Shown here in pieces: positions 1 to 64,000 of a stretch of DNA of 64,000 nucleotides (position 1 is its first letter; each line of letters starts with the position of its first letter). The stretch spans positions 682,001 to 746,000 of the forward strand of contig NZ_CP029562.1 of the NCBI RefSeq assembly GCF_004136315.1, read 5' to 3'. The notes below the pieces were generated by a model. It was not told the DNA's origin. It saw only the letters and a program-made list of their open reading frames with translations, and did no database searches. The translations under genes were made by a program, and so were the position numbers. The stretch is from Mesorhizobium sp. Pch-S. GTDB lineage: Bacteria > Pseudomonadota > Alphaproteobacteria > Rhizobiales > Rhizobiaceae.

Positions 1-420
1 ATGCAGCGCCTGCAGCCCGTTGCGGCCGGCGACGGCAAGGTGGCTGAAGACGATCGCGGCCAGGAAGACGATGACGAAAGCGCTGGCAACCCCCGCCAGG
101 AAGCGGATGAGAAGGAAAGCCACGGTAGAGTCCGTCAATCCCATCAGTCCGGCCAGCACGCCACTGGCCGCCAGCGCGCCCAGCATCACGACACGCTCAC
201 GGCCATGCGCCCAGCCGCCGGCGGCTGCGAAGGCGCCGAGCAGGTAGCCAAGATAGTTGGAGGAAGCGATCAAGCCGGCATCGCCGGCCGACAAATGGAG
301 CTCTTCCATCATGCCGGGCAGGATCGGCGTGTAGACAAAACGGCCGATGCCCATGGCGACGGCCATGGCGACCATGCCGGCAAGGGCAAAACGCAGTGGA
401 GAGGCCGGTGTCTCGTTCAT
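1..420 (-). CDS. MFS transporter, YbfB/YjiJ-like, C-terminus outside window
   Basis: The reading frame is open from the start codon at 420 down to the window edge, giving the first 140 residues. It begins MNETPASPLRFALAGMVAMA and continues with alternating hydrophobic stretches that look like the first four to five membrane segments. The segment MGIGRFVYTPILPGM near residues 20-35 is typical of YbfB/YjiJ-type members of the major facilitator superfamily, which are inner-membrane secondary transporters with unknown substrates. No strong ribosome binding site is seen before the ATG, so the start is less certain than the frame. The family call rests on the N-terminal third only. Confidence 0.75.
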   Translation of the reverse strand, partial: MNETPASPLRFALAGMVAMAVAMGIGRFVYTPILPGMMEELHLSAGDAGLIASSNYLGYLLGAFAAAGGWAHGRERVVMLGALAASGVLAGLMGLTDSTVAFLLIRFLAGVASAFVIVFLAAIVFSHLAVAGRNGLQALH

Positions 421-489
421 TGCAGCGCACAATAAAACTGTGCGCCTGCGAGGCAATGCGTTTCGTTTGGGCCAGTTGCGCCCTCGCCT

Positions 490-690
490 TCAGGCGCCGC
501 AGCAGCGTGCCGTCTCAAAGTCAGTCCGGCATGCGGTAAGCCTGAACGGCATGTCGCCCAATTCACGCTCCGACATGGTGTCGAGTATCGGATGCGAAAG
601 CGGATCACGCACCCAGCCGGCAATGTCTCCGTCGGTCGGCCGGGCTGGCAACAATTCCCTGAACGGATTCAGCAAGGAGAAAAGCGTCAT
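490..690 (-). CDS. small conserved-looking protein, 66 aa, function unknown
   Basis: A 66-residue protein starting MTLFSLLNPFRELLPA. The ATG at 690 is preceded by AGAGGAGCTGCCGCC, a good ribosome binding site, which favours this start over a longer reading to 735. The middle (SHPILDTMSERELGDMPF) resembles the short DUF1127-like tails common in Rhizobiales, in which a proline follows a basic or polar helix, but I cannot assign the family firmly. The C-terminus has three cysteines (TACRTDFETARCCGA). It is divergent from the LysR gene at 781 and could be its regulated neighbour. Confidence 0.55.
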   Translation of the reverse strand: MTLFSLLNPFRELLPARPTDGDIAGWVRDPLSHPILDTMSERELGDMPFRLTACRTDFETARCCGA

Positions 691-780
691 GGCGGCAGCT
701 CCTCTTTTAGCCTCGGGATTTTGCCACCGAACCAAAGGGATTCAATTGAGATTTGCGCCGCACGAGTTTAGAAAAACTTC

Positions 781-1701
781 ATGGCTCCCTTGAACCGAAT
801 TCATCTCAATGGTCTGCGCGCCGTGGAGGCCGTAGCGCGGCTGGGCTCGCTGTCATCGGCGGCCGGTGAACTTGGCGTTTCACCGAGCGCGGTCAGCCAG
901 CAGGTCAACCGCACCGAACGGCAGCTCGGGCTCGCGCTGTTCGAGCGCACGCCCTCCGGTCTTGTGCTGACCGATTTCGGCAACCAGTTCGCGACACGGC
1001 TCGGCAAGGGTTTTCGCGAACTGACGCAAGCCGTGGCTCTCGCGGACGACGCCTCGCGCTGCACTTTGGTGGTGTCGGTGGCCCCCGCCTTCGCTTCGAA
1101 ATGGCTGATGCCGAGGCTCTCGCGGCACTTCACGCGCTATCCCAATGTGCTGCTGCGCATCGACGCCTCGGTCAGGCTGGTCGATCCCGGCAATTCTGAG
1201 GTCGATATCGGCATCAGGCTTGGCGATGGAAAATGGCCGGGCCTGCATGCGGAACTGCTTCTGGCACAGGAGATCTTCCCGGTCTGCGCGCCGTCGATCG
1301 CAGCGAAACTCAAGACGCCCGCCGACCTGGCGCATGCCTATGCGATCACCGACGAGCGTACGATGATCGCCTGGGAGAACTGGTTCCGGGCGGCCGGCAC
1401 CGAGCCGGTGACCTTGCTCAAGGGCGCTTCCTTCACGGACCCTATGCTGTGCCTGGAATCGACCATTGCCGGCCACGGCGTCATGCTGGGTTGGCAGTTG
1501 TTGTGCGCGGACGCGCTGGTCGACGGCCGCCTGGTTGCTCCCTTCGGCGTACGAGCCCCGAGCGGGCTCGGTTACTGGATGGTGACCGCCCCGGACGAGC
1601 CGGAGAGCCGCAAGGTCCGCGATTTCAAGGCATGGCTGCGCGAAGAGATCGACGTGACCATGGCGACATTCGCCACGCCCAGCGAACCCGTCATCGCCTG
1701 A
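781..1701 (+). CDS. LysR-family regulator, GcvA-like
   Basis: A 306-residue LysR-type transcription regulator. The N-terminal winged helix-turn-helix occupies about residues 6-65 (LSSAAGELGVSPSAVSQQV is the helix-turn-helix core), and a periplasmic-binding-like effector domain runs from about 95 to 295. The wording RLGLALFERTPSGLVLT-like region and the WLMPRL motif at the start of the effector domain are typical of the GcvA subgroup. Family knowledge: such proteins usually activate a divergent gene and repress themselves; the divergent gene here is the 66-aa protein at 490-690, 90 bp away. The effector is unknown. Confidence 0.85.
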   Translation: MAPLNRIHLNGLRAVEAVARLGSLSSAAGELGVSPSAVSQQVNRTERQLGLALFERTPSGLVLTDFGNQFATRLGKGFRELTQAVALADDASRCTLVVSVAPAFASKWLMPRLSRHFTRYPNVLLRIDASVRLVDPGNSEVDIGIRLGDGKWPGLHAELLLAQEIFPVCAPSIAAKLKTPADLAHAYAITDERTMIAWENWFRAAGTEPVTLLKGASFTDPMLCLESTIAGHGVMLGWQLLCADALVDGRLVAPFGVRAPSGLGYWMVTAPDEPESRKVRDFKAWLREEIDVTMATFATPSEPVIA

Positions 1702-1739
1702 GGCCAACGCTCGGCTCCTTCGATTGCGTATCGCGCTTT

Positions 1740-1764
1740 CCGAAAATCGACTGACGATTTTCGG
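1740..1764. terminator. hairpin after lysR; also a likely dispersed repeat
   Basis: Perfect 10-bp stem CCGAAAATCG / CGATTTTCGG with a 5-nt loop, 38 bp after the LysR stop and 72 bp before the aminopeptidase. There is no T-run, so it is a weak intrinsic terminator at best. From memory, very similar CGAAAATCG hairpins are scattered between genes in Mesorhizobium-type genomes. Confidence 0.5.
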
Positions 1765-1836
1765 GCCGATGCGGTGTGGAAAGCAGCGCAGCAGCGGTCT
1801 ATGTAGAAGGATATCTCCAACAGCCGAGGCCTGACC

Positions 1837-3093
1837 ATGACATCCCACGCCCGCGATTTTTCCGCTGCCATCGATCCGGTGAAGCTCGAACGCCTGGCCG
1901 AAGTGGTGGTCAAGGTGGGCCTGCAGCTGCAGCCCGGCCAGGACCTGGTGCTGACGTCCTCGATCGCCGCGCTGCCGCTGACCCGCAAGATTGTCGAGCA
2001 TGCCTACAGGGCCGGCGCCGGGCTGGTGACGCCGATCTTCAACGATGACGAGATCACGCTCGCCCGCTTCCGCTACGGCGCCGATGCCGGTTTCGACCGC
2101 GCCGCAGGCTGGCTTTATGAAGGCATGGCCAAGGCCTTCTCCAACAATGCCGCGCGACTGGCCGTGCGCGGCGATGACCCATCGCTGCTGTCCGCCCAGG
2201 ATCCGTCCAAGGTCTCACGCGCCAACAAGGCGAACTCGATCGCCTATCAGCCGGCACTGGAAAAAATCACCGGCTTCGACATCAACTGGAACATCGTCGC
2301 CTATCCGGAGCTGGCCTGGGCGAAGCAGGTGTTTCCGGGCGAAACCGACGACGTCGCGGTGGCCAGGCTGGCGGACGCGATCTTCGCGGCCAGCCGCGTC
2401 GACAATGATGATCCGATCGGCGCCTGGAAGGCACACAACGCCGCACTGGCCGAACGTACGAAGTGGCTGAACGGGCACAATTTCCACGCCCTGCATTTCA
2501 GGGGGCCGGGCACCGACCTGACCGTCGGCCTCGCCGACGGGCACGAATGGATGGGCGGCGCCTCGACCGCGAAGAACGGCATCACCTGCAATCCGAACAT
2601 TCCGACCGAGGAAGTCTTCACCACGCCGCACGCGCACCGCGTGACCGGCCATGTGTCCTCGACCAAGCCGCTGTCCTACCAGGGCACGCTGATCGACGAG
2701 ATCTCGGTGCGTTTCGAAGAAGGCCGCATCGTGGAAGCGAAGGCCGCCAGGGGCGAGGACGTGCTGCAGAAGGTGCTGGATACCGATGAAGGTGCGCGCC
2801 GGCTGGGCGAAGTGGCGCTGGTGCCGCATTCCTCACCGATTTCGGCAAGCGGCATCCTGTTCTACAACACGCTGTTCGACGAAAACGCCTCGTGCCACAT
2901 CGCGCTCGGCCAATGCTATTCGAAGTGCTTTGTCGGCGGCGACAAGCTTTCGCAGGACGAGATCGCAGCGCGTGGCGGCAACAAGAGCTTCATCCACATC
3001 GACTGGATGATCGGCTCCAACAAGGTCGACATCGACGGCGTCAACAAGGATGGCAGCACCGTGCCGGTGATGCGCCAGGGCGAATGGGCCTGA
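1837..3093 (+). CDS. aminopeptidase, M29 family
   Basis: A 418-residue protein of usual length for M29 metallo-aminopeptidases (AmpS/PepS/AmpT type), cytoplasmic enzymes that remove N-terminal amino acids. Features consistent with this are PTEEVFTTPHAHRVTG near residues 255-270 (a conserved metal-ligand Glu region), the C-terminal SSPIS and HIALGQCY segments, and FIHIDWMIGS near residue 385, where His and Asp contribute to the two-metal site. There is no signal peptide. The ATG at 1837 follows CCGAGGCCTGACC, giving a usable ribosome binding site. It appears to be a single-gene unit ended by a strong stem-loop. Confidence 0.88.
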   Translation: MTSHARDFSAAIDPVKLERLAEVVVKVGLQLQPGQDLVLTSSIAALPLTRKIVEHAYRAGAGLVTPIFNDDEITLARFRYGADAGFDRAAGWLYEGMAKAFSNNAARLAVRGDDPSLLSAQDPSKVSRANKANSIAYQPALEKITGFDINWNIVAYPELAWAKQVFPGETDDVAVARLADAIFAASRVDNDDPIGAWKAHNAALAERTKWLNGHNFHALHFRGPGTDLTVGLADGHEWMGGASTAKNGITCNPNIPTEEVFTTPHAHRVTGHVSSTKPLSYQGTLIDEISVRFEEGRIVEAKAARGEDVLQKVLDTDEGARRLGEVALVPHSSPISASGILFYNTLFDENASCHIALGQCYSKCFVGGDKLSQDEIAARGGNKSFIHIDWMIGSNKVDIDGVNKDGSTVPVMRQGEWA

Positions 3094-3110
3094 CGCAGAT
3101 TTTCTAACCA

Positions 3111-3138
3111 CAGTCGGGCGGGGATCCCTGCCCGACTG
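3111..3138 (+). terminator. stem-loop after aminopeptidase gene
   Basis: CAGTCGGGC pairs perfectly with GCCCGACTG around a GGGGATCCCT loop that is itself partly palindromic. It lies 17 bp after the aminopeptidase stop. There is no following T-run, so it may be a transcript-stabilising hairpin as much as a terminator. Confidence 0.55.
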
Positions 3139-3167
3139 GACGCCCGACGCACCATGGAGGTAAACCC

Positions 3168-3524
3168 ATGGCTTTCAATATCGTCGTCAAGCGGATCTAC
3201 GAGCCGGCTCAGGCTTCGGACGGCCTGCGTGTCCTGGTCGATCGCGTCTGGCCACGCGGCATGACCAAAGAAAAAGCCGCCTTGACCCTATGGCTGAAGG
3301 ACATCGCGCCGAGCGATGCCCTGCGAAAATGGTTCGACCATCAACCCGAGCGCTGGGAGGAATTCCAGAGGCGCTATCATGACGAATTGGCCAGCAAGCA
3401 AGAGCCTTTGCGCGAACTAGCCAGCTTACTCGAACACGGCCGCGTCACCCTACTCTATGGCGCGCATGAAGAGCGCTACAACAATGCCGTAGCGCTGGCG
3501 GAGTATCTCAAGGAAACAGAATAG
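3168..3524 (+). CDS. DUF488 family protein (YeaO-like)
   Basis: A 118-residue protein of the DUF488 family. The diagnostic N-terminal pattern is visible: IKRIYEPAQ-like start, then LVDRVWPRGMTKEKA near residues 23-38, and the C-terminal VTLLYGAHEERYNNAVAL. Family members are small cytoplasmic proteins without a settled biochemical function. The start is well supported by GGAGGTAAACCC directly before the ATG. It stands between a terminator and a long inverted repeat, so it is probably transcribed alone. Confidence 0.85.
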   Translation: MAFNIVVKRIYEPAQASDGLRVLVDRVWPRGMTKEKAALTLWLKDIAPSDALRKWFDHQPERWEEFQRRYHDELASKQEPLRELASLLEHGRVTLLYGAHEERYNNAVALAEYLKETE

Positions 3525-3528
3525 GCGG

Positions 3529-3777
3529 GTGCGTCCTTCGAGGCTCGCCCGCGAAAGACCGTGGTGTGCTTTCAGCCACTGTGTGGGCTCGCGCCTCAGG
3601 ATGAGGGCCGTTGTGCAACGGCGCCTGGTGATTTCACTTGGCTACAGAATGCTCTAAGTTCTGAGGCATCTCAGAATTCTCGGCCCAGTGGCACAACGGC
3701 CCTCATCCTGAGGTGCGAGCCCGCAAGACGTTGTCATTACAGCGAAAACTCACGTGGGCGAGCCTCGAAGGACGCAC
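3529..3777. repeat. 249-bp nested inverted-repeat intergenic element
   Basis: The ends form a 22-bp perfect inverted repeat (3529-3550 with 3756-3777). Inside, 3585-3616 pairs with 3691-3722 over 32 bp with one mismatch, built around CCTCAGGATGAGGGCC. The centre carries TGATTTCACTTGGCTACAGA, which recurs in nearly the same form at 38798. The layout and sequence match the mosaic palindromic elements dispersed through Rhizobiales genomes. It fills the gap between two convergent genes and contains no plausible reading frame. Confidence 0.8.
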
Positions 3778-3782
3778 TTCGG

Positions 3783-4130
3783 TCAGCCGAGCTCGCGCTC
3801 GTAAACATCCGGCTTGAAACCAACCAGCAGGCGGTCACCCAAATCAAGCACAGGGCGCTTGATCATTGTCGGGCTGGCCAGCATCAGCGCCTTTGCCTTC
3901 CCGGCGTCAATGTCCTGCTTCTTGTCGTCGGGCAATTCCCGAAACGTGGTGCTCGCCTTGTTGAGCAGCACTTCCCAGCCGAGCCTGTCGATCCAGCCCT
4001 GCAAGCGCTCTGCTTCCAGACCCTCGGCGCGATAGTCATGAAAAGCGTAGCCGACCTTGTGGCCTTCCAGCCAGACGCGCGCCTTCTTGATCGTGTCGCA
4101 GTTCGGGATGCCGTACATGGTGATGGTCAA
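3783..4130 (-). CDS. ArsC/Spx-family thioredoxin-fold protein, YffB-like
   Basis: A 115-residue protein starting MTITMYGIPNCDTIKKA. The single N-terminal cysteine at residue 11 within NCDTIKKAR and the later SPTMIKRPVLD segment (the cis-proline and arginine region) are the marks of the ArsC/YffB branch of the Spx/ArsC family. YffB-like proteins are glutathione-linked reductases of unclear substrate; nothing here indicates arsenate resistance, since no arsR or arsB is near. It faces the DUF488 gene across the repeat element. Confidence 0.85.
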   Translation of the reverse strand: MTITMYGIPNCDTIKKARVWLEGHKVGYAFHDYRAEGLEAERLQGWIDRLGWEVLLNKASTTFRELPDDKKQDIDAGKAKALMLASPTMIKRPVLDLGDRLLVGFKPDVYERELG

Positions 4131-4201
4131 GGCGAAGTCCTCAGATCGTGATTTGAGATCGAGTAGCCGATTCTCGACGTGGGCGCCGCATCGAAGCTGC
4201 T

Positions 4202-4329
4202 ACTCTCTCCCCGCTAGCGGGGAGAGATGTCCGGCAGGACAGTGAGGGGCAGAGCCAGCGTCCGCCGCTTGGTGCCGCCCCTCATCCGCCCTTCGGGCAC
4301 CTTCTCCCCGTGAACGGGGAGAAGGGAGA
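4202..4329. repeat. RIME/REP-like palindromic intergenic repeat (copy 1)
   Basis: Contains a CTCTCCCCGCTAGCGGGGAGAG hairpin at its left end and CTTCTCCCCGTGAACGGGGAGAAG at its right end, joined by a segment with CTCATCCGCCCTTCGGGCACC. Related copies occur at 30118-30331 and 59881-60075. All three sit beside the 3' ends of genes, as expected for rhizobial intergenic mosaic elements. Confidence 0.75.
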
Positions 4330-4331
4330 GA

Positions 4332-6706
<2,375 letters not shown>

Positions 6707-6717
6707 GGAGACCCCCG

Positions 6718-7731
6718 TTACGCCATAGCGTGGTGGCTGAAGGCCGCGTAACGACCGGTGACGTAGTGCTCGAGCTGGCGTTCGATGTCGGCGAGCAATG
6801 ATGAAGCGCCGAAGCGGAACAGATTGGGCTGCAGCCAATCGTTGCCGAGCTCTTCCTTCATCAGCGCCAGATAGGCCATCGCGTCCTTGGCGGTCGAGAT
6901 ACCACCGGCCGGCTTGTAGCCGACGACGTGGCCGGTCATCTCGCGGTACTCGCGGATGGCACGGATCATCACCAGCGTGACCGGAAGCGTCGCGTTGATC
7001 GCTTCCTTGCCGGTAGACGTTTTGATGAAGTCGGATCCCGCCATCATAGATACCCAGGAGGCGCGGGCGACATTGCGCAGGGTCTGCAGGTCGCCGGTGG
7101 CCAGGATGGTCTTCATGTGCGCCGGCCCACAGGCTTCCTTGCAGGCCTTGACCTCGTCATAGAGAGCCTGCCAGTTGCCGGTCAGCACATGTTCGCGGGT
7201 GATGACGATGTCGATCTCCTCGGCGCCATCGGCGACGGAAGCCTCGATCTCCTTCAGCCGCGTGTCCAGCGGCGAAAGGCCGGCCGGAAAGCCGGTGGAG
7301 ACGGCGGCGACCGGAATGCCCGAACCCTGGAGCGCATCGACCGCGGTGGCGACGAAGCGATGATAGACGCAGACGGCACCGGTGGTGATGGTGCGGTCGC
7401 CAAGCCCAAGCGCGTCCTGCAGGTCGGCGCGCAGCGGCTGGCGCGCCTTGGCGCAGAGACGGCGCACGCGACCGGCAGTGTCGTCACCATTCAGCGTGGT
7501 GAGATCGATGCATTGCAGCGCGCGCACCAGCCAGGCCGCCTGCCATTCCTTCTTGACCGTGCGGCGACCACCGAGCGAGGACGTGCGGCGTTCCGCTGCG
7601 CTCAGATTGACGCGGACGGCTTCGATCGGGTCGAGCGAAAACGGGATCGGCGGATTGTACGGGTGCAACTGGTTGGCGAAGACGGCGGCGCCGGCCGGCT
7701 GGCCACCCCTGTGCTTGTCGACGACATTCAT
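6718..7731 (-). CDS. deoC: deoxyribose-phosphate aldolase
   Basis: A 337-residue DeoC of the long type. The Schiff-base lysine is K237 in FIKTSTGK, and the second conserved lysine is K273 in GYKPAGGI. Family reaction: 2-deoxyribose-5-phosphate to acetaldehyde plus glyceraldehyde-3-phosphate. The ATG at 7731 has GGAGGTGTGAG just upstream, which is clearly better than an in-frame start at 7818. It lies between mtnA (153-bp gap) and the aldehyde dehydrogenase (11-bp gap). In this operon it may act on its classic substrate or on another deoxysugar phosphate; acetaldehyde from it would feed the downstream dehydrogenase. Confidence 0.92.
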   Translation of the reverse strand: MNVVDKHRGGQPAGAAVFANQLHPYNPPIPFSLDPIEAVRVNLSAAERRTSSLGGRRTVKKEWQAAWLVRALQCIDLTTLNGDDTAGRVRRLCAKARQPLRADLQDALGLGDRTITTGAVCVYHRFVATAVDALQGSGIPVAAVSTGFPAGLSPLDTRLKEIEASVADGAEEIDIVITREHVLTGNWQALYDEVKACKEACGPAHMKTILATGDLQTLRNVARASWVSMMAGSDFIKTSTGKEAINATLPVTLVMIRAIREYREMTGHVVGYKPAGGISTAKDAMAYLALMKEELGNDWLQPNLFRFGASSLLADIERQLEHYVTGRYAAFSHHAMA

Positions 7732-7884
7732 CTCACACCTCCCATACGCCCGGACGGTGACAGCTAAAGGACGACCGCGCCGAAACATCCATATTGCGCG
7801 AATCGCGAAGCCCGCCAAGGCTCAATCGGCCTTGACGGGCTGTCGCTGCTTCAGAGTTGAATGCGGGCTTTCGAAGGCCGGCGC

Positions 7885-8979
7885 TTATTTCCGCTCTGGA
7901 AACAAGGCAGCCAGTCCATCGCGCGAAGCCTTGGCAACACCGCGTTCGGTGATCAGGCCAGTGACGAGACGCGCCGGCGTCACGTCGAAGGCGGGGTTGC
8001 CGGCTGGCGACGCTTCCGGCGATACGCGCACGCGGGCGATCTCGCCGGTTTCGGTCTTGCCCTGCACGAAGGAAACCTCATCGCCGGAACGTTCCTCGAT
8101 CGGGATTTCCTTCAGTCCGTCCGACACCGTCCAGTCGATGGTCGGCGACGGCAGCGCGACATAGAAGGGAATGTCGTTGTCCCTGGCGGCGAGCGCCTTC
8201 AGATAGGTGCCGATCTTGTTGCAGACATCGCCATTGGCGGTGGTGCGATCGGTGCCGACGATGACCATGTCGACCTCGCCATGCTGCATCAGGTGACCGC
8301 CGGCGTTGTCGACGATCAAGGTGTGCGGCACGCCATGCCCGGCCATTTCCCAGGCGGTGAGCTGGGCGCCCTGGTTGCGGGGGCGTGTCTCGTCGACATA
8401 GACGTGGACCGGGATGCCGGCCTCGACCGCCAGATAAATCGGGGCGGTGGCGGTGCCGTAGTCGACCGTCGCCAGCCAGCCGGCGTTGCAATGGGTGAGG
8501 ATGTTGACGCGTTCGCCCGGCTTCTTCCGGGCAGCGATCTCCTTGATGATGGCAAGGCCGTTGCCGCCGATCGAGCGGTTGAGCTCGACATCCTCGTCGG
8601 CGATCTCGGCGGCGCGCTTGTAGGCGGCGGCAACACGCTCGGAAACCGGCAGCGGCTTCAGGAGCTTGCGCATCTCATCCAGCGCCCAGCGCAGGTTGAT
8701 CGCCGTCGGACGCGTCTCATTGAGCTGTTCCCAGGCGGTATCGAGGGCAGCATCCGACGCGTCGGCCTGCATCTGGATCGCCATGCCGTAGGCGGCGGTA
8801 ACGCCGATCAACGGTGCGCCGCGCACCCACATGTCACGGATGGCGACAGCGACATCCTCAACCGTCGACAAGGTGACGACGCGAAACTCGTGCGGAAGCC
8901 AGCGCTGGTCGATGATGTCGACGGAACGGCCGTCCTCGTTCAGCCAGATGGTGCGAAAATGCTTGCCGCCTACGTTCAC
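7885..8979 (-). CDS. mtnA: S-methyl-5-thioribose-1-phosphate isomerase
   Basis: A 364-residue MtnA of the eIF2B-related isomerase family. It converts an aldose-1-phosphate (methylthioribose-1-phosphate, or 5-deoxyribose-1-phosphate in some paralogues) into the ketose-1-phosphate. The catalytic cysteine is C164 in [11 protein letters not shown], and the catalytic aspartate is D244 in [12 protein letters not shown]. The start is GTG at 8979, overlapping the mtnK stop as GTGA, so the two genes are translationally coupled. None of the other methionine-salvage genes (mtnB, mtnC, mtnD) is nearby, which argues for a catabolic or disposal role rather than the full methionine salvage cycle. Confidence 0.92.
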
Positions 8980-10247
8980 GCGTATGCTCCTTTTTCGATC
9001 AGCGCGGCAAACGCGTTGACCTCCTCGATGCTGTGGATGGCGCGGCGGTTGACCGCGATGTGACGGCCGAACCGCAGCGCCTTGGCCTCGCAGACCGCAC
9101 GCACGGCTTCGTCCCCGATGGTCTCAAAATCGGCATTGTGGGCGAGGCCGAGGATGCGGCGGTGGCATTCGACACCGGCGAACCCCAGAAGATCCTGCCA
9201 GATGTCGTGCAACACGCGGTCGAGCGCCTGTTCGGCACCGAGCGGGTCACCGCGATCCTCGAACAGGCTGCGGGCATAAAGCATGCCGGTGCGTTCGCTG
9301 CGCCAGAGGCGCGAAAACTCGGTGCGGAAGACCGCCCAGATCGAGGTGACCGTCTCAAGAAGATAGGCGCGCATGGTTTCGCGCGAGCCATCCTGTTCAT
9401 GGCCGCTTTGGGAAAAATAGGACATCCAGAAATTGGCCAGCAGCATGCCGACGTCGAACGCCATCGGCCCGTAGAAGGCGAATTCGGGATCGATGACCCT
9501 TGTGTCGGTGTCGGTCACCATGACGGAGCCGGTGTGCAGGTCGCCATGCAGCAGCGTTTCCGCATTGGCCGCAAACAGATGCTTGAGACGCTGTGCTTCC
9601 ACCTTGAGGTCGCGGTCGGCACGCAGTTCGGCCACCAGCGGTTCGAGCGCCGGCGTGTAGTGGTTCAGCTTCGCTTCGAAATAGGGATCGGTGAAGACCA
9701 GGTTCTCGGTGATGTCGCACAATTCGACATTGTCGGCGAACAGCGCAAGGTCGGCCTTGCGGTCGCGCGCCGCCATATGCAGGTCGGAGCCGCGGAACAG
9801 CGTGCGTGCCACGAACAGGCCGAGATCCACGCCGATGCGTGGCAGTTCGCGGCCGGCGATCAGCTCCTTGCGCAGGATGATGTGCGGCGTGAGATATTCC
9901 ATGACGATCAGCGCCTGCGCCTCGTCGAAATGCAACACCGCAGGCACCGTGCCGACGCCGGCGCGCGCCTCCTGCCTGACCAGTGCATGATATTCGAAGA
10001 AGGACCGTTTCAGCGGCAGCGGCCAGCTTTCACCCACCAGCCGGACATAGGGCAGTGCCTGCTTGACGACGGCCGAACCGGCCGGCCCTTCGACAATGAA
10101 GACGAGGTTCAAATTGCCGTCGCCAACCTCGCGTACACGCCAGGCAGAAACATCGTCGCCGAGCTGATCGGTGAGTGCGGCGAGGGCGCCGAGCCTGGCA
10201 GGCAAAGTTTCGACCGTCAGCGCCTCGAACGAAGCATTTTTTGCCAT
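8976..10247 (-). CDS. mtnK: S-methyl-5-thioribose kinase
   Basis: A 423-residue kinase of the protein-kinase-like fold. It phosphorylates the C1 hydroxyl of methylthioribose with ATP. The catalytic loop is [10 protein letters not shown] with H234, and the metal-binding motif is [11 protein letters not shown] about 20 residues later; [12 protein letters not shown] near residue 60 carries the ATP-binding lysine. It is the first gene of the leftward operon mtnK-mtnA-deoC-aldehyde dehydrogenase and diverges from the ABC importer at 10386. The promoter between them carries a large palindrome, implying joint control with transport. Confidence 0.92.
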
Positions 10248-10306
10248 GTCGGCCTCCCGATCCGCGTCCCCGTTTCTGTTAGCGAACGGTCATGACAGGT
10301 AAAAGG

Positions 10307-10363
10307 CTAGGAACCATTCTGTCATTTGTCAATCGTGTTGACAAATGACGAGATTGTTCCTAG
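10307..10363. promoter_or_regulatory. 57-bp two-tier palindrome, likely SorC-regulator operator
   Basis: Inner perfect 12-bp arms GTCATTTGTCAA (10321-10332) and TTGACAAATGAC (10338-10349) flank TCGTG. Outer perfect 8-bp arms CTAGGAAC (10307-10314) and GTTCCTAG (10356-10363) share the same centre at 10335. It lies in the 138-bp divergent gap between mtnK and the ABC ATPase. The TTGACA in the right arm could also serve as a -35 element. Binding by the SorC-type regulator at 16444 is inferred. Confidence 0.8.
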
Positions 10364-10385
10364 CGTCGGGGTCAAGGAGGAGAAT

Positions 10386-11897
10386 ATGGCCGCAGAAGCC
10401 GTGTTCCGCATCGCGGATCTGAAGAAATCCTTCGGCCCGACCCAAGTTCTTGGCGGCGTCAGCCTCGACCTGCATCCAGGCGAGGTGACGGTGCTGATGG
10501 GCGCCAATGGAGCGGGCAAGTCGACGCTGGTGAAAGTCATCAGCGGCGTCTATTCGCGTGATGGCGGCGCCATGACATTGGGCGCCGCCGACTTCGCGCC
10601 AAGGACCCCGGCGGAAGCCATCCGCGCCGGTGTCGTCACGGTGCACCAGAACATCAATGACGGCGTCGTCGCAGCTCTCGACGTCGGCACCAACCTGACG
10701 CTCGACCGGCTCAGCGGCAAAGGCCAGCCCCTCATCCTCAACCCGCGTCGCATCCAGCGCGAGGCCCGCGCCGTTGCCGAGCGCATGGGGCTCGACATCG
10801 ACCTTGGCGCTTCGATCGGTGACCTTACATTGGCCGACCGCCAGATGGTGGCGATCGCACGCGCCATGGCGCACGAGCCGAAGGTGCTGATCCTCGACGA
10901 GCCGACCTCTTCGCTCTCCAGCGCCGAGGCCAACCGGCTGTTCGCACTCGTGGACCGACTGAAATCGCACGGCGTCGCCATCCTCTACATCTCGCACCGC
11001 ATGTCGGACATCCGCCGGCTAGCGGATCGCATCGTCTCGCTGCGCGACGGCCAGATCGTCGGCACGTTCGACAGCAAGCCGCTCGATTATGAGGGTGCGG
11101 TCAATGCCATGCTCGGCCGCAAGGTTCACCAGAGCGCCTTTGCCGCCAAGCCGGGCGGCAGGACGATCTTCACCGCCGACAATCTGGTGATCGCCGACGG
11201 CGCCAGGCCGATCTCGCTTTCCCTCGGTGACGGTGAAATCGTGGCGATCACCGGTCTGGTCGGTGTCGGCAAGACGGCACTGGCCGAGACGTTGTTCGGG
11301 CTGCGCCAGCCGCTTGCCGGGTCGATGACCCTGAACGGCAACAGCTACACCCCTCGTACACCGGCGGAAGCGATTGCCGGCGGCGCCTTCCTTGTCGCCA
11401 AGGATCGCAGCGAAAGCGGCATCGTCAGCGCCTTCAACATCTACGAGAATATGAGCCTGCCGTTCCTGAAGCGGATCTCTGCTTTCGGCGTGCTGCGCCG
11501 CGGCGCCGAACGCGCCATCGCCCGCCGCCAGATCAGCGAACTGGGCATCGTCTGCCGCTCCGAGAAGGACGAGATGTCGACGCTGTCGGGCGGCAACCAG
11601 CAGAAGGTGATGGTGGCGCGCTGGATGGCGCAGCCCTCCTCCCTGTTCATGCTGGACGAGCCCTTCCAGGGCGTGGACATCGCCGCAAGACGCGACATCG
11701 CCGCCAAGCTGAGGGCGAATGCGTCCGGTCGCGCGACACTGGTCTTCGTCACCGAGATCGATGAGGCGGTCGAAACCGCCGACCGCATCCTGGTCATGTC
11801 CGAGCACACCATCGTCGGCGAACACAGGAACGAGCGCATCGACATGGACCGCCTGCTGGCGGAAGTCGCCGGCCAGACGGCGCGAGGCGCGGCCTGA
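10386..11897 (+). CDS. sugar ABC importer ATP-binding protein, RbsA-like
   Basis: A 503-residue protein with two ATPase domains, as in RbsA/XylG. Domain 1 has Walker A GANGAGKST (about residue 40), a degenerate signature LTLADRQ and Walker B LILDEPTSSLS. Domain 2 has a weaker Walker A GLVGVGKT, signature LSGGNQQK and LFMLDEPFQGVD. Such asymmetry is normal for ribose-type importers. The start at 10386 is set by AAGGAGGAGAAT; an in-frame ATG at 10326 falls inside the palindromic operator and has no ribosome binding site. It is the first gene of the importer operon with the permease and binding protein. Confidence 0.9.
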   Translation: MAAEAVFRIADLKKSFGPTQVLGGVSLDLHPGEVTVLMGANGAGKSTLVKVISGVYSRDGGAMTLGAADFAPRTPAEAIRAGVVTVHQNINDGVVAALDVGTNLTLDRLSGKGQPLILNPRRIQREARAVAERMGLDIDLGASIGDLTLADRQMVAIARAMAHEPKVLILDEPTSSLSSAEANRLFALVDRLKSHGVAILYISHRMSDIRRLADRIVSLRDGQIVGTFDSKPLDYEGAVNAMLGRKVHQSAFAAKPGGRTIFTADNLVIADGARPISLSLGDGEIVAITGLVGVGKTALAETLFGLRQPLAGSMTLNGNSYTPRTPAEAIAGGAFLVAKDRSESGIVSAFNIYENMSLPFLKRISAFGVLRRGAERAIARRQISELGIVCRSEKDEMSTLSGGNQQKVMVARWMAQPSSLFMLDEPFQGVDIAARRDIAAKLRANASGRATLVFVTEIDEAVETADRILVMSEHTIVGEHRNERIDMDRLLAEVAGQTARGAA

Positions 11898-11924
11898 ACA
11901 ATGAGAACGATAAAGGGGGCGCGA

Positions 11925-11975
11925 ATGGCGCAGCTAGCCGGTGGTGGGTTTGTGAGCAGCGAGGTCTGCGCCTAA
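11925..11975 (+). CDS. 16-codon leader ORF in frame before permease
   Basis: ATG at 11925 has AAAGGGGGCGCGA as a good ribosome binding site, and 16 codons later TAA stops directly before the ATG used by the permease, in the same frame. The permease ATG itself has only a weakly placed GAGG. Two readings are possible: a translated leader whose termination delivers ribosomes to the permease start, or a permease with an N-terminal extension interrupted by a nonsense codon. Confidence 0.4.
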   Translation: MAQLAGGGFVSSEVCA

Positions 11976-12965
11976 ATGCGTGATATTGCCGTGCGTTATG
12001 GCTTCCTCGTGCTGTTCGCGGCACTGGTTGCCTATTTTGCCTCCACCGCCGACGGCTTCGTGTCGCCGCAGAGCGCGGTGTTCATCTTCCAGTCGGTGGC
12101 GATCACCGGCATCCTGGCACTCGGCGTGACCGCGACCCTGGTGGTCGGCGGCTTCGACCTGTCCATCGGCTCGGTAGCGACCAGTGCCATGATGGCGGCC
12201 GCCTATGTCATGGTGGTGCTGAACCAGAATGCGCTGGTAGCGGTGCTGGTCTGCCTGGCCATCGGCGTGCTGATCGGCCTGATCAACGGCTTCCTCATCG
12301 TCTACATGCGCGTGCCGGATCTGCTGGCGACGCTCGGCATGATGTTCCTGCTGCTCGGCCTGCAGCGCATCCCGACCGAAGGCCGCTCGATCGCCACCGG
12401 CATGACCATGCCCGACGGTTCGGTCGCCCCCGGCAAGTTCAGCGACGCCTTCCTCGCGCTCGGCCGCTACCGTTTCGATTTCTTCGCACCGAACCTGGTG
12501 CCGGTGTCCGTCGTGGTGCTGGTGGTGCTGGCGGTGGCGATCTGGTTCTTCCTGGAATACACGCGTTTCGGCCGCATGATGTACGCCGTCGGCTCCAATG
12601 AGCGCGCGGCCGAACTCGCCGGCGCGCCTGTCAAGGCATACAAGATCTGGGCCTATGTCATTTCCGGTATATTCGCCTCAATCGGCGGGATTTTGCTCGC
12701 TGCCCGGCTTGGACGCGGCGACATCGCCTCGGGTAACAATCTGCTGCTCGACGCGGTGGCGGCGGCGTTGATCGGTTTTGCCGTGCTGGGCGCCTCGAAG
12801 CCCAACGCCTTCGGCACGGCCGTCGGCGCCCTGTTCGTCGGCGTGCTCCTGCAGGGCCTGACCATGATGAACGCGCCCTACTACACCCAGGATTTCGTCA
12901 AGGGTGGCGTGCTCGTGGTCGCGCTCGTCTTCACATTTGCCCTGTCGACCAGGGCCAAAAGGTAA
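11976..12965 (+). CDS. sugar ABC importer permease, RbsC-like
   Basis: A 329-residue integral membrane protein with about eight to ten hydrophobic segments. It shows the RbsC/XylH-type hallmarks: GFDLSIGSVA near residue 55, a DLLATLGMMFLLLGLQR stretch near 110, and YAVGSNERAAELAG near 205 just before the cytoplasmic loop that contacts the ATPase. It forms the channel for the substrate delivered by the binding protein at 13007. It lies 78 bp after the ATPase gene; an in-frame 16-codon leader immediately precedes its ATG. Sugar identity cannot be read from the permease. Confidence 0.9.
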   Translation: MRDIAVRYGFLVLFAALVAYFASTADGFVSPQSAVFIFQSVAITGILALGVTATLVVGGFDLSIGSVATSAMMAAAYVMVVLNQNALVAVLVCLAIGVLIGLINGFLIVYMRVPDLLATLGMMFLLLGLQRIPTEGRSIATGMTMPDGSVAPGKFSDAFLALGRYRFDFFAPNLVPVSVVVLVVLAVAIWFFLEYTRFGRMMYAVGSNERAAELAGAPVKAYKIWAYVISGIFASIGGILLAARLGRGDIASGNNLLLDAVAAALIGFAVLGASKPNAFGTAVGALFVGVLLQGLTMMNAPYYTQDFVKGGVLVVALVFTFALSTRAKR

Positions 12966-13006
12966 TTGCGGCAATCAACGACTAAAAAACCAAGCGGAGG
13001 ACTTAG

Positions 13007-14062
13007 ATGAAATTCGATCGCAGAACATTCGCCAAGCTGGCCGTCGGCCTGCTCGGCGCGACGACGCTGGGCTTCTCGCCAGCGCTGGCGCAGGACAAGC
13101 CGGCGCCGTTCGACAAGCCGGGGCAGGTCAAGATCGCGCTGGTGCGCTATCTCTCCACCGGCGACTTCTTCCAGGCCTATCTGGCCGGTGTTGAATCGCA
13201 GGCCAAGGCGCTTGGCGTCGACCTGCGCGTGCTGGATTCCAAGCAGGATGCGGCCCTGCAGGCCGACATGGTCGACCAGGCGATCGCGCTCGGCGTCAAC
13301 GGCATCATCATCCAGCATGGCTTGACGGAATCGATGAAAGAAGCCGCCCAGCGCGCGGTCGACGCCGGCATCAAGGTCGTGGCCTTCGACGTCAATGTCG
13401 AAAATCCGAAGATCCCGCAGATCGAGCAGTCGGACCGCGACCTCGCCCGCCTGGCGCTGGAGCAGGCGATCAAGGACAATGGCGAAAGCTGGAAGGCCGG
13501 TTACGTCTACGTCGCCGGCATCGCGCCGCTCGACCGCCGCAACGAGACCTGGGTGGAGTTCAAGAAGAAGTATGCGGGCATCAAGGAAGCCGCACAGTTC
13601 GGCACCCTCGACAATCCGATCGCCAACTCGGTCGCCAACCAGGCCCGTTCGGTGCTGTCGGCGAACCCCGACATCAAGGTGATGTTCGCGCCCTATGACG
13701 AGTTCGCCAAGGGTGTGAAGATCGCGGTGGATGAGGCCGGCCTGTCGAAGGACGTCAAGATCTATTCGGCCGACATCTCGACCTCCGACATCGCTGCCAT
13801 GCGGGAGCCTGACAGCGCCTGGGCTGCAACCGCTGCTACCAACCCCGCCGTCGTCGGCCAGGTCTCGGTACGCGCTCTGGCACAGCTTCTCGCCGGTGAA
13901 GATCCGGGCAAGAGCGTGATCGTGCCGCCGACGCTGATCACCCAGAAGGAACTGGTCGAAAAGGACATCAAGAACATGGAAGAGCTGTCGGCCAAGCTGC
14001 CGCAGTTCGCCCATGCCGATGTCGCCATGCCGAAGTGGATGCCGAACCCGAACGCCAAGTAA
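13007..14062 (+). CDS. periplasmic sugar-binding protein of the RbsB/XylF type
   Basis: A 351-residue exported binding protein. The N-terminus MKFDRRTFAKLAVGLLG carries an RRTFAK twin-arginine-like motif, and the signal ends about ALAQD. The mature part begins VKIALVRYLSTGDFFQAYLAG, the usual first strand of ribose-family binding proteins, and continues with the typical QADMVDQAIALGVNGIII segment. GGAGGACTTAG precedes the ATG. It is the third gene of the importer operon and is followed by a perfect terminator. With MtnK and MtnA encoded divergently, its ligand is probably a 5-modified pentose or its nucleoside breakdown product. Confidence 0.9.
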   Translation: MKFDRRTFAKLAVGLLGATTLGFSPALAQDKPAPFDKPGQVKIALVRYLSTGDFFQAYLAGVESQAKALGVDLRVLDSKQDAALQADMVDQAIALGVNGIIIQHGLTESMKEAAQRAVDAGIKVVAFDVNVENPKIPQIEQSDRDLARLALEQAIKDNGESWKAGYVYVAGIAPLDRRNETWVEFKKKYAGIKEAAQFGTLDNPIANSVANQARSVLSANPDIKVMFAPYDEFAKGVKIAVDEAGLSKDVKIYSADISTSDIAAMREPDSAWAATAATNPAVVGQVSVRALAQLLAGEDPGKSVIVPPTLITQKELVEKDIKNMEELSAKLPQFAHADVAMPKWMPNPNAK

Positions 14063-14083
14063 GCACCAACGACAAATGACAGC

Positions 14084-14117
14084 AAAAAAGCAGCCCGCTT
14101 CGGCGGGCTGCTTTTTT
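14084..14117. terminator. bidirectional intrinsic terminator
   Basis: A 15-bp perfect stem AAAAAAGCAGCCCGC / GCGGGCTGCTTTTTT with a TTCG tetraloop, 21 bp after the binding-protein stop. A-run and T-run make it functional on both strands. Confidence 0.95.
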
Positions 14118-14207
14118 GGTGCGGAATGTTTCCCACGCACCGCTGCATGGGCCGCGGTTCTGAAGCATGCTTCAACGCAACGCACAGAGCGGCCAGCTTA
14201 CATTCAA

Positions 14208-14245
14208 AACAACAATGGGCGCCCAAAAGGACGCCCATTGTTGTT
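14208..14245. terminator. stem-loop at the 3' end of the aldolase/SDR gene
   Basis: A 14-bp perfect stem AACAACAATGGGCG / CGCCCATTGTTGTT with a 10-nt loop. It lies 42 bp beyond the stop of the leftward aldolase/dehydrogenase gene and probably terminates that operon. Confidence 0.75.
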
Positions 14246-14287
14246 CAAGATGATCAAGCTCTCCGCGAAGACAGAGAGCAGGTCAGA

Positions 14288-16345
14288 TTATCTCAGCGCT
14301 GCGGCGATGTTGCCGCCGTCCACCGTCGTCACATCCGCCGTGGTGCGTTCGGCCAGCGCCTGATGCAAGAACGCCTGGGCGACGTCGTCGGCGGTGACCT
14401 CCTGGCCGAGCAGATTGCCGGACATGTAGTCCTTCTCCGAAAGGCCACGCGCGGTGGAGCGGCTGGCGATCATGGCGTCGGTCAGCAGGCCGGAGCGGAT
14501 GCGGTCGGCATTGACGGCGTTCGAACGGATACCGATCGGACCATATTCCAGCGCATACTGGCGCGACAGGAACAGCGTCGCAGCCTTGGGCAGGCCGTAA
14601 GCACCGAACTTGGCGCCCGGGTTCACCGCCTGCTTGGAAGCGTTGAACAGCAGCACGCCGCCCGTGCCCTGCTCGCGCATGATGCGCACCGCGTTCTGCG
14701 CCACGCTCTGATGCGAGAAGAAGTTGAGTTCGAAGCTCTTGCGCAGCAGCGCGTCGTCGATATCGGCGATCATGCCTTCCCAGGCGGCGCCTGCGTTGGA
14801 GACGACGATGTCGATGCCACCGAACACCTTAACGGCTTGATCGAAGGCAGCGCGCACTTCGGCCGGATTGGTGATGTCTGCGCCGACGCCGATCGAATTG
14901 TTGCCGGCGGCCTTGGCCGCTTCCGCCGCCTTTGCCGCGTCGAGGTCGACCACCACCACATGCGCACCTTCACGGGCGAAGGCCTTGGCGGTGGCAGCGC
15001 CGATGGCGCCGGCGCCACCGGTGACCAGCACGATCTGGCCGGTCAGGGGCTTCGGCTTGTTGGAAGCGAGCTTGGCCTGTTCGAGCGACCAGTATTCGAG
15101 CGGGAAGAGATCGGACTTGGCGAGCGGACGGAAGGTGCCGACGCTGGCCGCGCCCTTGACCGCCTCGATCCACATCTCGCCGACATCGGAAGCGATCCTG
15201 GCATCCTTCAGCGTGCGGCCATGGCCGAACATGCCAAGACCCGGCACCAGCGACAGACGCGGCATCGGATCGAGCATGGTGCGCTTGACGTCGTCCAGCG
15301 CGTCGTTCTCTTCGAAATAGCGGGTGTATTCGGCCATGTAGGCGGCGACACGCTTGCCGATCTCGGCCTTGTAACCGGCAAGATCGGACGCATCCGGCGC
15401 CGGCAGCACCATCGGACCGGTCTTGATGCGGATCGACAGGTCCGGCGTCGAGACGCCGGCGGCGGCGTAATCGGCAATGGCGGCCGAGTTGACGAATTCC
15501 AGGATGGCATCCGACGTGCGGAAATCGCTGACCATGCGATCGAAGCGCCCCTCGCCCCTGGCGACGGCGACTGCGCCGCGCAGCATCGAGGCGACCTCTT
15601 CCGGCTTCGCCAGCGTGGCCGGCAGCGACGCAGGCTTCAGCGGGTTGCTGCCGTTCTTGGCGACATAGTCCTCGGCCATCGTCACATAGTGGATCATGCG
15701 ATCGTAGGCCTGCCTGGCGTCATCACCGAAGGTGAAGATGCCATGCTTGTCGAGGATCAGGCCTTCGACGCTCGGGTCGGCGTCGTAGACGTCGGCCGCG
15801 ACCTTGGCGAGGTCGAAACCCGGCTTGATGTAGGGCACGAAACCCATCTTGTCGCCGAACACCTTCTTCGACAGCGCCTCGCTGTCGCCGCCCTGGTCGA
15901 CGATGGCAAGGATCGCGGTCGAGTGGGTGTGATCGACGAATTTGTGCGGCAGGAAGGCATGCAGCAGCGTCTCGACCGACGGGTTGGGCGAAGACGGATC
16001 GATCAGGTTGGCGCGCTGCAGCGCGACCATGTCCTCGTCCGAGAGGCTGTCCAGCCTGCGTGCCTTGAGCAACGCGCCGAGCTTCACCGCCGGCAGGCCC
16101 TGCGGCTCGATGACGGCCATGTCCCAACCGCTGCCCTTGACGCAGAGCACATCCCATTCGTCGCCGACAAAGTCGGTGACCTTGGTCTTCACCGAGGTGT
16201 TGCCGCCGCCATGCAGGACGAGCCTCGGCTCGCCACCGAGCAGGCGGGTGGTGTAGACCCGCAGTGCCAGATCACGGTCCACGCCCTTTGCCGCATAGGC
16301 CTTCACCACATTTTCGGCTTCGGCGTCGTTCCAGAGATTTTTCAT
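14288..16345 (-). CDS. bifunctional class II aldolase / short-chain dehydrogenase
   Basis: A 685-residue fusion of the rhamnulose-1-phosphate aldolase/lactaldehyde dehydrogenase type. The N-terminal class II aldolase domain (about 20-360) shows LHGGGNTSVK and the metal-binding VDHTHSTAIL near residue 137. The C-terminal SDR domain starts near 435 with VTGGAGAIGAA (NAD motif) and has the catalytic YGLPKAA near 579. Family reaction: a ketose-1-phosphate is cut to dihydroxyacetone phosphate and an aldehyde, which the SDR half oxidises. Rhamnose isomerase and kinase are absent here; MtnK and MtnA would supply a ketose-1-phosphate instead. It is 98 bp downstream of the regulator gene. Confidence 0.88.
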   Translation of the reverse strand: MKNLWNDAEAENVVKAYAAKGVDRDLALRVYTTRLLGGEPRLVLHGGGNTSVKTKVTDFVGDEWDVLCVKGSGWDMAVIEPQGLPAVKLGALLKARRLDSLSDEDMVALQRANLIDPSSPNPSVETLLHAFLPHKFVDHTHSTAILAIVDQGGDSEALSKKVFGDKMGFVPYIKPGFDLAKVAADVYDADPSVEGLILDKHGIFTFGDDARQAYDRMIHYVTMAEDYVAKNGSNPLKPASLPATLAKPEEVASMLRGAVAVARGEGRFDRMVSDFRTSDAILEFVNSAAIADYAAAGVSTPDLSIRIKTGPMVLPAPDASDLAGYKAEIGKRVAAYMAEYTRYFEENDALDDVKRTMLDPMPRLSLVPGLGMFGHGRTLKDARIASDVGEMWIEAVKGAASVGTFRPLAKSDLFPLEYWSLEQAKLASNKPKPLTGQIVLVTGGAGAIGAATAKAFAREGAHVVVVDLDAAKAAEAAKAAGNNSIGVGADITNPAEVRAAFDQAVKVFGGIDIVVSNAGAAWEGMIADIDDALLRKSFELNFFSHQSVAQNAVRIMREQGTGGVLLFNASKQAVNPGAKFGAYGLPKAATLFLSRQYALEYGPIGIRSNAVNADRIRSGLLTDAMIASRSTARGLSEKDYMSGNLLGQEVTADDVAQAFLHQALAERTTADVTTVDGGNIAAALR

Positions 16346-16443
16346 CGGGTCGTCCACATTTTCAATTGGGATAGAGAGGGTCGGGTTGCATACACCAGCC
16401 ATCGAGCAGGCGTTTCGGCCTGCCAAGTCGGCTTTCGGATTTC

Positions 16444-17448
16444 TTATAGGTCAGGCCGATCTTGCTTTTGCGACAGGCGCGAACCCTGCGCGTCGAGCAG
16501 GCGTCGCGCCAGGCCGGCCGGGAGTACGAGATGCGAACAGAGCCCGCCTGCAAGGGCTGCCTGCAGCGGCTCCAGCTTGTTTTCTTCCTGCACCACCATC
16601 ATGCGCTTGGGGATAGCGCGCATCGAGGCAAGATCGGCGGAGATGACACGGCGGTTGTAGTCGCAGTCGAGCAGCTTGCCGGTGGCATCGATGAGCTGGC
16701 CGGCGATGACACCCGTCGCTCCCTGATCGCGCAGCGCGAACATCTCGGCCGGCGTCAGGGCGCCGCATTTGACGATATGGCTCTCGGCATCGATGGTGCC
16801 GACGGAAAATAGTGCCAGATCGCAGCGTGCGACCAGCGAGAGCTGCTCCTTGATGACCGGCTCGTCGCGCAGTTCGCGCGCCAGCCTTTCGGAACTGAGC
16901 GACAGCGGCGCGTAGAAATTGAGGCCCCTGGCGTTGAGGCGCCGGGCGATCTCCATGGTGCACTGGTCCGGGCGCTGCGAATAAGGCGCACCGAGATTGC
17001 CGCAGAGTTGCACGACGGTGACGTCCTGCAGGTCGGCGAAGGACATCACATCGGCAACGGCATAGACAGTGCGGCCCCAGGCGACGCCGATACGGTCACC
17101 GCGATTGACGAGTTCGAGGAAGACACCCGCGGCAAGGGCCGGCACTTCGACGCCGGTATCGAGCGCCTGGCGATCCTGCGGCGCGATCCAGACAGTGGTG
17201 AGCCCGAACGCATCTTCCACTTCCCGAGCCAGCGTGTCCTCGGTGAAAAGCTGGGTAGACGTGGAGATGTTGACGATGCCGGTCTCACGCGCCTTGCGCA
17301 GATAGGTGGCAACGGAAGCGCGCGAGATGTCGAGCTTCTTCGCCACCTCGTCCTGGCGCAGTCCATGCGTGTAATAAAGCCACGCCGCCTTGTGAATGAT
17401 CTGGTCTGCCGCCCGGATCGCCATGCTCGAAAATCTCGTTTTCGACAT
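16444..17448 (-). CDS. SorC/DeoR-type sugar-binding transcription regulator
   Basis: A 334-residue regulator. The N-terminal helix-turn-helix spans about residues 12-60 (LRQDEVAKKLDISRASVATY), followed by a large sugar-binding domain with NagB/RpiA-like fold, including GDRIGVAWGRTVYAV and DLALFSVGTI. SorC-family proteins usually bind phosphorylated sugars and control their own operon. It heads the leftward unit with the aldolase/SDR gene. A TGAC-AAAA-GTCA dyad lies 14 bp before its start codon and shares the TGACAAA half-site of the big palindrome at 10335, supporting control of both promoters. Confidence 0.88.
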   Translation of the reverse strand: MSKTRFSSMAIRAADQIIHKAAWLYYTHGLRQDEVAKKLDISRASVATYLRKARETGIVNISTSTQLFTEDTLAREVEDAFGLTTVWIAPQDRQALDTGVEVPALAAGVFLELVNRGDRIGVAWGRTVYAVADVMSFADLQDVTVVQLCGNLGAPYSQRPDQCTMEIARRLNARGLNFYAPLSLSSERLARELRDEPVIKEQLSLVARCDLALFSVGTIDAESHIVKCGALTPAEMFALRDQGATGVIAGQLIDATGKLLDCDYNRRVISADLASMRAIPKRMMVVQEENKLEPLQAALAGGLCSHLVLPAGLARRLLDAQGSRLSQKQDRPDL

Positions 17449-17461
17449 TATTCACGACGAC

Positions 17462-17473
17462 TGACAAAAGTCA
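17462..17473. promoter_or_regulatory. candidate auto-operator of the SorC regulator
   Basis: TGACAAAAGTCA just upstream of the regulator start. It matches TTGACAAATGAC of the 10321-10349 palindrome at 9 of 12 positions when aligned from CTGACAAAAGTC. The site is short and AT-centred, so chance similarity is possible. Confidence 0.4.
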
Positions 17474-17721
17474 AACAAGCTCATTGCACCGGGATGTGCA
17501 GCCGCCGGGGCAGACGGCAGGTCCCGGATTTTGCGCATGTCGTTATCACAAATCGCTGCACAGTTTTGCGCGACATGCTTCAGATTGTCGAGCCGACAAA
17601 GTTGCAACCGAAAGCTGTTCAGCAAGGGTTCATACCTTGCTTCTTATGAGCACCACAGGGAGACAGTCCGGCCAGTCCACATCTCAAGCAGGACTGGCCA
17701 GCCATGGAAAGGATTGCCACG

Positions 17722-18477
17722 ATGAACCTCAACCGCCGCCACATGATCGGACTGATGGCCGTCGCCTTTGCCTTGCCTGCGGTGCAGGCCGAAGCGCGGA
17801 GCATGACACTGACCGGAACGGTGACCTATCGCGAACGGATGATGCTGCCGCCGAACTCGACAGTCGAGGTCTCTCTGGTCGACATCTCCCTGGCCGACGC
17901 ACCCTCCAGGACCATCGCCCGCCATGTGATCCGTCGCGCCCGCGCCAGCCCGGTTCGCTACAGGCTGGCATTCGATTCCAGCCAGATCCGCAAGGGCCGC
18001 ACCTATGCGCTGCAGGCCCGCATAACCCAAGGCAAACAGCTGCTGTTCATCAACACGACGCGCCATACGGTTTTCGATGGCGGTCCGAACAACACCGAGA
18101 TTCGCGTCGAGCGTGTTGCAGGTGAACCGAGCGCCGAACTCGGCATTGCCGGGGAATGGCTTGCCGAGGACATCAACGGCCGTGGCGTGATCGACAACCT
18201 GCAGACCACGCTGAAGATCGACGCCAATGGCGGCGTGTCCGGCAAGGGCGGCTGCAACGGCTACGGTGGCAGTGCCAAGATCACCGGCACCCGCATCCGC
18301 TTCGGTTCGCTGATGAGCACCCAGATGGCTTGTGCACCGGCGATCATGGACCAGGAAAGCAAGTTCCACGCAGCGCTCGGCGAGGCGCGGAGCTGGCGCA
18401 TCGACCAGCGCCGCCGCAAGCTCACCTTGCTGGACAGGCGCGGTCGTGCCGTAGCGGTGCTCGCGCGTATCGGCTGA
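17722..18477 (+). CDS. exported YbaY-type plus META-domain protein
   Basis: A 251-residue envelope protein. The N-terminus MNLNRRHMIGLMAVAFALPAVQAEA is a signal peptide with paired arginines. Residues about 30-120 resemble the YbaY/YscW lipoprotein domain (MTLTGTVTYRERMMLPPNSTVEVSLVDISLAD), and residues about 140-245 are a META/HslJ domain (IAGEWLAEDINGRGVIDN, then GGCNGYGGSAKITG and MACAPAIMDQESKF). Such proteins are linked to heat or antibiotic stress in other bacteria. ATG 17722 follows AAGGATTGCCACG; ATG 17704 is possible. It is a single gene ended by a strong terminator. Confidence 0.85.
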   Translation: MNLNRRHMIGLMAVAFALPAVQAEARSMTLTGTVTYRERMMLPPNSTVEVSLVDISLADAPSRTIARHVIRRARASPVRYRLAFDSSQIRKGRTYALQARITQGKQLLFINTTRHTVFDGGPNNTEIRVERVAGEPSAELGIAGEWLAEDINGRGVIDNLQTTLKIDANGGVSGKGGCNGYGGSAKITGTRIRFGSLMSTQMACAPAIMDQESKFHAALGEARSWRIDQRRRKLTLLDRRGRAVAVLARIG

Positions 18478-18485
18478 TTGCCATC

Positions 18486-18524
18486 AAAAAAGGCCGGTCA
18501 GGTTCCCCCTGACCGGCCTTTTTT
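18486..18524. terminator. bidirectional intrinsic terminator
   Basis: A 17-bp perfect stem AAAAAAGGCCGGTCAGG / CCTGACCGGCCTTTTTT with a 5-nt loop, between the convergent META gene and the amino-acid permease gene. It serves both. Confidence 0.95.
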
Positions 18525-18545
18525 CTCAATTTGTGGAATTCTACT

Positions 18546-19220
18546 CTACGCCCTCGGATCGGCCTTGGAACGCTGCTCCAGCCAGCTGACCAGCCGCACC
18601 AGCGGCCACAGGAACAGCAGATAGATCAGGGCCGCGCCGACCAGCGGCGTCGGGTTGGCCATGAGGGCCTGCGCGTCCGTCGCCTGCTTGAGCAGATCCG
18701 GCATCGCCACCACGGAAGCCAGCGCGGTGTCCTTGAAGATGGAAACCGCATTGCTGGTGAGCGGCGGCACGACGATTCGCAGCGCCTGCGGCAGGATCAC
18801 CTTGCGCATGGCAGTCCAGAACGGCAGGCCAAGCGCCGCGGCCGCCTCGAACTGGCCCTTGGGGATGTTCTCGATGCCGGCGCGGCAGACTTCCGCCGTG
18901 AAGGCGCCCAGAACCATGGAGAGGGCGAGCGTGGCCGAGGTAAAGGCCGACAGGCGGATGCCGACGAAGGGCAGTGCGTAGTAGATCATGATCAGCACGA
19001 CCAGGATCGGCGTCGCACGGAAGATATCGATGAAGCCGACCGCCAGCAGGCGCAGCGGTTTCGGCGCATAGAGCCGCATCAGGCAGACGCCCAGGCCGAG
19101 CAGTCCGCCGAAGAAGATAGCGGCACAACCGAGCAGCAGCGTGTTGCCGAGGCCCCTGACCAGCATCGGGAAGGCGCGGACGAGAACGTCCCAGTTGAAG
19201 AAGGTTTCTAGCAATCCCAT
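18546..19220 (-). CDS. amino-acid ABC importer permease, HisM/GlnP type
   Basis: A 224-residue polar-amino-acid permease with about five membrane segments. The ATPase-contacting EAA loop is visible near residues 130-155 (FEAAAALGLPFWTAMRKVILPQ). It is downstream of the binding protein at 19410 on the same strand with a 189-bp gap. No second permease and no ATPase gene accompanies it, so it must act as a homodimer with an ATPase encoded elsewhere. Its unit begins with the aminotransferase at 21493 and shares the AGTATACT site with the divergent flavin monooxygenase operon. Confidence 0.88.
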   Translation of the reverse strand: MGLLETFFNWDVLVRAFPMLVRGLGNTLLLGCAAIFFGGLLGLGVCLMRLYAPKPLRLLAVGFIDIFRATPILVVLIMIYYALPFVGIRLSAFTSATLALSMVLGAFTAEVCRAGIENIPKGQFEAAAALGLPFWTAMRKVILPQALRIVVPPLTSNAVSIFKDTALASVVAMPDLLKQATDAQALMANPTPLVGAALIYLLFLWPLVRLVSWLEQRSKADPRA

Positions 19221-19409
19221 CGTGACGATCCGTCCGCGTCGTTACGGCCGCATGCCGGGAGCCTCTGACTTCCGGCAGTCCTGCGACAATCAGAGTTGAT
19301 CCTGGTCACAATTGTAACCCGGTGAGCAGCCCGTGGCAGCCTCCCGAACAACACGATGCCGGCGGCGTCCAACGTGTCGCCACCGGCATCGGCCGAGCCC
19401 CCGCCCGGC

Positions 19410-20210
19410 TTACTGAGCCTGCGGAATGGGCAGGATCTTGTTGGTCGATGAATCAGCGGCGGCCTCCGCACCCAGCCACTTCTTGTGAAGTGCGGCCATG
19501 GTGCCGTCCTTCTTGATGGCATCGATAGCGCCGTTGACCTTTTCGAGCAGAGGCGAGCCCTTCTTCATCATGATGCCGAACTTGTCGCCGGTCGGGATCG
19601 CCGTCACCACCGCCATGTCGGGCATCTTGGTGAAGGCGAACTGGAAACCGGCGATATCGCCGATGGCACCGTCGAGACGGCCCGACTGTACGTCGAGAAT
19701 GAGGTTCTGCTGCGTATCGTAGCCGCGATATTCCTTGATGCCGTATTTCTCGGTGTTGGCCTTGATCCAGGCCTCGCCGACCGAGGCAGAGATGGCGCCG
19801 ACGGTCTTGCCCTTCATGTCGTCCAGCGTCTTCAGCGGTGTGTCCTTCTTGGCCACCAGCGCGATGTCGCTGTCGTAATAGCCCTGCGTGAAAGCCTGGT
19901 TCTGCAGGCGATCATTGTTGATGGTGATCGAGGAGATCGCCAGATCGATACGGCCGGAAACGGTGGCCGAAAACAGCGCCTGGAAGCCGAGATCCTGGAT
20001 TTCGACCTCCGAGCCGATGCGCTTGCCGATCTCCTTGACGAGATCGACCTCGAAGCCTTCGAACTGGCCGGTCTCGAGCTTGTTTTCCCAGGGCGGGTTG
20101 GCCGGATAGGCGCCCACTAGCAACGTTTCGGCATGCGCCAGCGACGCAGCACCGAGACCCATCGTCAGCGCCGCGAAGGCGCCGATCAGATTGCGGCGGT
20201 TAAGAAGCAT
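19410..20210 (-). CDS. periplasmic amino-acid-binding protein, HisJ/GltI type
   Basis: A 266-residue family 3 solute-binding protein. The signal peptide MLLNRRNLIGAFAALTMGLGAASLAHAE is followed by the typical start TLLVGAYPANPPWENK. Further family marks are GFEVDLVKEIGKRIGSEVE, the ISSITINNDRLQ region and a GTMAALHKKWLG C-terminus. AAGGGGAACCAA precedes the ATG at 20210, which rejects the longer frame to 20345. It lies 68 bp after the aminotransferase stop, in the same transcription direction. The ligand is probably an amino acid or amino-acid-like compound that the linked aminotransferase and monooxygenase operon degrades. Confidence 0.9.
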   Translation of the reverse strand: MLLNRRNLIGAFAALTMGLGAASLAHAETLLVGAYPANPPWENKLETGQFEGFEVDLVKEIGKRIGSEVEIQDLGFQALFSATVSGRIDLAISSITINNDRLQNQAFTQGYYDSDIALVAKKDTPLKTLDDMKGKTVGAISASVGEAWIKANTEKYGIKEYRGYDTQQNLILDVQSGRLDGAIGDIAGFQFAFTKMPDMAVVTAIPTGDKFGIMMKKGSPLLEKVNGAIDAIKKDGTMAALHKKWLGAEAAADSSTNKILPIPQAQ

Positions 20211-20278
20211 TTGGTTCCCCTTATATTGACCCGCCGGTTCGTTGCGGCGGGATGGGTCTGTCCGGACGCGACCCTTCG

Positions 20279-21493
20279 TCATGAAAGTGCCGACACCATG
20301 CGGGCGGCGGCTTGCCGGATCTGATCCGGGTCGCGCAGCACGCACATTCTGAGGAAAGAGCGGGACGCATTGCCGAAGAGGTAGCCGGGCGACAGGCCGA
20401 CGCGCGCCTTCTCGATGACGCGGGCGCAGGCCTCGCGCGAATCCTCCTGCCCTTCGAAAGCGAAGAAGGCATACATGCCGCCCTTCGGCTTCGACGGCAG
20501 GATGATGCCGTCGAGCTTCGCCAGCGCCTCATAGGCGATGTCGAGGCCAAGCCTGGCCCGCTCGCGGATTTCAGTCACCAGCGGCTCACCCTGGCGCAAT
20601 GCCGCCTCGGCGCCGGCCTGCACGAAGGCAGCGGTACCGCTGTTGGCATATTGCGTCATGGCAGCGACCTGGTCAGCGACACCGGTCGGATGCGACAGCC
20701 AGCCAATGCGCCAGCCGGTCATCGCCCAGGCCTTGGAGAAAGAATTGACCACCAGGACACGATCGTCGTCCTCGGCGATCTGCAACATGGAAGGCGCGAC
20801 CTCACCGTCGAAGTAGAGGCGGCCATAGACCTCGTCGGAGACGATCCAGATGCCGGTGCGGCGCGAGAAATCGAGCAGCGCCTGCAACTCCTCGCGCGTC
20901 GCGGTCCAACCCAACGGGTTGCTTGGTGTCGACAGGAAGATAGCGCGTGTGCGGGCATCGCAACGTGCGAACACGGCGTCGAGATCGAGCCGCCATTCGC
21001 CATCGAAGGCCAGCGCCACCGGGCGTGGCTCGCCGCCGACCAGATGGATGGCGTTGTGGATGTTGGGCCATTGCGGCTCGATATAGACGGCGTTGGTGCC
21101 GACATCGACCAGCAGTTCCATCGCCAGCATCACGGCATGCATGCCGCCGGGCGTCACAGTCGAACGCTCGATCGCAATGTGCCGTCCATGCAGCCGGCTC
21201 TGATAGTCGGAAAGCGCGGTCGTCAGCGAACCCAGGCCACGCATATTGGGAATATAGAAGGTCTGGCCGGCATCCAGCGCCGCCTTGGCGGCGTCGATGA
21301 TGAAGCCCGGCGTGACCATGTCGCCTTCGCCGTACCAGAGAGGAATGACATCACCGAGGCTCTGCGCCTTGGCGGCCAGCTGGGCGATGTTTTCGGTGCG
21401 CAGGTCCTGGATCTGCGGGCGGATGCCCTCGAGCGGCGGAAAGGGCCGGACATTCGCCGGATAGGCGGATGCGCCGCTTCTGCTCAAGGTCAT
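20279..21493 (-). CDS. PLP-dependent aminotransferase, class I/II
   Basis: A 404-residue fold-type I aminotransferase. The PLP-binding lysine is K254 in NSFSKAWAMTGWRIGW; TPSNPLGW and VSDEVYGRLYFDG carry the conserved asparagine, aspartate and tyrosine. It transfers the amino group of its substrate to a 2-oxoacid in the cytoplasm. ATG 21493 follows GGGAGGAACTGCCAT. It is the first gene of a leftward unit with the amino-acid-binding protein and permease. A perfect AACAGTATACTGTT site lies about 100 bp upstream, matching a site before the divergent FCD regulator. Substrate specificity cannot be read. Confidence 0.9.
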   Translation of the reverse strand: MTLSRSGASAYPANVRPFPPLEGIRPQIQDLRTENIAQLAAKAQSLGDVIPLWYGEGDMVTPGFIIDAAKAALDAGQTFYIPNMRGLGSLTTALSDYQSRLHGRHIAIERSTVTPGGMHAVMLAMELLVDVGTNAVYIEPQWPNIHNAIHLVGGEPRPVALAFDGEWRLDLDAVFARCDARTRAIFLSTPSNPLGWTATREELQALLDFSRRTGIWIVSDEVYGRLYFDGEVAPSMLQIAEDDDRVLVVNSFSKAWAMTGWRIGWLSHPTGVADQVAAMTQYANSGTAAFVQAGAEAALRQGEPLVTEIRERARLGLDIAYEALAKLDGIILPSKPKGGMYAFFAFEGQEDSREACARVIEKARVGLSPGYLFGNASRSFLRMCVLRDPDQIRQAAARMVSALS

Positions 21494-21594
21494 ATGGCAG
21501 TTCCTCCCGAAGACACGCCGGCCAAAGACGCGCCGGAACGAGGCCCGGCACACACAGCGCATCCAGCCTCATCAACGGGTTTAATAACGCATGA

Positions 21595-21608
21595 AACAGT
21601 ATACTGTT
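21595..21608. promoter_or_regulatory. FCD-regulator operator, aminotransferase side
   Basis: AACAGTATACTGTT is a 14-bp perfect palindrome about 100 bp before the aminotransferase start. The same CAGTATACTG core is found at 21750 before the regulator gene. Sites of this GTATAC kind are usual for FadR/FCD-type GntR regulators. Confidence 0.75.
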
Positions 21609-21747
21609 CAAGCCTAAAATTTTTTATCCACCCGCTTGCGCTTCTTGCAAAATACGCGCTAGCTTCAGCGAAATTCGCCGTTTTTGGCCTTTCTTATCGC
21701 TTGCGGGTCGTAAAGTTCGGGCCGCATACATCGAGAAATCGGCTTTA

Positions 21748-21761
21748 AACAGTATACTGAA
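21748..21761. promoter_or_regulatory. FCD-regulator operator, regulator side
   Basis: AACAGTATACTGAA shares 12 of 14 bases with the site at 21595 and ends only 14 bp before the regulator ATG. Binding there would overlap the initiation region, consistent with autorepression. Confidence 0.7.
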
Positions 21762-21775
21762 TGCGGAGAAGTCTG

Positions 21776-22477
21776 ATGTCTGACGAAAGGCCGTTCAAAG
21801 GCTCCGGCGGCAGTCTGCGCGCCCAGATCTATGAAGACATCCGCGATCGCATCCATCGCGGCGCCCTGGGCGCCAACGACCGGCTGGTCGATGTGGAGAT
21901 CGCAGGCAACCTCGGCGTATCCCGCATGCCGGTACGCGAAGCCCTGCTGCAGCTCACGCATGAAGGCTATCTCGTCGGCACCACGCGCGGCTTCATGCTG
22001 CCGACGCTGACGCCGACCGATGTCGCCAACATCTTCGAAGTGCGGCGCTGTCTCGAGCCGCGCGCTGCGGCCCATGCCGCACGCACGCTGGATACCGCCG
22101 GGATGGAACGGCTCGCCGCTGCGCTGAAGGATGCCGAAGAAGCCGTCGCGACCGCCGATGCCGAACTTCTGTTCCAGGCCAATGTCCGCTTCCGCCGCTC
22201 ATGGCTGGAAGCCGTCGACAATGACAGGTTGGCCTCGGCCATCGCGCGTTTTGCCGACCATGTGCAGGTCGTGCGCCTCGGCACGCTGACGCACCAGCCG
22301 ACGCAGGCGGTCGTGCTGGCAGGCATGCGCAGGCTCTATGACGCCTTCGCGAACCGCGACTCGATGGCTGCCTTCGACCATATGACCACCTTCATCCAGC
22401 ATGCCGAGGAGCGTTTCGTCGCACTCACCAAGGCACTGGAATCCGCCGGTGACGAAGGCCGGCGCCCGCAGGGATAA
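21776..22477 (+). CDS. GntR-family regulator with FCD domain
   Basis: A 233-residue regulator. The winged helix-turn-helix is at about residues 12-75 (VDVEIAGNLGVSRMPVREALLQL), and the FCD ligand domain is at about 85-220 (VANIFEVRRCLEPRAAAHAA). FCD proteins bind small organic acids, often through a metal, and are mostly repressors of the adjacent pathway. ATG 21776 follows GCGGAGAAGTCTG; an ATG at 21761 would overlap the operator. It leads the operon with the flavin monooxygenase 5 bp downstream, so it is probably self-regulated along with the pathway. Confidence 0.9.
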   Translation: MSDERPFKGSGGSLRAQIYEDIRDRIHRGALGANDRLVDVEIAGNLGVSRMPVREALLQLTHEGYLVGTTRGFMLPTLTPTDVANIFEVRRCLEPRAAAHAARTLDTAGMERLAAALKDAEEAVATADAELLFQANVRFRRSWLEAVDNDRLASAIARFADHVQVVRLGTLTHQPTQAVVLAGMRRLYDAFANRDSMAAFDHMTTFIQHAEERFVALTKALESAGDEGRRPQG

Positions 22478-22482
22478 TCCTT

Positions 22483-23577
22483 ATGATCAAGCCGCATCCG
22501 CTCAAGGGCCCGAACAAGTTCAAGCTCGGCGTCTTCTCCATGAACGCCGATGGCGGCCTGGCGATGACGACGGCGCCCGAGCGGTGGCGTGCGCGCTGGG
22601 ACGACAATCTGAACGCGGCGCGCATCGCCGACAGCGCGGGGCTGGAGTTCCTGCTGCCGATCGCGCGCTGGCGCGGCTTCGGCGGCGTCACCCATGCGCG
22701 CGAATGGTCGTTCGAGACCTTCACCTGGGCGGCGGGACTGGCGACGGCGACAGAAAACATCGCCTTGTTCATGACCGTGCACGTGCCGCTGGTCCATCCG
22801 CTGCAGGCCGCCAAGGCGCTGGCCACCGTCGACCACATCTCAGGTGGCCGTGCCGGGCTCAATATCGTCTGCGGCTGGAACCCGGATGAATTCGCGATGT
22901 TCGGCCAGACGGTCGGCGAGCGCACCTACGACCAGGCCGAAGAATGGATCACCATCATCGAACGCGCCTACAAGTCGCGCGAGCCGTTCGACTTCGCCGG
23001 CGAATTCTATGACCTGAAAGGCGTGGTGAGCCGGCCGGCCAGCCTGCAGGCGCCGCGCCCGGTGACGATGAATGCCGCCTTCGGCGCACCGGGCCGCAAC
23101 TACGCGGCGCGCCACTGCGACTATCTGTTCTCGACCTTTTCCGAAATCTCGGAAGGCCGCGCCCATGTCGTCGATATCGCCAACCGCGCCGCCGAAGTTG
23201 GCCGCGACGTCGGCGTCTATACGGTCTGCCACGTGGTCTGCCGCGAAACGCAGCAGGAGGCGGAAGACTATTACCGTCGCTATGCACTCGAACTCGCCGA
23301 CAAGGGCGCCGTCGACGAGCATATGAAGAAGAAGAAGGAATTCGCCCATTCACATGACGACAAGGCGTTCACCGAATACCGGCAGCGTTTTGCCGGCGGC
23401 GCCGGCACCTACCCGCTGGTCGGCACGCCGGAGAAGATCGTCGACGACCTGATCCGCATCATGGAGCAGGGTTATGCAGGTGCCGCCCTCTCCTTCGTCA
23501 ACTACACCTACGACCTGCCATTCTTCTGCGACCGCGTGCTGCCGCTGATGCGCCAGGCCGGGCTGAGGATGAACTGA
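22483..23577 (+). CDS. RutA-like LLM-class flavin-dependent monooxygenase
   Basis: A 364-residue luciferase-like flavin monooxygenase. The order of motifs is that of RutA (pyrimidine monooxygenase) and its relatives: GVFSMNADGG near residue 15, ARWRGFGGVT near 65, SFETFTWAAGLA, HPLQAAKALATVDHISGGRAGLNIVCGW near 105-130, then GEFYDLKG and a C-terminal VGTPEKIVDDL. These enzymes use reduced FMN and oxygen to open rings or cut C-N or C-S bonds. The next gene is the matching flavin reductase, overlapping by one base. No other rut gene (rutB, rutC, rutD, rutG) is present, so uracil is unlikely to be the substrate. Confidence 0.85.
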   Translation: MIKPHPLKGPNKFKLGVFSMNADGGLAMTTAPERWRARWDDNLNAARIADSAGLEFLLPIARWRGFGGVTHAREWSFETFTWAAGLATATENIALFMTVHVPLVHPLQAAKALATVDHISGGRAGLNIVCGWNPDEFAMFGQTVGERTYDQAEEWITIIERAYKSREPFDFAGEFYDLKGVVSRPASLQAPRPVTMNAAFGAPGRNYAARHCDYLFSTFSEISEGRAHVVDIANRAAEVGRDVGVYTVCHVVCRETQQEAEDYYRRYALELADKGAVDEHMKKKKEFAHSHDDKAFTEYRQRFAGGAGTYPLVGTPEKIVDDLIRIMEQGYAGAALSFVNYTYDLPFFCDRVLPLMRQAGLRMN

Positions 23578-24107
23578 TGGACGTGGCAACCGGCGCGCTG
23601 CCCGCGCACGGCACGGTCGACCCGCGCGGCTTCAAGCAAGGCATGCGTGCGATGGCCGGCGCCGTGGCGATCCTGGCTGCCGAAGATGCCGAGCATGGTT
23701 GCTTCGGGCTGACGGCAACCGCCGTCTGTTCGTTCAGCGCCGAGCCGCCTTCGCTGCTGGCCTGCGTGCACAAGAACAGCACCTTCGCTTCGCTTACCCG
23801 GCAGGACATGGCCTTTTCCGTCAATCTGCCGGCGGCGGACCAGGAGAATGTCGCACGCGTCTTCGGCGGCATGACGACGGCCAAGGGCGTGGCGCGGTTC
23901 TCGGCGGGCTCCTGGGTTCGCGGCGAAGCCGGCGCTCCACTGCTGGTCGGCGCGCGCGCCGTGTTCGAATGCCGGGTCGGCGAAATCATCGCACGCGCCT
24001 CGCATCTGATCCTGATCGGGCTGGTGACCAAGGTGACGCTCGACCGTGTCGAGCGCGAGCCGATCTTCTACGCCCACGGGCGCTTCCTCACCATTAACGG
24101 CCAATAA
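23577..24107 (+). CDS. flavin reductase of the RutF/HpaC type
   Basis: A 176-residue flavin reductase-like protein. Family features are MRAMAGAVAILAA near residue 22, GLTATAVCSFSAEPPSLLACV near 43-63, NSTFASLTRQDMAFSVNLPA and the C-terminal FYAHGRFLTI. It supplies reduced FMN to the monooxygenase, whose stop codon overlaps its ATG (TGATG). The partnership is standard for two-component monooxygenases, so the role is firm even though the pathway is not. Confidence 0.9.
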   Translation: MDVATGALPAHGTVDPRGFKQGMRAMAGAVAILAAEDAEHGCFGLTATAVCSFSAEPPSLLACVHKNSTFASLTRQDMAFSVNLPAADQENVARVFGGMTTAKGVARFSAGSWVRGEAGAPLLVGARAVFECRVGEIIARASHLILIGLVTKVTLDRVEREPIFYAHGRFLTINGQ

Positions 24108-24125
24108 CGTAACGGAGACCAGCCG

Positions 24126-24887
24126 ATGTCCCCTGTCCTGTCCGGCCGGCTGAAGACCCGCCTTGCCGCCAACGACCAGCTCGGCCTGGTCTGGCTGACG
24201 CTCGGCCATGCCTCGATCACCGAAATGGCAGCGCACTCCGGCGCCGATGCGCTGGTCATCGACCTGCAGCACGGGCTGTGGGATCGCCGCTCGCTGGAGA
24301 CGACCGTCGGCATTGCAGCCGGCACCGCTCCGGTGATCGCACGCGTCGCGGACAGTTCGACGACAGCGATCGGCAACGCACTGGATGCCGGCTGCGACGG
24401 CGTGTTGGTGCCGCTGATCGAAAGCCGCGCGCAGGCCGAGCAGGCGATCTCCGCCGCCCGCTTCCCGCCGCACGGCCATCGCTCGGGCGGCGGCGTGCGA
24501 CCGCTTTCGATGGGATTCGGCACCTATCTCGAACGGGCGGGACATGTGGCCGTCGGCCTGATGATCGAGACCGCTGCCGGGGTCGAGCAGGCCGAGGCGA
24601 TCATCACCACACCCGGACTGGACTTCGTGCTGATCGGCACCGGCGATCTCGGCATCTCCTATGCGGCACAAGGCCAGGGCGGCGACGCCACGGAAAAAGG
24701 CTGCCTGCGCGTGAAGGAGGCCTGCGCTAGGGCCGGCATCCCGTGCGGCATCTTCACCGGCAATGTCGACAAAGCGCTCGAACGACGCGCCGAGGGTTAT
24801 CACCTTGTCGTGCTCGCTTCCGATGTCGACGTGGTGCGTGACGCCTTCAACGGTGTGGTGCGCGATTTCGCCGGAGCGGCATCGTGA
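24126..24887 (+). CDS. HpcH/HpaI-type class II aldolase
   Basis: A 253-residue aldolase of the HpcH/HpaI/citrate lyase beta family. Recognisable are ALVIDLQHGLWD near residue 45, a GCDGVLVPLIES segment near 98-110, LMIETAAGVEQAE near 148 (metal-ligand Glu) and LIGTGDLGISY near 178 (metal-ligand Asp). Such enzymes cleave 4-hydroxy-2-oxoacids to pyruvate and an aldehyde or semialdehyde. It is the fourth gene of the FCD operon and overlaps the next gene as GTGA. In the pathway it would act late, after oxygenation and transamination have made a hydroxy-oxoacid. Confidence 0.85.
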   Translation: MSPVLSGRLKTRLAANDQLGLVWLTLGHASITEMAAHSGADALVIDLQHGLWDRRSLETTVGIAAGTAPVIARVADSSTTAIGNALDAGCDGVLVPLIESRAQAEQAISAARFPPHGHRSGGGVRPLSMGFGTYLERAGHVAVGLMIETAAGVEQAEAIITTPGLDFVLIGTGDLGISYAAQGQGGDATEKGCLRVKEACARAGIPCGIFTGNVDKALERRAEGYHLVVLASDVDVVRDAFNGVVRDFAGAAS

Positions 24888-25384
24888 AGCCGCCTTTTCG
24901 CGAGCGGCTGGATTTCGACGGCGGCAACGGCCAGGTGCTCGACGAAAGCCGCCGCTACATGCTGATGCGGCCCGAGGCGCTGATGGGGATGTTCCGTCGC
25001 CTCGACGACGAGACCCGGCGGAAGGCGCTGGAGGCGCTGGCGGCTTCGGTGATCGAAATGGGCGGCGACAGCGCGCGTGCCTACAAGGCACATGGTGGCG
25101 GCGATGCCGACGCCCTGCTGGCAACGGTGGCCAACACCGCGCCCGATCTCGGCTGGGGTGCCTGGTCGTTCGCGCGCGGCAGCGACAGCATTGAACTCAC
25201 CGTCCGCAACAGCCCGTTCGCGGCAGGCTACGGCTCCGCTTCAAAGCCTGTCTGCCATGCCATCGCCGGCATGGCGACGGCGGTCGGTCGCATGGTGCTG
25301 GACAGCGACGATGTCGTGGCGCGCGAAACCGAATGCGTCGCCTGTGGCGCCGCGGCATGCCGCTTCGAGGCGCGCCCGGTCTGA
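24884..25384 (+). CDS. stand-alone V4R-domain-like protein
   Basis: A 166-residue protein with a GTG start inside the aldolase stop (GTGA). After a polar N-terminus, residues about 45-165 resemble the V4R (4-vinyl reductase) small-molecule-binding domain. The last 20 residues hold the best marker, ETECVACGAAACRFEA, in which spaced Glu and Cys residues match the metal-binding end of V4R domains. V4R domains occur as sensor parts of phenol-type activators and in bacteriochlorophyll enzymes; as a single-domain gene in a monooxygenase operon its job is unknown. It could be a small-molecule-binding partner or an enzyme for an unstable intermediate. Confidence 0.65.
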   Translation: MKPPFRERLDFDGGNGQVLDESRRYMLMRPEALMGMFRRLDDETRRKALEALAASVIEMGGDSARAYKAHGGGDADALLATVANTAPDLGWGAWSFARGSDSIELTVRNSPFAAGYGSASKPVCHAIAGMATAVGRMVLDSDDVVARETECVACGAAACRFEARPV

Positions 25385-25388
25385 GGTT

Positions 25389-26219
25389 TTAGCTTTCCAG
25401 CAATATCCGGGTCAGCGGATGCGTGGCATCGGCCAGGCCATCGATGACGCTGAAATGATGGCGGTCAGGCTCGGCATAAAAACCTGTCGAAGCTCCTAGT
25501 CCGGTCCAGATGTTGGCGAGCAGTTCGGACTGGCGGATGAATTCCGCGCGTTCGCCGCCACCGACCCAGCAGACCAGCCGCGCGCCATCCATCGGCAGCA
25601 GCAAGGCGGGGCTCTCGACAGCGGCTTCCGCGGCATCGATCTTCAGCGTCCTGTTCATCCCCGTCTGCATGATCGGCCGCAGATCGTGCACGCCGGACAG
25701 CGAGACCGTGTTGACGACGCGGCGCCGCACGGCCTCCGGCAAGGGTGACGTCGCCGAGATCATGCGCGTGACCAGATGACCGCCGGCGGAGTGCCCGGTC
25801 AGGCGGATGTCGCCATCGACCAGCTCCGCCGCTTTCGTTATCGCAGCGCCGATTTCGGCCGAGATCTGGCCGATACGCGCCTCGGGAGCCAGCGTGTAGG
25901 ACGGCATCGCCACCGCATGGCCGCTTTCAACGGCGCCGCGCGCCAGATGTGACCAGAAGCTCTTGTCGAGCGCCATCCAGTAACCGCCATGCACAAAGAC
26001 GACGAGCCCCTTCGGCGTGCCTACCGGCAGGAACAGGTCGAGCCGGTTGCGTGTTCCCGGACCGTAGGCGATGTCGAGCTGTGCGCGGCCGGACGCCGCC
26101 AACTCGTCGCGATAGGCTGCCGCCGGCGCTACCCAGGCCGCCGGCCAGCGGTCGCCGCCGGCGATGTTGGCGCCGTTGGTGTAGGCATTGTCCCAGTCGA
26201 CGATCTTGTGAACGACCAT
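25389..26219 (-). CDS. alpha/beta-hydrolase arylformamidase (N-formylkynurenine)
   Basis: A 276-residue alpha/beta hydrolase. The oxyanion motif HGGYW starts at H77 and the nucleophile is S144 in GHSAGGHL; a C-terminal RHHFSVIDGL supplies the histidine. HGGxW is the mark of the eukaryote-type kynurenine formamidase/BNA7 group. It removes formate from N-formylkynurenine, the product of the KynA encoded at 29262. It is divergent from the ligase-kynU-kynA operon, with an 18-bp shared regulatory motif between them. ATG 26219 follows AAGGGACAGCGAAC. Its 3' end meets the V4R gene with a 4-bp gap. Confidence 0.82.
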   Translation of the reverse strand: MVVHKIVDWDNAYTNGANIAGGDRWPAAWVAPAAAYRDELAASGRAQLDIAYGPGTRNRLDLFLPVGTPKGLVVFVHGGYWMALDKSFWSHLARGAVESGHAVAMPSYTLAPEARIGQISAEIGAAITKAAELVDGDIRLTGHSAGGHLVTRMISATSPLPEAVRRRVVNTVSLSGVHDLRPIMQTGMNRTLKIDAAEAAVESPALLLPMDGARLVCWVGGGERAEFIRQSELLANIWTGLGASTGFYAEPDRHHFSVIDGLADATHPLTRILLES

Positions 26220-26300
26220 GTTCGCTGTCCCTTCCCTACCGGCTGCGGCCGGCATCCTCGACCTCTACCATAGGCAAGCGCCGGGCCAGTGCAACGATAA

Positions 26301-26318
26301 ACTTTATGCTTGAAATAA
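26301..26318. promoter_or_regulatory. shared motif, site 1 (formamidase/ligase divergent promoter)
   Basis: ACTTTATGCTTGAAATAA in the 230-bp divergent gap. It matches the reverse complement of the site before the aminobenzoyl-CoA monooxygenase gene (36551-36568) at 16 of 18 positions, and shares its first 11 bases with a site before the MarR gene at 41318-41335. Confidence 0.7.
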
Positions 26319-26449
26319 CTTTGGCGCTATGCGAGCGTTTCCCTCAGCGGAACGGATGGAGACGCTGCAGGGCTGCTCCTACCGCCGCAGAACAAGGCCC
26401 CACCAAGATGGCCGGCGCAGACCTTACGGAAGCTGGGAGATCGAACGAG

Positions 26450-28069
26450 ATGCTTGGGCCGACGGCGCATACCGACACGTTTGCACGAGACAATCTCCCG
26501 CCTCCGGACCTTTGGCCGGACTTCCTGCTCGACGGCTTCGACTATCCCGACCACATCAATGCCGGTGTCGAACTGACCGACCGCATGGTCGAAAAGGGCT
26601 TCGGCGACCATACCGCGCTGATCGGCAACGGCCGCCGCCGCACTTACAAGGAGCTGGCCGACTGGACCAGCCGGCTGGCCCATGCGCTGGTCGAGAACTA
26701 CGGCGTCAAGCCGGGCAACCGGGTGCTGATCCGCTCGGCCAACAACCCGGCCATGGTGGCCTGCTGGCTTGCCGCGACCAAGGCCGGTGCCGTGGTGGTC
26801 AACACCATGCCGATGCTGCGCGCTGGCGAGCTTGCCCAGATCATCGACAAGGCCGAGATCACGCTGGCGTTGTGCGATACCAGGCTGATGGAAGAGATGG
26901 TGGCCTGCGCCAAGCAGAGCAATTTCCTGAAGCAGGTCATCGGTTTCGACGGCACCGCCAACCATGATGCGGAACTCGACCGCATCGCGCTCGACAAGTC
27001 GGTGCGCTTCGATGCGGTCAAGACCGGGCGCGACGACGTCGCCCTGCTCGGCTTCACCTCCGGCACCACCGGCATGCCGAAGGCGACGATGCATTTCCAC
27101 CGCGACCTTCTCATCATCGCCGACGGCTATGCCCGCGAGGTGTTGAGCGTGACGCCGGAAGACGTCTTCATCGGCTCGCCGCCGCTCGCCTTCACCTTCG
27201 GCCTCGGCGGGCTGGCGATCTTCCCGCTGCGCTTCGGCGCGGCCGCGACCCTTTTGGAGAACGCCTCGCCGCCCAACATGGTCGAGATCATCCAGACCTA
27301 CCGCGCCACCGTCTGCTTCACCGCGCCGACCGCCTATCGCGCCATGCTGGCGGCGATGGACAAAGGCGCCGACCTGTCCTCGCTGCGCGCCGCCGTCTCG
27401 GCCGGCGAAACGCTGCCGGCCCCGGTCTACGAGGAATGGATGGAGAAGACCGGCAAGCCGATGCTCGACGGCATCGGCGCCACCGAGATGCTGCACATCT
27501 TCATCTCCAACCGTTTCGGCGATTCCAAGCCGGCCTGCACCGGCAAGCCCGTCGGCGGCTATGAGGCCAAGATCGTCGACGACGACATGAACGAGCTGCC
27601 GCGCGGCGAAGTCGGGCGGCTGGCCGTGCGCGGACCGACCGGATGCCGCTATCTGGCCGACGACCGCCAGACCAAGTATGTGCGCAAGGGCTGGAACCTG
27701 ACCGGCGATTCCTTCTTCCAGGACGAGGATGGTTATCTGCACTTCGCCGCGCGCTCCGACGACATGATCATCTCGGCCGGCTACAACATCGCCGGGCCGG
27801 AGGTGGAGGCAGCGCTGCTGTCGCACGCCGACGTCAAGGAATGCGCCGTCATCGGCGCGGCCGACGAGGAGCGTGGCCAGATCGTGCAGGCGCATGTCGT
27901 GCTGATGGAAGGCGTAGCGGCCGATGACCTGACAACCAAGCGCCTGCAGGACCATGTCAAGGCGACCATCGCGCCCTACAAATACCCGCGCTCGATCAAG
28001 TTCATCGATGCGCTGCCGAAAACCCAGACCGGCAAGATCCAACGTTTCCGCTTGAAAGACACCCACTGA
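26450..28069 (+). CDS. abmG: 2-aminobenzoate-CoA ligase
   Basis: A 539-residue AMP-forming acyl-CoA ligase. The start MLGPTAHTDTFARDNLPPPD matches the N-terminus expected of aminobenzoate/benzoate-type ligases and follows a GGGAGATCGAACGAG leader; an ATG at 26408 is possible. The ATP motif is GFTSGTTGMPKATMHF near residue 200, and the C-terminal catalytic lysine is in KTQTGKIQRF. It makes 2-aminobenzoyl-CoA from anthranilate, ATP and CoA. Specificity is inferred from kynU and kynA directly downstream and from the aminobenzoyl-CoA monooxygenase in the facing operon. Confidence 0.88.
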   Translation: MLGPTAHTDTFARDNLPPPDLWPDFLLDGFDYPDHINAGVELTDRMVEKGFGDHTALIGNGRRRTYKELADWTSRLAHALVENYGVKPGNRVLIRSANNPAMVACWLAATKAGAVVVNTMPMLRAGELAQIIDKAEITLALCDTRLMEEMVACAKQSNFLKQVIGFDGTANHDAELDRIALDKSVRFDAVKTGRDDVALLGFTSGTTGMPKATMHFHRDLLIIADGYAREVLSVTPEDVFIGSPPLAFTFGLGGLAIFPLRFGAAATLLENASPPNMVEIIQTYRATVCFTAPTAYRAMLAAMDKGADLSSLRAAVSAGETLPAPVYEEWMEKTGKPMLDGIGATEMLHIFISNRFGDSKPACTGKPVGGYEAKIVDDDMNELPRGEVGRLAVRGPTGCRYLADDRQTKYVRKGWNLTGDSFFQDEDGYLHFAARSDDMIISAGYNIAGPEVEAALLSHADVKECAVIGAADEERGQIVQAHVVLMEGVAADDLTTKRLQDHVKATIAPYKYPRSIKFIDALPKTQTGKIQRFRLKDTH

Positions 28070-28071
28070 TC

Positions 28072-29265
28072 ATGACCGACTTTACAAGGACACGCAGCCT
28101 CTTCCACATGCCGGACGGCGTGTTCTATCTCGACGGCAATTCGCTGGGGCCGCTGCCGAAAAGCGCCACCCAACGCGTGCAGGAAATGATGACCGCGCAG
28201 TGGGGCGAACAACTGATCCGCGGCTGGAACGCCTCCGGCTGGATGATGCAGCCGCGCAGGCTTGGCGACCGCATCGGCAAGCTGATCGGCGCGCCGGAAG
28301 GCACTGTCGTGGTCGGCGACACGCTGTCGATCAAGGTCTACCAGGCACTCGCCTCCGCCCTGGAGCTCAATCCATCCCGGCGTGTCGTGCTCTCCGACAA
28401 CGGCAACTTCCCGTCCGACCTCTATATGGCTCAAGGCCTGCTGCGCTCGCTCGACAAGGGCTACGAGCTGAAGGTGGTCGATCCGGAAGAGGTCGAGGCA
28501 GCGATCGATGAAAGCGTCGCCGTGCTGATGATCACCGAGGTCGACTACCGCACCGGCCGCCTGCACGACATGAAGAAGCTGACCGCCAAGGCGCATGCCG
28601 CCGGCGTGCTGACCGTCTGGGATCTGGCGCATTCGGCCGGCGCCCTCGCCGTCGATCTCGAAGGCGCCAGGGCCGACTTTGCCGTCGGCTGTACCTACAA
28701 ATATCTCAATGGCGGCCCCGGCGCCCCGGCCTTCATCTATGTCGCGCCGAAACATGCCGGCAAGGTGCGGCCTGCCCTGTCCGGCTGGCTCGGCCATGAA
28801 AGCCCCTTCGCCTTCGACCTCGACTACCGCTCGGGCGCCGGCATCGACCGCATGCGCGTCGGCACGCCGGCAGTGATCGCCATGGCCGCGCTCGATGCCG
28901 CCATGGATGCCTGGGAAGGCGTGTCCATGGCCGATGTGCGCAAGCAGTCGATCGCGCTCGCCGATCTCTTCATCCGCGAGGTCGAGACACGCTGCCCGGA
29001 GCTGACGCTCGCCTCGCCGCGTAACGGTGCTGAACGCGGCAGCCAGGTTTCGTTCCGCCATCCCGAAGGCTACGCCATCATGCAGGCGCTGATCGCGCGC
29101 GGCGTGATCGGCGACTTCCGTGCGCCCGACGCCGTCCGCTTCGGCTTCACGCCGCTCTACATCGGCGAACAGGAAGTGCTCGGCGCGGTCGGCGTGCTCG
29201 AAGACGTCATGAACAACAAGCGCTGGGATGAGCCGCAATACCGCAAGAAAGCCCTGGTGACATGA
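28072..29265 (+). CDS. kynU: kynureninase
   Basis: A 397-residue PLP enzyme that splits kynurenine to anthranilate and alanine. Recognition marks are [15 protein letters not shown] at residues 16-30, [19 protein letters not shown] near 55, [17 protein letters not shown] near 105 and the PLP lysine K210 in [13 protein letters not shown]. Length is normal. It starts 2 bp after the ligase stop and overlaps kynA by 4 bp (ATGA), so the three genes are one operon that links tryptophan ring opening to anthranilate activation. Confidence 0.95.
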
Positions 29266-30098
29266 GCAAGCCCTACGATCCTTCCCGGGAAGGCGCGCAG
29301 ATGTCGTTCAAGGAACGCATGTCCTATGGCGACTATCTGCATCTCGAGCGCGTGCTCGATGCGCAGGAACCGCTTTCCACCGCGCATGACGAGCTGTTGT
29401 TCATCGTGCAGCACCAGACGTCGGAACTGTGGATGAAGCTGGCGATCCACGAGATCCGTTCGGCGATGCGCGAGATCCGTTCCGACCGGCCGCAGCCGGC
29501 GTTCAAGATGCTGACGCGCGTGGCGCGCATCTTCGAGCAGCTGAACAATTCCTGGGACGTGCTGCGCACCATGACACCCAGCGAATATACCGAGTTCCGC
29601 AACTCGCTCGGCCAGTCTTCCGGCTTCCAGTCCTATCAGTATCGCGCCGTCGAGTTCCTGGTCGGCAACCGCAACACCGCCATGCTCGGGCCGCACGCGC
29701 ATCAGCCGGACCTGATCGCCAAGCTCGAGGAAATCCTGGCCGAGCCCAGCCTCTATGACGAGGCGCTGCTGCTTTTGTCACGCAACGGCTTCGACATCGG
29801 CGCCGACGCCAGCCGCACCAGCTGGCGTGAGACCCGCGAGGAAAACCCGCAGGTTCTGGAAGCATGGAAGGCGGTCTATGCCGCGCCGCAGAAATACTGG
29901 GACCTCTACGAACTCGCCGAAAAGCTCGTCGATTTCGAGGACTACTTCCGGCGCTGGCGTTTCAACCATGTCACCACAGTGGAGCGCATCATCGGGCTGA
30001 AGCGTGGCACCGGCGGCACCGGCGGCGTCTCCTACCTGCGCAAGATGCTGGAAGTGGTGCTGTTCCCGGAACTGTGGACCGTTCGCACGGTACTGTAG
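29262..30098 (+). CDS. kynA: tryptophan 2,3-dioxygenase
   Basis: A 278-residue haem dioxygenase that opens the indole ring of L-tryptophan to N-formylkynurenine. The family signatures are [20 protein letters not shown] near residue 45, [20 protein letters not shown] near 118 and the C-terminal [20 protein letters not shown] with FPELWTVRT at the very end. It is the last gene of the ligase-kynU-kynA operon and is followed by a RIME-like repeat before the convergent RidA gene. Confidence 0.96.
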
Positions 30099-30117
30099 GG
30101 CATCTGCCTCGAACTTT

Positions 30118-30331
30118 GCCTTCTCCCTTTGTGGGAGAAGGTGGCCTCGCCGCAGGCGAGGTCGGATGAGGGTGCTGGAAGGAGTGCCATCTTCCCGGTT
30201 TGAGCGACGCCGACACCAGCGTAATATTGATAATACTCGTTTCTTCCAACACCCCTCATCCGTCTCGGCGCTGCTCCGGCGGCAAAAGCCGCCGTTGCCA
30301 AGCCACCTTCTCCCACAAGGGGAGAAGGGAA
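30118..30331. repeat. RIME/REP-like intergenic repeat (copy 2), between convergent operons
   Basis: CCTTCTCCCTTTGTGGGAGAAGG at the left and CCTTCTCCCACAAGGGGAGAAGG-like sequence at the right form hairpins, joined by inverted GTCGGATGAGGG / CCCCTCATCC arms. It lies between the 3' ends of kynA and the RidA gene and may act as a bidirectional terminator. The right half has an extra GC-rich insertion compared with the copy at 59881. Confidence 0.8.
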
Positions 30332-30337
30332 AGGACG

Positions 30338-30790
30338 TCAATCCGGGACGACCGCGGTCGCCTGGATTTCGACCAGCGCCTCGTCCTCGATCAGGCCCGA
30401 TACCTGGACCACCGCCATGGCCGGGAAGTTGCGGCCCATAGTCGCCTTCCAGGCAGCGCCGATCTCCTTCAGCGACGAGGAGTAGGCTTTGCGGTCGATC
30501 ACGTACCAGGTCATGGTCGTGATGTGCTCGGGGCCGGCGCCGCCCTCGTGCAGGATGGCGATAACGTTCTCCAGCGTCTGCCTAATCTGGCCCGGCAGAT
30601 CATGCACTTCGAACTTGCACTGGCTGTTCCAGCCGATCTGGCCGCCGACGAAAACGGTACGGCCGCGCGCTTCCATGCCATTGGCATATCCGATCGGCTT
30701 CGCCCAGCCTTCGGGTTGCAGCACCCGATGCGGAGTCGTGGCGGCCTTGTGTTCGGAGATTGCGGTCACAGTCATGTCTACTCCACTCAT
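30338..30790 (-). CDS. RidA-family enamine/imine deaminase
   Basis: A 150-residue RidA/YjgF-family protein. Marks are [12 protein letters not shown] near residue 47, [25 protein letters not shown] near 74-98 and the C-terminal [25 protein letters not shown] with the conserved glutamate; the conserved Arg of classic RidA (normally RxYF before the end) is not obvious. It is the last gene of the aminobenzoyl-CoA operon, overlapping the acyl-CoA dehydrogenase by 4 bp. RidA proteins hydrolyse enamines and imines; the product of the aminobenzoyl-CoA monooxygenase is an enamine, so a pathway deaminase role is plausible. Confidence 0.85.
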
Positions 30791-31977
30791 TTCCCAGCCT
30801 TCATCAGCTCACGGCCGATGATCAGCTTCTGAACTTCCGTTGCGCCCTCGTAGATGCGCAGCGCTCGGATCTCGCGGTACAGCGTCTCGGTGATCTCGCC
30901 GACGCGTACGCCGCGCCCGCCGAACATCTGCAGCGCCTGGTCGATCACCCATTGCGCGTTTTCCGTGGCCGTCATCTTGGCCATCGCCGCTTCGCGGGTG
31001 ATCGGCAGTTTCTGCACGTCGCGCCGCCAGGCGGTGCGCACGGTCAGCAGCGATGCGGCATCGATAGCCGTTGCCATCTCGCCCAGCGTGCTCTGAGCGG
31101 TCGGCAGATCGGCAAGCGTGGCGCCGAACATCTTGCGCGACTTGGCGTGTGCCACGGCCTCGTCGAGCGCGCGCCGTGCAAAGCCGAGTGCAGCTGCGGC
31201 AACGGACGGCCGGAAGATGTCCAGCGTGCGCATGGCGATCTTGAAACCCTCGCCCGGCTGACCGAGCAGGTTGGCCGCCGGTACGCGACAGTTTTCGAAG
31301 CGGATGCGGGCTAGCGGATGCGGCGCGATCGTCTCGATGCGCTCGGCGATGTGGAAGCCGGGCGTATCGGCATAGACGACAAAGGCGGAGATGCCGCGCG
31401 TGCCAGGTGCCTCGCCGGTGCGGGCAAAGACGGTATAGACGTCGGCGATGCCACCGTTGGAAATGAAGACCTTCTCGCCGTTGAGCACGAATTCGTCGCC
31501 CTGACGCTCTGCCGACGTGCTCATGGCGGCGACGTCGGAACCGGCTTCCGGCTCGGTCAGTGCGAAGGCCGATATCAACTCGCCTTTGGCAATCCTCGGC
31601 AGGATCGCCTGCTTGATCTCCGGCGAGCCGGACAGGCTGATGGCGCCGGTGCCCAAGCCCTGCATGGCAAAGGCGAAATCCGCCAGTCCGTCGGCATAGG
31701 CGAGCGTCTCGCGGATCAGGCAGAGCGAACGGCTGTCGATTTCCGCAGCCGCGCCGCCGAATTCCGACGGCACGCAATGGCGCAGGAAACCACCGGCGCC
31801 GAGCTTGCGAACCAGCCCCTTGCAGGCGCCGTCGGCATCGTGATGGTCGATATGACCAAGACCGCCACCGGCAACGAAATGATCGAGGTCGGCGGCAAGC
31901 TTCCTATGGTTCTCGGCAAAGAACGGCCAGTCGAGATGATCCCGTGTCGGGCCGCCGGAACGCTGCGGATTGTCCAT
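30787..31977 (-). CDS. acyl-CoA dehydrogenase
   Basis: A 396-residue flavin acyl-CoA dehydrogenase. FAD and substrate motifs include [17 protein letters not shown] near residue 138, [15 protein letters not shown] near 168, [11 protein letters not shown] near 345 and the catalytic glutamate in [11 protein letters not shown] near 378. It would introduce a double bond into a CoA thioester during the beta-oxidation-like steps after ring reduction of aminobenzoyl-CoA. It lies 2 bp after the enoyl-CoA hydratase stop and overlaps RidA, so it is part of the same operon. Confidence 0.9.
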
Positions 31978-31979
31978 CG

Positions 31980-32822
31980 TCAGTTCCCTTCGAAAACCGG
32001 CTTCGTCTTGGCAGCGAAGGCCTCGAAAGCACGACGGAAATCGCCCGTCGCCATGCAGATGGCCTGCGCCTGGGCTTCGGATTCAATCAGTTCCTCGATG
32101 CCCATAGACCATTCCTGATCGAGCATCTTCTTGGTCATGGAATGCGCGAACCAGGGTCCATCGGCGAGATTACGGGCGAAACGCTGTGCCTCGGCCAGCA
32201 TGACGGGACGCTCATGCAGCGCATTGTAGAACCCCCAGGCATGGCCTTCGGCGGCCGACATCGAACGGCCGGTGAACAGAAGCTCTGCAGCGCGGCCCTG
32301 GCCTATGATGCGCGGAAGAATGCCGCAAGCGCCCATGTCGGCGCCGGCCAGACCGACGCGGGTGAACAGGAAGGCGGTCTTGGCTTCAGGCGTCGCGACA
32401 CGATAGTCGGCACTCATCGCCAGGATCGCGCCTGCGCCAGCGCAGATGCCGTCAACGGCGGCGATGATCGGCTGCGGGCAGGCGCGGATCTGGCGAACCA
32501 GGTCTCCGGTCATGCGGGTGAAGGCCAGAAGCTCCGGCATCGCCATCTTGGTGAGCGGCTCGATGATCTCGAACACGTCACCACCAGAACAGAAATTGTC
32601 GCCGGCGCCCGCCAGGACGATGGCACGGACGTCGCTGGCTCGATGCAGCGAACGGAACAGGTCGCCCAGCTCCTCATAGCTTTCGAAGGTCAGCGGGTTC
32701 TTGCGCTCCGGCCGGTTGAGCGTGATCGTGGCGACACGGCCGTCCGCATCGGTCTCGAACAGGAAGTGCTTGGCCTTGTGGCCCTTGAAGGGGCGCTTCT
32801 TGTCCAGCATCGCGTCGGTCAT
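31980..32822 (-). CDS. enoyl-CoA hydratase/isomerase family protein
   Basis: A 280-residue crotonase-fold protein. The oxyanion segment [12 protein letters not shown] lies near residue 80 and the second [16 protein letters not shown] near 125, with [13 protein letters not shown] following, where crotonases place catalytic acids. Substrate class is CoA thioesters; the reaction may be hydration, isomerisation or ring hydrolysis. It sits 75 bp after the cupin gene and 2 bp before the acyl-CoA dehydrogenase. The N-terminal 20 residues are polar; an alternative ATG is at 32810. Confidence 0.88.
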
Positions 32823-32897
32823 CGCTCATTTATCCTTGCTTGCTTCCGGCACGCCCATCGGCGTGCCGGTCTGTCGTCCTGTTGTGCGGGCCGGTCG

Positions 32898-33353
32898 TCA
32901 GTCGTTGGCCGACGGCGGCAGGAAATCCACGTCATGCTCTGCCGAAAGCCGCACCACTTCCTCGACATCGGTGAGATTGTGCAGCTTCTTGAACAGGTCC
33001 TCGAGCCTGCCGGCCGGAGATACCCAGAACAACGCACGGGCCGGCTTGTCGGACTTGTTGAAATAACCATGCGGGACACCGCGCGGCATGCGCACCAGAT
33101 CGCCGGCCCTGGCCGTGAACCACTTGCCGTCGAGCTTCAGCTCCAGCTGCCCTTCCTGCACGAGGATGAACTCCTCCTGCGTCGGATGGATGTGGACCGG
33201 TACGAACTGGCCGGCGTCGCTGTTGGTCTCGAAGGCAAAACTCGATGCGCAGGTGGCCTTCGGAAAGTAGCGCTGGCCCAGGATGTTCCACTCGGTCGCT
33301 TCGTAACCGGTACCGTTTTCGGTGATGCCTTTCTCCAAAGCTTTGTCAGTCAT
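32898..33353 (-). CDS. single-domain cupin protein
   Basis: A 151-residue cupin. The first metal motif is PVHIHPTQEEFILVQEGQLEL (two His and one Glu, residues about 53-73), and the second is GVPHGYFNKS near 95. Cupins of this kind can be dioxygenases, isomerases or simple metal-binding regulators. The ATG at 33353 follows AGGGAGGAACGC. It lies inside the aminobenzoyl-CoA operon between the SDR and the hydratase genes, so it probably acts on a pathway intermediate, but I cannot name the reaction. Confidence 0.8.
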   Translation of the reverse strand: MTDKALEKGITENGTGYEATEWNILGQRYFPKATCASSFAFETNSDAGQFVPVHIHPTQEEFILVQEGQLELKLDGKWFTARAGDLVRMPRGVPHGYFNKSDKPARALFWVSPAGRLEDLFKKLHNLTDVEEVVRLSAEHDVDFLPPSAND

Positions 33354-33375
33354 GCGTTCCTCCCTTTGATTGTTC

Positions 33376-34155
33376 TCAACCGGCCATGACTTCGCCGCCG
33401 GCGACCGCGATGGCCTGGCCGGTGATGGCGCCCGCTCCTTCGGACACCAGCCACAGCACCGCATCGGCAACCTCCTGCGGTGTCACCAGGCGGCCTTGCG
33501 GATTGGCACGGGCAAGGTTGGCGCGTGCCTCATCGGCAGTGCGGCCAGTCTTGCCGACGATGGTGTCTACCGCACCGTCGAGCAATGGCGTGTCGGTGAA
33601 ACCGGGGCAGACGGCATTGACGGTAACGTCGGTGCGCGCCAGTTCCAGCGCAAGCGCCCGGGTCAGGCCGACGACACCGTGCTTGGAGGCGCAGTAGGCC
33701 GAAACATAAGCATAACCGGTCAGGCCGGCGGTGCTGGCAACGTTGACGATGCGCCCCTTTCCGGCCTTGCGGATCGAAGGCAGCAAAGCCTGCGTGACGA
33801 GGAAAGTGCCAGTCAGGTTGATACCGATGACGCGGCCCCAGAGTGCTGCATCCGTGCGCTCGAAGGGCGCCGAGGGTGCCTCGCCGGCACAATTGACCAG
33901 AACCGCGACTTCGCCCGAGGCGGCAATAGCTTTGGCGCAGCCAGAGGCAATCGTCGCGGCATCGGTGACATCAAATCCGTCGATCACGACGGATTTGCCA
34001 CCGCCGGCCGCGATCTCCCTGGCAACGTCTTCCAGTGGTGCAGCGCGACGCCCGGCCAGCGAGACGGCATGCCCGCTTTTTGCCAAGGCGAGCGCAATGG
34101 CACGGCCGATGCCGCTGCCGGCACCGGTGATGAGGGCGTGACGCGCTGCGCTCAT
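33376..34155 (-). CDS. short-chain dehydrogenase/reductase
   Basis: A 259-residue classical SDR. The nucleotide motif is [14 protein letters not shown] near residue 9, [12 protein letters not shown] is near 90, and the catalytic [14 protein letters not shown] (Tyr-x-x-x-Lys) is near 155. It has an NAD(P)H-dependent alcohol/ketone reaction, here most likely 3-hydroxyacyl-CoA dehydrogenation or reduction of the ring ketone formed by the monooxygenase/reductase. It overlaps the monooxygenase gene by 4 bp (ATGA), which indicates close coupling of the two steps. Confidence 0.9.
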
Positions 34156-36476
34156 TTGCGCCCCGACGCTTCGGCCGCCGCGCGGGCCAGGTTGGCCTCA
34201 TATTGCTGCCGGCTCGCATAATACTGCTTCGGCCAGACCTGGCCGGAATAACCGACTTTGGCGGCTTCGTGCATGACGAAGGACGGGTCGGCCAGATGCG
34301 GACGGGCAATGGCGCAGAGATCGGCGCGGCCGGCCGCGATCACCGAATTGGCGTGGTCAGCCTCCGAGATCGCACCGACGGCGATGGTCGGCACCTGTAC
34401 CTCGTTGCGGATCTTGTCGGAGAAAGGCGTCTGCCACATGCGACCGAACACCTGCTTCTCCTGCTTCACCACCTGCCCCGACGAACAGTCGATGAGGTCG
34501 GCGCCAGCTTCCTTGAACATGGCCGCGAAGATGGCGGCGTCTTCCGGCGTGTTGCCGCCTTCGTACCAGTCATTGGTCGAGAGGCGGACCGAGATCGGCT
34601 TGTCCTCGGGCCAGACGGCACGGATGGCGTGGAAGACCTCGAGCGGATATCTGGCGCGCGCAGCATGGTCGCCGCCATATTCGTCGTCGCGCAGATTGGT
34701 CAGCGGCGACAGGAAGGCGGAGAGCAGATAGCCGTGGGCGCAGTGCAGTTCGAGAATGTCGAAGCCGACTTCGTCAGCCCATTTCGTGGCCTGCACGAAA
34801 TCCGCCTTGATCCGCTCCAGATCTTCTTTCGTGGCAGCGCGCGGCACGTCCGAATGCGGCAGGTAGGGGATGGCGGAAGCCGAGATCAGCGGCCAACCAC
34901 CCTGCTCCACCGGCTGGTCGGTACCCTCCCAAGCGACCTTCGTGGCACCCTTGCGACCGGCATGACCGAGCTGGATGCCGATCTTGGCCGGCGTGTCGTT
35001 GTGCACGAAATCGACGAGGCGGCGATAGCCTTCCTTCTGTTCCTCGTTCCACAGGCCAAGACAGCCCGGCGTGATGCGCGCGTCCGGCGACACGCAGATC
35101 ATTTCCGGAAACACCAGCGAAGCGCCACCCATGGCGCGCGAGCCGAGATGGACCAGATGGAAATCGTTCGGCATACCGTCCTTGGCCGAATACATCGCCA
35201 TCGGCGAGACGATGACGCGGTTGTGCAAGGTCAGTCCGCGCGCCCTGTAAGGCGTGAACATCGGCGGGATCGGGCGGCCGTTCGGCTGGGCCGGCGCGCC
35301 GGCGCGCTCGGCGAACCAGCGCTCGTAGCCCTCCAGCCAATCCTTGTCGCGCAGGCGCAAATTCTCATGGCTGATGCGCTGCGAGCGCGTCAGCATGGAA
35401 TACATGAACTGTTCCGGTTCCAGCGTGTCGGCGTAACGCGTACCGACCACCTCGAACCATTCCATGGCGTTGCGGGCCGCGTTCTGGATGCGCGCAACAT
35501 CGACGCGGCGTACTTCTTCATAGGCCTCGAGCACGGCTGGAATGTTCTTGGCGTCGTGCCCCGCGATGTTGAACTGGTTGGTCAGTTCGATCGCGTCATC
35601 GATGGCAAGCTTGGTACCTGAACCGATGGCGAAATGCGCTGTGTGGGCACTGTCGCCCATCAGCACGACATGGCTGTTGCCGTTGAAATGGCTCCACTTG
35701 CCGCAGATCAGGCGACCGAAATTCAGCCAGGCCGAGCCGCGCAGATGGCGCGCGTTGGTCATCAGGCTGTGGCCATCCAGCGTTTCTGCAAACAGCTTCT
35801 CGCAGAAGGCGATCGACTGGTCCTGGTCCATCTTGTCGATGCCATGCGCCTGGAACACCTCGTCGGTGGTCTCGACGATGAAGGTCGAGGTGTTGTCGTC
35901 GAAACGGTAGATATGAGCCTGGAACCAGCCATGCTCGGTACGCTGGAAATCGAAGGTGAAGGCATCGAAAGCCTTGCTGGTGCCGAGCCAGATGAAGCGG
36001 TTCGGCCGCATCACCATGTCCGGCTGGAAGACGTCGGCATATTTATTGCGAATGCGCGAATTGACGCCATCCGAAGAGATGATGAGATCGGCGTCGGGGA
36101 ATTCCTCGTCGCCCGTAACCTCGCGCTCGAAAACCATCTCGACGCCGAGTTCGATGCAGCGATCCTGCAGGATGTTCAGCATCTTCTTGCGGCCAATGCC
36201 GACGAAGCCATGGCCGGTGGTGCGGATCTTGCGACCCTTGAATACCAGCTCGATGTCGTCCCAATGGTTGAAGGCATCCTCGATGGTTGCAGCGGTTTCC
36301 GGATCCCACTTGCGCATCGACTGCATGGTGGCGTCGGAGAACACCACACCCCAGCCGAAGGTGTCGTAAGGGCGGTTGCGCTCGACCACGGTGACCTGAT
36401 GTTCGGGGTGCTGCTTCTTCATCAGCAGGGCAAAATAGAGCCCGGCCGGTCCGCCACCGATACACACGATCTTCAT
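34152..36476 (-). CDS. abmA: 2-aminobenzoyl-CoA monooxygenase/reductase
   Basis: A 774-residue fusion. The N-terminal flavoprotein hydroxylase domain (about 1-370) has the FAD motif [15 protein letters not shown] at residue 4 and [19 protein letters not shown] near 280. The C-terminal old-yellow-enzyme domain (about 395-765) begins [20 protein letters not shown] and contains [10 protein letters not shown] and [13 protein letters not shown]. This arrangement is that of the Azoarcus evansii enzyme that hydroxylates then reduces 2-aminobenzoyl-CoA; salicylyl-CoA 5-hydroxylase relatives share only part of it. The ligase, kynU and kynA nearby fix the substrate. It leads the leftward operon, with an 18-bp motif 75 bp upstream that matches the ligase promoter. 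Confidence 0.92.
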
Positions 36477-36550
36477 GGTCATCTCCGCTCTGCTCACGGC
36501 CGGTCAAGGCCGTGCGTGAACCATGAAGCGATAGTGGGCTCTCTCCGAAG

Positions 36551-36568
36551 ATATTTCAAGCTTAAAGT
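36551..36568. promoter_or_regulatory. shared motif, site 2 (abmA promoter)
   Basis: ATATTTCAAGCTTAAAGT; its reverse complement ACTTTAAGCTTGAAATAT differs from the site at 26301 at two positions. The core TTTCAAGCTTAAA is nearly palindromic around AAGCTT, as expected of a dimeric MarR-type repressor site. Confidence 0.75.
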
Positions 36569-36755
36569 GATTGCCGTGTACGATCTTTCACCCCGCGACG
36601 CGAGGCCGCGCCCTCAGCCACCCTCTTTACTCGGGGGCCGCCGGTTGTCTGGCGATGTATTCTTGTGCTGTTTCTGGAGAGCGCCAACGCCACCAGACCT
36701 GCAGGGACTCGCCCTCTGACGCGCAGGAGCGCTTGCCGGGCCGCGTCGTCTGCGG

Positions 36756-37496
36756 CTAGGCGGCCTCGCCGGCATCGACACCTTCAAAAGTGACGAAGGC
36801 CTGCAGGGTGAAGGAAATGTGCTCCGTCATCAGCGTGCGAGCGCGTTCGATATCGCGATCGAAGGCCGCGTCCATCAGCTCGGTGTGGTGGTCGATGCCC
36901 ATCGCGTCATGCAGCGCCGCAACCGCCTTCTCGAAATTGCCGCCGCGGCCACGCGCGGCGCGCAGCATCGGCGCCAGGCTCAGGTAATGCTGGTGGCGGC
37001 GAAGCTGGTCGTAGACCATCGCCTGGAAGCGCAGCAGCCAGGCGGAACTCGCGGCACTGACAAGCGCCGCATGGAAGGCGGCGTGGCGTTCGTCCCACTC
37101 CTCGATCGCGGCTTCGGACGGATCTTCAGGCGAGAACTTGCAACGCGACAGCCGGTAGTGCGCCGTCACCACGGCGGATTCCCACTCGGCCCCGCCCTTG
37201 CGGATGGACTCCTCCAAAAGCGGCAGCTCGACCACTTCGCGGGCCCGGATGAGGTCCTCCAGTTCCGCGCGCGAAACCGGCGCAACCGCGAAGCCACGGT
37301 TGCTCACCGCCGTGACCAGTTTTTCCGCCTCCAGCCGTGACAATGCCTCGCGCAACGGCGTCCAGCCGAAGCCGTAGATCTGGTTCAATGCACCAAGTTT
37401 CAGCGGCGTGCCCGGCTCCAGCCGCGTGGTCAGAATGTCCCGCCGCAGCCGCCAGTAGGCCGCTTCCGTCTTGGTCGAGGGCTCCTCATCCCGCAT
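36756..37496 (-). CDS. GntR-family regulator with FCD domain
   Basis: A 246-residue FCD-type regulator. The winged helix-turn-helix is at about 10-75 (LGALNQIYGFGWTPLREALSRL), and the FCD ligand domain is at about 85-230 (ELEDLIRAREVVELPLLEE, then ERHAAFHAALV). ATG 37496 follows GTGGAGGAAAAGTGCG, better than upstream in-frame starts. It is divergent from the TrpX-type binding protein gene, 177 bp away, across AT-rich sequence that includes a strong promoter, so it probably controls uptake of the aromatic amino acid or its metabolites. Confidence 0.88.
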   Translation of the reverse strand: MRDEEPSTKTEAAYWRLRRDILTTRLEPGTPLKLGALNQIYGFGWTPLREALSRLEAEKLVTAVSNRGFAVAPVSRAELEDLIRAREVVELPLLEESIRKGGAEWESAVVTAHYRLSRCKFSPEDPSEAAIEEWDERHAAFHAALVSAASSAWLLRFQAMVYDQLRRHQHYLSLAPMLRAARGRGGNFEKAVAALHDAMGIDHHTELMDAAFDRDIERARTLMTEHISFTLQAFVTFEGVDAGEAA

Positions 37497-37592
37497 CGCA
37501 CTTTTCCTCCACGCAAGGATCATATATTTGGCGGGCCCATCGGCAAAATAATATATCAAACATCCACAGCAGATATTTTATATATAAACCTT

Positions 37593-37620
37593 TTGACAAG
37601 GTTTGCCGACCCGTTATGAT
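37593..37620 (+). promoter_or_regulatory. sigma-70-type promoter of the trpX-like operon
   Basis: TTGACA (37593-37598) and TATGAT (37615-37620) are separated by 16 bp, 54 bp before the binding-protein ATG. It is the best consensus promoter in the window. The AT-rich run just upstream (ATATTTTATATATAAA, 37574-37589) is a candidate binding region for the adjacent FCD regulator. Confidence 0.7.
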
Positions 37621-37673
37621 GCAATCTGGGGCGCCGGGGAGAGACGGCCGCTTGCCAAATCTGGGAGGAAAAC

Positions 37674-38660
37674 ATGATTTCGTCTAAGGCCGGATGGCTG
37701 TCCGGAATAGTACTTGCAGGTTCGCTGATCGCCAGCGTGGTCAGCGCCGCCGCAGATCCGATCCGTATCGGCATCGCCAATTTCGGCGAACATCCGCAGC
37801 TCAACGCCTCGATCGCCGGCTTCAAGAAAGGCTTGGCCGAAAGCGGCTTCGTCGAAGGCAAGGATGTGGTCTTCACCGAAAGCCACACCAATTTCGACGC
37901 CACGCTGGTTCCGCAGATGATCGAGAAGCTGAAGGCCGAAAACCCGAAGCTGATTTACACCGTGACCACCCCGGTCTCGCAGATCGCCAAGCAGCAGCTC
38001 GCCGGCAGCGGCATCAACATCGTCTTCACCGCCGTGACCGACCCGGTCGCTGCCAAGCTGGTCCCGTCGTGGGAAGCCGGCGACACCGGCATCACCGGCT
38101 CGTCCGACCTGCAGGACGTGGCCGCCGTGATGGAATTCACCAAGAAGCTGCTGCCGGAAGCCAAGCGCTTCGGCGTGCCTTACAACCCCGGCGAAGCCAA
38201 TGACGTCGCCGTGCTCGAGAAGATCAAGGAAGCCGCTCCGAAGGCTGGCTTCGAAGTGGTTGCCGTCGGCGTCGACAACGTCAACGACATCCAACAGCGC
38301 ATCGCCTCGCTCAAGGGCAAGGCAGATGTGATCTACACGCCGGCTTCGAACCTGCTGCAGCCCGCGATTGCCGCGGTTTCTGCAGCTGCCCGCCAGGCCG
38401 GCATCCCGATCGTCAACTCCGACGACGGCGCCGTGCGCAAGGGCGTGGTTCCGGCCAGCTTCGCGGTCAATTACGACCAGGTCGGTCTCGCTGCCGGCAA
38501 GATCGCAGCCGAGATCCTGAAGGGCAAGGACCCGAAGGAAATCGCGCCGTTCCGTCCGGCCTATGCCGACCACAGCCCGCTGATCTCGAAGAAGGTCGCG
38601 GCTGACTTCGGCCTGAAGATCCCGGCAGCGCTCGACGACTGCAAGTGCTTCGCCGACTGA
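37674..38660 (+). CDS. TrpX-type ABC substrate-binding protein
   Basis: A 328-residue exported binding protein of the tryptophan/tyrosine TrpX type. Signal peptide residues are about 1-27 (LSGIVLAGSLIASVVSAAAD). Recognition marks are IGIANFGEHPQLNASIAGFKKG, VTTPVSQIAKQQL and SDLQDVAAVMEFTKKLLPEAKRFG, and the late VNSDDGAVRKGVVPASFAVNY. It presumably binds tryptophan or kynurenine, since the kyn/abm genes adjoin. It is the first gene of the importer operon and is followed by a leaky-looking terminator, a common way to make more binding protein than transporter. Confidence 0.85.
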   Translation: MISSKAGWLSGIVLAGSLIASVVSAAADPIRIGIANFGEHPQLNASIAGFKKGLAESGFVEGKDVVFTESHTNFDATLVPQMIEKLKAENPKLIYTVTTPVSQIAKQQLAGSGINIVFTAVTDPVAAKLVPSWEAGDTGITGSSDLQDVAAVMEFTKKLLPEAKRFGVPYNPGEANDVAVLEKIKEAAPKAGFEVVAVGVDNVNDIQQRIASLKGKADVIYTPASNLLQPAIAAVSAAARQAGIPIVNSDDGAVRKGVVPASFAVNYDQVGLAAGKIAAEILKGKDPKEIAPFRPAYADHSPLISKKVAADFGLKIPAALDDCKCFAD

Positions 38661-38683
38661 GTTCAGTGCGATAGAACTGCGTG

Positions 38684-38719
38684 GCGGCGCCCGGACATAA
38701 CACTCGGGCGTCGCTTTTT
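38684..38719 (+). terminator. intrinsic terminator or attenuator after the binding-protein gene
   Basis: GCGGCGCCCG pairs with CGGGCGTCGC (one G-U pair) and is followed by five T residues. It lies between the TrpX-type gene and the ATPase gene of the same importer, so partial read-through is expected. Confidence 0.75.
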
Positions 38720-38720
38720 C

Positions 38721-38826
38721 TTAGAGCGTTTCCGTTTTTCACGGAAACGCGGAACAGCTCTAAGTTTTTGTTTTCGTTGCATTTTTGTAACGCCAAGTGA
38801 TTTCACTTGGCTACAAAATGCTCTAG
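38721..38826. repeat. palindromic intergenic repeat
   Basis: The left unit has TTAGAGC/GCTCTAA outer arms and a GCGTTTCCGT / ACGGAAACGC stem. The right unit has GCATTTTTGTA / TACAAAATGC outer arms around a perfect CCAAGTGA-TT-TCACTTGG palindrome. Its right end (TGATTTCACTTGGCTACAAA) matches the centre of the element at 3529-3777, so both belong to a mosaic repeat family. Confidence 0.8.
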
Positions 38827-38936
38827 CGCCAGGAAGCTGCTGCCATCATGGCGCAAGGCGGCTCCTGAAAAGATTGGACAGCGCTCGTCAGGGCTGGCGA
38901 AAATACGCCGCCGGACCATTGCGCCAGGAGGTGCGG

Positions 38937-39716
38937 ATGCTGGAAATAAAATCGGCGCGCAAGGTATTCTTCAAAGGACAGGCCGACGAGAAGATCGCGC
39001 TCGACGGTTTGAACCTGTCGCTCAAGACGGGCGATTTCGGCGTGGTCATCGGCTCCAACGGCGCCGGCAAGAGCAGCATGCTCAATGCCATCTCCGGCGC
39101 GTTGATCCTCGACACCGGCAAGGTCCAGATCAACGAGACCGACGTGACCGGGATGCCGGTCTACAAGCGCGCCGCCAAGCTTGCCCGCGTTTTCCAGGAT
39201 CCGATGAAAGGCACTGCCGCTTCGATGACGGTGGCCGAGAACATGCTGCTTGCCGACCTGCGCAGCCAGAAGCGCCGGCTGCGCCAGGGTCTCAACGCGA
39301 CGCGGCTTGCTGCCTACAAGGAACGGCTGGCACTGCTCGGCCTCGGTCTCGAGAACCGTCTGGATACCCGTGTCGAACTGCTTTCGGGCGGCCAGCGACA
39401 GTCGCTCTCGCTGATCATGGCGGTGGGCGGCGAGCCGGAACTGCTTCTGCTCGACGAACACACCGCGGCGCTCGATCCGCGCACGGCCGACATTGTCATG
39501 AAAGCGACGGTAAAGGCAGTCGAGGCGCTGAAGCTCACCACGCTGATGGTGACGCACAACATGCAGCATGCCGTCGACTACGGAAATCGCATCATCATGC
39601 TCGACGCCGGCAAGGTACGCCTTGAAATCGGCGGCGAGGAAAAGAAACAGACCTCCGTTGCGGACCTGATCGGCCATTTCGCCGTCAAGAGCGACCGCAT
39701 GCTGCTCGCGAGCTGA
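38937..39716 (+). CDS. ABC importer ATP-binding protein (TrpX system)
   Basis: A 259-residue ATPase. Walker A is GSNGAGKSS near residue 38, the signature is LSGGQRQSLSL near 142 and Walker B is LLLLDEHTAALD near 162, with the H-loop in VTHNMQHAVDYG. The Glu of Walker B and neighbouring residues (DEHTAALDP) follow the variant normal for this permease class. GGAGGTGCGG directly precedes the ATG; the spacing is short. It pairs with the permease 5 bp downstream to power the TrpX-type importer. Confidence 0.88.
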   Translation: MLEIKSARKVFFKGQADEKIALDGLNLSLKTGDFGVVIGSNGAGKSSMLNAISGALILDTGKVQINETDVTGMPVYKRAAKLARVFQDPMKGTAASMTVAENMLLADLRSQKRRLRQGLNATRLAAYKERLALLGLGLENRLDTRVELLSGGQRQSLSLIMAVGGEPELLLLDEHTAALDPRTADIVMKATVKAVEALKLTTLMVTHNMQHAVDYGNRIIMLDAGKVRLEIGGEEKKQTSVADLIGHFAVKSDRMLLAS

Positions 39717-39721
39717 CCCCC

Positions 39722-40645
39722 ATGGCCATGATTCAGGACATTTTCTCGAGTTTTGTCGCGCTCGTTCCCGTCACCCTGGCGCAGAGCCTCATCCTCTCCT
39801 TCGTGGTGCTCGGCATCATGATCCCGTTCCGGATGCTGTCCTTCCCGGACCTGACCAGCGAAGGCGCCTTCCCGCTCGGCGGCTGTGTCGCCGGCGTGCT
39901 GCTGGCCGCCGGCCAGTCACCGCTGACGGCGATCGCCGCCGCGCTCATTGCCGGTTTCGCTGCCGGCTGCTGCACCGCCTACATTCATCTGCGCTTCCGC
40001 ATCCATACGCTGCTGGCCGGCATCCTGATGATGACAATGCTCTATTCGATCAATCTGCGCATCATGGGACGTTCCAACCTGTCTGTGTTCGGCATGGAAT
40101 CGCTGTTCAACTGGTCGCCTTTCGGGCAGCCCGGCTTCCCGAGCACCAAGATCGTCATAGCCGGCGCCATCGGCCTGCTCGTGCTGGTGCTGCTCTATCT
40201 CTACTTCAAGACCGAGCGCGGCACAGGCGTGCGCGCCGTCGGCTCCAATCCCGACATGGCCGAAGCACAAGGCATCAATGTATGGACGGCGACCATCGGC
40301 GGCGTCGGCCTGGCCAGCGCGTTCTCGGCGCTCAGCGGTTCGCTGATGGTGCAGTCGCAGGGCTTCGCCGACGTCAATATGGGTCTCGGCATCCTCATCA
40401 ACGGCCTCGCCGCGCTGATGATCGGTGAAGCGATCACCGGCAAGCAGACGGTGCTGCGCCAGCTGGCGGCGCCTTTCGTCGGCGCCGTCGTCTATTACCA
40501 GCTCGTCTCGCTGTGTCTGGCCGCCGGCATGCCGCCGCCCGACCTGAAGCTGGCCACCGGCCTGTTCGTCCTGCTGATGCTGGCGCTGCCCAGCCTGAAG
40601 CGCGGCCGGGCACCCGGCGCCGCCCGCGAAGTGATGCGGGAGTGA
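39722..40645 (+). CDS. ABC importer permease (TrpX system)
   Basis: A 307-residue permease with about eight membrane segments. Its family marks are FPDLTSEGAFPLGG near residue 42, RFRIHTLLAGILMMTMLYSINLR near 90-112 and the loop VRAVGSNPDMAEAQG near 167. It forms the channel for the TrpX-type binding protein. It is 5 bp after the ATPase gene and ends the operon at a strong terminator shared with the convergent MarR gene. Confidence 0.9.
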   Translation: MAMIQDIFSSFVALVPVTLAQSLILSFVVLGIMIPFRMLSFPDLTSEGAFPLGGCVAGVLLAAGQSPLTAIAAALIAGFAAGCCTAYIHLRFRIHTLLAGILMMTMLYSINLRIMGRSNLSVFGMESLFNWSPFGQPGFPSTKIVIAGAIGLLVLVLLYLYFKTERGTGVRAVGSNPDMAEAQGINVWTATIGGVGLASAFSALSGSLMVQSQGFADVNMGLGILINGLAALMIGEAITGKQTVLRQLAAPFVGAVVYYQLVSLCLAAGMPPPDLKLATGLFVLLMLALPSLKRGRAPGAAREVMRE

Positions 40646-40650
40646 CAAAG

Positions 40651-40682
40651 AAGGGCCGCGCAACGAAAGCTGCGCGGCCCTT
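40651..40682. terminator. bidirectional intrinsic terminator
   Basis: A 12-bp stem AAGGGCCGCGCA / TGCGCGGCCCTT with an 8-nt loop, between the convergent permease and MarR genes; T-run or A-run on each side. Confidence 0.88.
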
Positions 40683-40711
40683 TCAATGTAAATTCCGGAA
40701 GAAATTCGCGA

Positions 40712-41224
40712 TCAGGCGTTGTCGGCAAGCGCGCCGCGGATCGAGCCCTTCAGCTTGCCGAGTTCCTTCATCAGCACCTCGCGGTCGCGCGTCGAAAGCC
40801 CCTGGAACAGCGCACCGATCCAATCGCCATGGCGGTCGGCCATCTTGCGGAATTCCTTGCGCCCGAAGGCAGTGAGCGCCACGATCTGCACGCGGCGATC
40901 GGTTGGTGACGTGGTGCGGCTGATATGGCCGCTTTCGACCAGGCGCTCCACCAGTGCGGTCAGGTTGCCGGCCGACACCATCATGCGGCGCGAAACCTCG
41001 CCAAGCACCATGCCGTCTTCCGCCCGTTCGAGCTGTGCCAGCAGATCGAAGCGCGGCAGGGTGAAGTCGAATTCCTCGCGCAGCTGACGGCGGATCTCCG
41101 CCTCGATCAGTGTGGTGCAGGTGAGCAGCCGCAGCCACAACCGCGTCTCGTCACCATGATCGGCCGGCGCTTCGACCGCCTTGGTCTCGCTGTCCAGCCA
41201 CCCTTCGATATCAGCTTCCGTCAT
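40712..41224 (-). CDS. MarR-family regulator, probable regulator of the kyn/abm genes
   Basis: A 170-residue MarR-type winged-helix regulator. Helix 3-4 lies around LGEVSRRMMVSAGNLTALVERLVESGHISRT (about residues 80-110), with the wing SPTDRRVQIVALTAFG next. MarR proteins of aromatic-degradation loci often respond to aryl-CoA thioesters. A shorter copy of the motif found before both kyn/abm operons lies about 95 bp before its start. ATG 41224 is chosen; ATG 41263 in the same frame is possible. It is separated from iorB by a hairpin, so it is probably transcribed from its own promoter. Confidence 0.85.
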   Translation of the reverse strand: MTEADIEGWLDSETKAVEAPADHGDETRLWLRLLTCTTLIEAEIRRQLREEFDFTLPRFDLLAQLERAEDGMVLGEVSRRMMVSAGNLTALVERLVESGHISRTTSPTDRRVQIVALTAFGRKEFRKMADRHGDWIGALFQGLSTRDREVLMKELGKLKGSIRGALADNA

Positions 41225-41317
41225 CGATGAATCCACCCCTGCCGCATCTCGCGGGCGCCCCATCAAACACACCGCGCCCCCCGGCACGGCTCGCAGATGG
41301 CCTCGACTCCATCCGTG

Positions 41318-41335
41318 ATGGTCAAAGCATAAAGT
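41318..41335. promoter_or_regulatory. shared motif, site 3 (before the MarR gene)
   Basis: On the minus strand ACTTTATGCTTTGACCAT. The first 11 bases are identical to the site at 26301, then the match fades. It sits where an autoregulatory site of the MarR gene would be. Confidence 0.5.
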
Positions 41336-41339
41336 AACT

Positions 41340-41369
41340 GCCGGGTCCGTCAATCGGAGCGGACCCGGC
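41340..41369 (-). terminator. stem-loop at the 3' end of iorB
   Basis: A 10-bp perfect stem GCCGGGTCCG / CGGACCCGGC, 4 bp after the iorB stop. It lacks a clear T-run but separates iorB from the MarR promoter. Confidence 0.65.
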
Positions 41370-41373
41370 GAAT

Positions 41374-42945
41374 TCAGCCAGCCAGCGTGCCGGGATCGTC
41401 CGCGAAGGAACGTACCGTCTTGATGGCGCCGTCGAGGGCCACACCATCGGCATCGGCAAGAGCTGCTTCGCGCAGACGCCTCACCCAGTCCGCCGCGTCG
41501 GCGCGGCCGCGCAGCATGGGCAGGCAGGCCAGCACCTTGTCGAATTTGGAATGGCCGCGCGCATGGGTGTCGGAATAACCCTTGATCAGGCGCCGGCATT
41601 TCAGCACCTCGACGCCAAGCGCGTAATCCCGGCCGCGTTCGGCTTCCGCAAGCTGCAGCCATTCGCGCATATGCGCCGCCTCGACCTTGTGGCGCAACAG
41701 GCCCCTACGCCAGCGGCGCAGGCCACCGATCGTCCACAACATGCCGAAGCCGAAGATCGTATCGGTGCGGATGCGACGGCCTCGGTCGATGAAGCGGTTG
41801 AACGTCTTCATCATCTTCGGCCGGGCCTCCAGCGCAGCGCCGAGGCCGGCCGGCATCAGGCCAACCATTTCTTCCATGCGCGGGTGGAAATATTCGGTCG
41901 TTGCAAGTGTCTGGCTTTTGCCGAGGTGCACTTCGTCGCGCACGCGTTGCGAACGTCCTGGCCGGGTCTTCAGGTCGGCGACACGGATGATGTCGTCATA
42001 GACCATGGCGTTGGCGACATATTTCGCCGCTTCGCGTGAGAAGGCATAAGCCTCGGCCTCGCTGTCTGCCGCCACAAGACGTTCCAGTTCCGACAGATAG
42101 TCCTCGCCATAGGCGAGATCGAGGAAGTCGACCACCTTGCGCAGGCCAGGCTCGGCCATCTCGCGCACCGGCTGCGGCAGGGCATTGGCACGGGCAGACA
42201 GCGCCTCCCATCCACGCTGCAGCGACTTCGGCAAAACCACGCCTTCGGGCGGCTTTGCTTTCGTTTCGGAAACAACAGCAGGCGCCTCGCCACCGGCGGC
42301 GCGATCGTAAGCCAGCGCAAAAGCGGCTAGACTGGCCTCGGCACCCTTGCCGCCGGCCTTGATGGTGGCTTCGAACTGTTCACGCGTGAAAGGCAATTCG
42401 CCCGAGCCGGCCAGCGCACCGAACAGGCTCGCGGAGACCACGCTGCCGGCCTTCTTGGCCATCGCCTCCATGTCGAAATGGATCAGCCGCCTCGCCGCCT
42501 CACCGGCACGGCGCGACACCGTGTCGGAATCGGCGCGGCCGTCGCCCGGCACGATCTTTTCCGACACCGCCAGCATGCGATGGCTGGAAGCGATCAGCGT
42601 GGTGCGATCGGGCGTCACGAAACCGCGCAGCACAGCGCGGCCGGCTTCGGCCAATTCCGCAGCAACCAGGATGTCGACGTCACCAGGCGACGGGCTGAGC
42701 GAGAGCACCGGACGGTCATTCGGCCGTTCCGGATCGCGCGGCAGCATCTCGACATAATAGATGGTGGCGCCGGTGCGCTGGGCGACGCCGGCCACCGACG
42801 TCGACTGGACATGCCAGCCGGCGCGCTGAGCGACATCGGTTACCCAGCCGCTCAGCACGCCGCCGCCCTGCCCGCCCACGGCCAGGATACAGATCTTGAT
42901 GATGCGGCCGGTCGTATCCGGCCCTTCCGGCAACCCGAACTTCAT
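41374..42945 (-). CDS. iorB: indolepyruvate oxidoreductase, beta-subunit family with C-terminal extension
   Basis: A 523-residue protein. Residues about 1-190 are the gamma-type catalytic domain of 2-oxoacid:acceptor oxidoreductases (ICILAVGGQGGGVLSGWVTDVAQ, then TSVAGVAQRTGATIYYVEM). The rest, about 200-523, is a large extra C-terminal domain seen in long aerobic-type IorB proteins (probably DUF6537). With IorA it converts aryl-2-oxoacids such as indolepyruvate to aryl-acetyl-CoA. The ATG overlaps the iorA stop as ATGA. Classical archaeal IorB is only about 200 residues, so the length is notable but known in Proteobacteria. Confidence 0.85.
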   Translation of the reverse strand: MKFGLPEGPDTTGRIIKICILAVGGQGGGVLSGWVTDVAQRAGWHVQSTSVAGVAQRTGATIYYVEMLPRDPERPNDRPVLSLSPSPGDVDILVAAELAEAGRAVLRGFVTPDRTTLIASSHRMLAVSEKIVPGDGRADSDTVSRRAGEAARRLIHFDMEAMAKKAGSVVSASLFGALAGSGELPFTREQFEATIKAGGKGAEASLAAFALAYDRAAGGEAPAVVSETKAKPPEGVVLPKSLQRGWEALSARANALPQPVREMAEPGLRKVVDFLDLAYGEDYLSELERLVAADSEAEAYAFSREAAKYVANAMVYDDIIRVADLKTRPGRSQRVRDEVHLGKSQTLATTEYFHPRMEEMVGLMPAGLGAALEARPKMMKTFNRFIDRGRRIRTDTIFGFGMLWTIGGLRRWRRGLLRHKVEAAHMREWLQLAEAERGRDYALGVEVLKCRRLIKGYSDTHARGHSKFDKVLACLPMLRGRADAADWVRRLREAALADADGVALDGAIKTVRSFADDPGTLAG

Positions 42946-45095
42946 GCCGTGACGTCTCCAAACACCGGCCTGCCGCGCTCGCGCCAGCCCTGCAGCGCGG
43001 CGATGACACGCTGGCGCAGGCCGAACCAGAAACGATCCCAGCCGGTCGGGTTGGAAATCACATCGGCCTGGTAGAAGGACGGGCACAGCACGGCGGCATC
43101 GGCGACCTCGCCGCAGTTGCCGCAGCCGACGCAGTTCTCATCGATCGCCGCCACCGGATCGTCGCGCAGCGGATCGTCGAGATGCTTGACCGTCAGCGAC
43201 GGACAGCCCGAGAGGCGCATGCAGGCGTGATCGCCGGTGCAGACATCCTCGTCGACGCCGAACTTGGTCTTCACCATGCGCTTGCCCTCGGCAATCGCCT
43301 TTTTCTTCAGCGGCGCTTCGCGGCGCTGGCGGTTGAGCATGCATTCGGACGAGGCGACGATGACCTTGGGTCCCTTCTCCTCCGTCGTCAGCGCCTCCTT
43401 CAGCACATCGCGCATGGTGCCGACATCATAGGTGCGCTCGATATGGCGCACCCACTTCACGCCCATGCCCTTGATGGCATCGGTGATCGGATGCTTGGTC
43501 GACTTGGTGCGGTTGGAGGCACGCGAAGACAGGATATCCTGGCCGCCGGTCGCCGCCGAATAGTAGTTGTCCACGACTACGATGACGCCGTCGTTCTTGT
43601 TGAAGACCGCGTTGCCGATCGAAGACGTCAGGCCATTGTGCCAGAAGCCGCCATCGCCGACGAAGGAGATGGAGCGCCGCTTGGCTTCCGGCGAATTGAA
43701 GGCGGAAGCCGAAGCCGGGCCGAGGCCATAGCCCATCGTCGTGGCGCCCAGTTCGAAGGGCGGCATGATCGAGAACAGATGGCAGCCGATGTCGGATGCG
43801 ATGTGGTGCTTGCCCAGTTCCTGCTCGGCCAGTTTGGTGGCCGCGAAGATCGGCCGTTCCGGGCAGCCGATGCAGAAGCCCGGCGGGCGCATCGGCACCG
43901 TCTTGGCGAGATCATCGAAGATCGGCGGCGCCGGCACGTTGGGCGCGCGGATTTCCGGGGCCAGCAGGTCGCTGCCATGCTTGCGCATGAATGCACCGAT
44001 GCCGGACAGCATGACGTCGCCGGAATATTCGCCGGCCATCGGCAGCACGCCCTTGCCTTCCAGCTTTACCGAAGCGCCGGCCTTGTAGAGCATCGACCCG
44101 AGCGCCTGCTCGATGTAGTCGGGCTGCCCTTCTTCGACGATCAGCACCGCATCCTTGTCGGCACAGAAAGCGACGAGGTCGTCCTCGACCAGCGGATAGG
44201 TGACATTGAGCACGTGTAGCGGCACCTCGGTCTCACCATAGACATCGGCAAGTCCAAGCCGCTGCAGCGCACGAATGACGCCGTTGTACATGCCCCCCTG
44301 CATGACGATACCGACCTTGCCGGAGCCGCCGAAGGTCTCGTTGAGCTGGTGGCGCTTGATGTAGTCGATGGCAGCCGGCAGGCGCTTGGAGATCTTTTCC
44401 TTCTCGTGAAGGAACGAGGCGGGCGGCAGCACGATGCGCTGGGTGTCGCGGCGCGGATTTTCCAGTGCGTCGGCAACGGTCATGGCCGGCCGGACATTGT
44501 CCTTGGCGGTGAAGGAACCATGCACGTGGCAGCAGCGGATGCGCACCTGCAGCATGACTGGCGTGTTGGAGGCTTCCGACAGTTCGAAACCGTGCTCGAC
44601 CGCGGCCACGATCGACGGCAGGTTCGGGCGGGGGTCGAGCAGCCAGACCTGGCTCTTCATGGCAAAGGCATGGCTGCGCTCCTGCATGATGGAGGAGCCT
44701 TCGCCATAGTCCTCGCCGACGATGATCAACGCACCGCCGGTGACGCCACCGGAGGCGAGGTTGGCCAATGCATCGGAGGCGACGTTGGTGCCGACCGTGG
44801 ACTTGAAGGTGGCAGCGCCACGGATCGGATAGTGCACGGAAGCCGCCAGCATCGCGGTGGCGGTGGCTTCGGAAGCGCTCGCCTCGAAATGCACGCCAAG
44901 CTCGGCCAGTATCTCCTGGGAGTCCGCCAGCACATCCATAAGGTGGCTGATCGGCGCCCCCTGGTAGCCGCCGACATAACCGACACCGCATTGCAGCAGT
45001 GCCTTGGTGATGGCCAGAATCCCCTCGCCGGTGAATTCCTCACCGGCTCCGAGCTTCAGCTTCTTCACCTCCTTGGCGAATGACCGTTCAGCCAT
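42942..45095 (-). CDS. iorA: indolepyruvate ferredoxin oxidoreductase alpha subunit
   Basis: A 717-residue thiamine-diphosphate enzyme. N-terminal pyrimidine-binding region: GVGYVGGYQGAPISHLMDVL near residue 37 and TFKSTVGTNVASDALANL near 95. The TPP-binding core is FVGDGGFWHNGLTSSIGNAV near 480 with DNYYSAATGGQD. The C-terminus (about 620-680) carries ferredoxin-like cysteines in DVCTGDHACMRLSGCPSL and NCVGCGNCGEVADAAVLCPS. It oxidatively decarboxylates aryl pyruvates from aromatic amino-acid transamination. It starts 12 bp after the VOC gene and overlaps iorB. Confidence 0.9.
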   Translation of the reverse strand: MAERSFAKEVKKLKLGAGEEFTGEGILAITKALLQCGVGYVGGYQGAPISHLMDVLADSQEILAELGVHFEASASEATATAMLAASVHYPIRGAATFKSTVGTNVASDALANLASGGVTGGALIIVGEDYGEGSSIMQERSHAFAMKSQVWLLDPRPNLPSIVAAVEHGFELSEASNTPVMLQVRIRCCHVHGSFTAKDNVRPAMTVADALENPRRDTQRIVLPPASFLHEKEKISKRLPAAIDYIKRHQLNETFGGSGKVGIVMQGGMYNGVIRALQRLGLADVYGETEVPLHVLNVTYPLVEDDLVAFCADKDAVLIVEEGQPDYIEQALGSMLYKAGASVKLEGKGVLPMAGEYSGDVMLSGIGAFMRKHGSDLLAPEIRAPNVPAPPIFDDLAKTVPMRPPGFCIGCPERPIFAATKLAEQELGKHHIASDIGCHLFSIMPPFELGATTMGYGLGPASASAFNSPEAKRRSISFVGDGGFWHNGLTSSIGNAVFNKNDGVIVVVDNYYSAATGGQDILSSRASNRTKSTKHPITDAIKGMGVKWVRHIERTYDVGTMRDVLKEALTTEEKGPKVIVASSECMLNRQRREAPLKKKAIAEGKRMVKTKFGVDEDVCTGDHACMRLSGCPSLTVKHLDDPLRDDPVAAIDENCVGCGNCGEVADAAVLCPSFYQADVISNPTGWDRFWFGLRQRVIAALQGWRERGRPVFGDVTA

Positions 45096-45107
45096 GGCGT
45101 GTCTTCC

Positions 45108-45704
45108 TTATTTCGATGGGTCCGTGTTCGACCACAACACCGTGCCGCCGTTCTTCTCGTAGGCCATGCCCTTCGGGAACGAGATGGCCTCGAGCTGCAG
45201 GCCCCACGGCGTGAAGAAGTAGAGAATGGACTGGCCGGCAACGGGACCTTCGTTGATCGGCATCGGCCCCTTGAGGGTGCGGATGCCCTTGGCGGTCAGG
45301 TATTTCGCCGCCGCATCGATGTCGTCGACATAGAAGGCGATGTGGTGTCCGCCATTGTCGGAATTGCGCGGCCGCACGTCCTTCTTGTCGGGCGCGCTGT
45401 AGTCGAACAGTTCGATGTTCGAACCGGACTGACAGCGCAGCAGGGTGATCTCGTTGATCACCGCACGTGGATCAACGTCGACGAGGTCTTTCATAAAGTC
45501 GCCCTTGTCGTCGCGGAACGGGCCGAAGCTCGTCGCCTTCTGGCACCCCATCACGTCGACGAAGAACGCTTCGGCCGCCTTGATGTCCGGCACGGTGAGG
45601 CCGATGTGGTTGATGCCGCGAACCCCGGGCATCGGCTCGGCCATGGCATGTGCCGGCCAGAGCATGGCGGCGAAGGCGCTAACGATCAGGAAATTCTTGC
45701 TCAT
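45108..45704 (-). CDS. exported VOC-family protein
   Basis: A 198-residue protein with a signal peptide (MSKNFLIVSAFAAMLWPAHAMAE) followed by a vicinal-oxygen-chelate fold: GINHIGLTVPDIKAAEAFF near residue 30, DNGGHHIAFYVDDIDAA near 115 and WGLQLEAISF near 170. His and Glu in these segments would bind a divalent metal. Glyoxalase or dioxygenase-type chemistry is the usual role, but normally in the cytoplasm; an exported form is unusual. ATG 45704 follows CCGAGGACCGAG. It is the first gene of the VOC-iorA-iorB unit. Confidence 0.82.
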   Translation of the reverse strand: MSKNFLIVSAFAAMLWPAHAMAEPMPGVRGINHIGLTVPDIKAAEAFFVDVMGCQKATSFGPFRDDKGDFMKDLVDVDPRAVINEITLLRCQSGSNIELFDYSAPDKKDVRPRNSDNGGHHIAFYVDDIDAAAKYLTAKGIRTLKGPMPINEGPVAGQSILYFFTPWGLQLEAISFPKGMAYEKNGGTVLWSNTDPSK

Positions 45705-45771
45705 CTCGGTCCTCGGATCGACACTTGGCTGGAATTCTATGCCTTCAGATCATTCGTTTGTTGCGTCGGAG

Positions 45772-45806
45772 CTGGAGCGTTCCATGGAGGAAGGGAAATG
45801 CTCCAG
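45772..45806 (-). terminator. possible stem-loop after the second MarR gene
   Basis: CTGGAGC and GCTCCAG form a 7-bp stem, with a possible inner TTCC/GGAA pairing. It is 5 bp downstream of the MarR stop at 45812. The stem is short and lacks a T-run. Confidence 0.35.
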
Positions 45807-45811
45807 GTCGG

Positions 45812-46297
45812 TCAGAACTCGTGCTTGCGCACGTTGAGCAGCATCTTCTGCAAGGTCGCCACGAAAGCGGTGCGCTCGGCCACGTCGATGCCGGCAAACA
45901 TGTGCTCGTAGCTGTGGCGCATGGTCGGCCACAGCGTCTCGAACGCGGCGCGGCCGGCTTCCGTGATGGAGATACGCGTCGCCCTGCTGTCTTCCGGATC
46001 GGCGGTGCGGCGCACCAGCCCATCCGTTTCCAGCGCGTCGAGCGCGCGACTGAGCGTCGACTGCTCGGTGATGGCATAGACGGCAAGGCGGCTGATGGCG
46101 AGGTTGTCGATCACCGACAGCACGGCCAGTGCACGCATCTTCGGCGTGGTCAGGCCGAGCTTGGCGAGGTCTTCGCGCAGCGAGGCATTGTAGCGACCCA
46201 TGATGCGGTTCATCAGATAGGGCGCGAACTGCTGCAGCCCGATCTCACCGAGCCGCGGGCCATCGGTATCGTCGCCTATGATCGTGCGTTCGTTCAC
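45812..46297 (-). CDS. MarR-family regulator
   Basis: A 161-residue winged-helix regulator. The recognition region is NLAISRLAVYAITEQSTLSRALDALETDGLV (about residues 62-92), followed by the wing RTADPEDSRATRISITEAG. The start is GTG at 46297, overlapping the flavoprotein stop as GTGA and preceded by AAGGAGTTCCG. It is the last gene of the leftward unit cyclase-flavoprotein-MarR, so it probably controls both this unit and the divergent flavoprotein/importer operon. The effector is unknown. Confidence 0.85.
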   Translation of the reverse strand: MNERTIIGDDTDGPRLGEIGLQQFAPYLMNRIMGRYNASLREDLAKLGLTTPKMRALAVLSVIDNLAISRLAVYAITEQSTLSRALDALETDGLVRRTADPEDSRATRISITEAGRAAFETLWPTMRHSYEHMFAGIDVAERTAFVATLQKMLLNVRKHEF

Positions 46298-47859
46298 CGG
46301 AACTCCTTGGTCACGAGGAAGCCCGACCCGCCGCCGAGGCCCGGACCCGGATGGGTCGAAGCGCCGATGTGATAAAGGGATTTGACCGCGCTGCGGTGGT
46401 TGACCGATCCTGCGAACGGCCGCCAGACGAAGAACTGGTCGATGGTGCAGGCGCCGCCATAGGGATCGCCGCCGACCAGATTGATGTTCATCGCTTCGAG
46501 ATCGGCCGGAGAATAGGCCCGCCGCGCCAGCACGGTCTCGCGGAAGCCTTCGATGTGGTTCGCCAGGATCGCTTCGAGGCGATCGGCGAACGCCTCGCGC
46601 GTCGCGTCGTCCCATGCGCCCTGCGTGGCGATCTCGCCGGCGGCGTCACCCTTGATGAAGCGCGGCGCATCCGGCACCTGGATCCAGAGGATCGCCTTGC
46701 CTTCGGGGCAGCGCGACGGATCGAGCGAGGCCGGCTGTCCGACACACATGGTCGGCGTAGCCGGCAGCATGCCGCGGGTCGCCTCGTTGTGCGACCTGGA
46801 AACGGCGTCGATGCCATCGGTGAGATGGATGAGCGCTACCTTCTCCAATCCCTCGGCGCGCCAGCGCGGCGCGCGGTCGAGCGCATAGTGAAGCTGGAAG
46901 TTGCCACGACCGTGGCGATAGGTACGTGTCGCGTCCTTGGCTGGTGATGGTGCATCCGGACCGAGCAGGCGCCCGTAGAGCTGGCCTGGCGCAACGGAGG
47001 CGATGACGGAATTCGAAGCGCCGATCTCCTCGCCGCCGGCAAGCCGGACACCGGTCGCCTTGCCGCCACGAACAAGAATGCGCTCGACATCGGCGCCGGT
47101 CCGGATCGTGCCGCCCTGTTCCTGGATCAGCGCACGGAACGCGTCGACGGCCTTGCCGGCCCCGCCCTTGACGATGGGGGCGCCTGCCGCTTCCAGCGCG
47201 AAGGCGATGACCTTGCCCATCTGGGCGGAATAGGTGTCTTCCGGCGACAGGCCGCAATGCAGCGCCCATGGCGCATGCAAGGCCTGGATGTTCGGCGACT
47301 TGTAGCTTGTCTCCAGCCAGCCGCGCGCCGGCGCCAGGGCACCGCCGAAATATTCGACGAGGCCGCGCAGGCCGCGCCGCCAGGCTTCGCGCGCCAGCAG
47401 TTTGGCCGTGGCGAGGCTCCACAATTGACCGCCCAGCAGACCGAACAGCAATTCAGCGCTGGCTTCGATCGAGCCGACATCGGTGGCGTGACGGTCGCCA
47501 TCGCCCGACGACAGGCCATTGAAGGCCTTTATATTGGCGGCACGGTTGGTGGTCAGCACCACGCTCGAGCCATCGGGGCGCAACGCCGCCGTCGGATGCG
47601 GCGTATGGCAGAATTCGAGCCCGTGACGGGCAAGATCCTGACCGAGCGCACCATGGGCAGGCCCGGTCAGGAAAAGAACGAAAGTGGCTGCCATCACGTC
47701 ATGGGTGAAGCCCGGCAATGTCGCCTCGGCGCTGAGCATGCAGCCACCGAGCCGCTGCTCGCGCTCCAGAAGCAGCACCCGCGCGCCCGACTTGGACAGC
47801 ATTGCCGCCGCCACGAGCCCGTTGATGCCGCTGCCGATGATGATGTGATCGTAGGCCAC
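46294..47859 (-). CDS. FAD-dependent oxidoreductase, phytoene-desaturase-like (paralogue A)
   Basis: A 521-residue flavoprotein of the phytoene dehydrogenase/amine oxidase superfamily. The dinucleotide motif is HIIIGSGINGLVAAAML at residue 5, and the C-terminal FAD region is SLYHIGASTHPGPGLGGGSG. It aligns along its whole length with the protein at 48802 (for example GFTHDVMAATF against GFRHDLAAMNL, and the ending NLVGGDPYGG against NLVGGDQICG). The start is taken as GTG 47859. It is 11 bp after the cyclase gene and overlaps the MarR gene. The substrate is unknown; the superfamily oxidises C-C or C-N bonds. Confidence 0.85.
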   Translation of the reverse strand: MAYDHIIIGSGINGLVAAAMLSKSGARVLLLEREQRLGGCMLSAEATLPGFTHDVMAATFVLFLTGPAHGALGQDLARHGLEFCHTPHPTAALRPDGSSVVLTTNRAANIKAFNGLSSGDGDRHATDVGSIEASAELLFGLLGGQLWSLATAKLLAREAWRRGLRGLVEYFGGALAPARGWLETSYKSPNIQALHAPWALHCGLSPEDTYSAQMGKVIAFALEAAGAPIVKGGAGKAVDAFRALIQEQGGTIRTGADVERILVRGGKATGVRLAGGEEIGASNSVIASVAPGQLYGRLLGPDAPSPAKDATRTYRHGRGNFQLHYALDRAPRWRAEGLEKVALIHLTDGIDAVSRSHNEATRGMLPATPTMCVGQPASLDPSRCPEGKAILWIQVPDAPRFIKGDAAGEIATQGAWDDATREAFADRLEAILANHIEGFRETVLARRAYSPADLEAMNINLVGGDPYGGACTIDQFFVWRPFAGSVNHRSAVKSLYHIGASTHPGPGLGGGSGFLVTKEFR

Positions 47860-47870
47860 GATGATCAGCC

Positions 47871-48662
47871 CTAGCCGCGAGGGACCAGCGCCATCGCGCG
47901 CACCGGACTGCCGGTGCCCTTGACGATCTTCAGCGGCGCCGCGATCAGGATCGCGCCCTTGGCCGGCAGCTTGTCGAGATTGCACAGGCTGGCCAGACCA
48001 TAACGGTTGGCCTTGTGCATCAGGTTGTGCGCCGGGAATGGCGGGGTCATGCCGCCGGCAGCACCGGCGTCGGTGCCGATGCACTGGGTGCCCCAGCCGA
48101 TCGCGCCGCGCTCGATGATGTATTCGATGCAGTCGACCGTCGGTCCAGGCGAATGCGGGCCATTGGCGTCGGCATTGAGGAAGGAAGCTTCGGAACCGTT
48201 GCGCTTGTCCCAGTCGGTGCGCATCACCACCCATTCGCCCTTGCCGATGGCGCCATGCTTGGCTTCCCAGGCCTTCACGCCCTCCGCGGTGAGCAGGTAG
48301 TCGTTGTCGGCCGCGGACTCGGCCGAGCAGTCAATGACATTGACCGGCGCGACATAGTTGCGGACCGGAATCGTGTCCGTGTAGCCGTCGGAATATTCCT
48401 TGCCGGTGATCCAGTGGTGGGGCGCATCGAAATGCGTGCCGGAATGCTCACCGATCTTCAGCCAGTTCCAGGCCCAGAACGGACCGTTCTTGTCGTATTC
48501 CGAGATGGTGTGAATCTCGATCTTGGGCGTATCCACCGCGAATTCCGGCGGCAGCTTGAGAAGCGGCGTGTCGGGACCCAGCGGCGCGGACAGGTCGACG
48601 ACGTCAACCTTTCCACTCACCAGAAGCTCGGCCAGGCTGGCCAGCGCGCTTGCAGCGGTCAT
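47871..48662 (-). CDS. cyclase-family metal hydrolase (KynB-like fold)
   Basis: A 263-residue protein of the cyclase/kynurenine-formamidase family. The metal-binding HxGTHxDxP motif is seen as HSGTHFDAPHHW near residue 72. Members hydrolyse cyclic or formyl amides. The true N-formylkynurenine hydrolase of this locus is more likely the alpha/beta hydrolase at 25389, because it is with kynU and kynA; this one probably opens a ring amide in the flavoprotein pathway. AGGAGGATTGAAC precedes the ATG at 48662. It leads the leftward unit and is divergent from paralogue B, 139 bp away. Confidence 0.85.
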   Translation of the reverse strand: MTAASALASLAELLVSGKVDVVDLSAPLGPDTPLLKLPPEFAVDTPKIEIHTISEYDKNGPFWAWNWLKIGEHSGTHFDAPHHWITGKEYSDGYTDTIPVRNYVAPVNVIDCSAESAADNDYLLTAEGVKAWEAKHGAIGKGEWVVMRTDWDKRNGSEASFLNADANGPHSPGPTVDCIEYIIERGAIGWGTQCIGTDAGAAGGMTPPFPAHNLMHKANRYGLASLCNLDKLPAKGAILIAAPLKIVKGTGSPVRAMALVPRG

Positions 48663-48801
48663 GTTCAATCCTCCTGATTGCGTGTTCTTCATTCTTTTGA
48701 CCGGCCACCTGGCAATCGCGGCGGCTCCGGTTTTTCCCGAAGATCAGGCTAGACGAGTTTAGATGCGTATGCAAATATCATTTTAAGGGTGAACTAATTC
48801 C

Positions 48802-50370
48802 ATGACCAAATACGACGCCATTTTCATTGGCGCGGGACACAACGCACTTGCCTGTGCGGCGCATCTCGCCAAACGCGGTTGGAAGGTCGGTCTGTTCGAG
48901 GCGGCAGACCGCCCGGGCGGCGCCGTGAAGACGCTTGAGCTGACCGAACCCGGTTTCCGCCACGACCTCGCCGCGATGAACCTCAGCCTGTTCGCAGGCT
49001 CAGCATTCAACCGGGTTTACGGCGCTGAACTGGCACAACACGGACTGGAGTTTGCACCAGCACAGGACTGTTTCGCCTCGGTGTTTCCGGGCGGGCGCTG
49101 GCTCGGCGTCTCCACCGACCTGGCCACGACGACGGCCCGCATCCGCGCGGTTTCGACACGCGACGGCGAGACCTGGGAGACGCTGGTGAAGGCGTTCCCG
49201 GCGCGGGCGGAGCGGATCTTTTCGATCCTCGGCAGCTCGATGAAAAAGCGTGCACTTGCACGTATCTTGTTTTCGCTGCTGCGCAGGGACGGCATCTCCG
49301 GCACGCTCGACCTCGGCCGCTTCCTGCTGTCGTCACCGCGCGCCTGGCTGGACGAGACCTTCGAAAGCAACGAGGTGAAAGCGCTGCTGGGCGCCTGGGG
49401 CATGCATCTGGATTTCGCGCCCGACATCGCCGGCGGTGCCGTCTTCCCTTATCTCGAAGGCATGGCCAACCAGAGCTTCGGCATGGTGCTGGGCAAGGGT
49501 GGCGCCGACACCATGATCGGGGCACTGACGGCAATGGTCGAAGGTCATGGCTGCACCATCGAGTGCAATGCCAAGGTCGAGCGTGTCGTCACCGCCGGTG
49601 GTCGCGCGACCGGTGTTGTGCTGGCTGATGGGCGCCGCTTCGAAGCCAGCCGCGCCGTCATCGCAACCGTCTCCCCGAAAGCTCTCGCCGGGCTGTTGCC
49701 CGAAGGGTCCGGCAACAGCGGCTTCGATCGGAAAATGCGGGATTTCCGCCATGCGCCGGGCACGATGATGATCCACCTGGCGGTGGATTCGCTGCCCGAC
49801 TGGGCCGACCCTGCCCTGCAGCGTTTCGCCTATGTGCATGTCGCGCCGTCGCTGGATGTCATGGCGCGCGCCTATCAGGAAGCGCAGGCCGGGCTGCTGC
49901 CCGCCGAGCCGGTGATCGTGGTCGGCCAGCCAACCGCGATCGATCCTGGCCGTGCACCGGGCGGCAAACACATACTGTGGCTTCAGACGCGCGTCGTGCC
50001 GGCAGAAATCAAGGGCGACGCTGCCGGCATCATTCAGGACCGCGACTGGACAACGGTGCGCGAGGCCTACGCCGACCGGGCGATCGCCATCATCGAGCGT
50101 TATGCGCCAGGACTGTCGGCCAAGATCATCAAGCGCACGGTGGTGAGCCCGCTCGACCTCGAAAGCGGCAATGCCAATCTGGTCGGCGGCGACCAGATCT
50201 GCGGCAGCCATCATCTTTCGCAGAACTTCCTGTTCCGGCCGGCAACGGGCTCGGCCGACTGGAGCACACCAGTGCGCAATTTCCATCTGGCTGGGGCCGC
50301 GACATGGCCAGGCGCGGGCGTCGGCGCCGGCTCCGGCTTTCTGCTCGCGCAGCAGCTTGCGGGCGGCTGA
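48802..50370 (+). CDS. FAD-dependent oxidoreductase, phytoene-desaturase-like (paralogue B)
   Basis: A 522-residue flavoprotein with FAD motif AIFIGAGHNALACAAHLA at residue 5 and C-terminal FHLAGAATWPGAGVGAGSGF. It is colinear with paralogue A at 46294, with about the same length and the same NLVGGD and RPATGS-type segments near the end. AAGGGTGAACTAATTCC precedes the ATG. It is the first gene of a rightward operon with RidA and a peptide-type ABC importer. Having one paralogue on each side of the divergent promoter suggests a two-subunit enzyme or two successive oxidations of one compound. Confidence 0.85.
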   Translation: MTKYDAIFIGAGHNALACAAHLAKRGWKVGLFEAADRPGGAVKTLELTEPGFRHDLAAMNLSLFAGSAFNRVYGAELAQHGLEFAPAQDCFASVFPGGRWLGVSTDLATTTARIRAVSTRDGETWETLVKAFPARAERIFSILGSSMKKRALARILFSLLRRDGISGTLDLGRFLLSSPRAWLDETFESNEVKALLGAWGMHLDFAPDIAGGAVFPYLEGMANQSFGMVLGKGGADTMIGALTAMVEGHGCTIECNAKVERVVTAGGRATGVVLADGRRFEASRAVIATVSPKALAGLLPEGSGNSGFDRKMRDFRHAPGTMMIHLAVDSLPDWADPALQRFAYVHVAPSLDVMARAYQEAQAGLLPAEPVIVVGQPTAIDPGRAPGGKHILWLQTRVVPAEIKGDAAGIIQDRDWTTVREAYADRAIAIIERYAPGLSAKIIKRTVVSPLDLESGNANLVGGDQICGSHHLSQNFLFRPATGSADWSTPVRNFHLAGAATWPGAGVGAGSGFLLAQQLAGG

Positions 50371-50429
50371 TACGAAACTGCAATGAACATGGCTCGCGGG
50401 GAGCGGGCTCCAGAGGTGGGAGGACCCAT

Positions 50430-50831
50430 ATGAAGCGCAAGGCGATCAACCCGGACAGCATGTACAAGTCGCTGCCGTTCGGATTTTCCCATGCCGTCGA
50501 GCAGAACAGCGGGCGCACCCTGCATATGGCAGGCCAGGTTGCCTGGAACAGCGCCGGCGAACTCGTAGGCCCGGGCGACCTGGCAGCGCAGGCACGCCAG
50601 GCCCTGGCCAATCTCAAGACCGTCCTGGCGGAAGTCGGCGCCACGCCAGGCGACGTGGTGCGGCTGCGCACCTATGTCGTCAATCACACGCCCGACAAGC
50701 TCGGCCCGATCGAGGCCGAAGTGAAGGCCTTCTTCGGCGACGCCACGCCGGCCGCCAACACCTTGATCGGCGTCCAGACGCTGGCCATGCCGGAATTTCT
50801 CATCGAGATCGAGGCAACGGCGGCACTCTGA
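50430..50831 (+). CDS. RidA-family protein
   Basis: A 133-residue RidA/YjgF-like protein: LHMAGQVAWNSAGELVGPGD near residue 30, QALANLKTVLAEVGATPGDVVRLRTYV near 52-78 and the ending VQTLAMPEFLIEIEATAAL. The conserved glutamate of the RidA active site is present (EIEATA), but the usual Arg before it is not clearly seen. GTGGGAGGACCCAT precedes the ATG. In an operon of amine-oxidase-like flavoproteins it would hydrolyse an imine or enamine product. Confidence 0.85.
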   Translation: MKRKAINPDSMYKSLPFGFSHAVEQNSGRTLHMAGQVAWNSAGELVGPGDLAAQARQALANLKTVLAEVGATPGDVVRLRTYVVNHTPDKLGPIEAEVKAFFGDATPAANTLIGVQTLAMPEFLIEIEATAAL

Positions 50832-50893
50832 GCAAGCCGTTCGACGCCTCGCACCACACAATAATGGGCATCACAATAATGGGGAACACAACG

Positions 50894-52429
50894 ATGAACG
50901 GACATCCAACCAGACGTACCCTGCTGAAACTGGCGGGCGCCGGCGTGGCTGCTGCCAGCCTGACGCTGCCAGGCAAGGTCTTTGCCCAGGGCAAGGACGA
51001 ACTCACCATCGCCTACAACGTCAACCTGCCCTCCTGGGATCCGACGGTCGGCCCGTCGGCGGTGAACCCGACCATCCAGGGCTTCTACCAGTCTGTCTTC
51101 GACATGTTCATCCACCAGAACCCGGACTTGTCCTTTGCGCCGGGGCTGATCACCGAATGGGGCTGGAACGACGACCGCTCCAAGATCTTCCTGGTGGTTC
51201 GCGAAGGCGTCAAATGGCATGACGGCAGCCCGTTCACGGCCGAAGACGTCGCCTGGTCGCTGGCACGTGCCGGCAAGGCCGAAACCGGCAATCCGATCCA
51301 GTTCGTGTGGTCGAAGGTCGGTAATTTCAAGGTCACCGGCAACCGTGTCGAGGCCGACGTCATCGAGTTCGAGCCGACCATCTTCAAATGGATGTCGTTC
51401 CTGACCGGCTATGTGCTGCCGAAGGCGTATTACGAAAAGGTCGGCGCTGAAGGCTTCGAGGCCAAGCCGATCGGCACCGGGCCGTACATGGTCGACCGCT
51501 ATGAACGCAATGCCTTCGTACGCCTGAAAGCCAACCCCGATTATTGGGGCGGCAAGCCAGATTTCGAAACCGTCACCATCAAGTTCGTCACCGACGCCGC
51601 CAGCCGCGTCGCCGAAGTCGAATCCGGCAATTCCGACGTGACGCTGGAAATCCCGTATGAAGAGTATGACCGGCTGATCGGCGGCAAGCTCAAGGGCAGC
51701 TGCGAAACCATCTCCGACATCGCGATGATCTTCATCAACGACGTCGACCCGATGCTGGACAAGAATGTCCGCCTCGGCGCCATCAAGGCCATCGACAAGC
51801 AACTGCTGATCGACCGCCTGCTGCGCGGCTACGGTGTGCCGTTGTCGACGCTGGAGACGCCGGAATACGCAGCCTATGACGCTTCGATCAAGGTCGATGC
51901 GAATGTCGAGGAAGCCAAGAAGCTGTTGGCTGCTTCCGGTTACTCGCCGGAGAAGCCGGTGAAGTTCAAGATCCAGACCACACGCGGCTTCAAGCCGAAG
52001 GACTACGAGATGATCCAGGCGATCGTCGGCATGTGGCGCAAGGTCGGCATCGAGGCCGAGATCGAGGTCTACGAGATCGCACAGCACTACGAGCTGCGTG
52101 CCGCCGACAAGCTGGCACCGGCCGCCTTCTACAACTGGGGCAACGCCGTCGGCGATCCGACCACCTCGACCGGCTTCGCCATGTTCGGCCCGAGCCCGCA
52201 TTCGGTCTGGGACGGCAAGGATCTCATCGACCGCATCATCCCGCTGTGGGGCGAGAAGGACGAAGCCAAGCGCATCCAGGGCTGGAAGGACGTCGACCGC
52301 TACATCGCCGATGAAGGGCTGGTGATCCCGCTGCTGCAATATGCGCAGCCGATCGTGCACCGCGAGGGCCTGAAGGTGACGCCGCACAAGTCGGGTGCGC
52401 TGCTGCCGCACCTGATCAAGCGCGCATAA
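50894..52429 (+). CDS. periplasmic binding protein, peptide/nickel family 5
   Basis: A 511-residue family 5 solute-binding protein. The N-terminus MNGHPTRRTLLKLAGAGVAAA has a twin-arginine motif (TRRTLLK), and the mature start is near AQGKDELTIAYN. Family segments include DPTVGPSAVNPTIQGFYQ, VREGVKWHDGSPFTAEDVAWSL and GTGPYMVDRYERNAFV. ATG 50894 follows GGGGAACACAACG; two in-frame upstream ATGs (50864, 50879) lie in a 15-bp direct repeat and look unused. The ligand may be the amide or peptide-like compound processed by the flavoproteins, not necessarily a peptide. Confidence 0.9.
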   Translation: MNGHPTRRTLLKLAGAGVAAASLTLPGKVFAQGKDELTIAYNVNLPSWDPTVGPSAVNPTIQGFYQSVFDMFIHQNPDLSFAPGLITEWGWNDDRSKIFLVVREGVKWHDGSPFTAEDVAWSLARAGKAETGNPIQFVWSKVGNFKVTGNRVEADVIEFEPTIFKWMSFLTGYVLPKAYYEKVGAEGFEAKPIGTGPYMVDRYERNAFVRLKANPDYWGGKPDFETVTIKFVTDAASRVAEVESGNSDVTLEIPYEEYDRLIGGKLKGSCETISDIAMIFINDVDPMLDKNVRLGAIKAIDKQLLIDRLLRGYGVPLSTLETPEYAAYDASIKVDANVEEAKKLLAASGYSPEKPVKFKIQTTRGFKPKDYEMIQAIVGMWRKVGIEAEIEVYEIAQHYELRAADKLAPAAFYNWGNAVGDPTTSTGFAMFGPSPHSVWDGKDLIDRIIPLWGEKDEAKRIQGWKDVDRYIADEGLVIPLLQYAQPIVHREGLKVTPHKSGALLPHLIKRA

Positions 52430-52437
52430 ACTGAAAT

Positions 52438-52465
52438 CCCCGGCCCGGTTTTCGCCGGGCTGGGG
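52438..52465 (+). terminator. stem-loop between binding-protein and permease genes
   Basis: CCCCGGCCCGG pairs with CCGGGCTGGGG (one G-U pair) around TTTTCG. Lying inside an operon, it probably attenuates transcription or protects the binding-protein message. Confidence 0.65.
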
Positions 52466-52475
52466 CCTTCTCCTC

Positions 52476-53486
52476 ATGATGCTTCTTCGCCAGACCGTCT
52501 CCCGGCTCATCACCACGCTGATCACGCTGTTCGGCGTGGCGGTGATCGTTTTTGTCGTCATCCGCGTGGTACCAGGCAATCCCATCGCCATGATGCTGCC
52601 GCCCGGCGCGTCCGAGGCCGATATCGAACGACTGAAAACACTCTACGGGCTGGATAAATCCATCTTCGAGCAGTTCGTCATCTGGTTCGGTAATGTGCTG
52701 CATGGCGATTTCGGCACGTCGATCTCCACCCGCCAGCCAGTACTGTCGTTGGTGCTCGACCGGCTGCCGGCAACGCTGGAACTGTCGATCATGGCGCTGG
52801 TCATGGCGGTAGCGATCGGGGTGACGCTGGCCATTCTTGGAACACGCTTCCGGGGCCGCAAGACGGAAGCCGGCATCGACGTCGCCAACGGCATCGGCCT
52901 GTCGGTTCCGGATTTCCTGTGGGGGCTGGCGCTGATCCTGCTGTTCGGCGTGCTTTGGCCCGTCTTCCAGATTTCGGGGCGCGTCTCGCCACGGCTGGAG
53001 CTGCCTTTCACCAGCCAGTTCTATCTGTTCGAAAGCATCCTGCGCCTGCGCTTCGACATCCTGGCAGACCTGCTTTCCCACATGTTCATGCCGGCGCTGG
53101 CGCTCGCCTTGCCGCTGGCCGCGATCATCTCGCAACTGCTCAAGCAGTCGCTGAAGGAAACGGTCAATCTCGACTATTCCGTGCTCGCCCGCACCAAGGG
53201 CTATTCGGAAACCAGGGTCATCCTGTCGGAAGCCCTGCCCAACTCGATCCTGCCGACGCTGACACTGGTCGGCGTGCAGTTCACCTTCCTGATCGGCGGC
53301 ACCGTCATCATCGAGCGGCTGTTCTCCTATGAGGGGCTCGGCAACATGGCGATCGACGCCGTCATCAACCGCGACCTGCCGCTGATCCAAGGCATCGTCA
53401 TCCTGTTCGCCATCCTGTTCACCTTCGTCAATCTGGCCGTCGACATGACCTATGCCTTCCTCAACCCGAAGCTGCGCCATGCTTGA
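52476..53486 (+). CDS. ABC importer permease, DppB-like
   Basis: A 336-residue permease of the dipeptide type. Six membrane segments are expected; the N-terminal LITTLITLFGVAVIVFVVIR is the first. The motif VIRVVPGNPIAMMLPPGASE near residue 27 is characteristic of DppB/OppB, and the ATPase-contacting loop VLARTKGYSETRVILSEALPN lies near residue 235. It forms a heterodimer with the DppC-like protein whose start overlaps its last 8 bp. Confidence 0.92.
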   Translation: MMLLRQTVSRLITTLITLFGVAVIVFVVIRVVPGNPIAMMLPPGASEADIERLKTLYGLDKSIFEQFVIWFGNVLHGDFGTSISTRQPVLSLVLDRLPATLELSIMALVMAVAIGVTLAILGTRFRGRKTEAGIDVANGIGLSVPDFLWGLALILLFGVLWPVFQISGRVSPRLELPFTSQFYLFESILRLRFDILADLLSHMFMPALALALPLAAIISQLLKQSLKETVNLDYSVLARTKGYSETRVILSEALPNSILPTLTLVGVQFTFLIGGTVIIERLFSYEGLGNMAIDAVINRDLPLIQGIVILFAILFTFVNLAVDMTYAFLNPKLRHA

Positions 53487-54330
53487 CGGACGCGGTTCGA
53501 TACGCCGGCGCGCCGGCGCAAGGCTCTGGCTGTCGGCGCTGTGGCTGACCCTGTTCGTGCTGGCCGCGCTGCTGGCGCCATGGATCAGCCCGCATGACCC
53601 GCTCGCGCAGGACCTGATGCTCGGCCGTCTCCCACCAGCCTGGGTGGCGGGCGCGGAGCCCGGCTACTGGCTGGGCACCGACAGCCTTGGCCGCGATGTG
53701 CTGTCGCGCATCATCCATGGCGCGCGCATTGCGCTGATCGTCGCCCTGATCGCCGGCACCGCCACCTGCCTGCTCGGCTCGGCGCTCGGCCTCGTCGCCG
53801 GCTTCTATCGCGGCTGGGCCGACCGGCTGATCAGCCGGCTGGTCGACATCTGGATGGCGTTCCCGCCGGTGCTGTTCGCGATCCTGCTGATCGCGGTGCT
53901 CGGCACCGGCCTCACCTCCGTCATCCTGGCCATCGTCATCATCGACTGGACGCGCTTCTGCCGCGTCGTGCGTGCCGAAACGCTCAACCAGTCGAAGATG
54001 GATTATGTGCACAGCGCCAAGGTGGCAGGCTTCACGCGGCTGCGCACGCTGGCCGGCGAGATCCTGCCCAATGTGCTGCCCACCATCATCGCGCTGCTGA
54101 CGCTGGAAATGGGCATCGCCGTCATCGTCGAAGCGATCCTGTCCTTCGTGAACCTGTCGATCTCGACCGACCAGCCGACCTGGGGCGGCATGATCGCGGA
54201 AGGCCGCACCAGCATCCATCAGGCCTGGTGGGTGCTTGTGTTCCCGCTCATCGCGCTCTTCTTCACGGTGCTGTCGTTCGCGCAGTTCGGCGACGGCCTG
54301 CGCGAACGTTTCGATCCGGTGCTGCGATGA
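53479..54330 (+). CDS. ABC importer permease, DppC-like
   Basis: A 283-residue permease. The DppC signature HDPLAQDLMLGRLPPAW near residue 35 is followed by YWLGTDSLGRDVLSRIIHGARI near 60-81, and the EAA loop is YVHSAKVAGFTRLRTLAGEILPN. It overlaps both neighbours: 8 bp with the DppB-like gene and 4 bp (ATGA) with the ATPase gene, so the complex is made as a coupled set. Confidence 0.92.
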   Translation: MLDGRGSIRRRAGARLWLSALWLTLFVLAALLAPWISPHDPLAQDLMLGRLPPAWVAGAEPGYWLGTDSLGRDVLSRIIHGARIALIVALIAGTATCLLGSALGLVAGFYRGWADRLISRLVDIWMAFPPVLFAILLIAVLGTGLTSVILAIVIIDWTRFCRVVRAETLNQSKMDYVHSAKVAGFTRLRTLAGEILPNVLPTIIALLTLEMGIAVIVEAILSFVNLSISTDQPTWGGMIAEGRTSIHQAWWVLVFPLIALFFTVLSFAQFGDGLRERFDPVLR

Positions 54331-55217
54331 ACGGCTTCCTCGAGATACGCGGGCTGTCGGCCCGGCTTGCCGGCACCGGCCAGCGCCTGCTGCGCTCAGT
54401 CGACATCAGCCTGCCGTCCGGCTCGGTACGTGGACTGGTCGGCGAAAGTGGTGCCGGCAAGAGCATGATCGGCAAGGCCGTACTCGGCGTGCTGCCAAAA
54501 GCCGTCGAGATCATCGAAGGCGAGATCCTGCTCGACGGCCAGGACCTGCAGAAGGTGTCGGCGGCCGAACGCAGGCGATTGATAGGCGCCAAGGCAGCAC
54601 TGATCCCGCAGGATCCGCTGACGGCGCTCAACCCGTCGCGACGCATCGGCCCGCAGATCACCAACCGTCTCGTCGACATCCTCGGCTGGACCAAGGCGCG
54701 GGCCGCGACGCGCGCGCTGGAGGTGCTGGCGGAAGTCAGCATCCCGGAGCCCGAGCGCATCATGCGGCTCTACCCGCACGAGCTGTCCGGCGGCATGCGC
54801 CAGCGCATCCTGATTGCCTCGGCCTTCGCCGCCGAGCCAAAGCTGATCGTTGCCGACGAACCGACGACGGCGCTCGACGTCACCGTGCAGAAGCAGATCC
54901 TGAAACTGATCTCCGAACTGCAGGCGCGCCATGGTACGGCACTGCTGTTCGTCACCCATGACCTCGGCGTGGTCTCCAAGGTCTGCGACACACTTTCGGT
55001 GCTTTATGCCGGCAAGGTGGTCGAAGACACCACGGTTGAGCGCTTCTTCGCGGCTCCGCAGCACGCCTACAGTTCGGCGCTGCTGGCGGCGACGCCACGC
55101 CACACCGATCCAGCCTCGTCACTGCAGCCGGTGCCACGCGCGGTGCTCGATGCCGTCGCCGCCGAAATCGTGGCCAGCGACAGCGCCTGGCGTCCGAATG
55201 GAGGCGCCGGTGGCTGA
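54327..55217 (+). CDS. ABC importer ATP-binding protein, DppD-like
   Basis: A 296-residue ATPase. Walker A is GESGAGKSMIG near residue 43, the signature is LSGGMRQRILIASA near 154 and Walker B is LIVADEPTTALDVT near 176. The C-terminal part after about 250 is shorter than in classical DppD, and the iron-sulfur-type cysteines of some DppD proteins are not seen. It pairs with the DppF-like ATPase downstream, which starts with GTG inside its last codons. Confidence 0.9.
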   Translation: MNGFLEIRGLSARLAGTGQRLLRSVDISLPSGSVRGLVGESGAGKSMIGKAVLGVLPKAVEIIEGEILLDGQDLQKVSAAERRRLIGAKAALIPQDPLTALNPSRRIGPQITNRLVDILGWTKARAATRALEVLAEVSIPEPERIMRLYPHELSGGMRQRILIASAFAAEPKLIVADEPTTALDVTVQKQILKLISELQARHGTALLFVTHDLGVVSKVCDTLSVLYAGKVVEDTTVERFFAAPQHAYSSALLAATPRHTDPASSLQPVPRAVLDAVAAEIVASDSAWRPNGGAGG

Positions 55218-56013
55218 CAAGATGGCTGACAACATCTTCGAGATTTCGGACCTCATCGTCGATGTCGCCGACATGACACGAAAGCCGCTGTTCGGGCCGG
55301 CACCACGGCTGGAGATCCTGAAAGGCGTCAGCTTCACCATCCCGCGCGGCGCGGTGCTCGGCATTGTCGGCGGGTCCGGTTCCGGCAAGACGACGCTCGG
55401 GCGCACGCTGGTGCGCCTGTCCGAGCCGAGCGGCGGCCGCATGTTGTTCGACGGGCACGACATCGCGCATCTATCCGACGCCGCTATGCGGCCGCTGCGG
55501 CCGCGCATCCAGATGATCTTCCAGGACCCGCTGTCGTCGCTCAACCCGCGCCTGACGGTCGGGCGCACGGTGGCGGCGCCGCTGAATGCCAAAGCGAACG
55601 ATCCACGCGTCAGCGAGGCGCTCGAACATGTCGGCCTGCCCGCTGATTTCACGCGGCGCTATCCGCACGAACTCTCCGGTGGCCAGCGCCAGCGCGTCGG
55701 CATCGCCCGTGCCATAGCCATGCGGCCGGAATTCATCCTCGCCGACGAGATCGTCTCCGGCCTCGACGTGTCCTCGCAGGCGCAGGTCCTGATGCTGCTT
55801 GAAAAACTGGTGGCGGAACTCGGGCTGACGCTCGCCTTCATCAGCCACGACCTGTCGGTGATCCGCCGGCTGTGCAGCCGTGTCATCGTGCTGCGTGCGG
55901 GCGAGATCGTCGAGGACGCCGCGACCGCCGACCTGTTCGAACGGCCGCAGCACGCCTATACGCGCGAACTGCTCGACGCCATTCCGACACCGGATCCTTC
56001 GATACGCTGGTAG
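55210..56013 (+). CDS. ABC importer ATP-binding protein, DppF-like
   Basis: A 267-residue ATPase. Walker A is GGSGSGKTTLG near residue 55, Q-loop QMIFQDPLSSLNPRLTV near 105, signature LSGGQRQRVGIARA near 155 and FILADEIVSGLDVSSQ near 180. The start is taken as GTG 55210 with GGAGG 6-7 bp before it; ATG 55222 is the alternative. It completes the five-gene importer that begins at 50894. Confidence 0.9.
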   Translation: MADKMADNIFEISDLIVDVADMTRKPLFGPAPRLEILKGVSFTIPRGAVLGIVGGSGSGKTTLGRTLVRLSEPSGGRMLFDGHDIAHLSDAAMRPLRPRIQMIFQDPLSSLNPRLTVGRTVAAPLNAKANDPRVSEALEHVGLPADFTRRYPHELSGGQRQRVGIARAIAMRPEFILADEIVSGLDVSSQAQVLMLLEKLVAELGLTLAFISHDLSVIRRLCSRVIVLRAGEIVEDAATADLFERPQHAYTRELLDAIPTPDPSIRW

Positions 56014-56206
56014 AACAGGCGGGACGTCGCCGGAACAGGTGTTGGCGGTTTGAACATCGCAAACATCGATCGTTCGTGCCGCCCCTTACGCTGCGCGGAT
56101 CGTCTGGCGTTAAGCGGGTGGCACAGCAATGCGTGGCACACGAGCCTTTCTCCCAGGTTCAGAGCGGGGTACACATCGGCACCGTCGCATCCTTGCCGAG
56201 GTCATC

Positions 56207-56962
56207 ATGAAAATCCGCCTGTTCCGAAACGCCGCGCTGAAGATCGAAGTCGGCGGCAAGACGCTGCTTGTCGACCCGGATTTCGGCGACAGGCACAGCC
56301 GTCCCTCCTTCACCGGGCGTTCGCCGAACCCGATGGTCGACCTGCCCGCAAGCATCGAGGAAATCCTCGACGGCGTCGACCTGGTCATCGTCTCGCACCT
56401 GCATGCCGACCATTTCGACACGGTGGCGCAGACCGTCATCGCAAAGGACCTGCCGCTGATCTGCCAGCCGGGCAACGAGGAGAAAATCCGCGGCTTCGGC
56501 TTCGAGAATGTCACGACGCTTGCTTCGGATCTGACCTGGAACGGCATCCGGCTGACCCGCCGCGACGGCAGCCACGGGCTGGGGCCGGTGGTCGAGAAGA
56601 TGGGGGCGGTGATCGGCTTTTCGCTGGAGGCGGAGGGCGAGCCGTCGCTCTACTGGGCTGGTGACACGGTGCTTTATCCGCCGGTCGCCGAGACGATCGC
56701 CACGACGAAACCGGATATCGTCGTCACCCATTCCTGCGGTGCGCGCTGGGACGGTGAACTCATCGTCATGGACGACAGGCAGACCGTCGAGGTGGCGCGT
56801 TCGGCACCGCAGGCCAAGGTGATTGCCGTCCACATGGAAGCGCTCGACCATGCCACGATCGACCGAGCTACGCTGCGCCGGACAGCCGAGGCCGCCGGCA
56901 TCGGAGCCGACCGCCTCCTGATCCCGGCGGATGGTGAGACCGTGCGCATAGACAAGGCGTGA
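56207..56962 (+). CDS. MBL-fold metal-dependent hydrolase, UlaG-like
   Basis: A 251-residue metallo-beta-lactamase-fold protein. The metal motif is VSHLHADHFDTV near residue 65 (HxHxDH), with an early KTLLVDPDFGD, WAGDTVLYPP near 145 and HMEALDHATIDR near 208. These match the UlaG/YycJ-like branch acting on lactones, phosphodiesters or amide-like bonds. It lies 193 bp after the importer and reads the same way, so it may or may not belong to that operon. Substrate is unknown. Confidence 0.82.
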   Translation: MKIRLFRNAALKIEVGGKTLLVDPDFGDRHSRPSFTGRSPNPMVDLPASIEEILDGVDLVIVSHLHADHFDTVAQTVIAKDLPLICQPGNEEKIRGFGFENVTTLASDLTWNGIRLTRRDGSHGLGPVVEKMGAVIGFSLEAEGEPSLYWAGDTVLYPPVAETIATTKPDIVVTHSCGARWDGELIVMDDRQTVEVARSAPQAKVIAVHMEALDHATIDRATLRRTAEAAGIGADRLLIPADGETVRIDKA

Positions 56963-57280
56963 ACCGAGCCCTCCTTCCTCCTGCCCACAGACGGAAGGGA
57001 CTGGCCAAGCGGGACTTCCGCGCCATATGCTTGCCTGTGAACGGCGAAAACCATTCCCCTGCAAGGACTGAAATGGCCATCAGAGGAATACAATCCCGGA
57101 GAACTGAAACGACATTCTACTGATCGTCATTCAAAGGAAATTCTTTCCTTCGACAAGAAGCGGTCGCTTCTGCGATCAGGACGCATGCCGGCAGCGACCC
57201 GGTGACGTGGTTTGGTTTGTCGCATGATCTTGATCCGCAAAGCTGAAGCATTGCGGGATCATGCTCCAGGGAGCGTTGCG
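56963..57280. other. 318-bp intergenic region before the CBS gene
   Basis: No credible gene is seen. It contains a short palindrome-like repeat at 57221-57264 and AT-richer stretches around 57100-57150 that could hold the promoter of the reverse transsulfuration operon, but no consensus promoter stands out. Confidence 0.6.
57221..57264. repeat. GCATGATC-type dispersed hairpin repeat
   Basis: GCATGATC-TTGAT-CCGCAA on the left pairs with TTGCGGGATCATGC on the right, leaving a bulge and a 10-nt loop. From memory, GCATGATC...GGATCATGC hairpins are abundant between genes of Mesorhizobium-type genomes; this copy is compact. Confidence 0.6.
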
Positions 57281-58705
57281 ATGGGCACGAAGGCTGAGGC
57301 TGAATCTGGTACCGTGATGAAGCGGCTGCAGCCGCCCGTTGCGTCGGTGCTCGACCTGATCGGCGAGACACCGATCGTGGAGCTGAAGAAGTTCGACACC
57401 GGCAAGTGCCGGCTGTTCATCAAGCTGGAAAGCCAGAACCCCGGTGGCTCGATCAAGGATCGCATCGCCCGCTCCATGATCGATCAGGCCGAGCGCGACG
57501 GGCGGTTGCAACGTGGTGGCGTCATCATCGAGGCGACCGCCGGCAACACCGGTCTTGGCCTTGCCCAGGTCGGCATTCCGCGCGGCTACCGCATCATCCT
57601 CATCGTGCCCGACAAAATGTCGCGCGAGAAGGTACAGCATCTGCGGGCCCTCGGCGCCGAGGTGCGACTGACCCGTTCCGATGTCGGCAAGGGTCATCCC
57701 GAATATTACCAGGACATGGCCGAGAAACTGGCCGCCGAAATCCCCGGCGCCTTCTACGCCAACCAGTTCTCCAATCCGGCCAACCCGCTGGCGCACGAGA
57801 CCACCACCGGCCCCGAGATATGGCAGCAGCTCGACGGCGACGTCGACGCGGTCGTGGTCGGCGTCGGCTCCGGCGGCACCCTGTCTGGCCTTGGCCGCTT
57901 CTTTGCCGGCGTCTCGCCCAAGACAGAGATGGTGCTGGCCGATCCGGTCGGCTCGGTGCTGGCGCCACTGGTAAAGACCGGCGAGATGGTCGAGGCCGGC
58001 AGTTGGACGGTGGAAGGCATCGGCGAGGACTTCGTGCCGCCGAACTGCGACCTTTCGCTGGTCAAGAAGGCCTATTCGGTCTCCGACCGGCACTCGATGC
58101 TGGCGGTGCGCGATCTGCTGTCGAAGGAAGGCATCCTGGCCGGCTCATCCTCCGGCACGCTGTTGTCGGCGGCGTTGCGCTATTGCCGCGAACAGAAGGT
58201 GCCGAAACGCGTCGTCACCTTCGTCTGCGACAGCGGCAACAAATACCTCTCCAAGGTGTTCGACGATTTCTGGCTCGCCGAACAGGGCCTGGCAGAGCGC
58301 GAGCAGCATGGCGATCTCTCCGACCTCGTCGCTCGCTCGCATCGCGAGGGCGGCACGGTGTTCGTCGGACCGGACGACACACTGCTCACCGCCTATGGCC
58401 GCATGCGGCGCGGCGACGTTTCGCAATTGCCGGTGCTGGAAGACGGCAGACTGGTCGGCATCATCGACGAAGGCGACATCCTGGGTAATGTCGACGGGCC
58501 GTATGACGGCCGCTGGCAGCGCTTCGACCAGCCGGTGCGTACCGCCATGACCGCCGACCTGCACACGCTGCAGGCCAGCCAGACGCTGGATGCGCTGCTG
58601 CCCGTCTTCGACCGCAACGAAGTCGCCATCGTCTTCGACGGCGACGAATTCGTCGGTCTCATCACCCGTATCGATCTGATCAACCATCTGAGGCGCAACC
58701 GATGA
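57281..58705 (+). CDS. cystathionine beta-synthase with C-terminal CBS domains
   Basis: A 474-residue PLP enzyme. The catalytic domain (about 20-330) has the PLP lysine K59 in NPGGSIKDRIA, the phosphate loop EATAGNTGLGLAQVG and GSGGTLSGLGRF. Two CBS domains follow (about 350-470), with the pattern DTLLTAYGRMRRGDVSQLPVLEDG. It condenses homocysteine with serine (or O-acetylserine) to cystathionine. ATG 57281 follows CAGGGAGCGTTGCG; other in-frame ATGs at 57224 and 57317 are possible. It overlaps the next gene by 4 bp, forming a reverse transsulfuration pair. Confidence 0.88.
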   Translation: MGTKAEAESGTVMKRLQPPVASVLDLIGETPIVELKKFDTGKCRLFIKLESQNPGGSIKDRIARSMIDQAERDGRLQRGGVIIEATAGNTGLGLAQVGIPRGYRIILIVPDKMSREKVQHLRALGAEVRLTRSDVGKGHPEYYQDMAEKLAAEIPGAFYANQFSNPANPLAHETTTGPEIWQQLDGDVDAVVVGVGSGGTLSGLGRFFAGVSPKTEMVLADPVGSVLAPLVKTGEMVEAGSWTVEGIGEDFVPPNCDLSLVKKAYSVSDRHSMLAVRDLLSKEGILAGSSSGTLLSAALRYCREQKVPKRVVTFVCDSGNKYLSKVFDDFWLAEQGLAEREQHGDLSDLVARSHREGGTVFVGPDDTLLTAYGRMRRGDVSQLPVLEDGRLVGIIDEGDILGNVDGPYDGRWQRFDQPVRTAMTADLHTLQASQTLDALLPVFDRNEVAIVFDGDEFVGLITRIDLINHLRRNR

Positions 58706-59871
58706 CCATCCAGGGCAAGAACAGGCTCGCTTTCTCGACCCGCACCATTCATGGCGGGCAGAGCCACGACCCGACCACCGGCGCCGTGATGGTGCCGATC
58801 TATGCCACCTCGACCTATGCCCAGCAGTCACCGGGCGTGCACAAGGGCTTCGAATATGCCCGCAGCCAGAACCCGACCCGTTTCGCCTTCGAGCGGGCCG
58901 TGGCGGATCTCGAAAGCGGTTCGGCGGCGTTTGCCTATGCGTCGGGCCTGGCAGCGATCGCCAACATCCTGGAATCGCTCGACGCCGGTGCGCATATCGT
59001 CGCGACCGACGATATCTATGGCGGCACGTTCCGCCTGCTCGAACGCGTGCGCAAGCGCTCGGCCGGGCTGCAGGTGAGCTTTGTCGATTTCACCGATCTC
59101 GCCGCGGTCGAGGCTGCGATCCGGCCGGAAACCAAGCTGCTGTGGGTGGAGACGCCGACCAATCCGCTGTTGCGCCTTGTCGACCTCGCGGCGGTCGCGA
59201 CGCTGGCCCGACGCAAGGGCGTGCTCACGGTTGCCGACAACACGTTCTGCAGCCCCTACATCCAGCGGCCGCTGGAACTCGGCATCGACATTGTCGTGCA
59301 TTCGGTGACCAAATATCTCAATGGCCATTCCGACATGGTCGGAGGCGTCGTTGTTGTGGGCGACAATGCCGAACTGCGCGACCAGTTCAAATTCCTGCAG
59401 AACGCCGTCGGCGCCATCTCTGGGCCGTTCGACAGTTTCCTGGCGCTGCGCGGCCTGAAGACGCTGGCGCTGCGCATGGAACGCCATTCCGCCAACGGGC
59501 TGGCGATCGCGCGCTGGCTCGAGGCACGTCCGGATGTCCGCCGTGTCCTCTATCCCGGCCTGGAAAGCCACCCGCAGCATCAGCTCGCCAAGGCGCAGAT
59601 GGATGCGTTCGGCGGCATGATCACGGTCGAGCTCGACCGCGACCTCGCCGGCACCAAACGCTTCCTGGAACATACGCGACTGTTCGCGCTGGCCGAAAGC
59701 CTGGGTGGTGTCGAGAGCCTGATCGAACATCCGGCACTGATGACGCATGCTTCGATCCCTGCCGCGCAGCGGGAAGCCCTCGGCATCTCGGATTCACTGG
59801 TGCGGCTGTCGGCCGGCATCGAGGACGCCGACGACCTGATCGCCGACCTGGCGCAGGCACTGGCGGCCTAG
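58702..59871 (+). CDS. cystathionine gamma-lyase
   Basis: A 389-residue PLP enzyme of the Cys/Met metabolism family. The PLP lysine is K204 in HSVTKYLNGHSDMVGG; YARSQNPTRFAFERAVADLE near residue 52 and WVETPTNPLLRLVDL near 149 are family signatures. It cuts cystathionine to cysteine, 2-oxobutyrate and ammonia. Gamma-synthase is the alternative; the partner cystathionine beta-synthase makes lyase more likely. The gene starts with ATGA overlapping the CBS stop and ends before a RIME-like repeat. Confidence 0.88.
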   Translation: MTIQGKNRLAFSTRTIHGGQSHDPTTGAVMVPIYATSTYAQQSPGVHKGFEYARSQNPTRFAFERAVADLESGSAAFAYASGLAAIANILESLDAGAHIVATDDIYGGTFRLLERVRKRSAGLQVSFVDFTDLAAVEAAIRPETKLLWVETPTNPLLRLVDLAAVATLARRKGVLTVADNTFCSPYIQRPLELGIDIVVHSVTKYLNGHSDMVGGVVVVGDNAELRDQFKFLQNAVGAISGPFDSFLALRGLKTLALRMERHSANGLAIARWLEARPDVRRVLYPGLESHPQHQLAKAQMDAFGGMITVELDRDLAGTKRFLEHTRLFALAESLGGVESLIEHPALMTHASIPAAQREALGISDSLVRLSAGIEDADDLIADLAQALAA

Positions 59872-59880
59872 GTAACCTTT

Positions 59881-60075
59881 CCCTTCTCCCCTTGTGGGAG
59901 AAGGTGGCCTCGCCGAAGGCGAGGTCGGATGAGGGGTGCTGGACGGAGTGCTCCCTTATCAGACCTCGCATTATTCGGAGTCAGCACCTAGTCCTAAGTC
60001 GCCTCGCTTCTTCCAACACCCCTCATCCGTCTCGGCGCTACGCGCCGAGCCACCTTCTCCCACAGGGGGAGAAGG
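59881..60075. repeat. RIME/REP-like intergenic repeat (copy 3)
   Basis: CCTTCTCCCCTTGTGGGAG and the mirrored CTCCCACAGGGGGAGAAGG ends enclose GGCCTCGCCGAAGGCGAGG and GGCGCTACGCGCC hairpins and inverted GATGAGGGGTG / CACCCCTCATC arms. Its structure is that of copy 2 at 30118, with a different centre. It separates the convergent lyase and DUF559 genes. Confidence 0.82.
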
Positions 60076-60079
60076 CAGA

Positions 60080-60451
60080 TCATCGCCAAGGCTCGAGGCT
60101 CTTGTCGTGGGTATACGCAATGATGGTGTCGCAAACGGCATTCATTTCACGCAGCACTTCATCATTCCAAAATCGCAGAACCCGAAAACCAAGTTCCTTC
60201 AGAGCCACGGCTCGCTGTCGATCATGCATGGAATCAGCATGTTGGCTGCCGTCGACTTCGACGATCAGCATGGCATCTGCGCACAGGAAATCAGCTACAT
60301 ATGACCCGACTGGCACCTGTCGACGGAATTTAAGTCCGTTCAACCGCCGGCCACGAAGCTCTTCCCAAAGCCGCCCCTCAGCCTCGGTCATATCGCGCCG
60401 CAGTATCTTGGCAAAACTGCGCTTCCCAGGTGGAACAGGTGTATGTGGCAT
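60080..60451 (-). CDS. DUF559 endonuclease-like protein
   Basis: A 123-residue DUF559 protein. The Vsr/restriction-like core is visible: LRRDMTEAEGRLWEELRGRR near residue 17, KFRRQVPVGSYVADFLC near 40, IVEVDGSQHAD near 62 and LRFWNDEVLREM near 90. These proteins are related to very-short-patch repair nucleases, but most have no known function. It begins 5 bp beyond the RIME-like repeat. It is a common single gene in Rhizobiales and need not be mobile. Confidence 0.85.
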   Translation of the reverse strand: MPHTPVPPGKRSFAKILRRDMTEAEGRLWEELRGRRLNGLKFRRQVPVGSYVADFLCADAMLIVEVDGSQHADSMHDRQRAVALKELGFRVLRFWNDEVLREMNAVCDTIIAYTHDKSLEPWR

Positions 60452-60503
60452 GCGAACAGCCTAGCTTGGCCAGCCGCTGGGCACCATTCCCGGAGAAGGA
60501 TCC

Positions 60504-60971
60504 TCAATACTCCAGCTCCCTGCGCAGCCAGATGACACGGCTTTGCCAGGGAGCTGCTTCACTTATCCCTTCATAGGCGCGCTGGGCGGCGGCGTTGTCT
60601 TCCGGCACGAGCCAGCGCAGGTGCACCCAGTCCCGTTCACGGCCGATCTCGGTGAGGTGCGCGATGAGTGCCCTGGCAAGGCCATGGCCACGCGCGCCCG
60701 GCGATACGTAGAGATCGTCCAGCTGCCCTGCCCTTTCGCCCGAGATCGCCTCGGGCAGGTCGAAAAACAGAGCGAACGCGACCAGCGCGCCACCGCTCCA
60801 GGCACCGACGAGACCAACCGTCGGTTCATCGAAAAGACGCAGTACGTCATCCGGCTTCGGCTGCCGGACAGCCCCGCCCATGACGGTGGCATAGTCAGCC
60901 ACCAAAGTGGCGAAGGCCGGCGCATCATGGCGATCGAGCGGCCTGATCTCGATGCTGGTCTCTGACGGCAT
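60504..60971 (-). CDS. GNAT-family N-acetyltransferase
   Basis: A 155-residue acetyltransferase. The acetyl-CoA loop is visible as LYVSPGARGHGLARALIAHL near residue 87, with LVPEDNAAAQRAYEGI near 122. The substrate is unknown. It is located 31 bp after the AapM stop, where an AapP ATPase gene is usual in aap operons; it is therefore probably co-transcribed with the transporter. Confidence 0.88.
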   Translation of the reverse strand: MPSETSIEIRPLDRHDAPAFATLVADYATVMGGAVRQPKPDDVLRLFDEPTVGLVGAWSGGALVAFALFFDLPEAISGERAGQLDDLYVSPGARGHGLARALIAHLTEIGRERDWVHLRWLVPEDNAAAQRAYEGISEAAPWQSRVIWLRRELEY

Positions 60972-61002
60972 GGCGATCTCCGGTGAGACGATCGCTCTAA
61001 GG

Positions 61003-62082
61003 TCAATGATGGGGTGCCCTCAGCCGCGTCTCCAGCCAGCGGCTATAGCGCGAGCCGCCGAAGCAGAACAGGAAATAGATGACGCCGGCGACCAGATAGG
61101 CCTCGTCGTAGAAACCCAGCCATTTCGGGTCGGTGGTCGAGGCGCGCGCCGCGTTGAGAAGGTCGAAAATGCCGATGACGGCAAGCAGCGAGGTGGCGAG
61201 CAGGAAACCGATGGCCAGGTTGACCATGCCGGGAATGACCTGGCGCAGGGCCTGCGGTAGCACGATCAACTGCATGGTGCGCCAATAGCCGAGGCCAAGC
61301 GCCTTGGCCGCCTCTTCCTGGCCCTGCGGGATGGTCTGCAATCCGCCGCGCACCACCTCGGCGACGTAGGCCGACCAGAACAGCGTGATCATGATGATGG
61401 CGCGCACCGTCTTGTCGACGAACTGGCCGCCGGGGGTGGCCATCGGCAGGATCAGCATCGCGACATAGAGGATCGCCACCATCGGCGTGCCGCGCATCAG
61501 TTCGATGAACAGCACCGCCAGCGTGCGCAGGCCGCCCATCTTCGAACGCCGTGCTAGAGCCAGGAGCACCGCCAGCGGAATCGAGAGCCCGAAACAGACC
61601 GACCAGACCAGCAGGGTGACCGGCAGCCCGCCCCACTGGTTGGACGGCACCGGCGATCCGGTCAGCGTGCCGGTGAGCAGCGCCCAGCAAAGACCGACGA
61701 CCAGCAGCCAGGCGATCAGCAGCTCGCGCCGCCAGAAGCGCGGCTGGGCGGTGACGGCGAGCAGGCCGAGCAGCAGCACGAGTGCCGCCGTCGGCCGCCA
61801 TTGCAGGTCCTGCGGATAGAAGGCGAACAGGATGAAGCGCAGCTTGGCCGTCACGAAGGCCCAGCAGGCGCCGGATGCCGCCGCGCAATCCTGCGCCGTG
61901 CCGGTCCAGGTGGCGTCGAGCACCAGCCAGCGCACCAGCGGCGGCGCCAGCCAGACGAGGAAGGCAAGGGTCAGCACCGTCAGCGCCGTGTTCAGCCTGG
62001 TTCCGAACAGGCCGTTCCACAGCGGCTTCCAGTCGAAGGAGCGGCGCATCAGCGGCAGCGAAGCGATATCGACGAGGCTCAT
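61003..62082 (-). CDS. aapM: general L-amino acid ABC permease AapM
   Basis: A 359-residue permease of the Aap/Bzt type: a long N-terminal extension with several membrane segments, then the ABC domain from about 150, with the EAA loop EEAAKALGLGYWRTMQLIVLPQ near residue 260 and the ending QVIPGMVNLAIGFLLATSLL. It transports L-amino acids with AapQ. The ATG overlaps the aapQ stop as ATGA. It is slightly shorter than the usual about 380 residues. Confidence 0.92.
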   Translation of the reverse strand: MSLVDIASLPLMRRSFDWKPLWNGLFGTRLNTALTVLTLAFLVWLAPPLVRWLVLDATWTGTAQDCAAASGACWAFVTAKLRFILFAFYPQDLQWRPTAALVLLLGLLAVTAQPRFWRRELLIAWLLVVGLCWALLTGTLTGSPVPSNQWGGLPVTLLVWSVCFGLSIPLAVLLALARRSKMGGLRTLAVLFIELMRGTPMVAILYVAMLILPMATPGGQFVDKTVRAIIMITLFWSAYVAEVVRGGLQTIPQGQEEAAKALGLGYWRTMQLIVLPQALRQVIPGMVNLAIGFLLATSLLAVIGIFDLLNAARASTTDPKWLGFYDEAYLVAGVIYFLFCFGGSRYSRWLETRLRAPHH

Positions 62083-63269
62083 CGCGAAACGTCTCCGCGC
62101 AGGGCGACCCTGCGGTTGTAGACATTCATCAGCGCCGACACCGACAGGTTCAGGACGAGATAGATGCCGATCAGGATGGCCAGCGCTTCGAAGGACTGGC
62201 CGGTGGTGTTGGCGGTGGTGTTGATGATGGACACGAGGTCCGGATATCCGATGGCGACCGCCAGGCTGGAATCCTTGGTCAGGTCGAGATAGCTCGACGT
62301 GATCAGCGGCGTGATCACGCGCAGCGCCTGCGGCAGCACCACCAGGCGCATGATCTGCCCCGGGTGCAGGCCAAGCGCCCGCGCCGCTTCCCATTGCCCG
62401 CGCGAGACCGACTGGATGCCGGCACGCACGATCTCGGCGATCGCCGCCGAGAACTTGACCGTCAAGCCAGCCAGCAATGCCGCGAATTCCGGTGTCAGGC
62501 TGTAGCCGCCGCGAATGTTGAAACCGCCCAGCACCGGCGTGTCGAGCGCAAGCGTGGCACCTGTGGCCGGAAACGTCGCGCCAGCGGCAGCCAGCAGAAC
62601 AAGCGTCGCGACCACACCGTTGCTGAACTTCAGGCGCCGGCGACGATACGCGGCGTAGAGATAGAGCCCATAGGACAGCGCGATGGCGACCAGCAGCAGC
62701 ACGGTCCGGCTGGAAAACCCGTCAACGATGATGCCCGGTACGAAGACGCCACGATTGGACAGGAACAGCGCGTCGAAGGCCGACAGCGCCTGCCGCGGTG
62801 GCGGAAAGGATTTGGCAAGCGCGATCCAGAAGAACAGCTGCAGCAGCAGGGGCGTGTTGCGGATCAGTTCAACGTACCAGCGCACCAGCGTCGCCAGCAG
62901 CAGGTTGCCGGACAGGCCGGCGACACCGAGCGCGACACCCAGAACAGTCGCCAGCACGCAGCCGAGCGCGGCGACCTTCACGGTGTTCACGAGACCGGCA
63001 AGGATTGCCCGGATGTAGAGATCGCCGGCCTTGAAGGCGATCACGCTTTCGCCGATCTCGAAATTGGCCGAACGTTCGAGAAAACCGAAACCCGGCGTGA
63101 CGCCGATGCGCCGCATGGTGTCGGCGACATTGGCGCCCAGCTGCCAGAACAAGGCGACGACCGCGACGAAGACGGCAAGCTGGATGAGGGGCCGCGGCCC
63201 CCACCAGCCAACCAGTCGGCTCAGCAGGCCGGGCCGATGACGGCCCGGCACGATTTCGGTCGTCGCCAT
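62079..63269 (-). CDS. aapQ: general L-amino acid ABC permease AapQ
   Basis: A 396-residue permease of the Aap type. NTPLLLQLFFWIALAKSFPP near residue 138 and the EAA loop WEAARALGLHPGQIMRLVVLPQALR near 290-315 are characteristic. AapQ and AapM form the membrane channel for AapJ-bound L-amino acids. It is 21 bp after the aapJ stop and overlaps aapM by 4 bp. Confidence 0.93.
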   Translation of the reverse strand: MATTEIVPGRHRPGLLSRLVGWWGPRPLIQLAVFVAVVALFWQLGANVADTMRRIGVTPGFGFLERSANFEIGESVIAFKAGDLYIRAILAGLVNTVKVAALGCVLATVLGVALGVAGLSGNLLLATLVRWYVELIRNTPLLLQLFFWIALAKSFPPPRQALSAFDALFLSNRGVFVPGIIVDGFSSRTVLLLVAIALSYGLYLYAAYRRRRLKFSNGVVATLVLLAAAGATFPATGATLALDTPVLGGFNIRGGYSLTPEFAALLAGLTVKFSAAIAEIVRAGIQSVSRGQWEAARALGLHPGQIMRLVVLPQALRVITPLITSSYLDLTKDSSLAVAIGYPDLVSIINTTANTTGQSFEALAILIGIYLVLNLSVSALMNVYNRRVALRGDVSR

Positions 63270-63290
63270 GGTTCAGGAAGCTCGGTCAGC

Positions 63291-64000
63291 TCAGCGGAAA
63301 GGCGGCGAATAGAGCAGGCCGCCGTTCGACCACAGATTGTTGTAACCACGCTCCCAGCCCAGCGGCTTCAGGTTGCGGTCGAAGATCTCGCCGTAGTTGC
63401 CCACCGTCTTGATGATGTTATAGGCCCATTTCGGATCGAGGTTGGTGGCCTGCGCCAGCGAAGGATCGACGCCGAGGAAGCGCTGGATCGCCGGATCCTC
63501 CGACTTCAGGAACTCGTCGACATTCTTCGAGGTGATGCCCCATTCCTCGGCCTGGATGGTGACGTTGACTGTCCAGTTGACCAGTTCCTGCCAGCGGTCG
63601 TCGCCGCCGGCGATGGCCGGAGCCAGCGGCTCCTTGGACAGGCGCTCCGGCAGGATGACGTAGTCGTCCGGCTTCTTGAGCTGGGTGCGCTTGCCGACGA
63701 GATCGGAGCTGTCCTGCGTGATGGCGTCGACGCGGCCGGATTCCAGCGCGTTGATGAACTCGCCGGTCTCCTCGATCGTCACTGGCGTGAACTTCTTGCC
63801 GGTCTTGCGGAAGAAGTCGGCGATGTTCAGCTCGCCGGTGGTGCCGCTCTGCACGCCGATGGTGGCGCCATCGAGTTCAGCTGCCTTGGTCACGCCGAGG
63901 TCCTTGCGGACCAGGATGCCCTGCCCGTCGTAAAACACGGTCGGACCGAAGTGGAAACCGAGCTGCAGGGCTCGGGCGATGGTCACCGTCACGCCCGAAA
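63291..64000 (-). CDS. aapJ: general L-amino acid-binding protein AapJ, N-terminus outside window
   Basis: The frame is open to the window edge at 64000, giving the C-terminal 236 residues. Visible family segments are LGFHFGPTVFYDGQGILVRKD, GVQSGTTGELNIADFFRKTG, RVDAITQDSSDLVGKR and the ending ERGYNNLWSNGGLLYSPPFR. It is the periplasmic receptor of the Aap importer. The signal peptide and first strands are missing because the sequence stops here. Confidence 0.92.
   Translation of the reverse strand, partial: SGVTVTIARALQLGFHFGPTVFYDGQGILVRKDLGVTKAAELDGATIGVQSGTTGELNIADFFRKTGKKFTPVTIEETGEFINALESGRVDAITQDSSDLVGKRTQLKKPDDYVILPERLSKEPLAPAIAGGDDRWQELVNWTVNVTIQAEEWGITSKNVDEFLKSEDPAIQRFLGVDPSLAQATNLDPKWAYNIIKTVGNYGEIFDRNLKPLGWERGYNNLWSNGGLLYSPPFR

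Follow-up and report, generated by a model that had tools for sequence, protein, structure and literature searches.

Gene content of the locus

The window, that is, the whole 64,000-nucleotide stretch of Mesorhizobium sp. Pch-S DNA analyzed here, contains a module of eight ORFs in two divergent operons (Table 1). Profile searches found all eight at the positions given in the initial annotation and matched the families stated there. The solute-binding protein has an Arg and an Asp that align with those of amino-acid binders (alignment to 4zv1, judged by eye) and presumably have the same ligand-binding role. The importer is incomplete as encoded because no gene for an ATP-binding subunit adjoins the permease gene.

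Table 1. Features of the module, its control region and the downstream island (window positions).
Feature	Position	Strand	Evidence or remark
Amino-acid ABC transporter permease, HEQRo type	18546..19220	-	PF00528; TIGR01726 above cut-off
Family-3 periplasmic solute-binding protein	19410..20216	-	PF00497; likely start 20210, listed 20345 is an upstream start
PLP aminotransferase, class I/II, PRK06108 subfamily	20279..21493 (ORF open to 21562)	-	NF004770, 444 bits (cut-off 422)
Operator 1, perfect palindrome ACAGTATACTGT	21596-21607		aminotransferase/GntR gap
Operator 2, ACAGTATACTGT with one mismatch	21749-21760		aminotransferase/GntR gap
GntR/FCD transcriptional regulator	21776..22477	+	PF00392, PF07729
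FMNH2-dependent luciferase-like monooxygenase	22483..23577	+	PF00296
Flavin reductase, RutF/HpaC-like	23577..24107	+	PF01613
HpcH/HpaI-family pyruvate aldolase	24126..24887	+	PF03328
Stand-alone V4R protein	24884..25384	+	PF02830
Alpha/beta hydrolase, perhaps kynurenine formamidase (context only)	25389..26255	-	NF058665 'hormone-sensitive lipase' above cut-off
Benzoate-CoA-ligase-family enzyme, perhaps 2-aminobenzoate-CoA ligase	26450..28069	+	TIGR02262, 372 bits, just below cut-off 375
Kynureninase	28072..29265	+	TIGR01814 above cut-off
Tryptophan 2,3-dioxygenase	29262..30098	+	TIGR03036 above cut-off
Operon: RidA-like, acyl-CoA dehydrogenase, enoyl-CoA hydratase, cupin, SDR, aryl-CoA monooxygenase/reductase	30338..36482	-
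Bifunctional aryl-CoA monooxygenase/reductase	34152-36482	-	NF006101, 1339 bits (cut-off 1078)
TrpX-like ABC transporter: binding protein, ATPase, permease	37737..40645	+	PF04392, PF02653
IorB	41374-42945	-	indolepyruvate-oxidoreductase-type pair with IorA
IorA	42942-45095	-	indolepyruvate-oxidoreductase-type pair with IorB
CrtO/amine-oxidase-like FAD protein	46294..47859	-	profile matches
Isatin hydrolase homologue	47871..48662	-	phmmer to isatin hydrolase B 4j0n, E 4e-136, full length
Second CrtO-like FAD protein	48802..50370	+	profile matches

The genes scanned from 18.5 to 50 kb are mostly related to aromatic and amino-acid catabolism and transport, and the lower-pathway families, from the benzoate-CoA-ligase-family enzyme to isatin hydrolase, all lie within 24 kb downstream of the module. 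NF006107 is also above its cut-off in the operon that includes the aryl-CoA monooxygenase/reductase, and the RidA-like call in this operon is based on clustering with gene 9 of locus L051, whose own Rid match falls below cut-off. The IorAB pair matched NF006179 above cut-off and TIGR03336 with 286 bits, below the cut-off of 651, while the TrpX-like binding protein scored 176 bits against NF041285 (TrpX), below the cut-off of 390. Two ORFs at 57281-59871 resemble cystathionine enzymes by eye. The module is not an isolated unit: the window also encodes the isatin hydrolase homologue, the IorAB pair, and enzymes of aryl-CoA ring degradation. The functional unit probably extends beyond 18546-25384, to about 57 kb.

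Conservation of the module and linkage to isatin hydrolase

The 124 sampled monooxygenase loci include some contigs sampled twice (e.g., L041 and L118), and their genes were predicted with a simple gene caller trained on the window genes; L096 and L111, in which the gene caller lost the monooxygenase, were left out of the counts. Dereplication at 90% identity merged the window's own group with the B group, with a B-group locus as the representative. Kynurenine genes, which are present in the window's four near-identical relatives, are therefore found in 0 of the 46 dereplicated loci.

Conserved co-occurrence was checked for the monooxygenase and the aldolase and was found: 39 of the 46 dereplicated loci have an HpcH/HpaI aldolase in the sampled stretch, 33 of them within 3 kb. 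Each of eight genomes checked has only 2-3 HpcH/HpaI aldolases, and the best match adjoins the monooxygenase in all eight. The aldolase residues H49, R73, E148, and D174, which we take to be the metal/pyruvate catalytic residues, are invariant in 7 sequences. Three monooxygenase stretches (L143, L144, and L183) have a CoA ligase and a thiolase with no aldolase in view; the thiolase partner gene in relatives' loci is presumably DUF35, and we take the neighbors in a Caballeronia locus to be iac genes. Among the 34 dereplicated loci of at least 15 kb, five lack all of aldolase, isatin hydrolase, thiolase, ACMR, and IorA. In a control set of 16 paralogue loci, none passed the thresholds set for detecting an aldolase, an aminotransferase, an isatin hydrolase, IorA, or ACMR; this control is weak because the 16 collapse to 4 at 90% identity, and because L039 has an annotated aminotransferase and L040 an annotated CoA ester lyase that are related but fall below threshold.

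At three loci from two lineages (L094 and L095 from one genus, and L114), aldolase and isatin hydrolase form a single fusion protein, with 46–50% identity to the window protein in the aldolase half and 53–56% in the hydrolase half. L094 and L095 have the same layout as the window, in which permease, binding protein, and aminotransferase genes diverge from GntR and monooxygenase genes. In L134 and L130, the genes for isatin hydrolase (match to 5nmp, E 2e-104), IorA, and IorB come after the aldolase gene in a single string, and in L113 the same three genes lie beside the monooxygenase. Of 40 genomes, 21 have isatin hydrolase no more than 40 kb from the monooxygenase, with spacings that vary from genus to genus; the chance estimate is about 2% (the co-occurrence p-values ignore shared ancestry). 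The 19 genomes without isatin hydrolase inside 40 kb include the seven B-group Mesorhizobium examined and three in which the monooxygenase is on contigs shorter than 15 kb, where linkage is not visible. In the genus sample, isatin hydrolase was identified in 21 of 21 genomes with a monooxygenase orthologue (sampled from 97) versus 15 of 26 without one (6 with a paralogue only and 20 taken from the 43 that have no match at all). IorA occurs somewhere in 33 of the 34 genomes searched; G338 has the monooxygenase, but no isatin hydrolase or IorA was found in it at the thresholds applied.

On balance, we slightly favor the interpretation that the module encodes the upper pathway of an island for degrading indole amino acids and feeds isatin/anthranilate breakdown. 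The heterocyclic or substituted amino acid suggested by the initial annotation can be narrowed, probably to an indole or oxindole compound. The surroundings may instead be a general tryptophan island, in which the module serves another amino acid (e.g., kynurenine or a non-indole heterocycle) and the isatin genes are nearby through clustering of unrelated catabolic genes. The transporters at other monooxygenase loci vary (TRAP, dipeptide, and amino acid), and 33 of the 46 dereplicated loci have no isatin hydrolase in the sampled stretch, both of which suit such a module; we nevertheless consider it unlikely in view of the aldolase-isatin hydrolase fusions, the single gene strings, and the recurrence of isatin-hydrolase linkage at different distances in different genera.

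With one mismatch allowed, the 6.6-Mb genome has no sites of the operator pattern other than the two in the aminotransferase/GntR gap, and the reversed control pattern has none. The core GTATAC occurs upstream of the GntR-monooxygenase gene pair at 13 of the 21 dereplicated loci with that pair (window counted) and is missing at 8; elsewhere in those loci, 21 of 650 upstream regions have it. The proposal that the divergent operons share operators is borne out by the two sites in the intergenic gap, and these sites support co-regulation of the two operons. Judging from site position and conservation, GntR may repress both operons via the two operators. The AF2 model of the V4R protein (pLDDT 91) matches the phenol-sensor domains of PoxR/MopR/DmpR (top match TM 0.79), and C124, E148, C151, and C159, which we take to be the zinc-ligand positions of MopR, are invariant in 14 of 14 sequences. 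The protein is predicted to be a stand-alone domain of an aromatic-binding fold. Its gene was found in 1 of 61 genomes, the window's own, and in 9 of the 46 dereplicated loci, and is therefore considered accessory.

Monooxygenase family and oxygen pocket

The closest NCBIfam models to the monooxygenase are SfnG, NtaA, and RutA, all far below their curated cut-offs. The best single match is TIGR04021 (SfnG; 162 bits, cut-off 383), and the score against TIGR03612 (RutA) is 129 bits (cut-off 498); the flavin reductase scored 103 bits against TIGR03615 (RutF; cut-off 255). The Rut pyrimidine pathway is ruled out by the TIGR03612 and TIGR03615 cut-offs, in agreement with the initial annotation, and no rut gene set was recognized among the scanned genes. 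The nearest solved relatives are SfnG (8t0u, the best match in the structure library) and RutA (6sgl).

The residues of the RutA oxygen pocket were taken from an excerpt of PMC7662398 and mapped on an alignment with the solved relatives. All five (L65, T105, N134, V136, and F224) are present in the monooxygenase and are kept in 122 of 122 orthologues, with Phe in 121. Judged by these residues, oxygen activation may be of the RutA type. A sulfur-scavenging function, as for SfnG or alkanesulfonate monooxygenases, appears very improbable: SfnG is the best single match in both the NCBIfam profiles and the structure library, and the two cystathionine-enzyme-like ORFs (by eye) would suit such a function, whereas the SfnG score is less than half of its cut-off, the pocket Thr is opposite an Ala in SfnG (printed alignment, by eye), and the gene content from 18.5 to 50 kb points to aromatic and amino-acid catabolism.

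For RutA, the N5-peroxide is proposed to be a nucleophile (PMC7662398, in excerpt). By analogy, a nucleophilic N5-peroxide would suit attack on a carbonyl better than hydroxylation of C3, and the RutA-like pocket therefore makes other reaction orders possible.

Proposed route

Based on family membership, amino-acid uptake and transamination, as well as FMN-dependent oxygenation and aldol cleavage to pyruvate, remain plausible as initially annotated, with one change: the partner of pyruvate is most likely isatin, a cyclic ketone, and not an aldehyde. The binding protein and permease would import a tryptophan-like amino acid; plain L-tryptophan would be a redundant substrate since the kynurenine genes of the window already degrade it. 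The aminotransferase would produce the 2-oxo acid, an (ox)indolyl-3-pyruvate, which a GlcD-like oxidase in relatives could yield from the hydroxy acid. The FMN monooxygenase with its flavin reductase would then oxygenate ring C3 to give a 4-hydroxy-2-oxo acid, which the aldolase may split into pyruvate and isatin, as the fusions and linkage suggest. The putative isatin hydrolase would open isatin to isatinate, a 2-oxo acid that IorAB may convert to 2-aminobenzoyl-CoA or that may lose CO2 to form anthranilate, and the ring could be degraded by the CoA ligase and the monooxygenase/reductase operon, whose families are evident and whose flux is presumed.

With a little less than even confidence, we propose that indole amino acids are degraded here by a new aerobic route. 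Its RutA-group FMN monooxygenase, a two-component enzyme, would form a 3-hydroxy-(ox)indole 2-oxo acid, from which an HpcH/HpaI aldolase would release isatin and pyruvate. The reaction type would be new for this flavoenzyme group. With its aldolase, the route would parallel the CoA-dependent iad auxin route, and a single monooxygenase clade would serve the two, as relatives pair the monooxygenase with a CoA ligase and thiolase.

In a different order of reactions, the imported amino acid would already be hydroxylated at C3 (dioxindolylalanine), the aminotransferase and aldolase alone would free isatin, and the monooxygenase would later convert isatin or isatinate to anthranilate and CO2. The conserved RutA-type pocket fits the nucleophilic carbonyl attack involved, and L148 and L165 have isatin hydrolase with no IorAB in the sampled stretch. 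However, the monooxygenase, IorAB, and isatin hydrolase occur together in L134, L130, and L113, and with IorA in 33 of 34 genomes there would be no need for another route from isatinate. Moreover, the three stretches in which CoA ligase and thiolase occur with no aldolase in view suggest that the hydroxyl needed by either lyase comes from the monooxygenase. We regard this order as improbable, and formation of anthranilate from isatin by the monooxygenase is not our main reading because IorAB and isatin hydrolase accompany it.

The C3-oxygenating route is undescribed in open-licence PMC papers among the matches listed, consistent with the earlier statement that no pathway with this gene set had been described. 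If correct, the oxygenase-aldolase route would give a function to the monooxygenase clade, which this analysis detected in Rhizobiales and Burkholderiales, and explain its company with isatin hydrolase and IorAB. Isatin and anthranilate are a crossing point of tryptophan, auxin, and indole metabolism in plant-associated bacteria.

Comparison with known systems

The iad auxin locus of Variovorax and Bradyrhizobium, according to excerpts of PMC9613470 and PMC12633357, likewise leads through dioxindole/isatin-type intermediates to anthranilic acid and has a hydrolase annotated as kynurenine formamidase (IadI). There, the Rieske oxygenase IadCDE acts first on indole-3-acetate, and a CoA ligase and ketothiolase are proposed to remove the side chain. 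The module differs from this pathway in its published form, having a two-component FMN monooxygenase and a pyruvate aldolase together with an aminotransferase and an amino-acid importer. No Rieske protein was found among the window genes scanned, which are part of the window's genes, and the L107 thiolase has no window match at E 1e-15, whereas other loci carry a CoA ligase and thiolase.

The module shares with the Rut system a monooxygenase and flavin reductase pair and the same oxygen-pocket residues, but differs in its low RutA and RutF scores and the lack of a rut gene set among the scanned genes. The isatin hydrolase of the window and the fused or neighboring genes of relatives are close homologues of the isatin hydrolase family (4j0n and 5nmp), although the window gene is 22.5 kb away from the module. 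The kynurenine pathway to anthranilate and 2-aminobenzoyl-CoA uses separate enzymes and reaches anthranilate via kynureninase rather than isatin, but it is encoded in the same window and probably has a common lower pathway with the module.

Gene Organization and Candidate Operators of the Module

All eight ORFs described in the initial annotation (permease, binding protein, aminotransferase, GntR regulator, FMN monooxygenase, flavin reductase, HpcH/HpaI aldolase, and V4R protein) were found in the window. The aminotransferase operon is divergent from the operon of GntR, monooxygenase, reductase, aldolase, and V4R genes, and the shared operators that had been proposed are borne out by two ACAGTATACTGT palindromes in the gap between them. 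A scan of the whole genome, which consists of one contig of 6.6 Mb, recovered only these two gap sites when one mismatch was allowed. No ATP-binding subunit is encoded beside the binding protein and permease of the importer, and the ATPase may perhaps be shared in trans. The predicted model of the V4R protein (pLDDT 91) is structurally similar to the domains by which PoxR, MopR, and DmpR bind phenol; the ATPase and DNA-binding parts of these regulators are missing from it.

Distribution of the Monooxygenase and Its Partner Genes

Monooxygenase matches (E-value of 1e-80 or better) occur in 103 of 146 genomes of the genus, six of which have just a paralogue of 40-43% identity. At 1e-110, there were matches in 25 of 297 genomes of the order and 14 of 397 of the phylum, both counts including the genome of the window and its genus-mates. 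A further scan, in which the best 80 of 179 relatives were retained, placed the hosts in the Alpha- and Betaproteobacteria.

Gene strings were compared among 126 sequence sets, including the window. The closest group (five genomes, 98-100% identity) keeps the entire layout, including the kynurenine genes. The group at 70% identity was mapped at seven loci, which keep the monooxygenase, the aldolase, and both importer genes (binding protein and permease) and adjoin an operon for an aryl-CoA monooxygenase/reductase (ACMR); the aminotransferase is retained in four of them. A cysteine-desulfurase-like PLP protein (TIGR01976) is conserved after the permease in this group. A 39% monooxygenase paralogue on plasmid p42d of Rhizobium etli (L039) is accompanied by a flavin reductase, a binding protein, an aminotransferase, and a RibBA-type enzyme. 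On plasmid pSBC2-4 of Caballeronia sp. SBC2 (L035), the monooxygenase orthologue adjoins a CoA ligase and a thiolase, with ring-hydroxylating dioxygenase, amidase, and SDR genes nearby, a set of neighbors that we take to resemble the iac auxin genes.

Dereplication at 90% reduced 119 loci to 46, and across these stretches of unequal length the most frequent partners were the aldolase (39/46), GntR (31/46), GlcD-like oxidase (20/46), flavin reductase (19/46), aminotransferase (15/46), and isatin hydrolase (13/46), followed by the binding protein (11/46), V4R (9/46), IorA (5/46), CoA ligase (5/46), thiolase (3/46), and ACMR (2/46). In 33 of the 46 loci, no more than 3 kb separates the aldolase from the monooxygenase, although a search of eight genomes at an E-value of 1e-15 yielded just two or three such aldolases per genome, with the best match adjoining the monooxygenase in all eight.

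Linkage and Fusion of the Isatin Hydrolase

One cluster frequently found with the monooxygenase is an isatin hydrolase (E-value of 2e-104 to 5nmp). Locus L134 reads, in order, GntR, monooxygenase, reductase, aldolase, GlcD-like oxidase, isatin hydrolase, IorA, IorB (an indolepyruvate-oxidoreductase-type pair), and a peptide-type binding protein; the same string with an additional V4R gene is found in L130, and in a Pandoraea locus (L113) the isatin hydrolase and IorBA adjoin the monooxygenase. The aldolase and isatin hydrolase form a single protein in three loci (see table).

The isatin hydrolase was searched for in 40 genomes, comprising 21 of the genus and 19 order- and phylum-level genomes with a monooxygenase match. 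It was found in 39 of the 40. In 21 of the genomes it sits no more than 40 kb from the monooxygenase; the other 19 show no copy at that range. Within the genus, all 21 sampled genomes with a monooxygenase orthologue encode an isatin hydrolase, as opposed to 15 of 26 that lack the orthologue (Fisher's test with ancestry ignored, 0.0005).

The window has its own isatin hydrolase, located between two CrtO-like FAD proteins and near IorAB. This set recurs about 15-38 kb from the module in six of seven stretches inspected from other islands (L203-L206, L208, and L209; the L206 stretch stops short of the second FAD gene). The island in the window, which comprises the module and the downstream kynurenine, aryl-CoA, IorAB, and isatin hydrolase genes, also encodes a TrpX-like ABC transporter, perhaps an importer of tryptophan or indole.

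Features of the window and of related loci with their coordinates
Sequence	Position	Feature	Evidence or remark
Window	18546-20216	Importer binding protein and permease	
Window	37737-40645	TrpX-like ABC transporter	Score under TrpX cut-off
Window	46294-50370	Two CrtO/amine-oxidase-like FAD proteins flanking isatin hydrolase	
Window	47871-48662	Isatin hydrolase	4j0n, E 4e-136
Window	57281-59871	Two ORFs resembling cystathionine beta-synthase and cystathionine lyase/synthase	By eye; just beyond island
L051 (70% group)	14158-15432	Cysteine-desulfurase-like PLP protein	TIGR01976
L094	10235-11800	HpcH/HpaI aldolase-isatin hydrolase natural fusion	Sequence, BLAST, Pfam
L095	7630-9198	HpcH/HpaI aldolase-isatin hydrolase natural fusion	Sequence, BLAST, Pfam
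L114	13493-15079	HpcH/HpaI aldolase-isatin hydrolase natural fusion	Sequence, BLAST

Proposed Route to Isatin and Comparison with Known Systems

We propose that retro-aldol cleavage of a dioxindolyl-pyruvate by the aldolase, in which the residues expected for metal and pyruvate are conserved, would yield isatin. Searches of the open PMC literature turned up no account of isatin being formed through an aldolase. The oxygen-pocket residues of RutA are kept in 122 of 122 monooxygenase orthologues, save Phe in one, and this conservation argues for a RutA-like activation of oxygen. Because RutA is proposed to attack a carbonyl as a nucleophile (PMC7662398), the pocket is compatible with more than one assignment of the monooxygenase step. 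In their gene content, the monooxygenase loci with a CoA ligase and thiolase are similar to the iad pathway components IadF and IadG (PMC12633357), and this likeness suggests that the monooxygenase may produce a tertiary alcohol, which could be cleaved by either type of lyase.
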